Positions 1-60,524 of a stretch of 60,524 nt of DNA are shown here, in pieces. Each line of letters starts with the position of its first letter. Within the stretch, counting starts at the first letter, position 1. A program made the translations under genes and the position numbers. This stretch comes from Alphaproteobacteria bacterium (lineage in GTDB: Bacteria; Pseudomonadota; Alphaproteobacteria; DSM-16000; Inquilinaceae). A model generated the notes under the pieces. The model worked only from the letters and a program-made list of their open reading frames with translations. It was not told where the DNA came from and did not search any database. The stretch lies in assembly GCA_009909005.1 (NCBI GenBank), contig JAAAOG010000075.1:1-60524 (forward strand). Direction: 5' to 3'.

Positions 1-270
1 TGACCATTCCCGACGATATGAGAGAGATGAGGACGATGCTGGCGACTTTGGGCAAGACCTGGCGGGAAGAGTGGACAGCCGAAGGCATGGCCAAAGGCAG
101 GGCCCAAGGCTTGGCCGAAGGGCAGCATCAGGCTCAGGTCCGCACATTGCTGCGTTTGCTGGAGCGGCGCTACGGGCCGGTGCCGGAGGACATCCGGGAA
201 CGGGTCGAAGCGGCCGACCTGCCGGCATTGGATCGCTGGCTCGACCGCATCCTCGATGCGCCGAACCGCG
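1..270 (+). repeat. Direct repeat copy A (Rpn 3' end)
   Basis: Bases 1-270 are nearly identical to 1068-1349. The only length difference is a 12-bp unit (ATGGCCAAAGGC) present once here and twice in copy B. The match stops about 20 bases before the two stop codons, and the repeat continues leftwards out of the window. Confidence 0.9.
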
Positions 271-290
271 ACGCCGTATTCGATACCTAG
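3..290 (+). CDS. Rpn-family nuclease/transposase-like protein, C-terminal part (cut by window edge)
   Basis: The reading frame is open from the window edge and ends at TAG 288-290, so only the C-terminal part of the gene is present. It matches the last third of the complete gene at 383-1369 almost residue for residue, ending in the helical tail typical of Rpn/PF04754-type proteins (motif RRYGPVPED, then a tail ending FDT instead of FED). The Gly/Ala/Lys spacer has one fewer MAKG unit than its neighbour. The first ATG in frame is at 18, but the shared sequence runs upstream of it, so that ATG is not the true start. Function is as for the full copy. Confidence 0.7.
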   Translation, partial: TIPDDMREMRTMLATLGKTWREEWTAEGMAKGRAQGLAEGQHQAQVRTLLRLLERRYGPVPEDIRERVEAADLPALDRWLDRILDAPNRDAVFDT

Positions 291-382
291 AACGATCGAT
301 CGCCGATACCGCCCGCCCGACCTTCGCCGCGTGGGCCGATCTCGCTTGCATGCGGTTGTCACCGCGGGCATAGACCGGATCC

Positions 383-1369
383 ATGCCGGGTGCCGATCAG
401 ATCTATCATCGCCTGTTCTCCCATCCCCTGATGGTGGAGCAACTGGTGCGGGACTTCCTTGACGACGCCATGACTGCCGGTCTGGATTTCCGCCGGATGG
501 AACGGGTGACGGCCAAGTCATACGGGCAGAGCGGCGTGCGGCGCGATGGCGACATCATCTGGCGCCTTCCGACCGCCTATGGCACCGACATTTACCTTTA
601 TCTCCTTCTGGAATTCCAATCGCAGAGCGATCCCTGGATGCCCCTCCGCGCGCTCGTCTACCAGGGCCTTCTGTGGCAGCAGATCATCGCCGAGAAACGG
701 CTGAAATCCGGTGACCGGCTGCCGCCGGTGCTTCTGGCCGTCCTGTACAACGGGGCCCCGCGCTGGTCTGCGGAAACCCGGCTGGACCGGCTGATCGCCC
801 TGCCGAAGGGCTCGCCGCTCTGGCGTTGGCAGCCGCAGGCCCGATATCATCTTCTGGACATGGGCGCGATCCCCGGCGATGACCTGGCCGGAAAGCGGAG
901 CCTTGCGGGGCTGCTGGTGCGGCTGGAGCAGCGCCAGGAGCCCGAAACGCTGGTGCCGCTGATCGACAACGTGATCGCCTGGTTCCGCGAGCACCCGGAC
1001 TATGAAGGACTGAAACGACTCTTCACGGAACTGGTCTCGGATGCGATCGAAGGCACCGGGTTCCCGCTGACCATTCCCGACGATATGAGAGAGATGAGGA
1101 CGATGCTGGCGACTTTGGGCAAGACCTGGCGGGAAGAGTGGACAGCCGAAGGCATGGCCAAAGGCATGGCCAAAGGCAGGGCCCAAGGCTTGGCCGAAGG
1201 GCAGCATCAGGCTCAGGTCCGCACATTGCTGCGTCAGCTGGAGCGGCGCTACGGGCCGGTGCCGGAGGACGTCCGGGAACGGGTCGAAGCGGCCGACCTG
1301 CCGACATTGGATCGCTGGCTCGACCGCATCCTCGACGCGCCGAACCGCGAGACGGTTTTCGAAGACTGA
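383..1369 (+). CDS. Rpn-family recombination-promoting nuclease / putative transposase
   Basis: Complete 328-residue protein. The N-terminal two thirds look like the PD-(D/E)XK domain of the Rpn (RpnA-E, PF04754) family: Asp57 in GDIIWRL, then Glu77-x-Gln79 in LLLEFQ, the usual D...ExQ arrangement, followed by the conserved LVYQGLLWQ segment. Residues about 240-270 form a low-complexity Gly/Ala/Lys/Gln spacer (MAKG repeated), then a C-terminal helical tail. Characterised family members are DNA endonucleases that raise RecA-independent recombination, and some act in phage defence or carry variable tails. The copy upstream makes this a tandem paralogue pair; the short spacer repeat is a likely slippage site. 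Confidence 0.8.
   Translation: MPGADQIYHRLFSHPLMVEQLVRDFLDDAMTAGLDFRRMERVTAKSYGQSGVRRDGDIIWRLPTAYGTDIYLYLLLEFQSQSDPWMPLRALVYQGLLWQQIIAEKRLKSGDRLPPVLLAVLYNGAPRWSAETRLDRLIALPKGSPLWRWQPQARYHLLDMGAIPGDDLAGKRSLAGLLVRLEQRQEPETLVPLIDNVIAWFREHPDYEGLKRLFTELVSDAIEGTGFPLTIPDDMREMRTMLATLGKTWREEWTAEGMAKGMAKGRAQGLAEGQHQAQVRTLLRQLERRYGPVPEDVRERVEAADLPTLDRWLDRILDAPNRETVFED
1068..1349 (+). repeat. Direct repeat copy B (Rpn 3' end)
   Basis: This is the second copy of the segment at 1-270, with one additional in-frame 12-bp unit (two tandem ATGGCCAAAGGC). It lies entirely inside the coding sequence of the complete Rpn gene, so the repeat reflects tandem gene duplication and not a separate mobile element. Confidence 0.9.
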
Positions 1370-1439
1370 TCGACGACTGAGCGCCTCGAGCTCGTGAGCG
1401 AACCATGGATGTCGTCCGATCGAGACCGAGAAGACGGGA

Positions 1440-2225
1440 ATGACCTCTCCCAAGACTGCGGCAGCCCGCCTTTACGTGACCTGTGATTTGCTGGAAGGGG
1501 CGGCGGTCGATCTGCCTGGCCCGCAGGCGCATTACCTTCGCACCGTGCTGCGGCTGGCGCCGGGCGCGGGACTGGCCGTGTTCAACGGCCGCGACGGCGA
1601 ATGGCGGGCACGGCTGGAAAGGCTCGACAAGGCGGGCGGTACGGCCGTGGCCGAGTTGCAGACCCGGGCCCAGCAAGGCGGGCCGGACGTCACCCTGTGC
1701 TTTGCGCCGATCAAGCGGCCGGGCATCGACTTTATTGCCGAGAAGGCGACGGAGCTGGGCACCGCGGTGCTGCAGCCGGTCTTCACCGCCCATACCGATG
1801 TCACCCGAGTGAATGTCGAGCGGCTGCGGGCCAATGCGATCGAGGCGGCCGAACAGTGCGAGCGGCTCGATGTGCCGGAGGTGCGGGTGCCTGTCAGCCT
1901 CGCCGCACTCCTCGAGGCATGGCCGACCGCCTGCCCGCTGCTGCTCGCGGCCGAGCGCGGCGCGTCCGGCCTGGCTGCGCCGCCGCTGGCCGCAGCGGTT
2001 CGGGAGGCCGGCGGCCCCCCCGTCGCATTCCTGATCGGTCCGGAAGGCGGTTTTGCCGCGTCGGAGCTTGACGATCTCGGCAAACTCGCTTTTGTTCATC
2101 CGGTCAGTCTGGGGCCGCGTATCCTGCGGGCGGACACCGCGGGGCTCGCCGCCCTGGCCTGCTGGCAGAGCCTTGCCGGGGACGGCGGTTCGCCGCCGCC
2201 CGCACGGACGGACACGCGACCGTGA
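1440..2225 (+). CDS. rsmE: 16S rRNA (uracil-1498-N3)-methyltransferase RsmE
   Basis: 261-residue SPOUT-class methyltransferase that methylates U1498 of 16S rRNA with S-adenosylmethionine. The family signature is clear: IGPEGGF at residues 199-205 and [12 protein letters not shown] at 223-234, which form the trefoil-knot cofactor site. The N-terminal PUA-like region has HYLRTVLRL at 31-39, and [10 protein letters not shown] at 98-107 is also conserved. Length is normal for the family. The start ATG follows a short spacer after the Rpn gene, and the next gene, a glutamate-cysteine ligase, follows on the same strand as in many alphaproteobacteria. Confidence 0.95.
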
Positions 2226-2304
2226 TCGCCGTCACGGCATGCGGGTCCCGGCCCGGGGTCTTATGCCAGCCATTCCGGCACAACCAGTCGTCAGGCGCCC
2301 ATCC

Positions 2305-3687
2305 ATGACCGTCGAGTGCTGCGACCCGCCCGAAACCGACAGCGACCCGCGCATCACCAGCAAGCGGCAGCTGGTCGAATACCTGGAATCCGGCTGCAAG
2401 CCGCAGGAGCTCTGGCGCATCGGCACCGAGCACGAGAAGTTCGTGTTCCGGCTCGATGATCTGCGCCCGGCGCCCTATGACGGGCCGCGCGGCATCAAGG
2501 CCCTGCTGGAGGGCTTGCGCCGCTATGGCTGGCGGCCGCATTTCGAGGGCGAGAACCTGATCGCCCTGGAGGACGGGCATGGCGGCTCGATCACCCTGGA
2601 GCCGGGTGGCCAGGTGGAGCTGTCGGGCGCGCCGCTGAAGACCATCCACCAGACCTGCGACGAGACGCAGGAACACCTGCGCGAGCTGCGCCAGGTCAAC
2701 CAGGAGCTCGGCCTGGGGATGATCGGCCTCGGCTTCCAGCCGAAATGGCCGCGGGAGGCGATCCCATGGATGCCGAAGCACCGCTACAGGATCATGAAGC
2801 AATACATGCCGACGGTCGGTCGGCTTGGTCTGGACATGATGACCCGCACCTGCACCGTTCAGGTCAACCTCGATTTCGAGAGCGAGCCCTGCATGGTGCA
2901 GAAATTCCGGGTCGGGCTGGCGCTGCAGCCGATCGCCACCGCGCTGTTCGCCAATTCGCCGTTCACCGAAGGCCGGCCGAACGGTTATCAGAGCTATCGC
3001 AGCTTCATCTGGACCGAGACGGATCCTGACCGCTGCGGCGAGCTGCCCTTCGTCTTCGAGGACGGCTTCGGCTTCGAGCGCTATGTCGACTATGTGCTCG
3101 ACGTGCCGATGTATCTGGTGATCCGCGACGGCCGGCTGATCGACGCCGCCGGCCAGTCCTTCCGGGATTTCCTCAAGGGCGAGCTGCCGGCCCTGCCGCG
3201 CGAACTGCCGACCCTTTCAGATTGGGAGACGCACCTGACCACCGTATTCCCGGAGGTGCGGCTGAAGCGCTATCTGGAAATGCGCGGCGCCGATGGCGGG
3301 CCCTGGCGGCGGCTCTGCGCCCTGCCGGCGCTCTGGGTCGGGCTGCTTTATGACGACGATGCTTCGACCGCCGCCTGGGACCTCGTCAAGGACTGGACGC
3401 AGGAGGAGCGTACGGCGTTGCGAGCCCAGGTGCCGATGCTGGGCCTGCGCACGCCGTTCCGCAACCGGACGGTGCGGGAGGTGGCGCTGGAGGTGCTGGA
3501 CATCGCCCGCGCCGGGCTGGAGCGCCGGGCCCGCCGCGATGGCTTCGGCGAGACCGAGGCGCATTTCCTCAATGCCTTGATCGATATCGCCGAGAGTGGC
3601 GAGAGCCCGGCCGACCGAAAGCTGAAAAAGTATCACGGCGAGTGGCAGGGCGAGATCGACCCGATCTTCCGCGAATTCGCCTATTGA
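2305..3687 (+). CDS. gshA: Glutamate-cysteine ligase (plant/alphaproteobacterial type)
   Basis: ATP-dependent ligation of glutamate and cysteine, the first step of glutathione synthesis, in the cytosol. The protein has the GCS2/plant-type signatures: [10 protein letters not shown] near the N-terminus, [27 protein letters not shown], and [13 protein letters not shown] around the middle. From the ATG at 2305 it is 460 residues, the usual family length. In-frame ATGs at 2239 and 2263 would add 22 or 14 residues with no family similarity, and no start has a strong ribosome site, so the exact start is uncertain. It lies 79 bases downstream of rsmE and is probably co-transcribed. Confidence 0.93.
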
Positions 3688-3711
3688 CGCCGCCTGGTGA
3701 CGAGGACTCCC

Positions 3712-3942
3712 ATGTTGTCGCGGATCGACTGGCCCTGGGTGCGGGAGTGGTCGGGGCGGATTTTCCTGGCCGCCTTCCCGCTCGGCACCTTTCTGTATTT
3801 CACCGCCGCGCCGGTGCTGCGGCCGGGCGGCGCCATCGCAGCGCTGGGCCCGGCCCTGGCGGCCGGCTGCGGCGTCGCCCTGGCGGCCACCGCCATCGCC
3901 GCGGCGGTGCTGGCGTTTGTCTCGGCGCGGCGAAACCGTTAG
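3712..3942 (+). CDS. Small two-helix membrane protein, unknown
   Basis: 76 residues from the ATG at 3712, preceded by GAGGA five bases upstream; a GTG at 3697 would add five residues. The sequence has two hydrophobic segments, about residues 16-33 and 43-70, and a basic C-terminus (SARRNR), so it is probably an inner-membrane protein with both ends on the same side. It follows gshA by 24 bases on the same strand and is likely its operon partner. No family was recognised. Confidence 0.6.
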   Translation: MLSRIDWPWVREWSGRIFLAAFPLGTFLYFTAAPVLRPGGAIAALGPALAAGCGVALAATAIAAAVLAFVSARRNR

Positions 3943-3949
3943 CGTTCTG

Positions 3950-4537
3950 CTATTCTTTGCCACCACCGTCCGGCCGTGTCTCGAGCGCGACCTTGGTCAT
4001 GAACTTGTCGGGGGTGCCTTCGACCAGCAGCGGGATGGCGCGGGCCACCGCCTCCAGCAGCGGGTCGAGCCAGGCCTCCTCGTCCGAGCCGAAATCGTGC
4101 AGCACGTAATTGTGGACAAGGGTCTTGTCGCCGGGATGGCCGATGCCGAGGCGTACCCGCCAGTACTCCTTGCCGATCTGGGAATCGAGCGAGCGCAGGC
4201 CGTTATGCCCGCCGGCGCCGCCGCCGCGCTTGACCCGGCAGCGTCCGGGGGCAAGGTCGAGGTCGTCGTGGATGACCGTCACCTGGCCCGGCTCCAGCTT
4301 GAAGAAGCGCACGGCCTCGCCGACCGCCCGGCCGGATTCGTTCATGAAGGTCATCGGCTTGAAGGCGAGCGTCCGCACACCCGCCAGTTCGCCGTCGGCG
4401 AGCTGGCCGCGGAACTTGCTGCGGAACGGCGCGAAGCGATGGCGCTCGACAATGTCGTCGAGCGCCATGAAGCCGATATTGTGCCGGTGATACGCGTAGC
4501 GGGGCCCCGGATTGCCGAGCCCGACAAGCAGGATCAT
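3950..4537 (-). CDS. pth: Peptidyl-tRNA hydrolase
   Basis: 195 residues; releases tRNA from peptidyl-tRNA dropped by stalled ribosomes. All Pth hallmarks are present: GLGNPGP at the N-terminus, the catalytic histidine in HRHNIGF, FMNESG, the HDDLDL acid motif and GGAGGHNGLRS. The start at 4537 places the core at residue 1; an upstream in-frame start at 4585 adds 16 residues not found in the family. It is downstream of rplY with 87 bases between, the standard alphaproteobacterial rplY-pth pair, and converges on the small membrane gene with only 7 bases between the stops. Confidence 0.96.
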   Translation of the reverse strand: MILLVGLGNPGPRYAYHRHNIGFMALDDIVERHRFAPFRSKFRGQLADGELAGVRTLAFKPMTFMNESGRAVGEAVRFFKLEPGQVTVIHDDLDLAPGRCRVKRGGGAGGHNGLRSLDSQIGKEYWRVRLGIGHPGDKTLVHNYVLHDFGSDEEAWLDPLLEAVARAIPLLVEGTPDKFMTKVALETRPDGGGKE

Positions 4538-4624
4538 CGCAGGGGCTCCCGCCAGGGCACACAGCGCCAGCGTGCATGCCGACAAGCCTGAGCAGAGTGT
4601 GGCGCCGGACCCGTGGCCGCCGCC

Positions 4625-5227
4625 TTAGCCGCCCTCGCCTTCGGCCGCTTCCGAGCGCAGGCCCGACGGTGCGGCTATGGTTGCGACCGTGAAATCGCGG
4701 TCGGTGATGGCCGTGCGGGTGCCTTCCGGCAGCGTGACGCTGCTGATGTGAATGCTCTCGTTAAGCTGCCGGCCGGTCAGGTCGACGGTCAGGCTTTCCG
4801 GGATGTTGTCGGCACGGCAGACGAGATCGACCTCGCGCCGGACGATGTTCAGCACGCCGCCGATCTTCAGCCCCGGCGAGGCCGCCTCATTGACGAAGAA
4901 GACGGGCACCGCGATGGTGATCGTCGTGGTCTCGCCGACCCGCAGGAAGTCGAGATGAATGACATCGTCGGTCACCGGATCGAGCTGGACGTCGCGGGTG
5001 AGCACCCGGTGGGAGTCGCCGTCGACCTCGACCTGATACATGTGCGTGGTGAAGCTGGGGTCCTTGATCAGCCGGTTGATCTCCAGGACGTTGCAGTTGA
5101 TCATCGTCGGCGGCTGCTTGTCGCCATAGATGACGGCCGGGATCTTCCCGGCCCGCCGAGCTGCCCGGGCGGCCCCCTTGCCGGCCCGCTCGCGCGCCTC
5201 GGCGGTAATGGTGATGGGTTCGGCCAT
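4625..5227 (-). CDS. rplY: 50S ribosomal protein L25 / general stress protein Ctc
   Basis: 200-residue long form of L25, which binds 5S rRNA. The N-terminal L25 domain contains RAARRAGKIPAVIYG and the later domain is the TL5/Ctc beta-rich extension common in alphaproteobacteria, ending in a short charged tail (SEAAEGEGG). The ATG at 5227 follows AGGAGCG with suitable spacing; the upstream in-frame start at 5293 lacks support. It heads the rplY-pth pair. Confidence 0.95.
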   Translation of the reverse strand: MAEPITITAEARERAGKGAARAARRAGKIPAVIYGDKQPPTMINCNVLEINRLIKDPSFTTHMYQVEVDGDSHRVLTRDVQLDPVTDDVIHLDFLRVGETTTITIAVPVFFVNEAASPGLKIGGVLNIVRREVDLVCRADNIPESLTVDLTGRQLNESIHISSVTLPEGTRTAITDRDFTVATIAAPSGLRSEAAEGEGG

Positions 5228-5336
5228 CGCTGATCGCTCCTGTCTGCCGGATGCGCCAAAAGAGGACGCCGGCCTCCAGGGGTGCCGGCGCAAGCCCTCT
5301 ATGTAGCACAGCGGGCGGGCGGATCCAGCGCCGCAA

Positions 5337-5618
5337 TCAGGTGCGGGAGATCATCGCCACGAAGGGCAGCTCGTCGCCATTGAGGATCAGGTTGCCGATG
5401 GCGGTGATGACGTTCTTCTCGCGGTTCTTCACCGCCGAGTTCAGCTCGTACGACACCGCGCTGGAGATCACCCCGGCCTCGTGGAGATGGGCCATGAAGG
5501 CCTCGACCGCCTCGTCCGCCGGCCGGACGAAGACATCGTCCGGCGCATCGAACTCATAGGTGCTGTCGGAGCCGGAGACCGGCCCCATCACGATCGCCCG
5601 GCAGTGAATTCTGGCCAT
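5337..5618 (-). CDS. Hypothetical protein, 93 residues
   Basis: Small acidic soluble protein with no signal peptide or membrane segment. A weak purine-rich site (GCAGGG) precedes the ATG at 5618. It contains a conserved-looking core (FVRPADEAVEAFMAHLHEAG), probably one helix packed on a small beta sheet, but no family was recognised. It lies 109 bases upstream of rplY on the same strand. Codon use matches the high-GC neighbours, so it is probably a resident gene. Confidence 0.6.
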   Translation of the reverse strand: MARIHCRAIVMGPVSGSDSTYEFDAPDDVFVRPADEAVEAFMAHLHEAGVISSAVSYELNSAVKNREKNVITAIGNLILNGDELPFVAMISRT

Positions 5619-5790
5619 GACCCTGCTCCCCCTCGGTGGTTGCTGTGGCCCATGGTGCTAGCGGAGCGCCATGACACTGGAATGACGTTTCAATGACATG
5701 CCGGCGACGTCCCGACGCCGACAGCGCACCGGCTGAAAGCGGCAGCAAAAAAGGGGGTTTTAATTCGTAGACTAAGGAATTTGGCAAGAC

Positions 5791-5809
5791 TATACTCGCA
5801 GCGGAGTAT
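5791..5809 (+). promoter_or_regulatory. Candidate -10 element and overlapping inverted repeat
   Basis: TATACT at 5791-5796 is a good -10 match in an otherwise high-GC region. It overlaps the palindrome ATACTC-GCAGCG-GAGTAT (5792-5809). No convincing -35 sits at the right distance. The site lies 27 bases before the start of the unknown lower-GC gene at 5836, so it could be a repressor operator over that gene's promoter. This is inferred from sequence alone. Confidence 0.35.
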
Positions 5810-5835
5810 TGAGGGTCCTGACTGGAGCAAAGACA

Positions 5836-6801
5836 ATGCCGACCGACTTTCGGAGCAATTTTAATCAAAACACCGACATTATCTATGGGATCGGCGACTG
5901 GATCTCCCGATACATCTGCTATTACTACTATCGGGGGCGCGATCAGGCGCGCAAAACCAAGGATTTTGCAAACAAGAACAAGTCCTTAAATAGGGACGAA
6001 CGAAAGTTTGCAACCGATCAGAAGAACAAACAATTCCATGCCATTAATCAGTACAATCAGCCGATCGACGGCTCGACCTTTTCGCTCGACAGCGGGGTGA
6101 TCGACAGCAAAGGGCTGAAGGCCTTCGGACAGGGCGGGGGAGAGAAACAGAATTACATCGATTTCCTGGAAACCGAGAGCGTGTACAGCCCGGGCTCGAT
6201 GGCAGGGCGGGTGACCGACCTTCTCGACAAGCTCAGGAAAAGCGATATCAATCTCGATCCCAATGACGAAGCGGCGGTTCTGGACGCGGCGCGCGACATG
6301 GCGATCCGCCGCTCCAGCAAAATCGGTATCAAATATGTCGTACGTTTTGGCAAGGTTCACTATGTATTGGATGAGGTAAATATGGACGTGGTCCTCGACA
6401 AGACCACCATCAAGAACAGCTCGGACTACACCAAGGTGCCGATCGTGACATCTGAGTTGCGCTATCTTTTTCGTAATTGGAATTATTTCAAGGATATGGG
6501 CAAGGTTTTATTTTACAAAAAGTTCCAGACGGTATCGCCGCCCTGGGACGTCGGCACCGTGCCGGAACTCCGCAAATGGGCGCGGTATGCCGTGCACCGG
6601 GTGACGAAGTCCCGGACGCCGTCCGTGGTCATGCCGTGGGAGCACGGCTTCGACAAGGCCGTTCAGGGTCTCGACCTCGACAAGGGCGGCGATGCCAAGA
6701 GCCTGCGCGCCATTATCGCAGCCTTCCACGCGATGCCGCATTACATGGTCAACCGGCAGGGCGAGTCGGAAAAGATCGTCTTTGGAACGGTCGACGACTG
6801 A
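5836..6801 (+). CDS. Hypothetical protein, 321 residues, lower GC
   Basis: No family was recognised. The ATG at 5836 has GGAGC eight bases upstream, better than the in-frame alternative at 5809. The N-terminal third is rich in Asn, Lys and Tyr (for example ICYYYYRGRDQ), soluble, with no signal peptide; the middle has a stretch that looks like mixed alpha/beta (IGIKYVVRFGKVHYVLDEV). Codon use is visibly more AT-rich in the first half than in the flanking housekeeping genes, suggesting acquisition by transfer. It converges with the L,D-transpeptidase-like gene across a strong hairpin, so the two may form one accessory unit, but no functional link can be shown. Confidence 0.6.
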   Translation: MPTDFRSNFNQNTDIIYGIGDWISRYICYYYYRGRDQARKTKDFANKNKSLNRDERKFATDQKNKQFHAINQYNQPIDGSTFSLDSGVIDSKGLKAFGQGGGEKQNYIDFLETESVYSPGSMAGRVTDLLDKLRKSDINLDPNDEAAVLDAARDMAIRRSSKIGIKYVVRFGKVHYVLDEVNMDVVLDKTTIKNSSDYTKVPIVTSELRYLFRNWNYFKDMGKVLFYKKFQTVSPPWDVGTVPELRKWARYAVHRVTKSRTPSVVMPWEHGFDKAVQGLDLDKGGDAKSLRAIIAAFHAMPHYMVNRQGESEKIVFGTVDD

Positions 6802-6808
6802 GCCGGCA

Positions 6809-6834
6809 GGCCGGCCGGGCCTCTCCGGCCGGCC
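6809..6834. terminator. Strong hairpin between convergent genes
   Basis: A perfect 10-bp stem (GGCCGGCCGG 6809-6818 with CCGGCCGGCC 6825-6834) and 6-base loop sits between the stops of two convergent genes. There is no T-run on either side, so it would be a weak intrinsic terminator, but position and symmetry fit a bidirectional one. Confidence 0.45.
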
Positions 6835-6868
6835 GCGGCGCACGGACCGTGTGCCAGACGTCGGCGAT

Positions 6869-7366
6869 TCACAGGTCGTTGAAGAAGCAGATGATGCCCT
6901 GCTTCCAGCCGAGCGGGGTGGGGGCCGGATTGGCCATCATGGTCTGAGTGGATTCGGGCAGGGCCTTGACGTCCTTGCGCCCGGGATCGCCCTTGACCTC
7001 GACCTCGATCTTCTGGCTTCGGACCGCCTTGATCTTGTCGAACAGATCGCGGGTGTCGCCGTCGGTGATGCCGATGCAGCCCAGGGTTCCGGCCGCCCCG
7101 CCTTCCGGATGGATGCCGAGATTGCCCTCGCCGATCCACAGGAACCAGGCAAAATCGTTGTCGTCGGTATAGGAATCCTTGTCGTATTTCTTATGCGATG
7201 GCACGCCGGCGACCGTCTTTTTGGTCCCGGTCATCAGGGCATTGGCCGGCGCGGTATAGGTCTTGTTGGCCAGCGCCTTGATCTTGCTCGTCCCCGATTT
7301 CGCGTTCCAGGACTTGCCGAACCCGGTCAGTTTGCCGGTCGATTTGTCGAACACCAGTTTGGGCAT
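6869..7366 (-). CDS. L,D-transpeptidase-like (YkuD/Tlde1-like) protein
   Basis: 165 residues from the ATG at 7366, preceded by AGGAGA. The core motif IHPEGGAAGTLGCIGI gives a histidine at 86 and a cysteine at 97 in the H...GCI pattern of L,D-transpeptidase folds, and a second histidine is at 58 (PSHKKYD). The N-terminus (LVFDKSTGKLTGFG) resembles the opening of DUF2778/Tlde1-type proteins, which cut or exchange peptidoglycan peptides and can act as secreted antibacterial effectors. There is no signal peptide, unlike housekeeping YkuD enzymes, which suggests action after export by another route or by injection. The next gene upstream on the same strand is YfbU-like. The effector idea is inference; no secretion genes are in the window. 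Confidence 0.65.
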   Translation of the reverse strand: MPKLVFDKSTGKLTGFGKSWNAKSGTSKIKALANKTYTAPANALMTGTKKTVAGVPSHKKYDKDSYTDDNDFAWFLWIGEGNLGIHPEGGAAGTLGCIGITDGDTRDLFDKIKAVRSQKIEVEVKGDPGRKDVKALPESTQTMMANPAPTPLGWKQGIICFFNDL

Positions 7367-7482
7367 CCCCGGTTCTCCTCTCTCTCTCCCCAAATGCGTC
7401 CGGCACGGGTCTGTGACGGCCGTCATAGCCAGCACGCCCGCCAAATCGGGCGATTGTGAGGACCGAACGGGGGTTTTTGAGG

Positions 7483-7989
7483 TCAGCCGAGGATGCGCTT
7501 GACGTCATCGCCGGTCAGGTTGACGCGATCCTCCGAAGCCTTCCAGAAGGACAACATGCGCTGATATTTCGGCAGCATTTCGACATGGCTGTTAAAGCCA
7601 TTCGCGTTTTGCAGTTCGCTGTAATAGTCCATCGTATCCAGCAAAAATTCCACATAGGCGAGCTGGCGGCTTTCCTTGCTGCCATCGAAGCCTTCGAACC
7701 CGACATCGTCGAGGGCAATGCCGATATCCTTGCCGCATTCCTCGACGGCGGAATACAGCGCCATGTGCATGTCGAGGATTTCCCGCACTTCCTCGCATTC
7801 CGCGAAGGACAGCGGATCCAGGAGGCGCTGCTCGGCCATGGTCGCGATTTCGAGCTCATAGCCGTGCTCGATCGCCTGGCGGACCTTGACGTATTCCGGC
7901 TCGTTATTCGGGTCGACCTTCTCCAGGATCAAATATTGATTCGCAAGGATAAGGCGCTCAACTTTCGACAAGGACAGCGGCGCGGCCAT
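7483..7989 (-). CDS. YfbU family protein
   Basis: 168 residues from the ATG at 7989, which has AGGAG eight bases upstream. Similarity to E. coli YfbU is evident by eye along the whole length: LSKVERLILANQY at the start, then GFEGFDGSKESRQLAYVEF in the middle and LPKYQRMLSFW near the end. Overproduced YfbU has been reported as toxic to E. coli, but its molecular activity is not settled. The gene is all-helical, cytosolic, and sits 116 bases upstream of the L,D-transpeptidase-like gene on the same strand, possibly as a two-gene unit. Base composition is slightly lower in GC than the neighbours. Confidence 0.8.
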   Translation of the reverse strand: MAAPLSLSKVERLILANQYLILEKVDPNNEPEYVKVRQAIEHGYELEIATMAEQRLLDPLSFAECEEVREILDMHMALYSAVEECGKDIGIALDDVGFEGFDGSKESRQLAYVEFLLDTMDYYSELQNANGFNSHVEMLPKYQRMLSFWKASEDRVNLTGDDVKRILG

Positions 7990-8395
7990 GATAATTTCTC
8001 CTGCAATCATGTTCTTTACTCTACGGCAAGGGTACAGATCGGCCCGGCTGCCGTCAATCGCGAATACCAAAACTCTTGCCGGATGCGAGGCGTGGACATT
8101 TTGTGAATGCGTGCATGAACCATTTCTTATTTCGCTCAAATCAACCGGCCCGAAAGGCCGCTTGAGGATCTTTGGTCCGACGGGCATCCTGTCCGACGAG
8201 TCATGGGGCACGACGCCGTGTCCCCACCGAAGTTGCGAGCCGGGTCATGACCGCCATGTCAATCGCTCCGGGGCACCGGCCGGCCGGGCGCGTCATGGCC
8301 GCAGCATGCGGCGTATGACCTCGCATCCCCATGCCGGCGACGACGACCTGGCCAGCGCCCGGAACCGCCGGCCTGTCGGAAAACCGGCCGTGGTC
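7990..8395. other. Intergenic region between divergent genes
   Basis: About 400 bases between yfbU-like and the acetyltransferase gene. The left half is relatively AT-rich and should hold the yfbU-like promoter. In-frame ATGs at 8306 and 8315 could extend the acetyltransferase leftwards, but the added residues show no family similarity. No clear -35/-10 pair or repeat was found. Confidence 0.4.
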
Positions 8396-9061
8396 ATGCC
8401 GATTGCACCGGTCCGGCCGCAAAGCCGCGCTCTGACGGGCCGCTTCGGCGGGGTCGCGCCGATCGACGCCGACCGCCATGCCGCCGCGCTCTATGCCGCC
8501 GGACACGAGGCGGGCGGGCGGGAGACGATCTGGACCTACAAGATGACCGGCCCGTTTGACAGCGCCGCAGCGATGCGGGACTGGCTGACCGGCTGCGCGG
8601 CGTGCGAGGATCCGCTGTTCTTCGCGGTTCTCGACGCCGCCGCCACGGCGCAGGGCATGGCCGCCCTCCTCAACCTCCGGCCGGACTTCGGCGCGGTCGA
8701 GCTGGGCCATGTCTGGTTCGCCACGGCGCACCAGCGCAGCCGCGCGGCAACCGAGGCGCTGGTCCTTTTGATGCGCCATGTCTTCGACGCGTGCGGCTAT
8801 CGCCGGCTGGAATGGAAATGCGATGCCGCCAACCAGGCCTCGCGCCGGGCGGCGCTCCGCCTCGGTTTCCGCTTCGAGGGCGTGTTCCTCAACCACATGG
8901 TGATCCGCGGGCGGAACCGGGACACCGCCTGGTACTCGCTGCTGGACGGCGAATGGCCCGGCGTCCGCGCGGCAACGGACGCATGGCTGGCGCCGGAAAA
9001 TTTCGACGCCGACGGCGCGCAGCGCACGGCCTTGAGCGCCCTCACTCGGGCTCTGTGGTGA
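8396..9061 (+). CDS. GNAT family N-acetyltransferase (RimJ/RimL type)
   Basis: 221 residues from the ATG at 8396. The protein follows the pattern of RimJ/RimL-like acetyltransferases that use acetyl-CoA: LTGRFGGVAPIDADRH at the N-terminus, AELGHVWFA-like strand (VELGHVWFATAHQRSR), and the closing motif RRLEWKCDAANQASRRAALR with LGFRFEGVF. These are typical of the GCN5 fold and its acetyl-CoA binding turn. The substrate cannot be told from sequence. A GTG at 8390 and ATGs at 8306/8315 are alternative starts. It converges on the phosphoesterase gene with 8 bases between stops. Confidence 0.85.
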   Translation: MPIAPVRPQSRALTGRFGGVAPIDADRHAAALYAAGHEAGGRETIWTYKMTGPFDSAAAMRDWLTGCAACEDPLFFAVLDAAATAQGMAALLNLRPDFGAVELGHVWFATAHQRSRAATEALVLLMRHVFDACGYRRLEWKCDAANQASRRAALRLGFRFEGVFLNHMVIRGRNRDTAWYSLLDGEWPGVRAATDAWLAPENFDADGAQRTALSALTRALW

Positions 9062-9069
9062 CGGAAAGG

Positions 9070-9918
9070 CTAGTCCGCCGCGTCGACGGGTTCGTGCAGG
9101 GCCTGGAAATCCGGCCAGGCGCTCGGCAACCGGCCGCCGACGCGGATCGGCTCGGCCCGCATGGCGAGGCCGGTCGCGTCGTCGGTCTCGACCACGAGGC
9201 CGCAGACGGTCGCCGGCTTCTCGGCCGCGGTCAGCCGCTCGGTCGGCAGCTTGCGGACGAAGCGCAGCACCGCCGGTTCCTTCTTCATGCCGATGACGCT
9301 GTCATAATCGCCGCACATGCCGGCATCGGTCTGATAGGCGGTGCCGCCGGAGAGGATATGCACATCGGCGGTCGGGACATGGCTGTGGGTGCCGACCACC
9401 AGGCTGACGCGGCCGTCGAGATGATGGCCCATGGCCATCTTCTCGCTTGTCGCCTCGCCATGGAAGTCGACAAGGATGGCGTCGACATCACGCGGCATGG
9501 CGAGGTCGGCGAGCAGCCGGTCGGCATGGCCGAACGGGTCATCCAGCGGGTCCATGAACAGCCGGGCCATCAGGTTGATCACCAGCACCCGCCGGCCGCC
9601 CGGCGCATCGAGGATGACCGAGCCGCGGCCCGGCGTGCCGGGCGGGTAATTGGCCGGCCGGATCATGCGCGGGTCGTCGTCGATGGTCGTCATGAGCTCG
9701 CGCTGGTCCCAGGCATGGTTGCCGAGCGTCAGGCAGTCGACCCCGGCGGCGTAGAGCTCGTCGGCCAGTTTCTGGGTGATGCCGAAGCCGCCGGCGGCGT
9801 TCTCACCATTGACCACGACGAAGTCGAGCCCCAGGCGCCGGCGGAGCACCGGCACGGCATCGATCACGGCCGTCCGCCCGCTGCGCCCGACGATATCGCC
9901 GAGGAACATCAGGCGCAT
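9070..9918 (-). CDS. YmdB-type metallophosphoesterase (TIGR00282 family)
   Basis: 282-residue calcineurin-like phosphoesterase of the YmdB family; Bacillus subtilis YmdB hydrolyses 2',3'- and 3',5'-cyclic nucleotides. Metal-binding motifs are in order: FLGDIVGRSGR at 5-15, VNGENAAGG, GNHAWD, DFHGEATSEK and GTHSHVPTAD. Length is typical. Its start overlaps the end of the 5-formyl-THF cyclo-ligase gene by 10 bases, so the two are translationally linked, an arrangement common in alphaproteobacteria. Confidence 0.92.
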   Translation of the reverse strand: MRLMFLGDIVGRSGRTAVIDAVPVLRRRLGLDFVVVNGENAAGGFGITQKLADELYAAGVDCLTLGNHAWDQRELMTTIDDDPRMIRPANYPPGTPGRGSVILDAPGGRRVLVINLMARLFMDPLDDPFGHADRLLADLAMPRDVDAILVDFHGEATSEKMAMGHHLDGRVSLVVGTHSHVPTADVHILSGGTAYQTDAGMCGDYDSVIGMKKEPAVLRFVRKLPTERLTAAEKPATVCGLVVETDDATGLAMRAEPIRVGGRLPSAWPDFQALHEPVDAAD

Positions 9919-10601
9919 GGCCGGGCCTCGTCGGGCCGGGCGGCGGCGGCCGGGCCGGTGCAGCGGATCGCCTCCCGCTCGGTGATCACCCAGTCGAGCG
10001 GCTGGTCGTGGTCATCGGTGGGGACGGCGGGCAGTTCCTGGCCGCTATGCGCCAGCCCGACGGCGATCACCGTGCCGTCGCGCCGCAGTCCGGCCAGGGT
10101 GCGGTCGTAGAAGCCGGCGCCATAGCCGAGGCGGCCGCCGGCGCGGTCGAAGGCCAGCAGCGGCGCAAGCACGATGGCCGGGCGAAGGATCGGGGCGTCC
10201 GGCAGCGGCTCCGGCACGCCGAAGGCCGCGGGCTGCAGGGCATCGCCGGGCTGCCAGCGGCGGAAGAGCAGAGGCAGGCCCGGACCCTGCATGACGGGCA
10301 GGCAGCAAACCGCGCCGCCCTCATGCAAACGAGACAGCAGAGGCCAGAGTTCGGCCTCGTCCCGGATGGCGGCGTAGCCGGCCACGATCTCGCCGGGCGC
10401 GATGGGCATGGCCGCCAGCAGGCGATGGCTCAGCGCCGCTGCAAGCCCGTGCTTTTCCCCGGCAAGCATGGCGGCACGCCGCGTCTGCGCCATCCGCCGC
10501 GCGTCACGCTTGTCCAACGCCGGTCCGGCGAACGGACCGGCCCGGCCGCCTGCCGGGACCAAAGGATCGGAAAGAGCGGAGCCGCCTCGGCCGTTGGTCA
10601 T
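9909..10601 (-). CDS. 5-formyltetrahydrofolate cyclo-ligase
   Basis: 230 residues from the ATG at 10601, which has AGGAG six bases upstream; a longer frame from 10745 would read through the 6S RNA region and is rejected. The enzyme converts 5-formyl-THF to 5,10-methenyl-THF with ATP. Signatures seen are DKRDARRMAQTRRA near the N-terminus, the PLLAFDRAGGRLGYGAGFYD block that binds ATP and folate, and VGLAHSGQE. It lies downstream of zapA and the 6S RNA gene, the classic ygfA context (zapA-ssrS-ygfA). Confidence 0.93.
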   Translation of the reverse strand: MTNGRGGSALSDPLVPAGGRAGPFAGPALDKRDARRMAQTRRAAMLAGEKHGLAAALSHRLLAAMPIAPGEIVAGYAAIRDEAELWPLLSRLHEGGAVCCLPVMQGPGLPLLFRRWQPGDALQPAAFGVPEPLPDAPILRPAIVLAPLLAFDRAGGRLGYGAGFYDRTLAGLRRDGTVIAVGLAHSGQELPAVPTDDHDQPLDWVITEREAIRCTGPAAAARPDEARPCA

Positions 10602-10604
10602 GGT

Positions 10605-10745
10605 GTCTCCTCTGGGCCCTGCGTACACAGGTGGGTGCCGTGCTATCGAGGCCACGACCTCGACAGGGACAGCTCCCGAGAGGATACTTAACGGCCCCGG
10701 GGACAATTTGACCTGACGCACCGCGCAGCCCCGCTTTGACCCCAT
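10605..10745 (-). ncRNA. ssrS: Probable 6S RNA (boundaries approximate)
   Basis: The roughly 150-base gap between zapA and the 5-formyl-THF cyclo-ligase gene is where 6S RNA sits in most proteobacteria. Read on the minus strand it has features of alphaproteobacterial 6S RNA: a hairpin GTCGAGG...CCTCGA (10646-10651 pairing with 10658-10663), a nearby GGGA/TCCC hairpin (10666-10677), and GC-rich ends that could pair (GGGGCTGCG near 10725 with CGCAGGGCCC near 10615). 6S RNA binds sigma-70 RNA polymerase and mimics an open promoter. Context is strong; exact ends and fold need a covariance-model search. Confidence 0.65.
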
Positions 10746-10748
10746 GAG

Positions 10749-11081
10749 TTAGGAGCCGCCGACCCGCCCGGCAAGAGCGTCGACCCGGTCGGCCAGCGCC
10801 GCGATGGCCTCGGCGACCGCCTCGTCGTCGCCGGTTTGCAGGCGCCCGGTCTGCGGCGTGTCCGGACCGCCGGCGGCCGCCTTTGCGTCGAGAAGTTCGT
10901 CGCCAAGCAGCAGGCTGACAAGCACCAGCAGGTGCGCCTCGTCGGTGCGCGGCGCGACCGCCTTGACCTGGGCGAGGCGGGCGTCGATGACGGCGGCAAC
11001 CTCGCGCACCCGCTCTTCCTCGCCCTCTCCGCACAGGATCGGATAGGTGCGGTTATTGAGGACGACCTCGACCTCCGGCAT
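10749..11081 (-). CDS. zapA: Cell division protein ZapA
   Basis: 110-residue ZapA, which bundles FtsZ filaments at midcell. The N-terminal globular region has VVLNNRTYPILCGEGEEERV, the signature of the family, followed by helices ending in a short coiled coil (AEAIAALADRVDALAGRV). It is 4 bases downstream of the DUF4164 gene and upstream of the 6S RNA gene, the conserved alphaproteobacterial order. Confidence 0.93.
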   Translation of the reverse strand: MPEVEVVLNNRTYPILCGEGEEERVREVAAVIDARLAQVKAVAPRTDEAHLLVLVSLLLGDELLDAKAAAGGPDTPQTGRLQTGDDEAVAEAIAALADRVDALAGRVGGS

Positions 11082-11085
11082 TGCC

Positions 11086-11280
11086 CTACTCCCCCAGCAC
11101 GGTCTCCAGCCGGTCGATCACCCGGTCAACCCGCCGCGCGATCTCCGCGGGGCTGGCCCCGCCTCCGCCGGCCGGGAAGCCGCTGCTGTCCGGTTCCTCG
11201 CCGCGGCGGGCGACGGCCGTCTCCAGGGCCTCCAGGCTCTTGCCGAGGCGCGCCAGTTCCGCTGCGATGCGAGGCGACAT
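11086..11280 (-). CDS. DUF4164 family protein
   Basis: 64 residues from the ATG at 11280; a GGGAG lies nine bases upstream, and the in-frame extension to 11364 has no family similarity. It is a small mostly helical protein (AELARLGKSLEALETAV, then ARRVDRVIDRLETVL) with a Gly/Ser-rich linker. DUF4164 proteins lie beside zapA throughout alphaproteobacteria and are presumed coiled-coil partners in division, though the role is not established. It is the first gene of the zapA transcription unit. Confidence 0.8.
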   Translation of the reverse strand: MSPRIAAELARLGKSLEALETAVARRGEEPDSSGFPAGGGGASPAEIARRVDRVIDRLETVLGE

Positions 11281-11669
11281 GCCGCCAGACTCCCGGACGT
11301 TTCGGTCACAAACCGGTGAAGGCCTCGCGGGAAAGTAGGGCCGTGCGGATTGCGCCGTCAACAACTGCGCTTACGTTCACGGCGAGACCGCGGCTTGAGG
11401 CAGAAATCGGCGATCGCGGTTTGGAAGGTCTGGCGGTCCGACGGGTAATCGGACTATAAGGGCCAGCTAGGGAGCGCCTGCATGGGTGCCGGTGCGGGCC
11501 CGTTTCGTTGAACCGGACAGCGCCGGGGTCCCGCAAGGCTGCGCCGGTCCGGTGCTAGGAGAATGGCGGGGACATGCGGACCGTTGAGCCCTTGCCTTGG
11601 ATTGCACATCGTCCTAGACCCGTCTCACCCACGCCTTCGTGAAGACAACACTCGAACGAGGAGGAGCCA
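11281..11669. other. Intergenic region between divergent DUF4164 and gap genes
   Basis: This 389-base gap must hold the divergent promoters of the zapA group and gap. No long open frame with coding character was seen. In many alphaproteobacteria transketolase (tkt) occupies this position between the zapA group and gap; here it is absent. No clear promoter pair could be picked; the gap ribosome site (GAGGAGGAG) is at its right end. Confidence 0.5.
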
Positions 11670-12680
<1,011 letters not shown>

Positions 12681-12740
12681 AGCCGGCCGCCGGCCGACCT
12701 CTGCCGGCCATCAACCATAACAACCGGTCCCGGAACGCCA

Positions 12741-12767
12741 GCCCCGCCCTTCCCGGCGGGGCTTTTT
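12741..12767 (+). terminator. Intrinsic terminator after gap
   Basis: Stem GCCCCGCC (12741-12748) pairs perfectly with GGCGGGGC (12755-12762), with loop CTTCCC and a T5 run at 12763-12767. It lies 60 bases after the gap stop. The rest of the 336-base space up to 13016 shows no coding signal and should hold the promoter of the zeta-subunit gene. Confidence 0.9.
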
Positions 12768-13016
12768 CCGTCGCCATTGTCCCTCAAGGCCCCCGGTTCG
12801 GTTGCGCGACGCCCCCTGGGAGCAGGATCGCACTGACCGGACTCCCGTCACCGTGTCCAGGCAGTCCGCTTGCGTCCTGACCGGTCGTGGGGGCCTCTCC
12901 GGTCATGCCGCAGTGCCGCTCGTTGGGCCGGGCGCGCGGGCGAAATTGCCACCGGCGCCGCTTCGGTCTACACTCCTGTCGCTTCCGATTCCGGAGCAGG
13001 CTGGGGGACAGGCGTC

Positions 13017-13349
13017 ATGGCTCTCGACAAACGCGGCACGAAGAACGAACGCAAGTACGAAAAGGACAGCGAGCTTCAATTCAAGATCAGCGTCCGGCGC
13101 AACAAGCTGCTCGGGCTGTGGGCCGCCGGCCGGATGGGGCTCGACGGCGCCGCCGCCGAATCCTATGCGAAAGAGGTGGTGGCTGCCGATTTCGAAGAGG
13201 TCGGCGACGAGGACGTCATCCGCAAGATCGCCAAGGATTTCGCCGACAAGGGCGTAACGGCCTCCACCGACGAGATCCGGCGGGAACTCGGCCGGGCCGA
13301 GCTGACCGCCACCGATCAGATGGAAGCCGAGCAAGCGGCGGGCTCATGA
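13017..13349 (+). CDS. ATP synthase inhibitor zeta subunit (DUF1476)
   Basis: 110 residues. The core FKISVRRNKLLGLWAAGRMG, followed by ESYAKEVVAADFEEVGDEDV, is the DUF1476 signature. The Paracoccus denitrificans family member is the zeta subunit, which blocks reverse rotation (ATP hydrolysis) of F1-ATPase through its N-terminal region. Here the N-terminus (ALDKRGTKNERKYEKD) differs from the usual TTFDDRE-type start, so the inhibitory segment may be divergent. ATG at 13017 is chosen because family similarity starts there. The stop overlaps the next gene's ATG (ATGA). Confidence 0.88.
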   Translation: MALDKRGTKNERKYEKDSELQFKISVRRNKLLGLWAAGRMGLDGAAAESYAKEVVAADFEEVGDEDVIRKIAKDFADKGVTASTDEIRRELGRAELTATDQMEAEQAAGS

Positions 13350-13705
13350 GCCGGCGCGCCGCTGTCGAGGTGACCGGCCCCGGGCGCGGCGCGGCCATCG
13401 CCGCCGCCCTGGCGGTTGCCCTCGCCTGGCCGGCGACCGGGGCCGCGCAGCAGCAGCCGGGCGGGCCGGACGGGGACTCTGCGGGTCCCGTGCGAATCGT
13501 CCCGGCCGAGCGGCCGGAGCCGCCCGAACCGCCGCAGCGCCAGCAGCAAGGCCCTGCGAGGGTGACCCTGGACCGCGGGCTTGTCGCCACCGCCGGCGCA
13601 CCGCTGTGGATCGTCGACGCCGAGAACAACCGGCTGATCGCCTGCGTCTACGAACGCACCGCCGGCGCCCCCCGCATCAACTGCGTCACCCGCTCGCTGC
13701 CGTAA
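13346..13705 (+). CDS. Secreted proline/glutamine-rich hypothetical protein
   Basis: 119 residues, translationally coupled to the zeta-subunit gene by an ATGA overlap. The N-terminus is a signal peptide with an Ala/Leu-rich core and a probable cleavage site after ATGAA around residue 35. The mature part opens with a Gln/Pro/Glu-rich linker and ends in a small domain with two cysteines (LIACVYERTAGAPRINCVTR) that could form a disulfide. It is likely periplasmic. No family recognised. Confidence 0.7.
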   Translation: MSRRAAVEVTGPGRGAAIAAALAVALAWPATGAAQQQPGGPDGDSAGPVRIVPAERPEPPEPPQRQQQGPARVTLDRGLVATAGAPLWIVDAENNRLIACVYERTAGAPRINCVTRSLP

Positions 13706-13731
13706 TCCGGCATTTGAAAGAGTCCTCGTTA

Positions 13732-14799
13732 ATGGCCGAAAAAGTTCAGGATCGAAAAATCAACACTGATGCCGTTGATTTTACATTCGGGGAAATCGTC
13801 AACCTTCATAACGACAATGAGATTGTTATCCAACCGGAATACCAACGGCTTTTCCGATGGAGCGACGAGCAGAAATCAAGGCTGATTGAGTCTATTCTGA
13901 TAGAGCTGCCAATTCCGCCAATTTTTTTAATTGAAAACGAGATCGGGGTTCTTGAGTTAATTGATGGCCTTCAACGGGTGAGCTCTGTCCTTCAATTTAT
14001 TTCTGCTGATACAATCAATTTGGAGCCTCTTACATTGGGTGGCTGCGATCTTATGCCTGAACTGAATGGCCGGAAATTCGAAGACCTGGAAATGGTACAA
14101 AGACTGAGAGTCAAACGGACACCCATTCGCGCTATTATCATCCGAAAAGGCGGTGATCAGTTCATCAAATATGAGCTGTTTAAGCGTCTTAATACCGGTG
14201 GCTCACTCTTGTCCCCCCAGGAAATTCGTAATTGTTCATCGCGCATGGTAGAAGGAGGCGAAAAATTCTACGGATTCCTGAAGCAATTGTCAGACTATGA
14301 AAATTTCAAGAAAAGCATAGTTAGGCTTGATGAAAATGCCCAACAGCAGAAGGGCGATGAAGAGCTGGTGCTAAGGTTCTTCGCAGTAAAAAATTATACG
14401 CAAGGCTATAAAGGAAACATCAAAGAATGGCTTGATGATTACATGGACAAGGTTTTATTCCGTAAATTAGAATTTTCTTATGATCACGAAAAGAAAATTT
14501 TTCACGAAGCATTTGACATTATTTCCGAGAAGTTTGGCGGTGATGCCTTTGTCCGGTATCGTGACGGTCAACCTCAGGGTAGGTTGGCCCCTGCCTATTT
14601 CGAGGCTGTTGTGGGCGCCGTCGCCCGTTTCCCAAAGCAGGCCGGCCAACAGGATGCGGCGGAACTTCGTGCGCACCTTGCAAGCACGCTGGAGTCGGAA
14701 GACTTTCGAGACGTGACCGGCCCTGGCGCGAACGCCATTTACAAACTGCGGCGACGGATTGAGCTTGTAGAACAGAATGTTTTTGGTAAACAGAAATGA
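13732..14799 (+). CDS. DUF262 (ParB/GmrS-like) domain protein
   Basis: 355 residues from the ATG at 13732. The N-terminal domain is DUF262: PEYQRLFRWSDEQKSRLIES at 36-53, then the DGQQR-type motif as DGLQR at 78-82, and later FKRLNTGGSLLSPQEIRN. DUF262 is a ParB-like nucleotide-binding fold found in GmrSD and other phage-defence proteins. No DUF1524 nuclease domain follows; instead the next gene supplies a HEPN nuclease, overlapping by ATGA. Base composition is much more AT-rich than either side, a clear sign of transfer. Likely role is the sensor half of a two-gene defence or toxin module (inference). Confidence 0.85.
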   Translation: MAEKVQDRKINTDAVDFTFGEIVNLHNDNEIVIQPEYQRLFRWSDEQKSRLIESILIELPIPPIFLIENEIGVLELIDGLQRVSSVLQFISADTINLEPLTLGGCDLMPELNGRKFEDLEMVQRLRVKRTPIRAIIIRKGGDQFIKYELFKRLNTGGSLLSPQEIRNCSSRMVEGGEKFYGFLKQLSDYENFKKSIVRLDENAQQQKGDEELVLRFFAVKNYTQGYKGNIKEWLDDYMDKVLFRKLEFSYDHEKKIFHEAFDIISEKFGGDAFVRYRDGQPQGRLAPAYFEAVVGAVARFPKQAGQQDAAELRAHLASTLESEDFRDVTGPGANAIYKLRRRIELVEQNVFGKQK

Positions 14800-15449
14800 G
14801 GCTTGAAATTTTAGAAAGGCAGATTGAAAATGATCTTGACTGGAGGGAAGCAGAGCTGGCGATTTTTCGCGAGCTCCTGAGCCATAAAGAGACTAAGACT
14901 CTACGCGCGAGAGCTTTGTCTCGTGCAGCTTGGTCTCTTTTGTACGCGCATTATGAGGGGTTCTCCAAGTTTTGTCTCGATTTATATCTTGATTTCTTGG
15001 CAAAGAGATTCACTGACTGCAATACATTACCAGACAGGCTGTTTGTATTCTTCATTGAGAAGGAAATTCAAAAAGCCAGAAGCCTCCCGACCGACAGAAT
15101 TTTTGATTTTTTTACAAAAGACATCAGATCGCTAAGGCAATCGCCGCCCAAGCCAACTGAAATAGACACACGATCCAATTTATGGCCCGACTTGCTCGCG
15201 AATATACTACGTCAACTTGATCTGGACCCAGAGACAATCGTTACAGATACACGAAAACTCAGAACCCTCGTCGCCAGAAGGAATGATATTGCCCACGGCA
15301 GAAAGGTATTTGTCGAAGATTTGGCTATCTATCTTGAATACGAAAACGCAACCCTGGATGTTATGTATGGACTTGCGTTGGCCGTTGTCGAGCGCGCCGG
15401 CCGGTTTGGGCGTGATGAGAACTCTTCGCCGCAGCAGGATCTCCCGTGA
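14796..15449 (+). CDS. MAE_28990/MAE_18760-like HEPN nuclease
   Basis: 217 residues, all helical. The R-x4-H motif of HEPN ribonucleases is at Arg162-His167 (RRNDIAHG), with the expected polar residue after Arg. The N-terminal region (RARALSRAAWSLLYAHYEG, residues 37-55) matches the MAE_28990 group. Such HEPN proteins cut RNA and serve as toxins in abortive infection or toxin-antitoxin pairs. The start overlaps the DUF262 stop (ATGA), so the two products are made in fixed ratio. Base composition is low-GC like its partner and reverts sharply to high GC after the stop. Confidence 0.82.
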   Translation: MRLEILERQIENDLDWREAELAIFRELLSHKETKTLRARALSRAAWSLLYAHYEGFSKFCLDLYLDFLAKRFTDCNTLPDRLFVFFIEKEIQKARSLPTDRIFDFFTKDIRSLRQSPPKPTEIDTRSNLWPDLLANILRQLDLDPETIVTDTRKLRTLVARRNDIAHGRKVFVEDLAIYLEYENATLDVMYGLALAVVERAGRFGRDENSSPQQDLP

Positions 15450-15451
15450 GT

Positions 15452-15481
15452 CGGGTCCGCTGCCACGCGCAAACGGACCCG
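15452..15481. terminator. Hairpin between convergent genes
   Basis: CGGGTCCG (15452-15459) pairs perfectly with CGGACCCG (15474-15481) across a 14-base loop, directly between the HEPN stop and the pspA-like stop. No T-run is present. A bidirectional terminator is likely but not certain. Confidence 0.4.
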
Positions 15482-15491
15482 TCACAACGTC

Positions 15492-16304
15492 TTACCGGCT
15501 GAGGAGCCGGGTCGACGAGGAACCGCTGCCGGATTTCGCCCGCAGCATGGCCAGGCGGCTGGAGGCCGAGGCGGTGGCCGGCCCGGCGCTGCCCACCCCG
15601 ACGGCGGCGAGGGCGGCGGCGATGTTGGGGTCGTCCTCCTCCGGCCTGGTCGGCTGCAGCAGTTCGGCCTTCATCCGCGCGGCCTCGGCTTCCTTCATGT
15701 CTTCCTCGGCGGCCTCGCGCATGGCCTTGAGTGCCACCGACAGGCCGCTGGTGGCGCTGGCCAGGCCGGCCGCCCGTCGCGCCGCCTCCGCCCGCCGCTC
15801 GGACGCGGCGCGCTGCTGCTCGGCCTTCTTCATGTCGCGCTGCGCCCGCTCCAGCTCCGAGCGCGAATTGCGCAGCTTCTCGCCCATGTCCTGATAGGTC
15901 TTTTCCAGCATCTCCATGAACTCGGCCGCCTCTGCCGCGTCGCGGCGCTCGCGCTCGGCTTCCGGGTTCATCTTTTCCAGCATCTCGATCAAGGTCATCA
16001 GGCTTTTTTCCAGCGCAGCCTGGCGGGCCGGGTCGGTTTCGGCCAGCATCTGCTGCTCCAGCTTTTCCGCCGCGGCCATGCGCTGGGCGGCCAGCTGCTC
16101 GATTGCCTCCGCCTCCTTCTTCTCGCGATCGAAGGCGATGCGCGCCTCGGCGAGCTCGGAGCCGAGCTTGTCGAGCTGCTCCTCCATCTGCCGGATCTCC
16201 GCTTCGGTCGCCGCCTTGGGATCGAGCTTCACCAGATATTCGACCGAATTCTGCATCAGCTGGTCGGTTTTGACGCCGACGAGATTCTTGATGAAACCGA
16301 GCAT
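15492..16304 (-). CDS. PspA/IM30-like coiled-coil protein
   Basis: 270 residues, almost wholly coiled coil from about 30 to 200, rich in Glu, Ala and Arg, with a Ser/Ala-rich tail. It begins MLGFIKNLVGVKTDQLMQ, an amphipathic helix as in PspA/IM30 family proteins that coat and protect the inner membrane. The ATG at 16304 follows GGGGAG. It is in one minus-strand unit with the DUF2491-like gene (48 bases upstream) and divergent from SPFH and zinc-ribbon genes; this set recurs as a membrane-stress cluster in proteobacteria. Similarity to true PspA is moderate; a general coiled-coil protein remains possible. Confidence 0.65.
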   Translation of the reverse strand: MLGFIKNLVGVKTDQLMQNSVEYLVKLDPKAATEAEIRQMEEQLDKLGSELAEARIAFDREKKEAEAIEQLAAQRMAAAEKLEQQMLAETDPARQAALEKSLMTLIEMLEKMNPEAERERRDAAEAAEFMEMLEKTYQDMGEKLRNSRSELERAQRDMKKAEQQRAASERRAEAARRAAGLASATSGLSVALKAMREAAEEDMKEAEAARMKAELLQPTRPEEDDPNIAAALAAVGVGSAGPATASASSRLAMLRAKSGSGSSSTRLLSR

Positions 16305-16352
16305 GGTCGCGACTCCCCTTCGCGTTGATCCCGGTTTGTTTGGGCCGGCCTG

Positions 16353-17009
16353 TCAGGAAATGCTCACCGCGGCCGGATCGAGGCCGATGCCGGCCGCCAG
16401 CACCACCCAGGCGGTGGCGCGGCAATCGACCTTTTCCGCCCGGAGAAACTCGCGGGCCGGGGCCGGCGCCGTCGCACCGGTCTCCCGCACGAAGAGATGG
16501 CCGCTGCGGCGGCGCGACTCGGTCGGCCCGCCGCTCTCGACCCGCTCATAGCGGGTCGGCGGCATCGCCCAGCCGCTGCCCGACGGCGCCACCCGCTGAT
16601 AGGTGTCGCCGGCCTGGGTCGTGACGGAGGCTCCGCCAAGCCGGCCGGACGGCGGCAGTGCCCAGTCGGCAAGCGCCGCGGTGCCGCTCAGCCCCTCGGT
16701 CAGCACCGCCGTGAACCAGCGCACGGCCGGGCCTTGCGGCGTCTCGGCGATGTCCAGAAAGTGCGTGCCCGGGGCCGCCAAATGAGCCGCCGGATAGAGG
16801 CGATAGCTGTGCCGGCCGCTCTGCGCCAGCCTGCCGACACCGGCGATCATCACCCCGGCCGGATCCGGGGCGTCGACCCGCAAATGGCCTTCGCCGAGGA
16901 TGAAGGCGGACGGGTCGATGAGCAGCTTCAGGCCGATCAGGCCGTCGGCGCGGTCGCCGAAGCCGTCCAGCCCGGCCCGCAGCCAGTCCGCCAGAGTGAC
17001 GCCGCTCAT
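16353..17009 (-). CDS. DUF2491 (YjfK-like) family protein, probable
   Basis: 218 residues from the ATG at 17009. The general layout resembles YjfK/DUF2491: a beta-rich N-terminal half (LLIDPSAFILGEGHL, VMIAGVGRLAQSGRHSYRLY), a central WFTAVLTE segment, then TYQRVAPSG and a C-terminus ending CRATAWVVLAAGIGLDP. In E. coli yjfK lies beside the pspA-like yjfJ, and here it is also adjacent to a PspA-like gene, which supports the assignment. No signal or membrane segment. The identification rests on partial resemblance plus context. Confidence 0.55.
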   Translation of the reverse strand: MSGVTLADWLRAGLDGFGDRADGLIGLKLLIDPSAFILGEGHLRVDAPDPAGVMIAGVGRLAQSGRHSYRLYPAAHLAAPGTHFLDIAETPQGPAVRWFTAVLTEGLSGTAALADWALPPSGRLGGASVTTQAGDTYQRVAPSGSGWAMPPTRYERVESGGPTESRRRSGHLFVRETGATAPAPAREFLRAEKVDCRATAWVVLAAGIGLDPAAVSIS

Positions 17010-17176
17010 CCCGCTTTTCCCGTCCGCCCGCCCGGTTTTAATAGGAAAGGTATAACGCGGCGCGGCATTCGGGCAACCGCGGATCGGCAGGCGGCAATTG
17101 ATCGGCCGCCGTGATTCGGGCACTCTCGACAAGACCCGGTGGGTCTGCGGCGCGGGCGGGACGACGGGAGGCGGGG

Positions 17177-18325
17177 TTGAGCTTCTGGGACAAGCTGCGG
17201 GGCGAGTTCGTCGACGTCATCGAATGGACCGACGACAGCCAGGACACCATGGTCTGGCGCTTCGAGCGGCACGGCAATGAGATCAAATACGGCGCCCAGC
17301 TGACGGTGCGCGAAAGCCAGGTCGCCGCCTTCGTCAATGAAGGGCAGATCGCCGACGTCTTCTGGCCCGGCCGCTATGTGCTGGAAACCCAGAACGTCCC
17401 CATCCTCTCCACCCTGCAGGGCTGGCGGCATGGTTTCGAGAGCCCGTTCAAGGCGGAGATCTACTTCGTCAACACAAGGCGCTTCACCGACCTGAAATGG
17501 GGGACCAAGAACCCGGTCACCCTGCGTGACCCGGAATTCGGGCCGGTACGCCTGCGCGCCTTCGGCACCTATGTCATCCGCGTCATGGATGCCGGCACCT
17601 TCATCCGGGAGATCGCCGGCACGGATGGCCATTTCACCACTGACGAGGTGACCGACCAGCTGCGCAACCTGATCGTCAGCCGTTTTTCGACGGCGATCGG
17701 CGCCAGCGGCATCCCGGTCCTCGACCTCGCCGCCAGCTATGACCAGCTGAGCGATTTCGTCACCCGGAAGATCGCCCCCGAATTCGCCGTCTACGGGCTG
17801 GAGCTGACCAAGCTGCTGGTCGAAAACGTCTCGCTGCCGCCGGCCGTCGAACAGGCGTTGGACAAGCGCACCTCCATGGGCGTGTTGGGCGATCTCAACC
17901 GCTATACGCAGTACCAGACGGCCGAGGCGATCGGCACCGCCGCCGCCAATCCCGGCGGGCCGGCCGGCGACGCCATGGGCATGGGGCTGGGCATGGCCAT
18001 GGCCCAGCAGATGGCCCAGGCCGGCCAGGCCGCCCAGCAGCCGGCTTCGCCCTGGGGCCAGCAGGCCCAGCAGCCGGCCGCCGCTCCCCCACCGCCGGGG
18101 CCGCCGCCGCTGCCGCAACAGAGCCCGTATTACGTCGCCATCAACGGCCGGCAGGCGGGGCCCTATCCGGTCGACCAGCTGCAACAGCTCGCCGCCTCCG
18201 GCCAGCTGACCCGCGACAGCCTGGTCTGGACCCAGGGCATGGCCAACTGGACCAAGGCCGGCGAGGTGGCGGCGCTGTCGGCGCTGTTCGGCGGCATGCC
18301 GCCGCCCCTGCCGCCGGCGCCCTGA
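17177..18325 (+). CDS. SPFH domain protein with C-terminal GYF_2 domain
   Basis: 382 residues if started at TTG 17177, which has GGGAGG five bases upstream; a GTG at 17111 would add 22 Arg-rich residues with no family match. The first 270 residues are SPFH/virion-core-like (SFWDKLRGEFVDVIEW, then GRYVLETQNVPILSTLQGW), the kind of scaffold that forms membrane-associated assemblies. A Gly/Pro/Gln/Met linker follows, then a GYF_2 (DUF4339) domain at about 330-375 (GRQAGPYPVDQLQQL, WTQGMANWTKAGEV). Next to PspA-like and zinc-ribbon genes it fits a membrane-stress complex. Confidence 0.85.
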   Translation: MSFWDKLRGEFVDVIEWTDDSQDTMVWRFERHGNEIKYGAQLTVRESQVAAFVNEGQIADVFWPGRYVLETQNVPILSTLQGWRHGFESPFKAEIYFVNTRRFTDLKWGTKNPVTLRDPEFGPVRLRAFGTYVIRVMDAGTFIREIAGTDGHFTTDEVTDQLRNLIVSRFSTAIGASGIPVLDLAASYDQLSDFVTRKIAPEFAVYGLELTKLLVENVSLPPAVEQALDKRTSMGVLGDLNRYTQYQTAEAIGTAAANPGGPAGDAMGMGLGMAMAQQMAQAGQAAQQPASPWGQQAQQPAAAPPPPGPPPLPQQSPYYVAINGRQAGPYPVDQLQQLAASGQLTRDSLVWTQGMANWTKAGEVAALSALFGGMPPPLPPAP

Positions 18326-18383
18326 CGGGCCTCCCAACCCGGTACGCGATTGACAAGAAAACCCGATAAGGACGATTGCGGCC

Positions 18384-19511
18384 ATGCCGACCGAAACCAC
18401 GATCGCCGAGACGTCGGCGCCGCCGCCGCCCGGAGAGGGCCGGGCGCAATTTGCCTGCGAAAGCTGCGGCGCCGTGCTCAGCTATGCGCCGGGCACCACT
18501 AACCTCAAATGCGAGTATTGCGGCCACGAGAATACCATCGCCGAGCCGGAGGCGACGGTCGACGAGCTGAGTTTCGAGGACGGGCTGGCGGCCGGCACCG
18601 GCCATGACGACGTGCTGGAGGCCGAGACCGTCACCTGCGAGGCCTGCGCCGCCGAATTCACCCTGGCCGAGGGCGTCAGTTCCGATGCCTGCCCGTTCTG
18701 CGGCCACAATGTCGTGACCGAGCCGCAGGTCCACCCGATGCTGAAGCCGGGCGCCGTCCTGCCTTTCGCCCTCGACGCCAAGGCGGCGCGCGAGCGCTTC
18801 CGCGGCTGGATCAAGTCGCTGTGGTTCGCGCCGAACGACCTCGTCCGCTTCGCCAAGGCCAATGACGCCTTCAACGGCATCTATGTGCCGTACTGGACCT
18901 TCGACTGCCGCACCACCTCGCATTATCACGGCCAGCGCGGCACCAATTACACCACCACCGAGACGTACACCGCCACCGAGAACGGCAAGCCGGTGCGCAA
19001 GACGCGTACGGTGGTACGGGTACGCTGGACCCCGGTCAGCGGCACCGTCGCCCGCGCCTTCGACGACGTGCTGGTGCTGGCCAGCGACAAGCTGCCCCGC
19101 ACATACACCGAAAAGCTGGAGCCCTGGGACCTGGAGGCGTTGAGCCCCTACACCCCCGCCTATCTCAGCGGCTTCCGGGCCGAGCGCTATTGCTTCGGCC
19201 TGCGCGAGGGCTTCGACTTCGCCAAGCGGATCATGGACGGGGTCATCCGCGGCGACGTCAAGCGCGATATCGGCGGCGACCATCAGCGCATCGGCCGGCT
19301 TAGCACACGGCACGACGGCATCACCTACAAGCACATATTGCTGCCGATCTGGGTCGCGGCCTACCGTTATGGCGGCAAGCCCTACCGCATCGTCATCAAC
19401 GGCCGCACCGGCGAAGTCCAGGGCGAACGCCCGTACAGCTGGCTGAAAATCGGCGCCGTGGTGCTGGCCCTCGCCGCCATCGCGGGCGTGGCGATCTACT
19501 TCCTGCAATAG
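18384..19511 (+). CDS. Zinc-ribbon membrane protein (TFIIB-type zinc ribbon)
   Basis: 375 residues. Two zinc ribbons at the N-terminus: CESCGAVLSY...CEYCGHE and CEACAAEFTL...CPFCGHN. The central region is beta-rich with YVPYWTFDCRT and a Thr-rich strand, repeating in LLPIWVAAYRYGG, and a single C-terminal membrane helix ends the protein (residues about 354-374, ending IYFLQ). Proteins of this kind are often misnamed as primosomal helicase-related, but no helicase motif is present. It is 58 bases downstream of the SPFH gene on the same strand; the pair is commonly conserved, which suggests one membrane complex. Confidence 0.8.
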   Translation: MPTETTIAETSAPPPPGEGRAQFACESCGAVLSYAPGTTNLKCEYCGHENTIAEPEATVDELSFEDGLAAGTGHDDVLEAETVTCEACAAEFTLAEGVSSDACPFCGHNVVTEPQVHPMLKPGAVLPFALDAKAARERFRGWIKSLWFAPNDLVRFAKANDAFNGIYVPYWTFDCRTTSHYHGQRGTNYTTTETYTATENGKPVRKTRTVVRVRWTPVSGTVARAFDDVLVLASDKLPRTYTEKLEPWDLEALSPYTPAYLSGFRAERYCFGLREGFDFAKRIMDGVIRGDVKRDIGGDHQRIGRLSTRHDGITYKHILLPIWVAAYRYGGKPYRIVINGRTGEVQGERPYSWLKIGAVVLALAAIAGVAIYFLQ

Positions 19512-19741
19512 CGAGGCGGAATGATGCGCTTTCCTTGGTGCGGACGGTACCAGTGACAACCCGAAGTCAAGGCGAAGTCAAGCATGGCGCAGCATCATGA
19601 AAATCACGCGACGCCATGCAAGACTGCTCTTCAAATCACCCATATCCGCAGATCCATATCACAACAGGCCGGCTCATGGCTGAGTCTCCGGGCAGGCAGG
19701 CGGGGGCCGACAAGGCTGGCACCGGGTAGAGGTGCTCGGGG

Positions 19742-20176
19742 TCACCCCTGAATGGGATGCGCGATGGCCCACCGGTCGACCGGGTCGTTACACTGGCCTA
19801 TGGAGAAGAGGAAGCGGTCCGTATCCTCGTGGAGATAGACTTCGACATAGCCCCAGCTTGGCATGGTGCGGCCGAGATGATCGGTCGCCGGTCCCGACGG
19901 GCAGGCGGGTGCGGTCTCGTCGAACGTCACCCAATATCCGCTATAGGGTCCGGAATTCGGTGCTGCCGTCGCCAGGGCGCTGTCGACGTAAAGACGCATG
20001 CTGTAGCTGTTGAGCCAGAACGTCTCGTAATTGTTGAAGACGCCGTCGTACGTCAGTTCGCCGAGCTCGGCCCCGTTTATGTCGACCAGGGACCAGCCTC
20101 TGACTTCGTCGGCCCGCGCCTGCCCGCTCGACAGTCCGACAATCAAACCGACCGCTAGAATGAACCTTGGCAGCAT
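19742..20176 (-). CDS. Secreted hypothetical protein, 144 residues
   Basis: A good ribosome site (AGGAG) precedes the ATG at 20176. The N-terminus is a signal peptide with probable cleavage after QARA at residue 22. The mature domain is beta-rich with many aromatic residues (WSLVDINGAELGELTYDG, YSGYWVTFDE) and two cysteines, Cys90 and Cys128, which may pair in the periplasm. No family recognised. A second secreted protein lies 54 bases upstream on the same strand, so they may form an operon. Confidence 0.65.
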   Translation of the reverse strand: MLPRFILAVGLIVGLSSGQARADEVRGWSLVDINGAELGELTYDGVFNNYETFWLNSYSMRLYVDSALATAAPNSGPYSGYWVTFDETAPACPSGPATDHLGRTMPSWGYVEVYLHEDTDRFLFSIGQCNDPVDRWAIAHPIQG

Positions 20177-20230
20177 GAACTTTCTCCTTTCGGTGTTTCC
20201 AATGCTCGAGAGGATAGTCCCATTCGGTCC

Positions 20231-20770
20231 TCAGAGATGACCGCACTGGTTTTCCAGGTCATTGTAGAACTGATCGATGGCGGCGATGTCCTGGTCAGTC
20301 AGCTGCGGCTCAAGCCGGTCGAGGGCCGCATTGTCCTCGGCGATGTCGGCGACGATCACCTGAACCTGGAGATCGTTCAGACGCCCGGCGGCAAGCTGAT
20401 CGGCGCAGTAGCAGAAATTATGGGAATCGACCTCGGCGCAGGCCGGGAAGATGTTCGTGCGTGCCGTGCTCGGCGTGGTGATCTGCTCCAATTCTTCCGG
20501 CGTCAGCTGCTGCTGCGCGGCCGGCGGCTGGCCCTGAGCCGGGGCGGTCGGGTTGGCCGGCTGTTGCGCGCCGCCACCCAGGTCAAGCTGCAAATCCTGC
20601 CGGCACTGTACGGTAGACCCGGGCGGAAGCTCGGAGCACAGGGGAGCGTCCGCACGCCCTTGTTTCACGGAGAAAGCCCCCAAATCGACAGTGCCTTTCT
20701 GAGCATTGGTTGTTGAGACATTCAGAACGGTCGTCAGCAATATTGCCGACAGGATAATGCCGCGTTTCAT
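20231..20770 (-). CDS. Secreted glutamine/proline-rich hypothetical protein
   Basis: 179 residues from the ATG at 20770, which follows AGGAGG. Signal peptide with likely cleavage after TTNA near residue 23. A Gln/Pro/Ala linker (about 72-95) separates a short N-terminal segment with two cysteines from a C-terminal helical domain with four more (ACAEVDSHNFCYCAD and NQCGHL). Likely periplasmic, disulfide-bonded. No family recognised. It sits upstream of the other secreted gene and probably shares its promoter. Confidence 0.65.
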   Translation of the reverse strand: MKRGIILSAILLTTVLNVSTTNAQKGTVDLGAFSVKQGRADAPLCSELPPGSTVQCRQDLQLDLGGGAQQPANPTAPAQGQPPAAQQQLTPEELEQITTPSTARTNIFPACAEVDSHNFCYCADQLAAGRLNDLQVQVIVADIAEDNAALDRLEPQLTDQDIAAIDQFYNDLENQCGHL

Positions 20771-21123
20771 CAGGCTGCCTCCTCTTGCGGACACGAATGT
20801 CCTTTCCGCTGCCAGTGACAATGGACTGGCATGTCACGTTCTGCCTTGACCAGTGATTTCTCTCGTAAGGCAGGCGTGACTTTATGTTTGATAAATTTCG
20901 TCGAATCAACCGAAAAAATGATATATTATGTAATGTCTTATGTTTGCCATGAAAGGGCCTCACATTTGACCGAGTCCTGAGGCTGTCGCGACGAAAAGGG
21001 CATGATCGGGAGTCCCGAGGGTACGCAGGAAATGATGGTCCTCCCGCCGTGGGCTTGGCGCGCGGCGGCGCGCTGTTCGACACCCTTTTCGGCACCCTGT
21101 TCGGCAAGAAGAGCGGCAGCTGT
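20771..21123. other. Intergenic region with an AT-rich block
   Basis: This 353-base space lies between the secreted-protein start and the phosphodiesterase stop. Its middle (about 20880-20950) is strikingly AT-rich for this genome and likely carries the promoter of the secreted-protein pair. The right end is high-GC and shows no gene. Confidence 0.5.
20881..20909 (-). promoter_or_regulatory. Candidate sigma-70 promoter for the secreted-protein pair
   Basis: On the minus strand TTGATT (20909-20904) and CATAAA (20886-20881) are separated by exactly 17 bases, about 110 bases before the ATG at 20770, within an AT-rich block. Both hexamers are imperfect, and other AT-rich pairings are possible. 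Confidence 0.3.
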
Positions 21124-22383
21124 TCAGCCGGGCGCGGCGGGGAGGTCGAGGAGGGTGGGGCCGTCGGTGGCGGTTGGGGGCAGACCCAGCAGCCGGGCGA
21201 GCGTCGGGGCGAGGGTCTCTGCCGCTGCGACATCGAGCCGGCGGCGCGGCACGCCGGGGCCGGCCAGCAGGCAGATCCGCTCGTCGGCCGGATGGCCGGG
21301 CCGGAGGCCGTGGCTCGACACCATCATCGGCGGGCCGAACAGGTCGGGCGCCCCGTCGCCCGGCATGGCCGGCTCGAAGCTGTGGCCGTCGGGCGCGGCG
21401 AAGCTCGCCATCCGGCCGCGGACATCCGCCGGCAGATGCGCCGGGCCCAGCGGCACGGCGCCCGATTCGGCCAGCTCCCGTGTGGCCGCCGCTTCGGTCC
21501 AGCGACCGTCGAGGATGACGTTGAGCAGGGCGCCTTCGGCCTCCCAGACCGCGCCGGGCAGCAGCGCCTCCGGGTGGATGGCGCGGCGGATCGGCGCATG
21601 GCCGTGGTCGCTGGTCACCGCAATCACCGTGTCGTCGCGGCGGCCGGCCGCTGCCAGCCGCGCGAGCAATGCCCCGACCAGCAGGTCGGCGGTGGCCAGG
21701 GCCCAATGGGCCGGATCGCTCTCATAGCCCCAGCCATGCTGGACATAGTCCGGCATGTCGATCTCGGTGACGATGAGGTCGGGCGGCGAATCGGTGCAGG
21801 CGAGACCCGCCACCCAGTCGGCCAGGGCGCGGTCGCTCGCCATGCCCAGCATCAAATCGCGGGCCGCGTCGAAGGGGCCGTCCTCCGGCCCCGGGCGATA
21901 AGGCAGCCCGACGCCGGCCATGGCCGCCAGGCGCCCGCCCGGGTCCCGCCGGGTCTCCACCGCCCGCCAGTCGCGCCGCGCCGCCTGCTTGGCGAAGCGG
22001 CTGCCGCCGATGAAGCCGCGGATCCACCAGGGCCCGACATAGGTGCGCACATCCTGCGGGCGGGCCAGGGCGAAGCCGATGCCGGCAGCGTCCAGCCCGG
22101 CGGCTGCGGCACGCCCGAGCAGGCCGGGCACCCGCAGATCCTCGGGATGGACCGGCCGGAAGCTGTCGCCGTCGAGGATGTGGTTGCCGTAGATGCCGTG
22201 CCGGTCCGCCCCGACGCCGGTGAGAATCGAGGCGCGGCCGGGCATCGAGGTGCCGGGAACCGACGCGGCGAGGCGTGCGACCGACAGCCCCTCGTCCGCC
22301 AGGCCGGTCAGATGGGGCAGCCGGGCGCGGTGGGCGGCGACATAATCGGCGCTCAGCCCGTCGATCAGGACGAGAATCAACAT
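21124..22383 (-). CDS. Alkaline phosphatase-superfamily phosphodiesterase/nucleotide pyrophosphatase
   Basis: 419 residues. Metal and nucleophile motifs of the type I phosphodiesterase/PglZ-like alkaline phosphatase fold are in order: LVLIDGLSADY at the N-terminus, GTSMPGRASILTG with the Thr/Ser nucleophile around residue 45, VTEIDMPDYVQH, and VTSDHGHAPI. Later SSHGLRPG supplies the last histidine. No signal peptide, so probably cytosolic. The substrate is unknown; homologues hydrolyse phosphodiester or phosphonate bonds. It lies 43 bases downstream of the DUF3501 gene on the same strand. Confidence 0.85.
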   Translation of the reverse strand: MLILVLIDGLSADYVAAHRARLPHLTGLADEGLSVARLAASVPGTSMPGRASILTGVGADRHGIYGNHILDGDSFRPVHPEDLRVPGLLGRAAAAGLDAAGIGFALARPQDVRTYVGPWWIRGFIGGSRFAKQAARRDWRAVETRRDPGGRLAAMAGVGLPYRPGPEDGPFDAARDLMLGMASDRALADWVAGLACTDSPPDLIVTEIDMPDYVQHGWGYESDPAHWALATADLLVGALLARLAAAGRRDDTVIAVTSDHGHAPIRRAIHPEALLPGAVWEAEGALLNVILDGRWTEAAATRELAESGAVPLGPAHLPADVRGRMASFAAPDGHSFEPAMPGDGAPDLFGPPMMVSSHGLRPGHPADERICLLAGPGVPRRRLDVAAAETLAPTLARLLGLPPTATDGPTLLDLPAAPG

Positions 22384-22426
22384 CGGCCCGCGCGGTCGCG
22401 GCCCGGCGCCGTGCGCAAAGCCGCCG

Positions 22427-23017
22427 TCAAGCGAGGTCGCGGGCCAGCTCGACGCGGCTCTGCTCGGACAGCACCGCCATATGCGAATAGTCGGGGTGGT
22501 TGATGGCGAGCACCACGCGGGTCCCGGGCTCCTTGAACTTCGCCGCCTGTGCCGGGCTCATGCGGAAGTGCACGAACTGCACCGAGGACGCCTTGCCCTC
22601 CGCCGTGGTCCGGTCGACGTCGGTCTCGGGGTCGGAGGGCACCACCTCCCCGGCGAACTCCAGCGACATGGTCTCCTCGACGCCGCCGAGCGAGCCGAGG
22701 ACCGCCTTGCGCCGCACCGGATCGTCGATCTCGAACATCACGGTGGCGACCAGCTCGTCGCCCTTCGGCACGAGCGGGTTGTACGCCTCCAGCTCGTCGG
22801 CGATCTGCGCTTCGCCGCCGCGCTCGACGAACAGCATCTCGTGGATCTGGTGCCACATCGTCTCGTAGCTCTCGAAGAAGAAGGTGGCGTACGGCCCGAC
22901 CGGCACGCGGCGCCGGTCCTTCATCGGCCGCAACTCGCGGCGCTTGGTGTCGCGGATGGTGCCGTACGCGTCCATCTCCATGATGTCGGCGCGGCTGATT
23001 TCGTGCGGCTGGCTCAT
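22427..23017 (-). CDS. DUF3501 family protein
   Basis: 196 residues. The start ISRADIMEMDAYGTIRD, then RRVPVGPYATFFFESYETMW and MLFVERGGEAQIADELEAYN, are the DUF3501 hallmarks. These proteins of unknown activity are regularly encoded just after a CCG-domain Fe-S protein and a rubrerythrin, as here (63 bases downstream of the Fe-S gene). Together they are presumed to act in peroxide or iron stress. Cytosolic, no metal-binding cysteine motif. Confidence 0.85.
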   Translation of the reverse strand: MSQPHEISRADIMEMDAYGTIRDTKRRELRPMKDRRRVPVGPYATFFFESYETMWHQIHEMLFVERGGEAQIADELEAYNPLVPKGDELVATVMFEIDDPVRRKAVLGSLGGVEETMSLEFAGEVVPSDPETDVDRTTAEGKASSVQFVHFRMSPAQAAKFKEPGTRVVLAINHPDYSHMAVLSEQSRVELARDLA

Positions 23018-23080
23018 GCGGGGGTCCGTCAGCTGCAGGGGAGAGGGGTCGGCCGGGGGCGGGGTCTTGCGGCCCGGGGC

Positions 23081-24430
23081 TCAGTAATCATAGCCATAGG
23101 CGCGGGCGAACAGCTGCACCGGATGGGGCGCGCTTTGCGGCACGGCGGCCTTGGGATCGGTCCGCTCCATGCCTTCCAGGATGTGCAGGCCGGCCAGCGG
23201 GCATTCCGAGACGACATGCGGGGCGCCGGACTTGACCGCCTGGCGGAAGACCGGCTTGCCGACCTTGAGTGCCGTGTCGTGGTTTTCCCGCATCACGCCC
23301 CAGGTGCCGCCATGGCCGGAGCAGCGCTCGATCACCGTAATTTTCGTGTCCGGGATCAACCTTAGCAGCTCGGCCGCCTTCTGGCCGACATTCTGGGCCC
23401 GGGCATGGCAGGCGATGTGGACGACCACGTCGCCGTCGAGCGGCTGCAGGCCGTCGGCAAGGCCGGTCCGGCGCGACAGGGTGACGAGATAGTCGGCAAC
23501 ATCGAAGGTCGCCCGCGCCAGGGCCTGGACGTTCTCGTCATCCGGCAGGATCAGCGGCCATTCGAATTTCAGCATCAGGGCGCAGCTGGGCACCAGGGCG
23601 ATGATGTCCCGGCCGTCATCGACATAGGGCCTGAGCTCGGCCGCGGTCTTGCGCGCCGTCTCGGCCACCTTGTCGATATGGCCGCCTTCCAGCTGCGGCA
23701 TGCCGCAGCAGCGGGGGTGCACCACGTCGCTTGCGATGCCGTTGCGGGCGAGCACGGCGCGCGCCGCCATGCCGATCGCCGGCATGTTGTAATTGCCGAA
23801 GCAGGTGGCGTACAGGACGGCCCGGCGGCCATAGGCCGGCGCCGCGGTGTTGATTTCCACCGGCTCCTGCGCGGCCTGGACGGTCAGGGTCAGCTTGGCA
23901 TAGTCGGGCAGCACGGCATCGGGGTGTACGCCCAGCGTCTCGTCCAGAAAGGGCCGGGTGACGCTGTTGCCGCGCTTCGCCGCCCAATTGGTCAGACCCG
24001 AGGCCAGGGTGCCGAGCCGGCCGTTGCGGTCGGTGCGTGCCAGCACCTGCTGGCCGGCCGGGATCTGCCCCTTCTTCGCTTCGATCGCCCGGTAGCGCAG
24101 CATGAGGTGCGGGAAGTCCAGGTCGAACTCGTGCGGCGGCACGTACGGACACTTCGACATGAAGCACATGTCGCAGAGCGTACAGGCATCGACCACCGGC
24201 TTGAAATCGGCCGATTTCACCTCGTCGAGCTCGCCGGTTGCGGTCTCGTCGATCAGGTCGAACAGGCGCGGGAAACTGTCGCACAGGTTAAAGCAGCGCC
24301 GGCAGCCATGACAGATGTCGAAGACCCGCCGGAGCTCGGCGTCCAGCCTGGCTTCGTCGTAGAATTCGGGGCTCTGCCAGTCGATCGGGTGGCGAACGGG
24401 CGCCTCCAGGCTGCCCTCACGCATGGTCAT
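23081..24430 (-). CDS. CCG-domain Fe-S oxidoreductase (GlpC/HdrD-like)
   Basis: 449 residues. Two N-terminal 4Fe-4S clusters are bound by Cys40, 43, 46 and 50 (CHGCRRCFNLC) and by Cys83, 86, 89 and 94 (CTLCDMCFMSKCP). Two CCG domains follow, with CFGNYNMPAIG, HPRCCGMPQLEGG, ACHARAQNVG and ERCSGHGGTWG, the layout of GlpC/heterodisulfide-reductase subunits. It is the central member of the rubrerythrin-FeS-DUF3501 group, probably passing electrons to rubrerythrin for peroxide reduction (inference from context). ATGs at 24430 and 24424 are both possible starts. Confidence 0.9.
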   Translation of the reverse strand: MTMREGSLEAPVRHPIDWQSPEFYDEARLDAELRRVFDICHGCRRCFNLCDSFPRLFDLIDETATGELDEVKSADFKPVVDACTLCDMCFMSKCPYVPPHEFDLDFPHLMLRYRAIEAKKGQIPAGQQVLARTDRNGRLGTLASGLTNWAAKRGNSVTRPFLDETLGVHPDAVLPDYAKLTLTVQAAQEPVEINTAAPAYGRRAVLYATCFGNYNMPAIGMAARAVLARNGIASDVVHPRCCGMPQLEGGHIDKVAETARKTAAELRPYVDDGRDIIALVPSCALMLKFEWPLILPDDENVQALARATFDVADYLVTLSRRTGLADGLQPLDGDVVVHIACHARAQNVGQKAAELLRLIPDTKITVIERCSGHGGTWGVMRENHDTALKVGKPVFRQAVKSGAPHVVSECPLAGLHILEGMERTDPKAAVPQSAPHPVQLFARAYGYDY

Positions 24431-24584
24431 TGGTCGTTCTCGCGCCGATTTGAAAATGACCCGGCCGCGCCGTGCGCCGGCAAGGACGCGGGCCGGCGGC
24501 GGTCAGGGGCGGGGCCGGAGACCCGCGGGACGGGACGGGGAGCGCCGGACCGCCCCCCGCCGCTTTGTTCCATCGGCCGAAGCC

Positions 24585-25001
24585 TCAGCCCATCTGGTCG
24601 AGGGCCTTCTGGAAACGGCCGGCATGCGAGCGCTCCGCCTTGGCGAGCGTCTCGAACCAGTCGGCGATCTCGTCGAAGCCCTCCTCGCGGGCGGTCTTGG
24701 CCATGCCCGGGTACATGTCCGTGTACTCGTGCGTCTCGCCGGCAATGGCCGACTTCAGATTGGCGTCGGTGGCGCCGATCGGCTCACCGGTCGCGGGATC
24801 GCCGACATCTTCCAGGAACTCCAGATGGCCGAAGGCATGGCCGGTCTCGCCTTCCGCCGTCGAGCGGAACACGGCCGAGACATCGTTATGACCTTCGACA
24901 TCGGCCTTTTGGGCGAAATAGAGGTAGCGTCGATTGGCCTGGCTTTCGCCGGCGAACGCCTCTTTCAGGTTTTCTTCGGTCTTCGTGCCCTTGAGCGACA
25001 T
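24585..25001 (-). CDS. Rubrerythrin (diiron domain only)
   Basis: 138 residues. The four-helix ferritin-like fold is shown by [49 protein letters not shown] and [15 protein letters not shown], which carry the Glu and His ligands of the diiron centre. The C-terminal rubredoxin domain of classical rubrerythrin is missing, so electrons must come from another protein, plausibly the Fe-S protein encoded downstream. Rubrerythrins reduce hydrogen peroxide. A perfect Irr-type palindrome lies 106 bases upstream. Ribosome site GGAGA precedes the ATG. Confidence 0.93.
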
Positions 25002-25106
25002 GGGTGTTCTCCGCCTTTTCGGTTTTGCTGTTCAGACGCCAGACGTGCGAGACGGTTCCTCGCCTGTGTCGACCATATCGCACAGACGGGTCCACCCTGT
25101 CAACAG

Positions 25107-25123
25107 TTTAGAATCGTTCTAAA
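25107..25123. promoter_or_regulatory. Irr/ICE-type operator upstream of rubrerythrin
   Basis: TTTAGAA-TCG-TTCTAAA is a perfect 7-3-7 palindrome and matches the iron control element recognised by Irr in alphaproteobacteria. It lies between the irr stop and the rubrerythrin start, so it should control the rubrerythrin-FeS-DUF3501 unit. Repression when iron is low and haem scarce would be expected (established Irr behaviour applied to this site). Confidence 0.8.
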
Positions 25124-25133
25124 GAAACCGCGG

Positions 25134-25595
25134 TCAGATGTCCGCGCGGTCGGCCGGGCCGCTATGCGTCACCACGTCACCCGACTCATCGGTGTCATCG
25201 AGGCGCACCACAACGTCGACGCGGGCGATGCGGGCACCGGCCGGCGGCTGCGGCAGATTGGCCACGACCACGTCCCGGATGTCCTGCAGCTCCCCGGTTT
25301 TCTCGTGGAAAAAATGGTGGTGTTCGGAGGTGTTCGTATCGAAATACGAACGGTTGGCGTCAACCACGACTTCCCGTAGCAGACCCGCCCGGGTGAACTG
25401 GTGAAGCGTGTTGTAGACGGTGGCCAGAGAGACGCTGACCCGGTCTTCCAGGGCCCGGGCATGCAGCTGCTCGGCCGTCACGTGCCGGTCATGGCCGTCG
25501 AAGAGGAAGCGGGCCAGGGCGAGTCGTTGCTTGGTCGGCCGCAGGCCGGCGCGCTGAAGCAGGTCGAGGGCGTGCTTGTACGGGCGTTCGCGCAT
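25134..25595 (-). CDS. irr: Iron response regulator Irr (Fur family)
   Basis: 153 residues from the ATG at 25595. Fur-family winged helix: GLRPTKQRLALARFLFDG, then VTAEQLH and the recognition helix VSLATVYNTLHQF. The HHH motif needed for haem binding in Irr is in SEHHHFFHE, and SYFDTNTSEH matches Irr more than Fur. Irr accumulates under iron limitation and is degraded or released on haem binding. It is divergent from fabA-fabB-fabI, the common alphaproteobacterial arrangement. A longer in-frame extension to 26069 would overlap fabA and is rejected. Confidence 0.92.
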   Translation of the reverse strand: MRERPYKHALDLLQRAGLRPTKQRLALARFLFDGHDRHVTAEQLHARALEDRVSVSLATVYNTLHQFTRAGLLREVVVDANRSYFDTNTSEHHHFFHEKTGELQDIRDVVVANLPQPPAGARIARVDVVVRLDDTDESGDVVTHSGPADRADI

Positions 25596-25859
25596 ATCGA
25601 TCCGTTCGTCCCGAGACGGGGGGCAGCCGAGACGGGGGATTGGTGCAACAATACCCCGATTAATGTATAACATGGGCTTGGCAGCCATGTCCCGCAAATT
25701 CTTGACAGCTGCAACCGACTGGGCCTTTCTGGGGTCGACACCGGACCCCCGGGGCTGCCGCACATCGTGAGCGGCCGGCCTGTCGAGAAACCTTGTGCGA
25801 CGTGCCAAATTGATTAGAGTCCGGACGCTTGATCGCGAGCCCAGGCAGGTCATTCCGTA

Positions 25860-26375
25860 GTGACAGGCAAATCCAGTTACGCGTACGAAGAGCTCCTGCA
25901 GTGCGCCCACGGCGAACTGTTCGGGCCGGGCAATGCGCGGCTTCCGCTGCCGCCGATGCTGATGTTCGACCGCATCACCCGCATCGCCGAAGAGGGCGGC
26001 CATTACGGCCGCGGCATGGCCGAGGCGGCGCTGGAGGTCCGGTCCGACCTGTGGTTCTTCGCCTGCCATTTCGAGGGCGACCCCGTGATGCCGGGCTGCC
26101 TCGGCCTCGATGGCCTTTGGCAGCTGCTCGGCTTCTACCTCGGCTGGACCGGCGCGCCGGGGCGCGGCCGGGCGCTCGGCGTCGGGGAGGTCAAGCTGAC
26201 CGGCCAGGTCCTGCCGAGCGCGCAGCTGGTCCGCTACCAGCTGGATATCCGGCGGATCGTCAATCGCCAGGTCGTCCTGGGTATTGCAGACGGGCGTATG
26301 GTCGTCGACGATGCGCCGATCTATGAGTGCAAGGACCTGCGGGTCGGCCTCTTCACCTCGACCGACGTCTTTTAA
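25860..26375 (+). CDS. fabA: 3-hydroxyacyl-ACP dehydratase/isomerase FabA
   Basis: 171 residues, GTG start at 25860. It dehydrates 3-hydroxydecanoyl-ACP and isomerises the trans-2 to cis-3 product, starting anaerobic-type unsaturated fatty acid synthesis. Catalytic His70 is in [16 protein letters not shown] and Asp84 in LDGLWQLL, as in E. coli FabA. The C-terminus ends with a typical [10 protein letters not shown]. Next gene fabB follows after 11 bases. The GTG start and weak ribosome site suggest modest translation. Confidence 0.97.
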
Positions 26376-26386
26376 CGGAGCGCGCC

Positions 26387-27604
26387 ATGCGACGCGTCGT
26401 TGTCACCGGCCTTGGTATTCTCTGCAGCATCGGCCTCGACCAGGGGGAGGTGCTGGACAGCCTGCGATCCGGCCGCTCGGGCATTACGTATTGCGACCAG
26501 TATCGGGAACTCGGGTTCAAGAGCCAGGTGCACGGGTCCCTCGCCATCGATCTCGCCGAGCATGTCGACCGGAAGCTGCGCCGCTTCATGGGTGACGGCG
26601 CGGCCTTCAATTACCTGGCCATGAAGCAGGCGATCGACGATGCCGGGCTGACCGAGGCGGAGGTCTCGCACGACCGCACCGGCCTGGTCATGGGCTCCGG
26701 CGGCCCCTCGGTCGAGAACATCGTCGCCGCGGCCGATACCACGCGCGAAAAGGGGCCCAAGCGCGTCGGGCCCTATATGGTGCCGCGCACCATGTCGAGC
26801 ACCAATTCGGCGACGCTGGCAACGCCCTTCCGGATTCGCGGGGTCAATTACTCGATGACGTCGGCCTGTTCGACCAGCGCCCATTGCATCGGCCACGGCG
26901 CCGAATTGATCCAGTGGGGCAAGCAGGACATCGTCTTCGCCGGCGGCGGGGAAGAGCTGCACTGGACCATGACCGTGCTGTTCGATGCCATGGGAGCGCT
27001 CTCGTCACACTTCAACGGGACGCCGGAAAGCGCCTCGCGCGCCTATGACGAAAACCGCGACGGCTTCGTCATCGCCGGCGGCGGCGGCGTCGTGGTTTTG
27101 GAAGAGCTGGAGCACGCCAAGGCGCGGGGCGCCAAGATCTACGGCGAGCTGGCCGGCTACGGCGCCAATTCCGACGGCTTCGACATGGTCCAGCCCTCGG
27201 GAGAAGGCGCGGCACGCTGCATGCGGATCAGCCTCGAAACGCTGGACCGCAGGGTCGACTACATCAACGCGCACGGGACCTCGACCCCGGCCGGCGACAT
27301 CAAGGAGCTGGAGGCGATCCGCGATGTCTTCGGCGACGACATCCCGCTGATCAGCTCGACCAAGTCGCTGACCGGCCACGCCCTCGGGGCGGCCGGCGTG
27401 CACGAGGCGATCTTCTCGCTGCTGATGCTGAAGCACGATTTCGCCTGCCTGTCCGCCAATATCGAAACGCTCGATCCGGCGGCGGACGGCATGCCGATCC
27501 TGCGGGAGCGGCGCGACAATGCCGGGCTCGAATGCGTGATGTCGAACAGCTTCGGGTTCGGCGGCACAAACGCAACCCTGGCCTTCACGCGATACCATGG
27601 ATAA
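26387..27604 (+). CDS. fabB: 3-oxoacyl-ACP synthase I FabB
   Basis: 405 residues. The thiolase-fold condensing enzyme extends acyl-ACP with malonyl-ACP, including the cis-3-decenoyl product of FabA. The Cys-His-His triad is visible: Cys161 in [10 protein letters not shown], His in [10 protein letters not shown] (about 295) and His in [14 protein letters not shown] (about 331). It ends in the conserved [12 protein letters not shown] block. The ATG at 26387 has GGAG seven bases upstream. Confidence 0.97.
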
Positions 27605-27665
27605 GTCGGCCCCCGGCCAGGTCCTCGGCTCCCGCGCCGTGGGGACGGAGCAAGGCAATGCGCCC

Positions 27666-28511
27666 ATGACCACGACTCGAGAGCTGATGGCCGGCAAGAA
27701 AGGCCTGATCGTCGGCGTCGCCAACAGCTATTCCATCGCCTGGGCCGCAGCGCAGATGCTGCACCGGCACGGGGCCGAGCTGGCGATCACCTATCAGGGC
27801 GAAAATTTTCGCCGCCGGGTCGAGCCGCTGGCGGAGAGCGTCGGCGCCCCCATCGTCATGCACTGCGATGTCGAGGAGGAGGACAGCCTGGACGCGGTCT
27901 TCGACCGCATCGCCAATGAATGGGGCGGCATGGACTTCCTGGTCCATGCCATCGCCTTTTCCGACCGGGACGAGTTGAAAGGCCGCTATCTCGACACGAC
28001 AGAAGCGAATTTCTGCCGCACGCTGAAAATCTCCTGCTACTCCTTCACCGCCATGGCGCAACGTGCCGTGCCGCTGATGAACGGCGGCGGGTCCCTCGTC
28101 ACCATGTCCTATCTCGGGGCGGAGCGGGTGACCCCGAACTACAACGTCATGGGCGTCGCCAAGGCGGCGCTGGAGGCCAGCGTGCGCTATCTCGCCGTCG
28201 ATCTCGGGCCGCAGGGCATCCGGGTCAACGCCATCTCCGCCGGACCGATGCGCACCCTCGCCGGCAGCGCCATCGCCGACGCCCGCTATGTCTACAAGTT
28301 TTCGCAGGACAATGCCCCCTTGCGCCGCAGCGTGCTGGCCGAGGAGGTCGGCGGTGCGGCGCTCTATCTGCTCAGCCCGCTGTCCGGTGCGGTGACCGGC
28401 GAGGTCCACCATGTCGATTGCGGCTATCACGCCATCGGCATTCCCATCCCCCGCCGCACCGAGAGCAACGGCCTGGTCATCGAGCCGACCCCCGACAAGC
28501 TGAACGAATAG
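27666..28511 (+). CDS. fabI: Enoyl-ACP reductase FabI
   Basis: 281 residues from the ATG at 27666. Short-chain dehydrogenase fold: GLIVGVANSYSIAWAAAQ at the N-terminus for NADH binding, Ser/Tyr/Lys catalytic block with Tyr159-x6-Lys166 (YNVMGVAK), and ISAGPMRTLA, typical of FabI. It completes each elongation cycle. A longer start at 27597 would overlap the fabB stop and add 23 residues; it cannot be excluded because neither start has a strong ribosome site. Final gene of the fabABI operon. Confidence 0.95.
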   Translation: MTTTRELMAGKKGLIVGVANSYSIAWAAAQMLHRHGAELAITYQGENFRRRVEPLAESVGAPIVMHCDVEEEDSLDAVFDRIANEWGGMDFLVHAIAFSDRDELKGRYLDTTEANFCRTLKISCYSFTAMAQRAVPLMNGGGSLVTMSYLGAERVTPNYNVMGVAKAALEASVRYLAVDLGPQGIRVNAISAGPMRTLAGSAIADARYVYKFSQDNAPLRRSVLAEEVGGAALYLLSPLSGAVTGEVHHVDCGYHAIGIPIPRRTESNGLVIEPTPDKLNE

Positions 28512-28538
28512 GCCGGCTCGCGGCCGCCATGGCGGTGT

Positions 28539-28949
28539 TTACGGGGCCGGGGTGCGGCCGCCGCTGTAATCCTCATAGGACTTCTCTTCCACCAGCGCCG
28601 AGTCGAGCAGCATGTTCAGCGCCCGCTTCAGTGCGGCACGGCGGTCATTGGTGAAGTACACCGAGCGGGCGAGAGCGACGAAGCGGTCGCCGAAGTCCCC
28701 GCCCGCCTCGCAGACCCGGATGGCATCCTCGATGTCCCAGAGCTGGGCGTTGACCGCGTGCAGTTCGGCGATCAGCGGCTGTGCCGCCTCCGGCAGCGTC
28801 GCGGCCTCGTCGCGAACGGTCGTCAGCGCGTCCAGCTCGGCCCGGACATTGACCAGCTTGGCCGGGTCGGCCAGCCGCTCGCTCTTGATTTCCAGAATGG
28901 TGATCTTGTCGAGCAGCTCGCCCCAAGACACCGGCACCATAATCGCCAT
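28539..28949 (-). CDS. DUF6165 family protein
   Basis: 136 residues from the ATG at 28949, preceded by GGGAG. The start VSWGELLDKITILEIKSERL and the segment AVNAQLWDIEDAIRVCE are typical of this small alpha-helical family found near glycosyltransferases. It ends in VEEKSYEDYSGG. The role is unknown. It is divergent from the GT9 glycosyltransferase gene, and such pairs recur, suggesting a link with surface polysaccharide. No signal or membrane segment. Confidence 0.8.
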   Translation of the reverse strand: MAIMVPVSWGELLDKITILEIKSERLADPAKLVNVRAELDALTTVRDEAATLPEAAQPLIAELHAVNAQLWDIEDAIRVCEAGGDFGDRFVALARSVYFTNDRRAALKRALNMLLDSALVEEKSYEDYSGGRTPAP

Positions 28950-29103
28950 GAAATCTCCCGCCTTCGTATCGGGCACGGTATAGCGCAGCCAAGGGCCCGC
29001 TTGACACCCTTTCCTCGGCCCCGCAATGGTCACGAGCGGCGCACCCCGGACGTCCATGCCCGAGGCGGCAGTCCGCCGTGACCGGGACAGAAGGTAGAGC
29101 CCT

Positions 29104-30144
29104 GTGCAGCACCAAGGCCCCCGCATTGCCGTGCTCGAGTCGCAGGAATCGCTCGGCATCGCCATCTGGAAAATCCCGTTCTACCGTGCCGTCAAGCGGA
29201 CCTGGCCCGGCGCTCATATCACCCTGATCTCGGCCAAGAAGACGGTTGTCGCCACCGCCCTGCGCGAGGTGATGCGGCCCTATGTCGACGAGGTGCGCGA
29301 CCAGGCGCGGATCGAGAAGCCGCTGATCGCGGCGGCCCGCAATCTCCGGGGGCTGCCGCGCTACGACATCGTGTTCGACGCCCGCACCAAGGGCCTGCGG
29401 GTGCTGTGGGCGAAGCTGTTCCTGCGGCATGGCGCGTTCGTGTCGATGCTGCCCGGCTATCTCCTGACCTCGCGGCGCCGCGGCAAGGCGGCCCGGCCGC
29501 GCCATTGGGTCGGCCGGCTGATGGCGATGCTGGAGGTGGCGACGGGGACGCCGCCCGATTGGCGGGGGGAGGTGCCGCTGCCCGAGGCGGCGCACGCGGC
29601 GGCGGCGCATCTGCTGCCGGCGGGGGCGGTCTATGTCGGCCTCTGCCCCGGTGCCGCCGGCGCCTACAAGGTCTGGCCGCTCGACCGCTTCATCGACCTC
29701 GGCCGGCGCGTCGCGGCGCGCGGCTGGACCCCGGTGTTCATGATCGGCCCGGACGAGCGGGAGATGGTGCCGGCCCTGCGCGAGGCCTTGCCGGACGCCC
29801 TGTTCCCGGAACTCGACCGCAGCGACCCGCACCCGGAGATCAAGGGCCCGGCTCTCGCTCTGGCGCTCGGGCAGCGCCTCGCGGTCGGCGTGGCCAATTG
29901 CACCGGCATCGGCCATTTGCTGGCGGTGGCCGGGACGCCGGTGGTCAGCCTCTCCGGCCCCACCGATCCGGCCCGCTTCCTGCCCTGGGTCGAGCCGGTT
30001 CGGTCGATCCGGGCTCAGGACTATGGCGGCACCGAGACCATGGCGGCCATCCCCGTCGAGCCCGTCGAGACGGCCGTCATCGAAATGGTCGCGGCGGGAC
30101 GCAACAGTGTGCTGACGAACGACACTCTTCAGGACGTGTCATGA
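29104..30144 (+). CDS. Glycosyltransferase family 9 protein (heptosyltransferase-like)
   Basis: 346 residues, GTG start at 29104. Two Rossmann halves as in GT9/GT-B heptosyltransferases: N-terminal ISLIS-like strand (AHITLISAKKT) and YDIVFDARTKGLR, then the C-terminal GLCPGAAGAYKVWPLDRF donor-binding motif, FMIGPDERE, and AVGVANCTGIGHLLAVAGTP with LSGPTDP. Likely adds a sugar to lipopolysaccharide core or another surface glycan; acceptor and donor are not evident. Base composition matches the core genome. Confidence 0.9.
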   Translation: MQHQGPRIAVLESQESLGIAIWKIPFYRAVKRTWPGAHITLISAKKTVVATALREVMRPYVDEVRDQARIEKPLIAAARNLRGLPRYDIVFDARTKGLRVLWAKLFLRHGAFVSMLPGYLLTSRRRGKAARPRHWVGRLMAMLEVATGTPPDWRGEVPLPEAAHAAAAHLLPAGAVYVGLCPGAAGAYKVWPLDRFIDLGRRVAARGWTPVFMIGPDEREMVPALREALPDALFPELDRSDPHPEIKGPALALALGQRLAVGVANCTGIGHLLAVAGTPVVSLSGPTDPARFLPWVEPVRSIRAQDYGGTETMAAIPVEPVETAVIEMVAAGRNSVLTNDTLQDVS

Positions 30145-30238
30145 ACGCCTTTTGAGCTTGGCATTGGCTTATGGGGATGTCTACATATCGCAGGGGATTC
30201 GTTGATCCTGGGTCTGATCGGCAGGTTTGGAGAGGCAG

Positions 30239-30463
30239 ATGGCGGAACGCAAATCAGCCCTGAAGCGCGCTCCCGAGCGTCCGGAACTGCGGCGGCTCCT
30301 GGATCGTGCCAAGTCGATTGTCTTGACCGAGGATCAACTGCAGGAGCAGAGAGCCAGCTTCGTTTATGGCAATGCACCTTACACGTCCAAAATCACGAAA
30401 GAATCCGCGATTAGAGCGGCAAATAGGACGCGTCTCAGCGAAGACGCTGATCAAGAAAAATAA
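30239..30463 (+). CDS. Small protein upstream of Fic (possible antitoxin)
   Basis: 74 residues from the ATG at 30239, preceded by a good GGAGAGG site. Charged and helical; the second half (LQEQRASFVYGN followed by TKESAIRAANRTR) resembles the small proteins often encoded just before Fic genes. It lacks an exact (S/T)xxxE(G/N) inhibitory motif: the nearest, around TSKITKES, has one extra residue. The Fic gene begins 11 bases after its stop. Antitoxin function is inferred from position only. Confidence 0.6.
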   Translation: MAERKSALKRAPERPELRRLLDRAKSIVLTEDQLQEQRASFVYGNAPYTSKITKESAIRAANRTRLSEDADQEK

Positions 30464-30474
30464 AGGATTCTTCT

Positions 30475-31071
30475 ATGTTTATTCTTGAGGAAGAAGACAA
30501 GGTCTTGTATAACCGCATACAGGAACAAAACCTGAACAGACAATATGAGCTGCTCACAAATTGCATCGAGATCGGGTTGAAGAAGGGGGCCATTGCATTC
30601 GACAAGTATTTGCTCTGGGCCCTAAATCATGTTGCGGTCGCTAACATCTCGCAGTTCGGTGGAAGATTTCGAAGAGAGCCGATTTACATCGGGGACCACC
30701 GCCCACCGCATTTTAAAGACGTGGACGAGTGGATGGACCGGTTCATTTCAACAGTCCAGGAAAACTGGTATATATGGACCGAGACCGAACTCGCAGCTTA
30801 TGGTCTCTGGCGTCTGAACTGGATTCATCCCTTTATTGAGGGCAATGGACGGACCGCCCGCGCGACATGCTATTATCTTCTTTGCGTGCGCTCGGGTGCT
30901 TTGTTGCCGGGAAGAAAGATCCTGCCCGAACGGATCAAGGACAACAGATCAGACTATGTCTCTGCACTGGTCGCCGCCGATGCCGCCTGGGACGACGGGC
31001 ACTTAGACTTCAGCGAAATGGAAGAGTTTCTGGCCCGACTGGTCGAGGCGCAGCTTTTGGACGAGGACTGA
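30475..31071 (+). CDS. Fic domain protein (AMPylation-type)
   Basis: 198 residues. The Fic catalytic loop HPFIEGNGRTAR at 118-129 is complete, with the histidine, acidic residue, Gly-Asn-Gly and the final Arg required for nucleotide transfer. The flap strand REPIYIGDHRPPHF (67-80) is also typical. Fic enzymes usually move AMP from ATP onto a Ser, Thr or Tyr of a target. With the small upstream protein it may form a toxin-antitoxin unit. The first half is more AT-rich than the surrounding genes, consistent with insertion between the GT9 and radical SAM genes. Confidence 0.9.
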   Translation: MFILEEEDKVLYNRIQEQNLNRQYELLTNCIEIGLKKGAIAFDKYLLWALNHVAVANISQFGGRFRREPIYIGDHRPPHFKDVDEWMDRFISTVQENWYIWTETELAAYGLWRLNWIHPFIEGNGRTARATCYYLLCVRSGALLPGRKILPERIKDNRSDYVSALVAADAAWDDGHLDFSEMEEFLARLVEAQLLDED

Positions 31072-31085
31072 GGCCGGTTGCTCTC

Positions 31086-32174
31086 ATGGCCGATTCCCCC
31101 ATCCCCGACCGGCTCGTCAAGGGGCGCGGCGCGGTCAGCAATCGTAGCGGCCGGTTCGAGGCCTATAGCCGCGAGACGGTCGACGACGGCTGGGGCTCGT
31201 GGGACGACCCGGATGTGCCGCCGGCCGACGATACGGTTCTGGCGGTCGATCGGGCGAAAACCATCATCAGCCGCAACCAGTCGCCGGACGTGCCCTTCGA
31301 GGCCTCGATCAATCCCTATCGCGGCTGCGAGCATGGCTGCGTCTATTGCTTCGCCCGCCCCACCCATGCCTGGCTGGGGCTGTCGGCCGGCCGGGATTTC
31401 GAGACCCGCCTGTTCTACAAGCCCGATGCGCCGGCCCTGCTGGAGGCGGAGCTTGCCCGGCCCGGCTATCGGGTCGGCACGCTGGCGCTGGGCGCCAACA
31501 CCGACCCCTATCAGCCGGTGGAGCGCCGCACCGGCCTCACCCGCGCAATCCTGCAGGTGCTGCAGGCCTGCCGCCATCCGGTCGGTGTCGTCACCAAGTC
31601 GGGGCTGATCGCCCGCGACCTCGACATTCTGGCACCGATGGCGGCGGAAAAGCTGGCCATGGTCTGCGTCTCGGTGACGACGCTCGACCGCACGCTGGCG
31701 CGACGCCTGGAGCCGCGGGCGCCGACGCCGGCGCGCCGGCTGGAGACCATCGCCCGGCTGTCCGAAGCCGGGGTGCCGGTCGCCATCCTCGCCTCGCCGA
31801 TGATCCCCGGGCTCACCGATCACGAGCTGGAGCGCATTCTGGAGGCGGGTGCCGCGGCGGGGGCGGTCAGCGCCAATACCATCCTCCTCCGCCTGCCTCT
31901 CGAAATCGCCGATCTGTTCACGGAATGGCTGGAGGCCCATTATCCCGATCGCGCCGGCCGGGTGTTGAGCCTGATGCGGCAGAGCCGCGGCGGCCGGCTC
32001 TACGACTCGGAATTCGGGACGCGGATGCGCGGCGACGGCCCGTTCGCGCAATTGCTGTCGCAACGCTTCGCTGCCGTCTGCCGGCGTCTCGGGCTTGGCG
32101 GCCGGCACTTCTCGTGCGATACGCGCCGCTTCCGTCCGCCTAATAGGACAGGCGCCCAGCTCAGCCTGTTTTGA
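31086..32174 (+). CDS. PA0069-family radical SAM protein
   Basis: 362 residues from the ATG at 31086. The radical SAM cluster motif is CEHGCVYC (C-x3-C-x2-C) preceded by INPYRGCEHGC, and NRSGRFE near the N-terminus is typical of the PA0069 family. These enzymes reductively cleave S-adenosylmethionine; the reaction of this family is unknown. SplB/spore-photolyase-like similarity is only to the fold. It is often next to rnhB in alphaproteobacteria, as here with one kinase gene between. Confidence 0.88.
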   Translation: MADSPIPDRLVKGRGAVSNRSGRFEAYSRETVDDGWGSWDDPDVPPADDTVLAVDRAKTIISRNQSPDVPFEASINPYRGCEHGCVYCFARPTHAWLGLSAGRDFETRLFYKPDAPALLEAELARPGYRVGTLALGANTDPYQPVERRTGLTRAILQVLQACRHPVGVVTKSGLIARDLDILAPMAAEKLAMVCVSVTTLDRTLARRLEPRAPTPARRLETIARLSEAGVPVAILASPMIPGLTDHELERILEAGAAAGAVSANTILLRLPLEIADLFTEWLEAHYPDRAGRVLSLMRQSRGGRLYDSEFGTRMRGDGPFAQLLSQRFAAVCRRLGLGGRHFSCDTRRFRPPNRTGAQLSLF

Positions 32175-32228
32175 GAAGCCGCATTGATCGATACGCATAA
32201 TGCGATAAGGTTTTCGGCAGCGGCCGCG

Positions 32229-33641
32229 ATGCCTAAACTCCTCCTCAAGGCCGGCCCCCCGGCGGGCGATGCGGCCCCGACGGCCCCAAGGATTACGGTG
32301 CGACGCGTGACGTCATCTTCGGACGTGCCCACGGCCCCCGACGCCGCGCAGGCGGAGCTTCAGCGCCTGCGACAGCGCCTCGCCGAACTGGAGGCGCGGC
32401 TTGCCGCAGCCGAAGACAAAGCGGCGGCCCTGCAGGCGCCGGCCGCTCCGACCTGCGCCGATCCGGTCGACGACCCCGCGCAATCCCTTGTCGGCAATAT
32501 GCGCGGCATCGCCCTTTTCCGCCGGCGGGACGGCGCCCCCACCCGGCTCTTCGGCTTCGATGCCCAGGCGATCACCGGCGTTTTGAAACCCGACGGCACG
32601 GCCGACTGCGATGCCTGGCGCCGGGCGATCGCGGAGGAGGACCTGCCGTCCTACATGGCCGCCCAGCGCCGGCTGTGCGAGACCGGCGAGGCCTATGGCC
32701 TGGAGTTCCGCTACACCAACCCGCTCACCGGCCGGACGGTGTGGCTGCGCGAACAGTCCTACGCCGGCCACGACCATGATGGCGGTCCCTGCTATGACGG
32801 CTTCATCCTCGACGTCACGGCGGAAAAGACCCGCGAAAGGCTGCTGCAGGACGCCACCGACAGCGCCATCCTGGCCGATCGCGCCAAGACGCAGTTCCTC
32901 GCCAATGTCAGCCACGAACTGCGCACGCCGCTGCATGCGATTGTCGGCTTCGCCGACCTGATGATCGATCAGGCCTTCGGGCCGCTCGGCTCGGCGCGCT
33001 ATCTCGAATACAGCCGGGACATTCATTCCAGCGCCACGCATCTGCAGCGCCTGATCGAGGAGATCCTCGATTTCGCCAAGGCCGACGCCGGGAAGGACGA
33101 GGTGCGCGACTCGCTGCTCGATATCGGCGACCTCATCAACTCGGCCCTGCGCATGGTCCGGGAGCACGCCGCCCGGAACGGCCTGACTCTCTCGGTCGAT
33201 ATCGACGAGAGGCTGCCGCAGCTGCGCGCCGACGAACGCAAGATGCGGCAGATCCTGCTCAACCTCCTGTCCAATGCCATCAAGTTCACCCGATCGGGTG
33301 GGACCGTCCGGGTCTCGGCGGCCGAGCGGCCCGACGGCAGCGTCACCCTGTCCGTTGCCGATAGCGGCATCGGCATCGCGCCGGAAGACGTTCCCCGCGC
33401 CTTCGAGCCCTTCGTCCAGCTCGACACCGGGCTGGGCCGGCAGCATGAGGGCACCGGGCTCGGCCTGCCGCTCTCGGCCAAGCTGGCCGCCCTGCATGAG
33501 GGCGCATTAACCCTGGAGAGCAGACCGGGCCAGGGCACCACGGCCCGGCTTGCCATGCCCCCCAACCGCTCCATCCGCCCCCGACCGGTCAGCCTGCCCC
33601 ATGGCCAAATGCCCGTCCCCGCGACCGACCCTGGTGCTTGA
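32229..33641 (+). CDS. PAS-type soluble sensor histidine kinase
   Basis: 470 residues if started at ATG 32229; a TTG at 32184 is an alternative. The N-terminus has a short coiled coil (about 35-65, [20 protein letters not shown]), then a PAS-like domain, the HisKA box with the phospho-accepting His in [16 protein letters not shown], and HATPase_c with [21 protein letters not shown] and GTGLGLPLS. No membrane segment, so the sensor is cytosolic. No response regulator is adjacent. Its last 41 bases overlap the rnhB start. Its insertion between the radical SAM and rnhB genes replaces the ccrM gene sometimes found near rnhB. Confidence 0.9.
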
Positions 33642-34290
33642 AAAGGCCGCCGGCGCCCCGAAAGTGCTGGTTGCCGGCGTCGACGAAGTCGGCCGCGGGC
33701 CGCTGGCCGGGCCGGTCGTCGCCGCCGCCGTCATCCTGCCCGGCGGTCGCGGGCGCAAGACGCTGGCCGGGGCGGTGGCCGACAGCAAGGTGCTGACCGC
33801 CGCCGCGCGCCAAGCCCTGGCCCGCGATATCCGCAAATCCGCCATGGTCGGTGTCGGTGCGGCCTGCATCGGCGAAATCCAGCGGCTCAACATCCTGTAC
33901 GCCAGCCTGCTCGCCATGCGCCGGGCCTTGCGTGCCCTGCCGGTGCCGGCGGCGCATGTCCTGGTCGACGGCAACCGCCTTCCGGCGGACCTCGAGTGCC
34001 CGGGCGAGGCGGTGGTCGGCGGCGACGCCATTTGCGCCTCGATCGCCGCGGCCTCGATCGTCGCCAAGGTCACCCGCGACCGGATCATGACGCGGCTGGC
34101 GCCGCTCTATCCCGGCTATGGCTGGGAGCGCAATGTCGGCTATGCGACCCGCGAGCATTGCGAGGCGCTGCTCAAGCTGGGCCTGACGCCGCATCACCGG
34201 CGCGGCTATGCCCGGGTGGCGGCGGTGCTGGCCGGCGAGGTCCCGCCCGCCGACCTTTTCGCGGAGGAGGAGGGAGTCTCCGAGGAATAG
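33601..34290 (+). CDS. rnhB: Ribonuclease HII
   Basis: 229 residues from the ATG at 33601. It removes ribonucleotides from DNA, cutting RNA in RNA-DNA hybrids. Type 2 RNase H motifs are clear: [16 protein letters not shown] with the catalytic Asp-Glu, [13 protein letters not shown] and [16 protein letters not shown], then [13 protein letters not shown]-like [13 protein letters not shown]. The start overlaps the end of the histidine kinase gene in a different frame. Confidence 0.95.
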
Positions 34291-34323
34291 GGGCGCGCGT
34301 GGCGCCGTCCGCCGCGGCAACCA

Positions 34324-34350
34324 ACGGGCCCCGCCCGTGGCAGGGCCCGT
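34324..34350. terminator. Bidirectional hairpin between rnhB and leuA
   Basis: ACGGGCCC (34324-34331) pairs perfectly with GGGCCCGT (34343-34350) over an 11-base loop, between the stops of two convergent genes. On the minus strand it is followed by TGGTT, a poor T-tract. Reasonable as a shared terminator. Confidence 0.45.
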
Positions 34351-34378
34351 GCCGTGACCGGCGCCGGGGCGCGCGGCG

Positions 34379-35992
34379 TCACGCGCTCAGGGCATCGGCT
34401 TCCGGTCCCGTGTCGCGCTCGCGCTTCATGAACAGCTTGTTGAGGGCGTGGACATAGGCCCGGACCGAGGCCGTCACCGTGTCGGTATGGGTGCCCTGGC
34501 CGATCACCGTATGGTCGCCCTCCGTCAGCCAGACCGTCACCTCGGCCTGGGCATCGGTGCCGCGGGTCAGCGCCCGCACCTTGTAGTCGGCAAGCCGCGG
34601 CCGGAAGGGCAGCACCTTTTTTATCGCATTGAAGGCCGCATCGACGCCGCCATCGCCGACCCCGGCCTCGCACACCCGCTGGCCGTCGATCTCCAGCTCC
34701 ACCGCCGCCATCTGCGGGTGGTCGGTGCCGAAATTGCCGCGGGCACTGATCAGCCGGACGCGCCGCGTGTCGCGCATCAGGGCGTCGTCGATCAGGCCGT
34801 GGATGTCCTCGTCATAGACCTCGCGCTTGCGGTCGGCCAAGTCCTTGAAGCGCTGGAAGGCATCCTCGAAGGCGTTGTCGCCCAGAGCGCCGATGCCCAG
34901 CTCGTCCAGCTTGGCGCGGAAGGCGGCGCGGCCGGAATGCTTGCCCATGACCAGGGTCGTCTTGACCAGCCCGACCGAGTCCGGGGTCATGATCTCGTAG
35001 GTCTCGGCGTGGCGCAGCATGCCGGCCTGGTGGATGCCGCTTTCATGCGCGAAGGCATTGGCGCCGACCACCGCCTTGTTGCGCTGCACATCGAAGCCGG
35101 TGATGGTCGAGACCAGCCGCGAGGCCTCGGTGATTTTCGTCGCGTCGATGGTGGTGTACCAGGGCATGACGTCATGGCGGGTGCGCATCGCCATGACGAT
35201 TTCCTCGAGCGCGGCATTGCCGGCCCGCTCGCCCAGCCCATTGATGGTGCACTCGACCTGCCGCGCCCCCGCTCCGACGGCGGCCAGCGAGTTCGCCACG
35301 GCCAGGCCCAGATCGTTGTGGCAATGGGTGGAGAAGACGATCTCCTCCGCCCCCGGCACCCGCGCGCGCAGCATGCCGAAGAGGGCGGCCAGCTCGGCCG
35401 GGACCGAATAGCCGACCGTGTCGGGAATGTTGATGGTGGTCGCGCCGGCCTTGATGGCGGCCTCGACGCAGCGGCAGAGGAAGTCATGCTCGGTGCGCGA
35501 GCCGTCCTCGGCGCTCCATTCGACGTCGTCGGTGAAGCGGCGGGCATGGGTGACGCTTTCCGTTACCGCCTCCAGCACCGCCTCGGGCTCCATCTGCAGC
35601 TTGTATTTCATGTGCAGCGGGCTGGTCGAGATGAAGGTGTGGATGCGGCGCCGGGCGGCCGGCTGCAGCGACTCCGCCGCGCGGTCGATGTCGGCCCGCT
35701 TGGCGCGGGCGAGCGCCGCCACCACGGAATTCCGGACGAGTTCGGCGACGCCGTGCACGGCTTCGAAATCGCCGGTCGAGGCGATGGGAAAGCCGGCCTC
35801 GATAATGTCGACGCCCATCTGCTCCAGCACGCGGGCGATGCGCAGCTTTTCCTCCAGGTTCATGGAGGCGCCGGGCGACTGCTCGCCGTCGCGCAGGGTG
35901 GTATCGAAGATCACGACGCGATCGCTCTCGGGGCGGGGGGCGTCGGGGGAGGCGCCGGCGGCAGCGGCGGTGGTCATGGTCTCGGTGGTCAT
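34379..35992 (-). CDS. leuA: 2-isopropylmalate synthase
   Basis: 537 residues from the ATG at 35992 (a second ATG at 35977 is possible). First committed step of leucine biosynthesis: condenses acetyl-CoA with 2-oxoisovalerate. DRE-TIM barrel motifs: FDTTLRDGEQSPGASM near residue 30, FSTHCHNDLGLAVAN with the metal-binding HxH, and GLGERAGNA. The C-terminal LeuA allosteric dimer domain (about 410-520) is present, so feedback inhibition by leucine is expected. Length excludes the shorter homocitrate-type enzymes. A leucine-rich leader peptide precedes it. Confidence 0.95.
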   Translation of the reverse strand: MTTETMTTAAAAGASPDAPRPESDRVVIFDTTLRDGEQSPGASMNLEEKLRIARVLEQMGVDIIEAGFPIASTGDFEAVHGVAELVRNSVVAALARAKRADIDRAAESLQPAARRRIHTFISTSPLHMKYKLQMEPEAVLEAVTESVTHARRFTDDVEWSAEDGSRTEHDFLCRCVEAAIKAGATTINIPDTVGYSVPAELAALFGMLRARVPGAEEIVFSTHCHNDLGLAVANSLAAVGAGARQVECTINGLGERAGNAALEEIVMAMRTRHDVMPWYTTIDATKITEASRLVSTITGFDVQRNKAVVGANAFAHESGIHQAGMLRHAETYEIMTPDSVGLVKTTLVMGKHSGRAAFRAKLDELGIGALGDNAFEDAFQRFKDLADRKREVYDEDIHGLIDDALMRDTRRVRLISARGNFGTDHPQMAAVELEIDGQRVCEAGVGDGGVDAAFNAIKKVLPFRPRLADYKVRALTRGTDAQAEVTVWLTEGDHTVIGQGTHTDTVTASVRAYVHALNKLFMKRERDTGPEADALSA

Positions 35993-36025
35993 GGTTCCTG
36001 TGTCTCCGTTCGACGGGGTGGGTGC

Positions 36026-36047
36026 GCGCGGTTGCCGCGCACGGCAA
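36026..36047 (-). promoter_or_regulatory. Mutually exclusive hairpins in the leuA leader
   Basis: GCGCGG-TTG-CCGCGC (36026-36040) and TTGCCG-CGCA-CGGCAA (36032-36047) are both perfect 6-bp stems that share bases, so only one can form. They lie 34-66 bases before the leuA ATG, downstream of the leucine-rich leader. There is no T-run, so the switch may act on translation or through Rho. Structural role is inferred. Confidence 0.4.
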
Positions 36048-36086
36048 GCGGTTTTCAGTCCCCTGAACGCGTGCCGCGGCCGCGGC

Positions 36087-36191
36087 TTACGACGCCCAGG
36101 GGCCGCTAAGTCGAAGGAGGAGGAGGGAGGGCAGGACGAAAGCAGGCGCACCACGCGGCGCGGTGCCGGCAGGCCGGCCCGGCAAACCCAT
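36087..36191 (-). CDS. Probable leucine-rich leader peptide of leuA
   Basis: 34-codon frame from ATG 36191 to TAA 36087, just upstream of leuA on its strand. It carries the run Ser-Leu-Leu-Leu-Leu-Arg-Leu (CTC CTC CTC CTT CGA CTT), the signature of transcription or translation attenuation controlled by charged tRNA-Leu. Between it and leuA lie two short overlapping hairpins. The start has no strong ribosome site, so the first codon is uncertain; the leucine run and position are the evidence. Confidence 0.6.
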   Translation of the reverse strand: MGLPGRPAGTAPRGAPAFVLPSLLLLRLSGPWAS

Positions 36192-36477
36192 CCGGGTGTC
36201 GTCGCGATCGCGTCTGTGCAGGAAGCTCTGCACGGCTTTCGGTCCCCTATCCGATCCGGGTACGCCAGTTGGGCGGCGCCCCGCGACCTCTCCCTGATAT
36301 GTCGAAAGCCGCGGCCCTGGCAACCGGTTTTTTAGAGCGATTTCAAGGAAAGCCGATGGTACTTGACATCACCGGCCCGCGCACAGCCATAAGGGGCTGG
36401 CAAGCGCCGGCGCTTTGCTGATAAGAAACAACGCGTTAATCTCGTGAACTCGCTTCCGGGAGCAGGAGACGCCGCCG
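36192..36477. other. Intergenic region between leuA leader and phyR
   Basis: About 285 bases with the divergent promoters of leuA and phyR. A search by eye for the EcfG motif (GGAAC-N16/17-CGTT), often found before phyR, gave no good match. Nothing else was recognised. Confidence 0.4.
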
Positions 36478-37350
36478 ATGACCGATCCCGCCGATCGTAT
36501 TCTTGCCCTGATGCCGCATCTGAGGCGGCATGCGCGGCTGCTCAGCGGCTCGCAGGATGTCGGCGATGAGTATGTCCGCCTCTGCCTGGAAGCCGTCCTG
36601 GAGGAACCCGAGCAGATCGCCGGCGAGGATTTGCGCAAATCCCTGTACCGCGTCTTCCACACCATCTGGACCGCCGTCAATGTCAAGCTCGACCCCGACT
36701 CGCCGTACAGGCACGCCGATCTCACCAGCCGGCTGGCGCACGGCTTGCTGGAACTGGCGCCGGTCGACCGGCGCGCCCTGCTGCTGACCGCGCTCGAAGG
36801 GTTCAGCCGGAAAGAAACGGCCGACATTCTCAATATCGACCTGGAGATTCTGGATGAGAGCCTGGCACGGGCGCGCGATCGCCTCTCGCACTGGACCGCG
36901 GCCGAGACGCTGATCATCGAGGATGAGGGCCTGGTGGCGATGGAGCTTGAGGCGATCCTCAAGGATATGGGGCACCATGTCGTCGGTACGGCCAGCCATG
37001 TCGGGGAAGCGGTCGACATCGCCATCGCGCGCAAACCGGGCCTGGTGCTGTCGGACATCGAACTGGAGGAATCCGAAAGCGGCATCGACGCCGTGCAGGA
37101 GATCCTGGGCAGCCTGGAGGTGCCGGTCATCTTCGTCACCGGCTATCCCGAGCGGCTGCTGAGCGGCGGCCGGACCGAGCCGGCCTTCGTGGTCGCCAAG
37201 CCCTTCGACCCCGAACGGCTGAAGGTCACCATCGCGCATGTGCTGGCGATGTACGATTCACCGGAGATCGCCACCGAGCACCGCGAGAAGCTGCTGGCCA
37301 AGCTGAAGGACCTGACCGGCAAGGATGTGCCGCGGCTCCAGCCCCTCTGA
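36478..37350 (+). CDS. phyR: General stress response regulator PhyR
   Basis: 290 residues. N-terminal sigma-factor-like domain of the EcfG type (residues 1-140: LPHLRRHARLLSG-like MPHLRRHARLLSGSQ, and REALLLTALEGFSRKETADIL region) fused to a C-terminal receiver. Receiver residues: Glu148/Asp149, phospho-acceptor Asp193 in LSDIELE, Thr221 and Lys241. When phosphorylated, PhyR binds the anti-sigma factor NepR and frees EcfG to start the general stress response. AGGAG precedes the ATG. Unusually, neither nepR nor an ecfG sigma gene is adjacent. A tail of about 20 residues beyond the receiver (LAKLKDLTGKDVPR) is somewhat long. Confidence 0.93.
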   Translation: MTDPADRILALMPHLRRHARLLSGSQDVGDEYVRLCLEAVLEEPEQIAGEDLRKSLYRVFHTIWTAVNVKLDPDSPYRHADLTSRLAHGLLELAPVDRRALLLTALEGFSRKETADILNIDLEILDESLARARDRLSHWTAAETLIIEDEGLVAMELEAILKDMGHHVVGTASHVGEAVDIAIARKPGLVLSDIELEESESGIDAVQEILGSLEVPVIFVTGYPERLLSGGRTEPAFVVAKPFDPERLKVTIAHVLAMYDSPEIATEHREKLLAKLKDLTGKDVPRLQPL

Positions 37351-37455
37351 TCGTCATGGCCAGCGTTGCGTCTTTCGGAACAGCGCCCCGACGTCCCTGG
37401 TTACCACCTTCGTTGTGTCGCCCTTGTGCGATGCGTCCGACGGACGGGAGCGCCG

Positions 37456-37842
37456 ATGACCTGCCAGATCCTTGTCGTGGACGACCAGTTTCTCCTTGCG
37501 GAAAGCCTGAGCGACCAGCTGCGGGCCGAGGGATATGCCGTGATCGGGCCCTTCAGCCGGGTCGGGCCGGCCCTGCGGGCGGCGGAGAGCGAGCCGATCG
37601 ACGCGGCGATCCTCGACATCGATATCGATGGCGAATCGGTCTGCCCCCTGGCCGACAGGCTGGCCGCGCGCGACATCCCCTTCGCCTTCTTTTCGGCCCA
37701 TGCCGGCGCCGGCGACTTGCCGCGACGGCACCGGGCCGTGCCGCGCTTCCGCAAACCCTGCGACTTCCTCCAGATCGGCCGGGCCATGGCAACGCTGATC
37801 GGCCGGCAGCAATCCGCGGCCGACCTCGCAGCGAAAGAATGA
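37456..37842 (+). CDS. Single-domain response regulator
   Basis: 128-residue receiver domain only. The acid pocket is Asp9/Asp10 (LVVDDQ), the phospho-acceptor is Asp54 (AILDIDIDG), Ser80 replaces the usual Thr, and Lys100 is in FRKPCD. With no output domain it probably relays phosphate, as single-domain regulators do in general stress networks. The ATG at 37456 has GGGAG upstream. It lies between phyR and the HWE kinase, all on the same strand. Confidence 0.9.
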   Translation: MTCQILVVDDQFLLAESLSDQLRAEGYAVIGPFSRVGPALRAAESEPIDAAILDIDIDGESVCPLADRLAARDIPFAFFSAHAGAGDLPRRHRAVPRFRKPCDFLQIGRAMATLIGRQQSAADLAAKE

Positions 37843-37876
37843 CCATGACAGAGAAACACCGTCCCGGGTTACGGCC

Positions 37877-38878
37877 ATGACGCTGGATGACCTGTACCGC
37901 CATCTGCGCAAGTCGCACATCCTTGCCCAGGGTATCGTCGATACCGTCCGGGCGCCGCTGATGGTGCTCGACGGGGCGCTCCGGGTCGTCACCGCCAATC
38001 CCAGCTATTACGAAACCTTCAACACCGACAGCGAAAACACGGTCGAGCGCAGCTTGTTCGAGATCGACGGCGGCCGCTGGGATATCCCCGACCTGCGCGA
38101 CCTGCTGGTGAAGACGCTGCCGCGCGCCGCGGCGATCGAAGGCTTCGAGGTCGAGGAGGAGGTGCCGGACGTCGGGCCGCGAACCCTGGTGGTCAATGCC
38201 CGGCGGATCGTCGGCACCGGCGGCAGCGAGATCAGAATCCTGCTGTCGATCCAGGACCTGACCGGGGAACGGCGCGCCCGGGAGCAGAAGGAGCGGCTGG
38301 TCGAGGACCTCAACCACCGGCTGCGCAACGTGTTGACCCTGGTGCAATCGCTGGCCATGCAGACGGCGACCCGGGACCGGACGGCGGAGGAATACCGCGA
38401 CGCCCTGCTCGGCCGCCTCAACGCCCTGGCCCGCTCGCAGGGATTGCTGGCCGAGGGCGATGGCGGCGACAGCATCGACCTGCAGCGGCTGGCGACGGAT
38501 ATCCTGCGGCCGCATATGGGCAGCCGCTCCGAGGCTGTCTCCATCGCGGGAGAGTCGGTTCATCTGCCTCACAAGAAGAGCGTGACGCTGGGACTGGTGC
38601 TCCATGAATTGTCGACCAATGCCGCCAAATACGGCGCCCTGGCGGTGCCCGAGGGCACGGTGCGGCTGAGCTGGTCGGTCATGCGGGTGGCGGAGGGTCG
38701 GCGCGTCACGCTGGAATGGCGCGAAATGACCGATGCCCGCGAGGACCGGGCCGAGTATGAGGAGGGCTTCGGCATGCGGTTCATCCGCAATGCCGTCAAG
38801 CACGATCTGGACGGCACGGCGGAGATCGGGCTTGAACCCGATGGCCTTTCCTGCCGCCTCGACGTCCCCATCGACTAA
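37877..38878 (+). CDS. PAS-HWE histidine kinase
   Basis: 333 residues, cytosolic. Residues 15-130 form a PAS domain (APLMVLDGALRVVTANPSYY); the kinase core has phospho-accepting His147 in EDLNHRLRNVLTLVQSLA, the HWE/HisKA_2 box, and the ATP-binding domain with LHELSTNAAKYGAL. These kinases feed phosphate to PhyR in alphaproteobacterial general stress response (for example PhyK/PhyT types). Its place downstream of phyR and a receiver protein supports that role. The input signal is unknown. Confidence 0.92.
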   Translation: MTLDDLYRHLRKSHILAQGIVDTVRAPLMVLDGALRVVTANPSYYETFNTDSENTVERSLFEIDGGRWDIPDLRDLLVKTLPRAAAIEGFEVEEEVPDVGPRTLVVNARRIVGTGGSEIRILLSIQDLTGERRAREQKERLVEDLNHRLRNVLTLVQSLAMQTATRDRTAEEYRDALLGRLNALARSQGLLAEGDGGDSIDLQRLATDILRPHMGSRSEAVSIAGESVHLPHKKSVTLGLVLHELSTNAAKYGALAVPEGTVRLSWSVMRVAEGRRVTLEWREMTDAREDRAEYEEGFGMRFIRNAVKHDLDGTAEIGLEPDGLSCRLDVPID

Positions 38879-39114
38879 CCAACACGGCCACGCTTCCCGT
38901 ATTTATCGAATATTTTAAGTGTGTTCGATCTATTGAGAGTCCCTTCCTATCCGACTCGCACAAAAGCTGCGATGGTGCCATAATCCGGGACGAATCGCGA
39001 AGGCTGCGGGTCAAGACGCGCCGGAAGCACGCAACAGGGCAATCGGTGGTCACCGGGCGTCGAGTCGCAGCCCGGAGCACGCCGCCGGCATGCTTTTCAA
39101 CGGGAGGTTCAACA

Positions 39115-40647
39115 ATGACAGGGAACAGGCTTGTCGGCCTGCTACTGGCGGCACTGACGTCCGGCATGATCGCCTTGGCCGGCCCGGCCGGCCCGGCCGC
39201 CGCTTTCGAGGGCGAGGCGCCGCAGATCGACAGCAACCGGGTGCTGAGCCAGCTGCCCACCGGCCAGCGCTGGATCGACCATCTGGAAAACGACCTGATG
39301 CGCTTCTGGGCGATGGAGACCGCGCTCGGCGACCCGATCGGCCATTTCCCGACCTATCGCTGCAATGACGGCAGCCTGTTCGAACCCGCCGCGCCGTGCC
39401 CGGAACTGGAAAACCCGATTCCCGGCATTGTCTGGCTCGACCGGGAGTTCACCCGCTCCGCCTCCCGCCAGGTCTACGGCTACGGCATCGCCTTTCACAT
39501 GACCGGCAATCCGGACTATCTGGACTATGCGCGGGCCGGGGTCGATTACATCGTCACCACGCTGCTCGACGATCAGGGCAATGGCGGCGCCTATTCCTAT
39601 CTCCTCGGCGAGGACCGCGCGCCGTCGCCGGCGCGGCTGGAGCGGCGCAGCCAGGATCTCGCCTATGCCCTGACCGGGCTCGGCTTCTATTACTACCTGA
39701 CGCGCGATCCCGAGATCCTGCCCTATATCGTCACCGTCAAGGACTATATCTTCGAGACCTATTACGAAGACTATCTGGAACTGATGCGCTGGGTGATCGA
39801 ACCCTCGCCCGACGGCGACCAGCCGGACCAGATCGAGCTCGTCGCCTATCTCGACCAGATCTACGCCTATATGCTGTGGCTGACCCCGGCGCTGCCGGCC
39901 GACCTGCGGGCCGAGTGGGAGGGCGACCTCCACACCATGGCCAGCGACATCATGCAGCGCTTCTACAGCCCGCGGGTCGGGCTGTTCTGGGGAGCGGTGA
40001 CCGACCCCTCCGGGATGCGGCTGGAAACCGACCACGTCGATTTCGGCCATTCGGTCAAGACCATGTGGATGATCTACACCATCGGGCGGATGACCGGCGA
40101 TCTCGCCATGGTCGAGTTCGGCCGCAACAATGCCGCGGCGATCCTCGAGCGCGCCTATCTGGAGGAGACCGGCAGCTGGGCGCGGCGGCCGCTGCTTGAC
40201 GGCACCATCGACGAGGACAAGGAATGGTGGATCCTGGCCGAGCTCGATCAGGTCGCCGCCACCCTGGCGCTGATCGATCCGGCCTATGCCCGCTACCTGC
40301 CGCAGACCTATGACTATTGGTTCGAGTACATGCTCGACCACGATCATGGCGGCATCTGGCACTGGGTCGAGGCCGAGACCAACGAGCCGGGTCTTCGCTT
40401 CCCCAAGCAGCATTCCTGGAAGAACGCCCTGCACAGCTTCGAGCACGCGCTGATCGGCTATCTCACCGGCCAGCAGCTGCACGGCCTTGCGGTCACCTTG
40501 CATTTCGCCTTTGTCACCGAGCCCGACCTGGACGACCCGGCGGTCCGCCGCACCATCAACCCCTATGTCTATCGCGGGATGATCGACCGCGACCGCTCGG
40601 GACCGGGTGAGAGCAGCTATGTCGTCACCTTCAGCCGCATCCATTGA
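39115..40647 (+). CDS. Secreted AGE-family (N-acylglucosamine 2-epimerase fold) protein
   Basis: 510 residues from the ATG at 39115, which follows GGGAGG. Signal peptide with cleavage near residue 30 (AAA-F). The rest is a repeated alpha-helical pattern of an (alpha/alpha)6 barrel: YGYGIAFHMTGNPDYLDYA, RRSQDLAYALTGLGFYYYL, VDFGHSVKTMWMIYTIG and HSWKNALHSFEHALIGYL. These match the N-acylglucosamine 2-epimerase / mannose isomerase fold, with histidines in HSWKN and FEHAL as likely catalytic residues. Export to the periplasm is unusual for this fold. Substrate unknown; a sugar epimerase/isomerase or glycoside-degrading role is possible. Confidence 0.8.
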   Translation: MTGNRLVGLLLAALTSGMIALAGPAGPAAAFEGEAPQIDSNRVLSQLPTGQRWIDHLENDLMRFWAMETALGDPIGHFPTYRCNDGSLFEPAAPCPELENPIPGIVWLDREFTRSASRQVYGYGIAFHMTGNPDYLDYARAGVDYIVTTLLDDQGNGGAYSYLLGEDRAPSPARLERRSQDLAYALTGLGFYYYLTRDPEILPYIVTVKDYIFETYYEDYLELMRWVIEPSPDGDQPDQIELVAYLDQIYAYMLWLTPALPADLRAEWEGDLHTMASDIMQRFYSPRVGLFWGAVTDPSGMRLETDHVDFGHSVKTMWMIYTIGRMTGDLAMVEFGRNNAAAILERAYLEETGSWARRPLLDGTIDEDKEWWILAELDQVAATLALIDPAYARYLPQTYDYWFEYMLDHDHGGIWHWVEAETNEPGLRFPKQHSWKNALHSFEHALIGYLTGQQLHGLAVTLHFAFVTEPDLDDPAVRRTINPYVYRGMIDRDRSGPGESSYVVTFSRIH

Positions 40648-40672
40648 CGAACCCAGAACAGGGAGAGCGCTC

Positions 40673-41302
40673 ATGACCGCCGATCAGCCGCTGGCCGGGA
40701 AGAAGGTCGCCGTCCTCGTCGAGACCGAATACATCGCCGACGAGATCGAGGGCTATCTCACCCGCTTCGCCGCCCTGGGTGCCGAGGTGCACCTGATGGC
40801 GCATCTCTGGGGCAAGGAGAGGCTGCACCTGGTCTGCGACATCGACAGCCCCGACCGCCCGGTCTCGTCCCTGCACACGCTCTGGGTCGATCGGGAGGTG
40901 GCCGACGCCCGGGCCGAGGACTACGCCATCATCATCCAGTCGGCCAATTACACCGCCGTGCGGCTGCGCGAGATCCCGCCGATGCACAGCCTCGGCAGCC
41001 CGGAGGAGGTGACGAAGCCGCCGGCGGTGCGCTTCTTCGCCGAGGCCATGCGCAACACGCGCATCGTCAAGGGCGCCATGTGCCATGGCCTGTGGATCCT
41101 CACCCCGCATCCCGAGCTGATGAAGGGCCGCAAGGTGATCTGCCACACCGTGGTTTTGGCCGACATCATCAATGCCGGCGCGACCTTCGTGCCGGACAAG
41201 AGCGAAGTGGTGGTCGACGACGACCTGGTCACCGCCCGCTCCTTCGCCAATTTCGACGCCTATTTCGACACGCTGGTCCGCGTCGCCCTCGCCAAGGCGT
41301 AA
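40673..41302 (+). CDS. DJ-1/PfpI family protein
   Basis: 209 residues from the ATG at 40673. The fold is indicated by KKVAVLVETEYIADEIEGYL at the N-terminus and the nucleophile elbow cysteine in KGAMCHGLWIL near residue 144, followed by a histidine, as in DJ-1/PfpI proteases, chaperones and glyoxalases. Ribosome site GGGAGAG. It is 25 bases after the secreted AGE-family gene and likely in the same unit. The exact activity cannot be told. Confidence 0.85.
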   Translation: MTADQPLAGKKVAVLVETEYIADEIEGYLTRFAALGAEVHLMAHLWGKERLHLVCDIDSPDRPVSSLHTLWVDREVADARAEDYAIIIQSANYTAVRLREIPPMHSLGSPEEVTKPPAVRFFAEAMRNTRIVKGAMCHGLWILTPHPELMKGRKVICHTVVLADIINAGATFVPDKSEVVVDDDLVTARSFANFDAYFDTLVRVALAKA

Positions 41303-41317
41303 CACGCAAAGCACAAC

Positions 41318-41346
41318 GGGCCGCCCGCCCGCCCGGCCGGCGGCCC
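41318..41346. terminator. Hairpin after the DJ-1/PfpI gene
   Basis: GGGCCGCC (41318-41325) pairs with GGCGGCCC (41339-41346) over 13 bases, 16 bases after the stop. No T-run. Probably ends the AGE/DJ-1 transcription unit and marks the left edge of the defence island. Confidence 0.4.
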
Positions 41347-41510
41347 GCTGCGCCAAGTCAAGCGACACCGCTGACGGCCCTTCTCCCGAGAGTGCCGACC
41401 TACCACCCGCCGCAAGAAAGCTCGCGGCGGGTGCCATTGCCAACGCAAACCATTGCTTCCGATCGCCCCTATCCGTCCTCGCGATCGCCCTTGCCCCGTG
41501 CGGCGAAAGA

Positions 41511-41549
41511 AGGCCATAATCGCCGCAGATCATGCGGTGATTATGGCCT
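41511..41549. promoter_or_regulatory. Long inverted repeat over the fic start codon
   Basis: AGGCCATAATCGCCGC (41511-41526) and GCGGTGATTATGGCCT (41534-41549) are inverted copies with one mismatch, separated by 7 bases. The right arm contains the ATG of the Fic gene (41543). Either a repressor operator, perhaps for the Fic protein's own C-terminal DNA-binding-like region, or an mRNA hairpin that hides the start codon. Confidence 0.7.
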
Positions 41550-42676
41550 GGATCCACGAACATAAAGACTGGCCGCAATTCTTTTGGGATGATGCGGCCC
41601 TCTCTCCCGTCCTTGCCGATCTCGGACGCCGACAGGGCCGGCTGCTCGGGCGCATGGAGGCGCTTGGTTTCGAGCTGCGTCGAGAGGCGAGCCTTCAGAT
41701 GCTCACCGCCGATGTCGTCAAATCGTCGGCGATCGAGAACGAGTTCCTGAACCCGGAGGAAGTCCGATCCTCGATCGCCCGCCGGCTGGGGATCGATATC
41801 GGCGGCCTGGTCCCGGTCGGGCGCGAGGTGGACGGCGTGGTGGAGATGATGCTCGACGCGACCCAGAACCACGCCACGCCCCTCACGGCCGAACGCCTGT
41901 TCGACTGGCACGCCGCGCTGTTCCCTACGGCGCGCAGCGGCATGCACCGGATCACCGTCGGCGGGTGGCGGCCGGACGCCGCCGGCCCGATGCAGGTGGT
42001 CTCGGGTCCGATCGGCAAGGAGAAAGTTCACTTCGAAGCCCCTGCAGCCTCGCGGCTCGACGATGAGATGGCCGTATTCCTGACCTGGTTCGAAGCCGGC
42101 CCGGATATCGACCCGATCCTCAAGGCCGGGGTCGCGCATCTGTGGTTCGTCACCATCCATCCGTTTGAGGACGGCAATGGCCGCATCGCCCGGGCGATCG
42201 CCGACATGGCCCTGGCCCGGGGCGATGGCACAAAGGAGCGCTTCTACAGCATGTCGGCGCAGATCGAAGCCGAGCGGAAGGCCTATTACCGCCATCTCGA
42301 ACGCCAACAGCGCGCCTCGGTCGACATCACCGACTGGCTGGCCTGGTTTCTCGGCTGTCTGGGCAGGGCGATCGACAACGCCGAAGCTGCCCTGGCCGCC
42401 GTCCTGTTCAAAGCGCGCTTCTGGGACAAGGCGAACCGTCAGCCCCTCAACGACCGGCAACGCCGGGCGCTCAACCGGATGCTCGACGGCTTCAAAGGCG
42501 ACATGACAAATGCGAAATACGCCAAGATCGCCAAATGCTCAGCCGATACGGCGCTCAGGGATATCCGAGACCTGTCAGCCGAGGGGCTTCTCATCCAGAA
42601 CCCCGCCGCCGGCCGCAGCACCAGCTATCGCCTGCCGAGAGCGGAGGAGTTGGGCCGGGCGGGGGAGGCGAGCTGA
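41543..42676 (+). CDS. Fic family protein with DUF4172 and built-in inhibitory helix
   Basis: 377 residues. N-terminal DUF4172 (WIHEHKDWPQFFWDDAAL at 3-20). The class II inhibitory motif (S/T)xxxE(G/N) is SSAIEN at 61-66. The Fic catalytic loop HPFEDGNGRIAR is at 206-217, complete. The C-terminal region (about 320-370) has a winged-helix look (YAKIAKCSADTALRDIRDLSAEGLL). Fic enzymes transfer AMP to target proteins; the inhibitory helix keeps the enzyme off until triggered. It opens the defence island and converges on the CBASS genes with 7 bases between stops. The start is embedded in an inverted repeat. Confidence 0.93.
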   Translation: MAWIHEHKDWPQFFWDDAALSPVLADLGRRQGRLLGRMEALGFELRREASLQMLTADVVKSSAIENEFLNPEEVRSSIARRLGIDIGGLVPVGREVDGVVEMMLDATQNHATPLTAERLFDWHAALFPTARSGMHRITVGGWRPDAAGPMQVVSGPIGKEKVHFEAPAASRLDDEMAVFLTWFEAGPDIDPILKAGVAHLWFVTIHPFEDGNGRIARAIADMALARGDGTKERFYSMSAQIEAERKAYYRHLERQQRASVDITDWLAWFLGCLGRAIDNAEAALAAVLFKARFWDKANRQPLNDRQRRALNRMLDGFKGDMTNAKYAKIAKCSADTALRDIRDLSAEGLLIQNPAAGRSTSYRLPRAEELGRAGEAS

Positions 42677-42683
42677 TGCGTAA

Positions 42684-43406
42684 TCACCTTTTCGAGCGAG
42701 ACGTTCGCTGCGCTTGCCCTTTTGAGGCCTCTGGTTCGCTATACCCCTTAATACGCTGCATCATGCGCTCCAAAAGAAAAGCGGGAATCTGCTCCTTTAA
42801 ATCAAGCATAAATTGATGATGGCAATGGCGGAGTTTCTTTCCGCTTCCGCACGGGCAAATATTATGGCCCTTTATCTTTTTATGTCGCAGCAGGCAAACA
42901 TAAGGGGATACATCCTCCTGATCACCTAATTTTAGTATCCGACGGTATGCATCTATTATCCCATCTTTTCCGTGTCTCCTTTCACCAAATACCCATTGTC
43001 CTTTCAATTCAAAAAGAGACTGGCTTACAAAGTAAGAATTCAACGGCCCATCAACAAAAGACTGGAAATTAGCGCAATCAGTCGTCCATAGCCACTCTTC
43101 CCATATACAAATACAGCATTGCCCACTCGCAGAATAGATATGTCGGTCAGGGTCTCTTGGTATACGTTTCGCTGTTTCCCAGACGAGAGGCTCTACGAAT
43201 GGAAAACCCCATTCAATGACGATGAGGATTTCAAAAAAATCAAATGGCCCCTCAGGGCCACTGCATACAAACTGCCCTTTTAGAGCAAAGCCCTTTTCAA
43301 GGCTGCGAACCTCTAGCCTGTGTGGGCGGTCCTGTAGAGCTTCATCAATTTCGGTCAGAAAGCCCGTCTGATTCGTTGCGTCTAGCGGATCTGCAAGCCC
43401 GACCAC
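42684..43406 (-). CDS. CBASS-type E2-like protein with C-terminal SEC-C zinc motif
   Basis: 240 residues, GTG start at 43406 overlapping the CD-NTase stop by 25 bases. The first 160 residues look like the E2-like conjugating domain of short type II CBASS: HIYSASGQCCICIWEEW with candidate catalytic cysteines 97, 98 and 100, then a downstream pattern WVFGERRHG. The C-terminus adds a SEC-C metal-binding motif CPCGSGKKLRHCH (Cys184, Cys186, Cys195, His196). E2-only CBASS proteins form a thioester and regulate or attach the CD-NTase. Low GC compared with the core genome. There is no E1 or JAB gene. SEC-C fusion is the odd feature; the E2 call rests on motif shape and context. Confidence 0.75.
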   Translation of the reverse strand: MVGLADPLDATNQTGFLTEIDEALQDRPHRLEVRSLEKGFALKGQFVCSGPEGPFDFFEILIVIEWGFPFVEPLVWETAKRIPRDPDRHIYSASGQCCICIWEEWLWTTDCANFQSFVDGPLNSYFVSQSLFELKGQWVFGERRHGKDGIIDAYRRILKLGDQEDVSPYVCLLRHKKIKGHNICPCGSGKKLRHCHHQFMLDLKEQIPAFLLERMMQRIKGYSEPEASKGQAQRTSRSKR

Positions 43407-44494
43407 GGTCTTGCCCCACGACCGCTATAGCGGATCTCCGTTGCCGCCGCTTCTGCCCGCCTCAATTTCTCCTCCGCAGAAAGTCCTCCGACCAGCGATG
43501 CCAAGGTATCCGCCGATTTGCCCGAGCCAGCGATAGTGGCGCTATTCTGTGGAGCAGGTTGCCCTGATTTTGCAGACTTATCAAAGAAGGAATGCCGAAA
43601 TACCATCTTCCATGCCTTCTGGGCATCTTCACCGGTTATCGAATCATCGTCTTTCGTAAGTGGATCGAGGTCGTCGACTGCCTTCTCGGCTGCTTCGATC
43701 AAACGTCCAATTCTCTCGACATCTTTTTTGCGCCCAACGACGCTCCCGTTAGCCATAATTAGCTGGTTTTTTGACCGATGACTAAGCCCCCTCAAGGTCT
43801 CGTATACAGACTCGTCATCACGTCCTTCGACCGGCACATAGCACTCAATTGCTAGCGCTGTGGCCAATAGTCCTCCAGGGAATTTCTTGTTCTTTCGAAA
43901 AGAATGAACTTTGGCAAAGTACTTTACGAACCGAATTATACGCCGGAGTTGGTTGGGCCCGTTATCTTGAGGGCTCTTATCGGCTATCTGCTTCTCAATC
44001 CATCTATTCATCGAGCCAGGGTCAGACGATATCCAGTCACTCTCGGCGGCGATCTCATAAAGGTAGGCATCACCGTTTATAGATCTTTTTATAACCGGGA
44101 AATCACACTGATACCCGTCAGCGTACGCGACGCGCACGCACTTGGATTTTACCTCAGGATCGTTCTTCAGATTTGCCGCTTTCTTGGCGATTGCGTCCCT
44201 GACCCATCCTTTGGTCGTCTTCGGCGTCTTCGCATCGTCTGCTTCGAAAACGACGCCCATATCGATGTCGTAACGACTTTCTTCATCCCCCTCCGGAGGT
44301 TGGGTCATCGTTTTCTGCGCATAGCCCCCTTGGTTGATCCAGTCTACGGGCAGCGGCTTGCAAAGATCATTCAGCCCATCCTTAATCCTATTGCGATTCA
44401 GATCCCTGCGATCCCTCATCTGCTTCTGCTGCTCGCGAGTCAGCGTCACATGCTGATCGTGAAAGCGCCTCACTTCTCTGGAATGATCATACAT
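43382..44494 (-). CDS. CD-NTase (cGAS/DncV-like nucleotidyltransferase)
   Basis: 370 residues from the ATG at 44494, preceded by GGAGG. Nucleotidyltransferase motifs of the CBASS synthase: activation-loop GGYAQKT at 56-62 (canonical GS is GG here), catalytic Asp76 and Asp78 in YDIDMGVVF, and third Asp131 in QCDFPV. A helical OAS1-C-like region follows (RRIIRFVKYFAKVHSF). It would make a cyclic di- or trinucleotide on infection. The C-terminus ends in RPWSGLQIR, with a Gly close to the end that an E2 could target. Lower GC than surroundings. Divergent from the Cap15-like effector gene. Confidence 0.88.
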   Translation of the reverse strand: MYDHSREVRRFHDQHVTLTREQQKQMRDRRDLNRNRIKDGLNDLCKPLPVDWINQGGYAQKTMTQPPEGDEESRYDIDMGVVFEADDAKTPKTTKGWVRDAIAKKAANLKNDPEVKSKCVRVAYADGYQCDFPVIKRSINGDAYLYEIAAESDWISSDPGSMNRWIEKQIADKSPQDNGPNQLRRIIRFVKYFAKVHSFRKNKKFPGGLLATALAIECYVPVEGRDDESVYETLRGLSHRSKNQLIMANGSVVGRKKDVERIGRLIEAAEKAVDDLDPLTKDDDSITGEDAQKAWKMVFRHSFFDKSAKSGQPAPQNSATIAGSGKSADTLASLVGGLSAEEKLRRAEAAATEIRYSGRGARPWSGLQIR

Positions 44495-44579
44495 CTTGCG
44501 GTCCTCCGAAACAAGACCATCTAGGTGGGAGCTGCTCGCGAGAGGCGCAAGGCAGTGTTTACGAAAAGTTCGAGACACC

Positions 44580-45320
44580 ATGTATCAGCTCATACCGGCC
44601 ACCTGGCGCACCACCGCCCTAACGCTTTTCGGCGTTTTGGCGATTTGTGCGATGGGTGTCCCCGAATGGTTCGGTCTTGCGATGTCGCCTTATCAAGTGG
44701 CAGCGGCTCTTGCGATCTTGGTTCTGGGGTTGCTCGCAGTCGCTTTCGGATCGTCAAACTACCATAGTCCATGGCGCTGGCTCTGGCGAAAAATGCCGAT
44801 ACTCAACAAAGCATTGTTTCCGGATCTAAATGGAGTATGGGTCGGGACAACAAGATCAAATTGGCCTGTAATTAGAAACCTTTTGGACGCGGCCAAGGGC
44901 GAAGTCTTGAGCGTAAAAGATTCCCATGATGTTCCGCTTCAGGAAAATGGTATGGCGCTTATCATTGATGCAAACCTTTTTCGGGTTAATATAAAAGCGT
45001 ATGTGGCTAGTACGTCTGGGAATTCACGATCTATAACATTTGCTCTTGATAGATACCCGACGGATAAAGACATACGACTAACCTATCTCTATAAGCAGAA
45101 AACCCCAGATCCAAGGCAATCAGACGAAAGTGAGCACTTTGGAGCCGCCTCACTCTGTTTTGAGAATGCAAACTTTGATAAATGTGATGGCTTCTATTGG
45201 AATCGCCGCAAATGGCGCGAAGGCATGAATACAGCAGGAATACTTGAATTCGTTCGGAAAACTGATAATTATGACCCAAAGAAACACGACCTTTTCCAGT
45301 TTGCAAAAACCGATTTTTGA
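44580..45320 (+). CDS. Cap15-like CBASS effector (2TM plus beta-barrel)
   Basis: 246 residues from the ATG at 44580. Two membrane helices (about 11-28 and 37-58) are followed by a beta-rich domain starting FPDLNGVWVGTTRSNWP at 80-96, with strand patterns SITFALDRYPTD and EHFGAASLCFE. This matches Cap15 (S-2TM-beta) CBASS effectors, which bind a cyclic nucleotide in the barrel and oligomerise to disrupt the inner membrane. It is 85 bases away from and divergent to the CD-NTase gene, whereas most CBASS operons are co-directional. AT-rich coding sequence. Confidence 0.85.
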   Translation: MYQLIPATWRTTALTLFGVLAICAMGVPEWFGLAMSPYQVAAALAILVLGLLAVAFGSSNYHSPWRWLWRKMPILNKALFPDLNGVWVGTTRSNWPVIRNLLDAAKGEVLSVKDSHDVPLQENGMALIIDANLFRVNIKAYVASTSGNSRSITFALDRYPTDKDIRLTYLYKQKTPDPRQSDESEHFGAASLCFENANFDKCDGFYWNRRKWREGMNTAGILEFVRKTDNYDPKKHDLFQFAKTDF

Positions 45321-45344
45321 GTATTAGCGGCTTAAAAATCTACT

Positions 45345-46103
45345 TTAATTGCGCGCATCAAACACCCCCGCCCTGTGACTGGCCAAGTAAGGCCGATGCG
45401 CCGTCTTGAGGCCGGTCAGCGGCGGCAGGGCGTTGAGGCGCAGGGCGGCGCGGTCGGCGGGGGCAAGGCCAGGGGAGACGATCAGGGCGCCGTTGTCGGC
45501 GAAAGTGATCAGGCCGGCGTCGAAGGCGGCGTCGAGATGGGCGGCGAGGAGCAGGCCGTTGTGGATGTCAAGCCGCTCTGCGTCGGTCTCGCAGGCGGCC
45601 CAGGGCTTCATGTGGCTGGCGCGCAGCAGGCGGGGATGGGTGATCCCGGTCAGCGGGCAGGCGCCGCCCCAATATTCCAAAAGCGCGGCACGGAAAATGT
45701 CCTGACCGACCCGCTGGACGACCAGGCGTTCGGCCTCGGTGGCTTTCGGCAGCGCCCGGGTGCGGTCGCGGAAGCTGTCCAGCGGCGCGGTCGGCAGGCT
45801 GCGGGCGAGGCGGAACAGCCGGCGGATGATCGGCCCCAGCTCCGCCACCGCCACGGCTGTGCCGCCATCAGGCCGGCGCAGGGACGCGGCGCCGAGCTCG
45901 GCCGCGACCTCCGCCATCGCCCCCTCATGGGCGAAGCCGACCAGCCACTGCCCGTCGGCACGCGCGACCCAGAGCCGCCAGGGGCAGGCCAGCCCGGTGA
46001 AGGCCGCCCAGCCATCCTCTTCCCCCTGCGGCAGGCCGAAGCCATTGTCCTCGGTCAGCCGCTCCAGCTCCAGACACTGCAGGGTGGTGAGGGGCTGAAG
46101 CAT
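45345..46103 (-). CDS. HNH endonuclease (last gene of defence operon)
   Basis: 252 residues from the ATG at 46103. The C-terminal HNH domain has WGGACPLTGITHPRLLRASHMKPW and later NGLLLAAHLDAAFDAGLITF, the pattern of restriction-type HNH nucleases (CxxTG...SHxxPW...NG...H). The N-terminal 130 residues are a variable region, likely for DNA or target recognition. It follows the YwgA-like gene by 5 bases, high-GC like the operon, and is the last gene of the six-gene unit. It may provide the cleavage activity the helicases lack. Confidence 0.85.
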   Translation of the reverse strand: MLQPLTTLQCLELERLTEDNGFGLPQGEEDGWAAFTGLACPWRLWVARADGQWLVGFAHEGAMAEVAAELGAASLRRPDGGTAVAVAELGPIIRRLFRLARSLPTAPLDSFRDRTRALPKATEAERLVVQRVGQDIFRAALLEYWGGACPLTGITHPRLLRASHMKPWAACETDAERLDIHNGLLLAAHLDAAFDAGLITFADNGALIVSPGLAPADRAALRLNALPPLTGLKTAHRPYLASHRAGVFDARN

Positions 46104-46108
46104 CCCCG

Positions 46109-46630
46109 TCAGGCGGCAAGGCCCAGATCGGCCAGCACCTGTTCCGCCCGGGCAATGTTCTGATCGGTGGCCTTGATCGTCTTGCGAGCCTTGAGAGTCG
46201 CCTTCCAGTCTGGCGCCTTTTCCGCATGGCGCAACCAATGGATGGTCGCCGCCAGTTCCAGAATCACCGAAGGCTCTTTCTTGAGACGCGCAACCTCTTG
46301 CTGAGCATCGGCCGCCGGCAGTCCCAGAAGAGTTTCGGACTTGGCCGGTGGCTCTAAGCCCTTCCAACGAAAGGCGCTGTAGGTCGTGCCCCGTCCCGTC
46401 TCGCGGATTTCTTCCTCGATCCGGTCGGAGAAGACGACGCCAAAATCCAACGCGTCGGCCAGATCGCGGCAGAAAGGGCCATAATGGTGGTACACGAAGG
46501 AAAGATCGCGGCAGCCGGCCTTTTGCTGGAGCAGATAGGCGATCTTCTGGAGCCGGATGCGACCGACTATGTCGCCGTCGGCGGCACTGAACAGTTCGGC
46601 TAGGTGCTCTTCGGCGCTCATGGGTTTCAC
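46109..46630 (-). CDS. YwgA-like protein
   Basis: 173 residues, its ATG overlapping the HD gene stop (ATGA). The N-terminus GRIRLQKIAYLLQQKAG and FVYHHYGPFCRDLADAL resembles Bacillus YwgA and the related SocA/DUF4065-like regulators. In Bacillus ywgA lies beside an HD-domain gene (ywfO), as here, which supports the assignment. Function is unknown; it may inhibit or adapt the HD enzyme. Moderate similarity only. Confidence 0.6.
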   Translation of the reverse strand: MKPMSAEEHLAELFSAADGDIVGRIRLQKIAYLLQQKAGCRDLSFVYHHYGPFCRDLADALDFGVVFSDRIEEEIRETGRGTTYSAFRWKGLEPPAKSETLLGLPAADAQQEVARLKKEPSVILELAATIHWLRHAEKAPDWKATLKARKTIKATDQNIARAEQVLADLGLAA

Positions 46631-48018
46631 CGTCCGGTTCTTGCGATGCGCTCCGCCCTGTCGTGGTCCTTTTCCTCCAAAAAATAATATCGGACCAAGA
46701 TCTTGGGTCTTTCGAACCCTTTGCTGATAAGGGTGTCGGGAAACCGCGTAATTTCCCGCAGTCCTTCGGTCGTACGAACCCTTATGACTTTATGCTCTTT
46801 CGCAGGCTTGCCGTCCAGCGCCGAATAGAAACTGATCGGCGCTGCGTCGCGGAACACGGTAACCTCGAGCTGCTCCTTGAAGGCCTGCTGGAGCTTTTTA
46901 TCCGTGCTACCGACCATGGTCGCGTCCGCTGGATGGTGCGCCGAAACGTCCAAACACCGCAACCGCTGCCGATGCAGCAGCCGCTGTGCCAACCCCCGCG
47001 GATAGCCAGCACCTTTTCGGTGCAGTCTCTCGATAACGCCCCAGACCATGACGTCGTCCAGCTGTACATAATCTTGGACTTCACCGACGCCATCGGCGGT
47101 CAAGAGTCTCATCAGTGGATGATCGGCTTCGATGCCGCTTTCTGCGGCATTTTCCGGTTTTCCCAGCCAGCATAGCAGAGCGCCCAGCACCTGCTCGAAG
47201 CCGCGCGTCGTCTTATGCATGTAAACGTTGCTGTACAGGCGATATCGGGCAAGCAGGAAATCCTCTGCGGCGGCGCGTCCCTTCTCCGAGAAGGCAAAGG
47301 TCGAAACTGTCGAAAGTTCACCGTTCTCATCCTCGCCGCTGAGTGGAATGTCCTCGATAATCAGGCTGTCGAACAGCCACTCGCTGTCGAACAGCCACTC
47401 GCTGTCGAATGCCCCCGCATGAGTGCCGGTCATGTACCTGTCCCGGGCGAGGTAATCCAGCCGGTCGGCATCGAAGGAGCTGGAGATCACCGCGTGATAG
47501 ATGTCGCTCGGATCGTCGGCCTCAATCACGGCGGCAATTTCATCCGGCAGACCCGGGTCGTCAGATAGCAGCGGCGAGATGGCGCCAGCCGGGTTCTTGA
47601 TGATCTCCGCGCTGTAATATTCATGCTTCCTATAATCCGCTTCCCGGCTTTTCTGGGTCAGCAACGCTCGGCGGGCGCCTTCGAAGGTGTGGCTGAACGG
47701 ACCGTGCCCGATATCGTGCAGCAGAGCGGCGAGGCGTATGACTTTGGCCCTGCGCTCGTCCAGACCTCCATTCAGCTTCTCGATGATGCGCAGCAGGCGG
47801 CGGGCGTTGTGATAGACGCCGAGGGAGTGGGCGAAGCGGGTGTGGGTGGCGCCGGGGAAGATGAACTCGCTGACGCCGAGCTGACGGATGCGGCGCAGGC
47901 GCTGGAATTCCGGCGTGTTGATCAGCCGCCAGGCCAACTGGTCGACATCGTCATTTTCGTCGAAAACGATCAGATTGTGGATCGGATCGCGGACGCGCTG
48001 GGTCTTTGGTTCGGTCAT
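46627..48018 (-). CDS. HD-domain phosphohydrolase (YwfO/YdhJ-like, SAMHD1-type)
   Basis: 463 residues. The HD motif is complete: THTRFAHSLGVYHNARRLLR with His64, LLHDIGHGPFSH with His101-Asp102, and the later Asp in FDADRLDYLARD. This is the fold of dNTP triphosphohydrolases (SAMHD1/dGTPase) and of YwfO/YdhJ. It starts within the methylase stop (ATGA overlap) and ends in the YwgA-like start, so three genes are translationally linked. It could lower dNTP pools during phage infection (inference). An in-frame 18-bp tandem duplication in the middle repeats FDSEWL. Confidence 0.88.
   Translation of the reverse strand: MTEPKTQRVRDPIHNLIVFDENDDVDQLAWRLINTPEFQRLRRIRQLGVSEFIFPGATHTRFAHSLGVYHNARRLLRIIEKLNGGLDERRAKVIRLAALLHDIGHGPFSHTFEGARRALLTQKSREADYRKHEYYSAEIIKNPAGAISPLLSDDPGLPDEIAAVIEADDPSDIYHAVISSSFDADRLDYLARDRYMTGTHAGAFDSEWLFDSEWLFDSLIIEDIPLSGEDENGELSTVSTFAFSEKGRAAAEDFLLARYRLYSNVYMHKTTRGFEQVLGALLCWLGKPENAAESGIEADHPLMRLLTADGVGEVQDYVQLDDVMVWGVIERLHRKGAGYPRGLAQRLLHRQRLRCLDVSAHHPADATMVGSTDKKLQQAFKEQLEVTVFRDAAPISFYSALDGKPAKEHKVIRVRTTEGLREITRFPDTLISKGFERPKILVRYYFLEEKDHDRAERIARTGR
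47365..47400. repeat. 18-bp in-frame tandem duplication inside the HD gene
   Basis: GCTGTCGAACAGCCACTC occurs twice in tandem (47365-47382, 47383-47400), with a 9-base partial third copy. It adds six residues and does not break the frame. Confidence 0.95.
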
Positions 48019-51000
48019 GGCGTCACCCCCTCCAGCGCGTCATAGGCGGCGAGGACGAGGCGGCTTGTGCGGTATTCGCCGTGCTGGGCGATTTCCTTGT
48101 CGCGGAGACCGCGGAAGGTTTCGGACGGGTAGTCGGGGCCGTGCGTGTCCGTGGGATCGAGGACATAGCGCAGCTCGTCGCGGCTGAGGCCGTATTTGCG
48201 GGCGAAGAAGCCGTCCAGCTCGGCGCGGAGCCGGGCGCGGCGCTCCGGGTCCCAGGGAAAGGGCGGGCCGGCATGGCCCAGATCCTCGGCCCAGGGGCGC
48301 ATGGCGTGGCTGGTATAGGTGAGTTCGAGGACGCGCGGGGCGATGAAGTCGAGATCGGCGGCGCTGAAGGCAGAGGGCGGGACGACGGCTAGCTGTTTGA
48401 AGACATTATACTTCAGATGCGTTCCCCCGACCTTTTGTCTTGCAGCGAAATCGAGCGCCAAGGAAGCCATACAGCCAGCGAGACAGGCTGCCTGTCGTGC
48501 TGGGACGCCGATTGGGTACTTCAGCAAAAGCGTGTCCCCAGTCCCCACGCGCGGAAACACCGTGGCGATAACCGTCCGTTCGTCGGTCGAGCGGCAGATG
48601 TCGCGCCAGCCCATCAGCCAGCGGGGTTGTTTGCGGTCGATGAGCAGGGCGGCCTTGTCCAGCGGGTCAGGTGGAGCATCGGCGAGGGCCCGAAGGTCTT
48701 CGGCATCGAGCGGGGCCTTGCGCTGCAGCGCCGGCCAGGCCTTGCGGACGGCCGGCTTGGCGAGCCAGCGGTCGGGCGTCGTGCCCAGCGCTTCGGTCCA
48801 GGGGTGGCCGCGGCCGAGGGTGCGCAGCAGATCGTCGCCGCGGGCCGGGCGGCCATGGACGGCGGGCCAGGCGGCGGCGACATGGTCGGCCAGCGCCTTC
48901 AGCGCCTTGGCCGGGTCTTCGGCCCGCGCGGCGCCTTTCAGGCCGGACGAGACCCGGGCGGCGCGCAGCCGCACCTCCGTCGCCGGGACCCAATAGCGGG
49001 GCACGGGCTCGAAAGCCGGGTCGGCCTTTTCGGCCAGGGTCACATCGCGCGCGCCCTCCTCGTCCGCCGACGCGCCGTCGCCATAGGTCGCCCAGCGATG
49101 GTCGAAATGATGAATCATCTTGGCTTCATAGAGCGGCACATACCGCTCCTCGCCGTCAGCCTTGACCCAATCCGTCCCGTCCCGCTCCCACCCGCCGGCC
49201 GAAAGCGTGTCTGCGCCGCGAAAGAGGCCGCTGTCATTCGACATGTGGAACATGGCCTGAAAGACGACGCCCCAGGGATTGACATCGCCTCCCTGGTCCT
49301 CCGGCCGCTCCGCTATCAGCACCGGCACGCGGTCGTAGATGCTCGCGGTCAGGGCGGCGTCGGCCTGGGAGCGAAAGATCGGCGCGGTCTTGGTGTTGGG
49401 GTTGATGCGGGCGATCTGCGGCGGCGTCAGGGTGAAGCGCCGACGGCCGTCTTCCAGCTCGCCAGTCGACAGCAGGAAGAAGGCGAATTCGGCCAGATCA
49501 GCCGGCCCAAGCGAGAGGATCGAGAATTTGAAGCTGCGGTGGACGCCGGGGAAAATGCCTTGCCGGTTTTCGAAATCGATCAGCGCGGCAAGACGCCGCC
49601 CGTCGATCAGACTGCCGAAAAACGCCGCCGTAGAACTGTCGGTGGCGATGCCGGTTGGGACGATCACACCGGCGCGGCCGCGATCGCCGATGAGCATCGC
49701 GAAGGATTCGGCGAAGAGGGCGTAGGTGTTGACGTCGCCGGTTCCGGTCAACGGAAAGCGCACGCCCGAGCGGGCAAAGGCGCTGGCGGCTTCGGCCTCG
49801 CGCCTGGCGGCCTGGAAGGCCTCGAACAGCCGGCGGTCGGCGCTGCCCTCCTCTGCCTGGCCGAGCGCGGCGATCATGCGCTGGCGTTCGGCGGCGTTGC
49901 GGGCCTTGGCGATCTCCGGGGCGCGGCCGGCGAAATACTCCTGCTCCTGGAGCTTGATGCGCTCCCAGGGCGGGTTGCCGATCACCGCGTCGAAGCCGCC
50001 GGCGGCCATTTCGGCCGGGAAGGCGATCGGCCAGTGCAGGGCGCGGAGGTCCCAGGCGAGGCCGTCGGCGGCGGCGAGCAGCGGGCCATAGACCGGCTCG
50101 CCGCGGGCGGCCGCCCAGACATGGCCGGTCAGCGGCACGGCCGGCCGGGCCAGCGCCTCCCGCCGCGCCTCGGTGCCGGTCGGCAGCGCCGGCTTGCGGG
50201 CGAAGAAGGCAGCGATAAACAGGTCGCAGGCCTGCTTGCGGCGCCGCCAGCCTTCGCCCTCGGTCAGCTTCCGGAAGGCGCGGCGCTTGGCGGCGATCGC
50301 CTCGACGCTGTCCTCGGGCAGGGCGGCGGCGGCGCGGGCCTCGTCGACCAGCGCCGCCGGCGGGCGCAGCTCGGATAAGAGGCCGGTGGCGGCCTTGCCC
50401 TCGCGCTGCTCCTTGTTCCATTTGCGCCATGTCTTCGCCGCGTCCTTGTCGTCGCCGGTCAGCCCTTCATAGGCGGCATCCGGCACGCCCTCGGTCAGGG
50501 CGGCGAGGTCCATGATTCCGATCAGGCTGTCGCCGCAGAGGATGCGGGCGTCGAGGAAGCTGAGCGGCTTGCCGGGCTCCAGCGCCTCGATCCACAGCGC
50601 GACCTTGCACAGCTCGACCGCCAGGGGGTTGCGGTCGACGCCGTAGATGCAGTGGGAGACGACCTCCCGCAGCGCATGCTGGAACTCCTCGCGGCCGGGC
50701 GCGCCGGGACTGCGCAGGGCGGCGAGGCGGGCGGCCATGCGCCGCGCCGCGCCGAGCAGAAAGTGCCCGGAACCGCAGGCAGGGTCGAGCAGGGTCAGTT
50801 TGAGCAGCGCGGCGGCCGGGTCGGCCGTCGCCTCGGCGCGGTCGAGCAGCGGGTCGAGCGTCTTGTCGAGGACCAGGCGGACCAGGGCGTCGGGGGTGTA
50901 ATAGCTGCCGGTGCTCTTGCGCTCCGACCCGGCGGCGCCGGTCTGGTCGCGGAAGCCGAAGGTCCGGGCCTCGACATTGACCTCGGGGATCAGCTCCAGC

Positions 51001-52316
51001 AGGCCCTCATAGACCGAGCCCAGCTCCTCGGTCTCCATGTCGCGCCAGTTGACGCGGGACAGGGATTGGCCGGGCGGACGGATCCAGGCAAGGCGGAAGA
51101 TCGCCTCCATGATCTGCCGGTTGCCGATGCGGGCCGCGTCCAGCCAGGGCGTGCGGCCCGGGTCGAACAGCCCGCCCAGCCCAGGCAGGCCGAGCGCCGG
51201 CGCGCCGCGGATAAGGGCGCGGAACAGGGCGCGCAGCCCGTCCCAGGCATCGTGATGGCGGTTCCAGGCGGTGCGATGAATGGCCCGCTCCCGCAGCCGG
51301 CCGACGCCATAGCCCTCGGCATAGGCGCGCCGGGCCGTCGCCGGCGTGCCGGACGGGTGCAAGAGGTCGCGGTCCTCGGCGGCGAACAGGAAGATCAGGC
51401 GATAGACGGCGCCGAGCAGCTCCTCATGGAAGCCTTGCGGCGTCAGCGTGCCGCTCGCCAGCGCCTCGCGCAGGGCGGCGTTGGCGGGATGGCTGATCGC
51501 CCCCTGGCCGAGCAGCGCCAGAGCCGTCTCGACGCCGGCGCGGAGCTTGTCGCGGGCGGCGACGCCGTCCTGCTTGCCCTGCTCCCGCCAACGCTCCAGC
51601 GGGCAGTCCGACGGCAGGGCCGGCGCGGCGCCGAAGCGGCTGCGGTGGACCAGCAGCCACAGGGCGGAGAAGTCGGCATAAAGCCGGTCATGGAAGATCT
51701 TGGCGAGGTCGGCCTCGATCCAGGCCGGGCGGGTCAGGCTGAGATTGTCGCGCAGCAGGCGCAGCGTCCGCCCGTCCGTCGCCAGGCCCCACAGGCAGCG
51801 CTCCTCATTGTTCAGGTACTCCTGGAGCAGCTGCGTGGCCGACCGCCGGCGGCCGCCATCGGCAAAGCGTTCGTGCAGCACGTCGAGCCCGGTGCGCTGC
51901 CGCCCCGGATCGACCGCGGGCGCAATCACCACCGGGACACGGCCATCGCCGGCGGCATGGCCGATCGGGAAGACGCGGTCATTGTTGTGGACCGGCGCGA
52001 CGGGGGCGATATCGGCGAAGCCGAACACGTCGCGGAGCAGGCCCGGCAGGACGGCGCGGGCCATCTCGGGATCGGCGGCGTGGCCGGCGTCGAACCGGGC
52101 CCATTGGGCTTCGGCCATGCGGAAGGCGCGGGCGATCTCGTCGCGCAACTCCAGCCCTTCCGGGATGCCATAGGCGCGGCGGTCTGCGGCGTCGCCGGCC
52201 GGCTCGGCGATGCGGGCGACCATGTCGGGGGTCAGAAGGCCGCCGGCGACCTCGATGGCCGGGAAGGATAGCTGCCGGGCGCGCCGGGTCGGGCGGGGGC
52301 GTGCGGTCCGGGCCAT
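48015..52316 (-). CDS. Large N6-adenine DNA methylase (Eco57I/DrmMI-like)
   Basis: 1433 residues from the ATG at 52316. The gamma-class methylase motifs are [12 protein letters not shown] at 511-522 (S-adenosylmethionine site) and NPPWERI at 781-787 (target base). The N-terminal 450 residues are a domain without clear nuclease motif; a TaqI/Eco57I-like specificity region follows the catalytic part ([18 protein letters not shown] and after). It is translationally linked to the SNF2 helicase (one base between stop and start) and the HD gene (ATGA). As in DISARM class 1, it would mark host DNA so that the helicases ignore it; whether it modifies host DNA here is inferred. Confidence 0.88.
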
Positions 52317-52317
52317 G

Positions 52318-55119
52318 TCAGAGCCTCGGCAGCAGCACATACAGGCCGATCACGTCGACCGGCTCGACAGGCGTCACCGTCACCTGCGCCTGGGAGCCGA
52401 GTGCGCGGCGCACCCGGCCGTGATCCTCCGCCAGGCTGGCGGCCCGTTCGGCGGCGAAGGCACTGACCGTCGCCATGCGGTCGGGCAGCGCCTCCAGCGC
52501 GGCGGCGATCTCCCGGGCGCGAACGCTCTCGGCCAGGTCGCCGCTGTCGGCGTCGAGCAGGGCGAAGGCCTCCGGACCGACGGCCAGGGTCGCGCCGTCG
52601 CGCTTGGCCAGGGCCAGGGCCTGCGCTTCCTCCGCCATCTGGAAACGCGGCGCGCCCAGCCGGCCGCGGCTGTCGAGCCGGTGACGCAGGCGCAGCACGA
52701 AGAGATGCGTCGCTTTCTTGACCGCCGGCGAGTCCCAGACGCCCATGCGCGGCAGCACCGCCGGGTCGGCGCGGTCGGACTCGGCCTCCAGCGCCTCTTC
52801 CAGGAAAGTTTCGGCCAGCACGCCCGGCAGCGGGTGGGTGCGGTGGACGGCGATCGCCCGGGCCCCGGCCCTGGGACCGAAGGCGAGCAGCAGGGGCTTG
52901 GGCTCCGGCGTGTCGTCGAGCAGGCCTTCGGCGATCAGCCGCTCCCGCAGAAGCGGGCTGTCGACCGCCAGCGAGGCCTTCCAGGCGCCGTCCGGTCTCT
53001 GTGTGGGCGCGCGGCCGAGGCGGATCAGGGCGCGGGTGACGAAGCGCTCTGCGTCTTCGAACCCGCCCAGCGCCAGCCTTGTGGCGTCCCATTCCGGGGC
53101 GACCTCTTCCGGCTTTAGGGTGCGCTGGGCGAAAATGGTCCGCGACCGCTTTTCCCGCTCCGAGGCGTTGGTCCAGGCGACGTCGAAGTCCCGCGCTTCC
53201 GGTTTGAAGAGGTCGAGCGTGTATTGCCGCGTGTCTGCATGCAGCAGCACCTTGGACATCAGCGCCTGGGTCAGGCTGCCGTCGCGATCGGGCAGCGGCA
53301 CGCGCACGCCGGTTTCCCGCTCGATCTCCTTGGCCTTGCGGAGGATCACCTCCAGCACCGCGCCGTCGATCGGGTTGTTCTCCCCGAAGATCAGCACCGT
53401 GCGTACAAGCGGCGAGGGCTGGCCGAAGCGGTCGATCCGCCCTTCCCGCTGCTGATGCCGGGTCGGGTTCCAGGAGAGGTCGTAATGGATCGCCGCGTCG
53501 AACCAGGCCTGAAGGTTGATCCCTTCCGACAGGCAGTCGGTGGCGACCAGCAGGCGCCGTTCCGCGGCGGCGGCCAGGGCCTCGACCCGCGCCTCGCGCT
53601 CGTCCGATGGCAGCTCGCCGGTGACGGCCTCGACCGTGACGTCGCCGAAGTCGCGGGCCAGCGCCGCAGCGACGGCGCGCGCGGTGGCGATATAGCGGCA
53701 GAAGACGACGGGGCGGAACCCCTCCCCGATCAGCTCGCCGGCGAGTTTTCGCAGGCAGGCGTATTTCGGGTCGCGTCGGGGCTCGGCGGCGAGGCGGTCG
53801 GCTTCGGCGATCAGCCCGGCGAGCCGCGGATCCTCGATCGCGGCGCCCGGCTCCACATCGTCTTCGGCGACTTCCTCGTCGTCGAGCGCGCGGGCGGCGA
53901 TCTCCGCCTCCTCCTCGGCGTCGACATCGGTCGCGGCGCGGGTGCGCAGCGCCTGAGCGGCGGCGGCGGGGCTGGAGCCGACGCATCGCATCAGCGCCAG
54001 CGTGCCCCAGAAGGCCAGGCGCCGGCGGCGTTCGCCGTCGGCCGCCTTCACCACATCGGCGCAATAGGCGAGCGCCTCGTTGAACAACCGTTCGTGCGGG
54101 CCCGACAGACGATAGGGCAGATCGCTGGACTCGCGGGTCGGGAACAGGCCGGGCTCGCGCCAGTCCGCGATGTCGGCGCGACGGCGCTGGATGAAGTGAG
54201 TGGCGAGCCGCTCGCGCAACCGCCGCCGTTCGCCTTCGACGGCCTCATCGATGCCGGCGAAGGCAGGGTCGAGAAGGCCGAGGAGATTGTGGAACGCCTC
54301 TTCGTCGCCGGAATGCGGCGTGGCGGTGAGCAGCACGAGATGCTTCGGTTTCTCGCGGTCTTCCGCCAGGTCCTTGAGCAGCCGATAGCGCTGGTGCCGG
54401 GCGCGGCCGCCGGTGACGCAGGCATGCGCCTCGTCGACGACCACCAGCTCGGGGCAGGCGCGCAGGAAATCGTCCCGCCGACGGTCGCTCTTGATGAAAT
54501 CCAGGCTGACGACGGTGTGGGGATAGGCATCGAAGACGCTGACCGTGTCGGGCAGGTCGCGTTCGAGCCGCGCCGCCTGCGCGGCGGTGACCGCCATCGC
54601 CGACAGGGCGAATTTCGAGTCCAGCTCTGCCGTCCATTGCTCCACCAGATGCGGCGGGCACAGCACGGCGAAACGTTCGATCTCGCCGCGGTCGAGGAAC
54701 TCCCGGACGATCAGCCCGGCCTCGATGGTCTTGCCGATGCCGACATCGTCGGCGATCAGCAGCCGCGCCGTTTCCTGCCGCAGCGCCATCAGCAGCGGCG
54801 CGAGCTGATAGGCGCGCGGCTCGAAGGCGAGACGGCCGGCGCTGCGGAACGGCCCGGCGCCGCGGCGCAGCGACAGCCGCAGCGCGTCGCGGAGCAGCTG
54901 CGCAGCCTCGCGCCCGCCCGTCCGCTTGCCGTCGGGCGCCGGGAAAGCGGCTTCGGCGATGGGCTCCAGCTCCAGCGCCGGCTGAAGCAGCTCGACCTCG
55001 GTTTCCGCGCCGGTCAGCGGCCGCACCCGCAGGCCGCCATCGGCGCCGAGCACCACCCATTCCCGCCCGCGCGCCCGCACCAGCTGGCCGGGCGAGAATT
55101 GCTGCGCCGCTGCGCTCAT
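52318..55119 (-). CDS. SNF2-family helicase (DrmD-like)
   Basis: 933 residues. The N-terminus FSPGQLVRARGREWVVL is an SH3-like fold typical of DrmD/RapA-like proteins. Walker A is GIGKT at 127-131, the DEAH box VVVDEAHA is at 226-233, and the C-terminal helicase has DCLSEGINLQAWFD and HQQREGRIDRFGQ. SNF2 proteins move along double-stranded DNA. The start overlaps the large helicase stop by 4 bases. Similar to DISARM class 1 DrmD in size and companion methylase. Confidence 0.9.
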   Translation of the reverse strand: MSAAAQQFSPGQLVRARGREWVVLGADGGLRVRPLTGAETEVELLQPALELEPIAEAAFPAPDGKRTGGREAAQLLRDALRLSLRRGAGPFRSAGRLAFEPRAYQLAPLLMALRQETARLLIADDVGIGKTIEAGLIVREFLDRGEIERFAVLCPPHLVEQWTAELDSKFALSAMAVTAAQAARLERDLPDTVSVFDAYPHTVVSLDFIKSDRRRDDFLRACPELVVVDEAHACVTGGRARHQRYRLLKDLAEDREKPKHLVLLTATPHSGDEEAFHNLLGLLDPAFAGIDEAVEGERRRLRERLATHFIQRRRADIADWREPGLFPTRESSDLPYRLSGPHERLFNEALAYCADVVKAADGERRRRLAFWGTLALMRCVGSSPAAAAQALRTRAATDVDAEEEAEIAARALDDEEVAEDDVEPGAAIEDPRLAGLIAEADRLAAEPRRDPKYACLRKLAGELIGEGFRPVVFCRYIATARAVAAALARDFGDVTVEAVTGELPSDEREARVEALAAAAERRLLVATDCLSEGINLQAWFDAAIHYDLSWNPTRHQQREGRIDRFGQPSPLVRTVLIFGENNPIDGAVLEVILRKAKEIERETGVRVPLPDRDGSLTQALMSKVLLHADTRQYTLDLFKPEARDFDVAWTNASEREKRSRTIFAQRTLKPEEVAPEWDATRLALGGFEDAERFVTRALIRLGRAPTQRPDGAWKASLAVDSPLLRERLIAEGLLDDTPEPKPLLLAFGPRAGARAIAVHRTHPLPGVLAETFLEEALEAESDRADPAVLPRMGVWDSPAVKKATHLFVLRLRHRLDSRGRLGAPRFQMAEEAQALALAKRDGATLAVGPEAFALLDADSGDLAESVRAREIAAALEALPDRMATVSAFAAERAASLAEDHGRVRRALGSQAQVTVTPVEPVDVIGLYVLLPRL

Positions 55120-58100
55120 GATCCGTCCTCCAGCCGTCGGGTCAGGTCTTGGCAGGCCGCCGCCCGCGCCGCCGGTTCGGCCGGCAGCAGGACAACCTCG
55201 AAGCCGCTGTCTTCGAGGTCGCCGGCCAGAGCGGCCGCCGGCCCCGCCGCCTCAACGGCGACCAGACGATGCCGCCGCCAGACCAGCGGGATATCGACGC
55301 CGTCAAGGTGGATCGGCTCGGCGTCCGGCGGCGGCAGTCCGTCAGCCCCTGCCGGCGCTGCGGGGTCGCGTGCGGCGCCGAATTCGGCCGTCAGCAGGCG
55401 CAGAAGGAACTGACGCAACGCCGGCAGCCGGCGGTCGATATCGGCCTGGTCAGGCTGGTTATAGTAGGAGAGCAGGCACTGATAGCACCCGGCGACGCAT
55501 TTTGTGTCCACGGCGTCGGCCAGCGAGTCCGGCCCCGCCGTCTTCGCCGCTTCGATGCTCGCCTCGGTCAGGTGAATGGCGCGCAGCGCTTCGAATGCGA
55601 CCGAGCGGAAAGGCTCCACCTCCTGTACAAGCCGGCCAAGCGCGCCGGCGCCGCCCTCCGCGGCTTCGTAGAACAGCAAAGCGTTCCGGTTGCCGCGGTT
55701 CGGCGTCGGTTCGCCCAGGATCTCGCCCTCTTCCAGCTGAAAGTTGGCCTCAATCCCCCGCGCCAGCGCATGCTGGAGCGTCACCATCAGCGCGTCTGCG
55801 TCGGGGCCCGATTCGCCGCGCAGGGCGGCCGGGAACCGGATCATCAGGGCGTTCTTGTGATCCTCGACGACCGGCGTGATCCGCTGCGGCTGGTCGGCCG
55901 GGGAGGGATCGTTGACCTCTCCCGACGACTTGCCCAGCCAACGGCCGGTGCGCGGGTTGATCTGGAACCCGACTTCGGCCTCATCCTTGCGCCGTCTCAG
56001 CCCCCTGTTGATCCGACGGATGCGCGCCGCCGGGGCGAACGTCATGCTGGCCAGCGGATGGCCTTCCGCGTCGACCAGCTCGACGTCGACGCGGCTGGCG
56101 TCGGCCGGCATGTGCACGGTCGTCTGGATGTCGAAGCCCTGCCGGCGCCGATCCTCGTCATTCGAGGTGATCCGCTCTACGGGCCGTGTGGCGACATTGT
56201 CGATCCGGTAGAGATCGCGGGTGACATGCGCCTTGGTCAATGGGTGTCCGCAGAGATGGCAGGATTCCCGGTTCTCCTCGTCATGCCCCGCCCCACAGGC
56301 CGGGCAGATGATCGTGGCGAAGGTGATCAGCCGGCCGTCAATGCCGCCGCCCGCGCCCAGCATCGCCTTGTCGACGCGGTAGGCGCGCCCCTCGTGATAA
56401 ACGAGGCTGCCCGGGCCGAATTCGGCGATCGCCAGGAAGCGGGCCCGCTGCAGATAGCGGTCCCGGCGCTGTTCGGACTCTCCCGGGATAAAAGCCATCA
56501 GCGGCAGACGCGGGAAGTTGTAGCCGGGCAGAAAGCCTTCGGTCGCCAGGAAGCGATAAACAAAGAAATCCGAGCCGACATTGGCCGAGCCGCCCAGCAG
56601 GAGGTTGATCTGTCCCAAGGCCTGCGCAAGCCGCGTCTGAGCGCTGCGGCGCTCATATTCCGAAATGGAATAGTCCTTGAGCACCCGGTCGGCGTCGTCC
56701 CGCTGCTTCTCCGCGGCGGCGAACAGGTCGCGCCAGCGGCTGAAAGCCCGATCGAAGGAGTCCGCCGCGCTTCCGGCAAGAGACGCCGCATAGGCCTCAG
56801 CACCGGTAAACCAGGGGACGCCGGACAAGGTCTCGACCAGCGAGGTCAGCACCGGAACCATGGCGCGTGTGCCGGCTTCCGTCGAGTCCGGCGCTTTGGC
56901 GACCGCCTGGACCGCGGCGGACAGGGGCCACCCCGGCGCCGTCATGTCGAGGTTCTGGGGAATGTTGGACTGCAGTTCCAGCCCCGACGCGGCGAGCCAT
57001 TCCGCATGCAGATGGCTGTCGACCAAGCCCTTGTTGGCGAGGTCGATGGTCGGCGACTTGACGACGCCGGCCACCATCGCCGCCGGATTGGCAAAGAAGT
57101 ACTGGTCATGCGGGCTTTGCGCCGCGCAATAGGTGACGATCAGTGCCGCCTGGCCGCTGCGGCCGGCTCGGCCGCTGCGCTGGACATAATTGGCCGGCGT
57201 CGGCGGCATGTTGCGCAGATACACGACGTTCATCGCCGAAATGTCGACGCCCAGCTCCATCGTCGGCGAACAGAACAGCGTCGGCAGGAAGCGGGAGTCT
57301 TCACTCTCTTCTTTTAAGCGGGACGAGTTTTCCTGCAGTTTCTTGAGATCGTCGGCGCCATAGCGGAAGCGAGCCTCTCGCATTTCTCGCAGGAAGCTGT
57401 CCACCTGGGCCGTATGCTCCCGGCCCTCGAACCCGAACAGGGCCTGCCCGCCTTCCGCCAGCAGGCCGGCGACCATCCGGTACAGCTCGCAAAAAAATGC
57501 GTTCGTCCGCTCTGCCGGCCCAAGGCCATCGCGGGCGCGGAAGACCACGACATTGGCGTTGAGCCGCCATCCGTCCCCGCGCCCCACCGGCGAGGGCCGC
57601 GCGGTGATCAGGCCGTACGCCTTTGCGGCGGCAATCAGACCGTCGATGATCTCGCTGACTTCATTTGGGGCAGGCGGCGAGCCCCCGAAGCGAAGCTTGC
57701 GGATCTCCCGGCCGACCAGGCTGCGGGCGCTGCCGCGCAGCAGATAGACCTCATCGGCGAGCTTGATCTCTGCCCTCTTTGGGGGATTGACTACAAGGGT
57801 CGTAGCGCCCCGAACCCGATCCTCGGCGATCGACCAGGGCGGCTTGACCGTGGTGCGCATGCGGCCCGCAAGCGCTTCGACCATCGTCCGGTCTAGCGCA
57901 TCCGCCTCCACCGCCAGGCCTCTGCGCATGGTGTCGAGCAGCGTGCGCGCGGCCGCGGCCCGTTCTGCCGGACTTGCCGCCGCCAGCCGGACGACGCCGG
58001 CGAACTCATCCTCGTCCGCGCACATCTCATCAAGCGAGACGTAATCGGCTTCCAGCAGCCCCAGCTGTTCCAGGTTGGGATTGGTGAACCGCCAGCCACG

Positions 58101-60320
58101 CCGCTGATCGATCCAGAAGCGGTGCGCCAGCCCCTCGCGCATCGCCCTTTCGGCGTCCATCCGGCCGGCGCCCTTCACCTCCGGGTCGACCATCCATTCG
58201 ACCCGGCGGGTAGCGTTCGCCGCCACGAAGCCAAGGGCATTCTGTATCGCCAACCCGACGCGGTCATGGCTTAGGCCATCCGGGCCCGCCGCCTCCAGCG
58301 CCGCCAGGATCGCGCCGCGCAGTAGCGTCACGAAGACGAAATCGTTGAAATGGCCCGCCTGCAGCGCGGCGTCCTGCCGGTTGTCGGTAAAGGCCAGCAG
58401 CTTGCGCCGGGCCGGCTTGATCGCCGCAGCCCCGTCCTCATGCATCCAGCGCAGCATGGCGGCGATCAGGACCGTGGTGGCGGAACTCCGCCCTTCCGCG
58501 CTCAGGGACGCCAGCCGGTTGATGTCACGCGTCGCATCCGTGTGGTAGTCGCCGCAGGCAGGGCAGAATTTGAACTTGCCCGGCATGAACCAGGCGCGCA
58601 CGCCGCCCGGCCCGACGGTTCCGTCCGGCCGGACGTCATGCACGATCGCCTGTGACTTTCGAAAGCTGGCCTTCAGCCGGACCTCGCCGCGCCTGGTCGC
58701 TTCCTGCCACGGCTCCGGATAGTCTTCCGGCGCGCCGCCGAAGCCGAAATCGCCTCCCACCGGCTCGGGCATCAGGAATCCCCAACGCCTGCCACCGAGC
58801 TCCGGATCATCTTCCGTGTCGACCGGAACGTCGTCGATCTCACGCTTCTCGAAGAGGATTTGCCCCTGATTGTCCACTTGGAACACCGGATGGTGTTCCT
58901 GGCCGCATTTCCGGCAGAAATGCGCAGCGTAGAGCCGTTTGTCCGGGTTATCCGGGTCGTAGACCTGACCGTCGAAGGTGACGGTGCGCCGGCCTGCCGG
59001 ATCGAGCGTCACATAGACCCGTCCGGCGCCGCTGATCAGCTGGTGCAGGCGAAAGGCGAACAGCGGCTGATGGTCCCCGTCCTCGACGCCACGATCTGTC
59101 TCCGTCTGGCTGTAGGCGAGCAGCGCCTCCTTCAACGCCGCGGCGCAGGTCTCGGGATCAACGCCACTCTCTTCGGCCAGGCGGGCGACCGCCGTCTCCA
59201 CGGCGATCGGCCGCGCCCGTTCCGGCTTCATATCCACGTTCCTGAGGCCCAGCCGGGTTTCCACCCAGATCGCCAAGGCGTCCTGAGCCAGCTCCGCATT
59301 GCGTCGCCCGGCGAAAGCGCCCGGCTGCGCTGCCTTACGAACCGCACCGTCCAGGCCGGACAAGCCCTGATCCGCTGAGCGGGTGTCGTCCGTCCTCCGC
59401 TTCAGCGTCTCGGTGATCACCGCATCGGGGCCGATCGGCACGCCAAACAGGCGCGAGGCGACGTCGGCCACGGCCCGGTTCCGTTCGTCTTCATCCTCCG
59501 CGCTCGACATCGTCGCCGAGGTGCCGATGGCGATCGGCGGCTTCTCGCAGACCCGCGCTTTCAACCGCCGCATCAGCATCGCAACATCTGCGCCCTGACG
59601 GCCGCGATAAGTGTGCAGCTCGTCGAGGACGATGAATTCCAGCCCGCGGCAGTTCTCCAGGACTTTTTGGTCGAGCTCGCTCTGCCGGGTCATCAGCAGT
59701 TCGAGCATCATGAAGTTGGTCAGCAGAATGTCCGGCGCACGGTCGCGGATCTTCTCTCGATCCTCCGGGGATTCCTGACCGGTATAACGGGCAAACCGAA
59801 CAGGACCGTCATCCCCCAGGAACTTCCGCAGCTCTTCCATCTGGCTGTTGGCCAGCGCGTTCATCGGATAAATGATGATCGCCCGCGTCCGCGCCGAGGG
59901 ATCGGCCTGCTTGGCCTTGAGGATCGCGTCGACGATGGGGATGAAAAAGCACAGCGACTTGCCCGAGCCGGTTCCGGTGGTGACCACATAGCTTCGGCCC
60001 GACAGCGCGATTTCGATCGCCTGTGCCTGGTGCCGATGCAGCTTCAGCGACGGATCCGGATCATCAGGCCGCGCGTCAGGCGCCCGAAAGATCGCCGCCG
60101 TTTCACGGTGCAGTCCCGGCGCCCCGACCAGCTCCTTAAGGCTCTCGCCGCCTTTGTAATGAGGATTGATCTGCAAAAGCGGCGCCGGCCAGAAACGGCG
60201 ACTGGCATAGCCCGCATCGACCTTCTGGCGGATCTCTTCCGAGCGAATATCGACGAAAGATCGCGAGAACGCTTCGTACTCGCCAATGAGCCAATCGCTA
60301 AGTCTGAATACGTCCATCAT
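55116..60320 (-). CDS. Giant DEAD/DEAH helicase with DUF1998/MZB zinc domain
   Basis: 1734 residues from ATG 60320 (60317 also possible); the longer open frame to 60425 adds residues with no similarity. N-terminal MDVFRLSDWLIGEYEAF is typical of large defence helicases. Walker A TGTGSGKS is at 115-122 and the motif II box DELH at 233-236. A long insert with paired cysteines (CRKCGQEH, CPACGDYH) separates the two RecA domains; motif VI is YVQRSGRAGRSGQ. The C-terminal DUF1998/MZB region has CPACGAGH...CHLCG and CVAGCYQC. The architecture equals DrmA plus DrmB joined, or DruE. The last 90 residues are a small extra domain without a clear nuclease motif. Confidence 0.9.
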   Translation of the reverse strand: MMDVFRLSDWLIGEYEAFSRSFVDIRSEEIRQKVDAGYASRRFWPAPLLQINPHYKGGESLKELVGAPGLHRETAAIFRAPDARPDDPDPSLKLHRHQAQAIEIALSGRSYVVTTGTGSGKSLCFFIPIVDAILKAKQADPSARTRAIIIYPMNALANSQMEELRKFLGDDGPVRFARYTGQESPEDREKIRDRAPDILLTNFMMLELLMTRQSELDQKVLENCRGLEFIVLDELHTYRGRQGADVAMLMRRLKARVCEKPPIAIGTSATMSSAEDEDERNRAVADVASRLFGVPIGPDAVITETLKRRTDDTRSADQGLSGLDGAVRKAAQPGAFAGRRNAELAQDALAIWVETRLGLRNVDMKPERARPIAVETAVARLAEESGVDPETCAAALKEALLAYSQTETDRGVEDGDHQPLFAFRLHQLISGAGRVYVTLDPAGRRTVTFDGQVYDPDNPDKRLYAAHFCRKCGQEHHPVFQVDNQGQILFEKREIDDVPVDTEDDPELGGRRWGFLMPEPVGGDFGFGGAPEDYPEPWQEATRRGEVRLKASFRKSQAIVHDVRPDGTVGPGGVRAWFMPGKFKFCPACGDYHTDATRDINRLASLSAEGRSSATTVLIAAMLRWMHEDGAAAIKPARRKLLAFTDNRQDAALQAGHFNDFVFVTLLRGAILAALEAAGPDGLSHDRVGLAIQNALGFVAANATRRVEWMVDPEVKGAGRMDAERAMREGLAHRFWIDQRRGWRFTNPNLEQLGLLEADYVSLDEMCADEDEFAGVVRLAAASPAERAAAARTLLDTMRRGLAVEADALDRTMVEALAGRMRTTVKPPWSIAEDRVRGATTLVVNPPKRAEIKLADEVYLLRGSARSLVGREIRKLRFGGSPPAPNEVSEIIDGLIAAAKAYGLITARPSPVGRGDGWRLNANVVVFRARDGLGPAERTNAFFCELYRMVAGLLAEGGQALFGFEGREHTAQVDSFLREMREARFRYGADDLKKLQENSSRLKEESEDSRFLPTLFCSPTMELGVDISAMNVVYLRNMPPTPANYVQRSGRAGRSGQAALIVTYCAAQSPHDQYFFANPAAMVAGVVKSPTIDLANKGLVDSHLHAEWLAASGLELQSNIPQNLDMTAPGWPLSAAVQAVAKAPDSTEAGTRAMVPVLTSLVETLSGVPWFTGAEAYAASLAGSAADSFDRAFSRWRDLFAAAEKQRDDADRVLKDYSISEYERRSAQTRLAQALGQINLLLGGSANVGSDFFVYRFLATEGFLPGYNFPRLPLMAFIPGESEQRRDRYLQRARFLAIAEFGPGSLVYHEGRAYRVDKAMLGAGGGIDGRLITFATIICPACGAGHDEENRESCHLCGHPLTKAHVTRDLYRIDNVATRPVERITSNDEDRRRQGFDIQTTVHMPADASRVDVELVDAEGHPLASMTFAPAARIRRINRGLRRRKDEAEVGFQINPRTGRWLGKSSGEVNDPSPADQPQRITPVVEDHKNALMIRFPAALRGESGPDADALMVTLQHALARGIEANFQLEEGEILGEPTPNRGNRNALLFYEAAEGGAGALGRLVQEVEPFRSVAFEALRAIHLTEASIEAAKTAGPDSLADAVDTKCVAGCYQCLLSYYNQPDQADIDRRLPALRQFLLRLLTAEFGAARDPAAPAGADGLPPPDAEPIHLDGVDIPLVWRRHRLVAVEAAGPAAALAGDLEDSGFEVVLLPAEPAARAAACQDLTRRLEDGS

Positions 60321-60333
60321 GAAACCGTTTCGG

Positions 60334-60524
60334 TCATGGCGGCTCAAGGCCTGTGCATCCGGCCATCCCGCCCTTGTCTGTGAAGGTACAGACCACAAAC
60401 ACGTACTCTCCTTTATCGCGAGCAAAAATCCAAGTCATGTCGGTCATCAGGGCAATCGGGTGAAACGGTGATTGACAGGGAATCGAGGTTCTGAATCGAT
60501 CGGGGCACCTGATTCGGCTGGGGG
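60334..60524 (-). CDS. Possible small protein upstream of the helicase (open to window edge)
   Basis: A frame open from the window edge ends at TGA 60334-60336, 13 bases before the helicase start. Internal ATGs at 60447 and 60438 would give 37 or 34 residues; without them it could be the end of a larger gene to the right. The translated stretch WIFARDKGEYVFVVCTFTD looks like a real beta-rich protein. No family was recognised. Expression could be coupled to the helicase, but a spurious frame is possible. Confidence 0.3.
   Translation of the reverse strand, partial: PSRIRCPDRFRTSIPCQSPFHPIALMTDMTWIFARDKGEYVFVVCTFTDKGGMAGCTGLEPP

Follow-up and report, generated by a model that had tools for sequence, protein, structure and literature searches.

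The first three genes of a six-gene operon in the window (the whole analysed stretch of alphaproteobacterial DNA, 60,524 nucleotides) are, in kind and order, those of ARMADA type I and not those of DISARM or Druantia. We read the operon as a whole as an ARMADA type I system from a mainly proteobacterial branch, with a two-gene cassette of a dNTPase and an antitoxin-like protein inserted into it, and we place roughly even confidence in this full, layered explanation.

A probable ARMADA type I operon

Six tightly packed genes occupy positions 45345-60320 of the minus strand, at the place first noted; on their upstream side, 204 bases remain before the contig end. The 4-base overlaps and gaps of 1-5 bases given in the original prediction are confirmed by the junction sequences. 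The YprA/DUF1998 helicase gene (60320-55116; 1734 aa) overlaps by four bases (ATGA) with the SNF2 helicase gene (55119-52318; 933 aa), which is followed after a 1-base gap by the methylase gene (52316-48015; 1433 aa); a second ATGA overlap joins the methylase to the HD gene (48018-46627; 463 aa), a GTGA overlap joins this to the YwgA-like gene (46630-46109; 173 aa, GTG start), and a 5-base gap precedes the HNH gene (46103-45345; 252 aa). These junctions bear out the translational linkage of the last three genes to the core. The identical six-gene order also occurs in L031, a MAG of Accumulibacter whose individual genes show 59-81% identity, and, beyond near relatives, in the two distant lineages L079 and L099, as a gene-order search of other genomes revealed; together with the protein family matches, this shows that the operon is not a chance assembly. 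The order of the core genes is as in the window in most of 80 related loci.

The first protein is a YprA-family helicase with a fused DUF1998/MrfA zinc-binding domain (ArmC-like): it combines DEAD (Pfam, 2.6e-30), Helicase_C and MZB (PF09369, 4.8e-9) in its 1734 residues. The functions of DrmA and DrmB do lie in one protein, as had been proposed. Its best PADLOC label is DruE (2.3e-86). It matches the helicases of YprA-first ARMADA operons over the full length (39% identity in Nocardioides, 78% in Accumulibacter); matches to type I-like operons are near full-length (39-26%), and those to ARMADA II and DruE only partial. The reference helicases stand on very long branches in the YprA tree. The second protein, an SNF2/RapA/BrxHII-like helicase (ArmA/DrmD-like) with DEAH at residue 229, matches a PADLOC model labelled DpdE (1.2e-190) and, below cut-off, NCBIfam DrmD (6.7e-85). 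The third is a PglX/DrmMI-like N6-adenine methylase (ArmB-like; Pfam Eco57I 2.3e-15, PADLOC DrmMI 1.8e-77) with the motifs DPACGSG at 519 and NPPW at 789 in 1441-aa numbering. These PADLOC and profile searches, which the original prediction had proposed and which also returned DarG for the YwgA-like protein, uphold its idea of a helicase-methylase defence operon related to DISARM and Druantia; its further claim of a mixture of the two gives way to a named system.

ARMADA is described by Bell et al. (2025, PMC12458937), in the main text, as a distinct clade between DISARM and Druantia. There, type I has the order YprA helicase with fused OB-CON-DUF1998, BrxHII/RapA-like helicase and PglX-like methylase. 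The YprA clade and these three genes define the class; a C-terminal Vsr nuclease that is predicted to be active is reported as usual, and a BrxA-like insertion following RecA1 is a further feature of the helicase. Only type II was put to experiment, the function of type I being deduced from sequence. In the window, a YprA-like helicase and DUF1998 form one protein and the order is YprA, SNF2, methylase, without the GajB/RelE-like ArmD. The type II reference, an E. coli plasmid copy, has another gene order and an ATP-dependent helicase; the ARMADA II island of ATCC 8739 was absent from the two stretches examined.

A predicted-active Vsr nuclease is missing from the window's helicase, whose C-terminal end (approximately 55116-55360, minus strand) is a degenerate remnant of that domain. 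In the alignment of helicase tails the motif [FVIY][IV]DGxxH is kept in 11 relatives and lost in the window and 49 others; it is intact in these 11 loci of the window's own clade and also in Nocardioides and Haloquadratum.

A near-constant nuclease and a variable slot

The last gene of the operon encodes an HNH_2 nuclease (Pfam, 3.6e-11) with a further N-terminal domain. Its catalytic half is homologous to VcaM4I (6yex; 7.6e-38, Z 16.9), with catalytic residues invariant among relatives, and the gene is present in 59 of the 62 related loci that have at least 3.5 kb of downstream sequence. From its sequence and its constancy, the HNH protein is likely a fourth component of ARMADA type I in this branch, and likely the cutter of the system. 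It does not simply replace Vsr, and the idea of strict replacement is not supported, because HNH is present in 8 of the 11 loci in which Vsr is intact. Structure comparison of the N-terminal domain showed neither an SRA nor an EVE reader; it gave weak matches to the T4 MotA C-terminal and YdhG/frataxin folds at Z about 7, below the level of trust.

The interval between methylase and HNH (46109-48018, minus strand) is a variable accessory slot, filled in the window by the HD and YwgA-like genes. Across the 80 loci its usual occupant is an SMC/LmuB-like ATPase; some loci have GmrSD, AAA, an IrrE-peptidase or other genes there, and some nothing at all. Its content changes 21 times on the SNF2 tree compared with 22.2 times when labels are shuffled. 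Just three of the 80 loci besides the window carry HD-YwgA, so the pair is dispensable to ARMADA. The original prediction had thus found the right extra genes in treating HNH and HD-YwgA alike, but not their standing: the former is near-constant, the latter one of many alternatives for the slot.

The HD-YwgA state of the slot requires three changes on the SNF2 tree, all forced by well-supported branches. A single ancestral acquisition by ARMADA was rejected: many losses would be needed, and no fewer than three changes are required by the tree. A clade made up of nothing but the four ARMADA HD proteins is mildly rejected by the AU test (p 0.04); the HD proteins of ARMADA operons fall into one subclade (support 96/93), which includes L143 as its only member from elsewhere. 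GC3 in the slot is 0.726 (HD 0.73, YwgA 0.72) against 0.878 in methylase and HNH (0.88 and 0.87; p 2e-17), and this low value relative to the flanks counts toward an insertion of the pair. Compared with L031, HD and YwgA are 59-64% identical and core and HNH 76-81%, so that the pair diverges faster.

The HD-YwgA pair

The HD protein is a dNTPase homologue of the SAMHD1/EF1143/YwfO type (phmmer: 2o6i/3irh/4lrl 2.5e-44, SAMHD1 6e-23), closer to EF1143/SAMHD1 than to dGTPases. H64, H101, D102, H110 and D185 are invariant and E113 nearly so, giving the pattern H..HD..H..E..D; with these intact residues the dNTPase-like character suspected from the start holds good, and nucleotide depletion by this protein is plausible as judged from its sequence. 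The spacing of the HD/HE residues (101/102, 110, 113) equals that in CloA (H117/D118, H126, E129), the dNTPase of Clover, which is restrained by the product of CloB and toxic without its partner (PMC12265719).

For its neighbour, YwgA-like is an acceptable label in the B. subtilis style, but the recognisable relative is the C-terminal, DarT-inhibiting domain of DarG. Profiles match DarG (PADLOC 5e-9, NCBIfam 6e-7), and the AF2 model (pLDDT 90.6) matches 7yk3 with a Foldseek probability of 1.00 and, in VIA, a Z of 12.4 over 158 of 173 residues; DarG alone stands out across profile, sequence and fold searches. Pfam yielded no significant match, a single-sequence search of the PDB nothing, and plasmid records no match; literature searches found no named HD-YwgA system and no link between YwgA and DarG. 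With 25 acidic and 24 basic residues (pI 6.6) the protein is near-neutral, a charge that does not point to an acidic DNA mimic as in DarG; several relatives range up to pI 9.4. Residues 1-108 weakly resemble the winged helix of PadR (Z about 6), through which the protein could bind DNA.

Outside ARMADA, all 12 strong YwgA relatives lie directly behind an HD gene, counting one in which a contig end cuts the HD gene and another in which it cuts the YwgA gene. The pair mostly stands alone; some copies lie on predicted viral contigs, and one (L148) neighbours a type I R-M operon. HD-YwgA is an autonomous pair. In DarG, the toxin is inhibited through the C-terminal domain, which occludes its active site (PMC11481870), and we infer by analogy that the YwgA-like protein may inhibit HD.

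Proposed mechanism and relation to known systems

In the layered reading, each functional step of which, including the coupling of the two layers, is conditional, the PglX-like methylase would mark or scan host DNA, and the RapA-like and YprA-like helicases would engage phage DNA that is unmarked or replicating and unwind it. Because the Vsr nuclease of the YprA helicase has become degenerate in this lineage, the cut would come from HNH. Should this first layer fail, the HD dNTPase would empty the dNTP pool, having been kept inactive in uninfected cells by the YwgA-like protein, much as the CloB product acts on CloA.

The pair may instead be a hitchhiker: a toxin-antitoxin-like or dNTPase defence module in its own right that shares the promoter and neither trigger nor targets, with ARMADA and HNH sufficient by themselves; we regard this as a real possibility, although a clearly less probable one. 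Its mostly solitary occurrence, the almost random turnover of the slot on the core tree and the faster divergence of its proteins all point this way, whereas insertion at exactly one position, overlaps that couple its translation to the methylase, and the ARMADA subclade of HD proteins, which hints at a degree of adaptation to ARMADA or at transfer from one ARMADA operon to another, do not. It is unlikely that YwgA is a sensor that binds helicase-exposed single-stranded DNA and activates HD, confining dNTP depletion to cells in which ARMADA is engaged: the winged-helix resemblance, the near-neutral to basic charge of several relatives and the translational coupling to the helicase and methylase genes would suit such a role, but its fold strongly matches nothing except an antitoxin domain, and an ARMADA helicase is lacking from the neighbourhood of most HD-YwgA pairs.

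Returning to the layered reading, we suggest tentatively, and with less confidence than in the reading as a whole, that HD-YwgA is a previously undescribed defence module in which an antitoxin of DarG C-terminal fold restrains a SAMHD1-like dNTPase, and that the ARMADA type I slot is a dock for second-line effectors. If so, a phage that blocks the ARMADA core could release a nested effector, and effectors in the slot would be exchanged repeatedly. Independently of this suggestion, the analysis extends ARMADA type I by a likely fourth component and a defined site for the exchange of second-line effectors, a theme already described for BREX. It also points to a compact pair, known by itself, from predicted viral contigs and from defence operons, that connects nucleotide depletion of the SAMHD1 type with the antitoxin fold of DarG.

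A reading of the operon as a variant of DISARM class 1 or Druantia is highly improbable. It shares DrmD and DrmMI homologues with the former, in its SNF2 and methylase genes, and DruE family and label with the latter, in its helicase; yet DrmA and DrmB do not exist as two proteins, and the PLD nuclease DrmC is missing (the absence of DrmC had been rightly predicted), as are DruH, DruM/F/G, DruA-D and thus every other Druantia gene, while an SNF2 helicase and a methylase are added. On this gene content we reject membership of either, and set and order equal those of ARMADA type I, the distinct clade between both. From that system the window differs in its degenerate Vsr-type nuclease; neither an HNH gene nor a variable slot is mentioned in the main text of PMC12458937.

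BREX and related systems likewise recruit variable effectors, auxiliary or backup, with HNH and GmrSD nucleases among them, to one core, though a different one; the work describing them (PMC12839542) does not treat ARMADA, mentions neither YprA, DISARM nor Druantia, and does not use the terms HD domain and dNTP. DarTG shares with the window the fold of the DarG C-terminal domain (7YK3), but its macrodomain and adjacent DarT are missing here: the 173-aa protein has a single domain, and an HD dNTPase is the neighbour instead. Clover, too, consists of two genes, a dNTPase and a restraining partner, as proposed for HD-YwgA; its CloB is a nucleotidyltransferase that makes p3diT, whereas the partner of HD in the window resembles a DarG domain.

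ARMADA type I core and HNH gene

The original prediction, of six packed minus-strand genes forming a mixed DISARM-like defence operon, located them correctly: all were found at 60320-45345, and the contig ends just upstream. Successive genes overlap by 4 bases at the first, third and fourth junctions and are 1 and 5 bases apart at the second and fifth. The first gene encodes a YprA-family helicase fused to a DUF1998/MrfA zinc-binding domain (Pfam DEAD, Helicase_C, MZB), whose top PADLOC labels are DruE, with E values as low as 2e-86; the second a RapA/BrxHII-like SNF2 helicase, best matched by DrmD- and DpdE-labelled models and reaching no model cut-off in NCBIfam; and the third a PglX/DrmMI-like N6-methylase with DPACGSG and NPPW motifs. 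Bell et al. (PMC12458937) define ARMADA type I as YprA, then BrxHII-like, then PglX-like, and judged by set and order the operon's first three genes are ARMADA type I. The system tested there was type II, which defended E. coli against phages with no abortive death of the cells and depended on all four of its proteins. The PADLOC model PDLC02853, named DpdE, matches the SNF2 gene (52318-55119) at 1e-190, far above other DpdE models. ARMADA proteins may therefore have been used to build it, and it could give them the wrong name.

The six genes recur in identical order in the Accumulibacter MAG L031 (identities of 78, 81, 77, 59, 64 and 76%, gene by gene), and the order, which the predicted operon needed to keep beyond close relatives, is also present in the distant lineages L079 and L099. 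The core differs from published type I (PMC12458937), in which a Vsr-type nuclease predicted to be active lies at the helicase C-terminus, as the window helicase has lost the motif. Across the window and related loci the signature [FVIY][IV]DGxxH is kept in 11 of 61 helicases and lost in 50; since distant relatives in Nocardioides and Haloquadratum retain it, the loss is probably derived.

Eighty loci were fetched with the methylase as query, and 59 of the 62 with at least 3.5 kb beyond it, in a sample biased towards the window methylase, carry a homologue of the HNH gene downstream on the same strand, directly 3' of the methylase in some (L032, L034, L046, L049, L069). In most, other genes intervene. 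The catalytic residues are invariant among the homologues compared. No HNH is annotated in type I of Nocardioides (McrBC in its place), Paraburkholderia or Chlorohelix, and in the main text of PMC12458937 HNH appears only within a reference title; on these sequences its constancy is a feature of the window's branch and not of all type I. In the AF2 model of the HNH protein (pLDDT 95, one extra leading residue included) the C-terminal half resembles the modification-dependent restriction enzymes VcaM4I (Z 16.9) and TagI (Z 10.3), and the N-terminal domain gives weak matches only.

A variable slot and its surroundings

Between methylase and HNH lies a slot that holds a 650-700-aa SMC/LmuB-like ATPase in 35 loci and, in others, GmrSD_N proteins, AAA_15/DUF3696 proteins with RNA ligase, IrrE-type peptidases, DUF4209 proteins or nothing. 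In the window, L031, L079 and L099 it holds an HD and a YwgA protein, which in the window have 463 aa (48018-46627) and 173 aa (46630-46109). Slot content changes 21 times on the SNF2 protein tree, hardly fewer than the 22.2 with shuffled labels, and well-supported branches force every one of the three changes that the HD-YwgA state requires. GC3 is 0.73 and 0.72 in the window's slot genes against 0.88 and 0.87 in the flanking genes (p 2e-17), and differs in the same direction in L031, L099 and 38 of 45 other loci.

On a Nocardioides plasmid (L154, 12031-28012) a DISARM drmA/drmB pair stands ahead of an ARMADA type I operon that ends in McrB- and McrC-like genes, another slot content. Mu-type/TniB transposition genes adjoin ARMADA type I on two plasmids (L122, 19473-21968; L153, 27013-28779), a sign that Tn7- or Tn5053-like transposons may carry the operons. 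On the E. coli plasmid pQnrS1_005237 (L156, L157), typed as conjugative, Zorya II, Druantia III-like and ARMADA II-like genes stand side by side, an array that is the chromosomal one of Bell et al. (PMC12458937). Just downstream of the window's operon, on the minus strand, lies a CBASS-like pair (42684-44581) of a DncV-like cyclase (43382-44581, PADLOC 6e-90) and an E2-type protein (42684-43406, 6e-54), with GC3 of 0.57 and 0.44, much below the ARMADA genes. Two adjoining minus-strand ORFs of 609 and 510 aa (39142-42460), matching nothing in Pfam or PADLOC, may be an unknown effector or no genes at all.

The HD-YwgA pair

The closest solved relatives of the HD protein are 2o6i/3irh/4lrl (2.5e-44), which we take to be the E. 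faecalis EF1143 dNTPase, and SAMHD1. Among 11 homologues, residues H64, H101, D102, H110 and D185 never vary, and E113 hardly does. A related HD gene closes a conserved set of radical SAM, 3'-5' exonuclease, small AAA protein and HD on Rhizobium, Sinorhizobium and Roseibium plasmids (L117, L118, L119), two of the three sets adjoining other defence-type genes.

YwgA matches no Pfam family; PADLOC (5e-9) and NCBIfam (6e-7) both match it to the C-terminal part of DarG, and its best PDB profile match is DarG 7yk3 (0.022). Its AF2 model (pLDDT 90.6) matches 7yk3 with a Foldseek probability of 1.00 and a VIA Z of 12.4 over 158 of 173 residues, the second-best entry reaching 6.4. The DarG domain mimics single-stranded DNA and thereby occludes the toxin active site (PMC11481870). 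Because YwgA is nearly neutral in charge, a contact other than DNA mimicry is likelier if it inhibits HD.

Few genomes contain a YwgA relative: 9 of 385 in the class at E 1e-6 and 4 of 398 in the phylum at 1e-10. An HD gene directly precedes YwgA in all 12 strong relatives outside ARMADA, four of them viral-contig records, with a contig end cutting the HD gene in L146 and the YwgA gene in L143; no HD gene adjoins that of G378, a more distant relative.

A two-layer reading and known systems

The genes present, the fold and the pairing point to a system of two layers: ARMADA restriction, with HNH as the likely cutter, would be one, and a nested HD dNTPase restrained by the DarG-domain protein YwgA the other. 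We infer both the inhibition of HD by YwgA and cross-talk between the layers. The main rival makes HD-YwgA an independent passenger in the operon: the pair occurs outside ARMADA, as in L148, where it precedes a type I R-M operon. Against this rival, the HD proteins of ARMADA operons fall into one subclade with a single outside member (support 96/93).

BREX recruits interchangeable backup effectors to its defence core (PMC12839542), and the ARMADA slot would correspond to this. In Clover the defence dNTPase is toxic when unrestrained, and H117/D118, H126 and E129 of CloA have the same HD/HE residue spacing as the window HD (PMC12265719); the proposed HD-YwgA module would be otherwise Clover-like, with a protein as the brake on the dNTPase where Clover uses a nucleotide.
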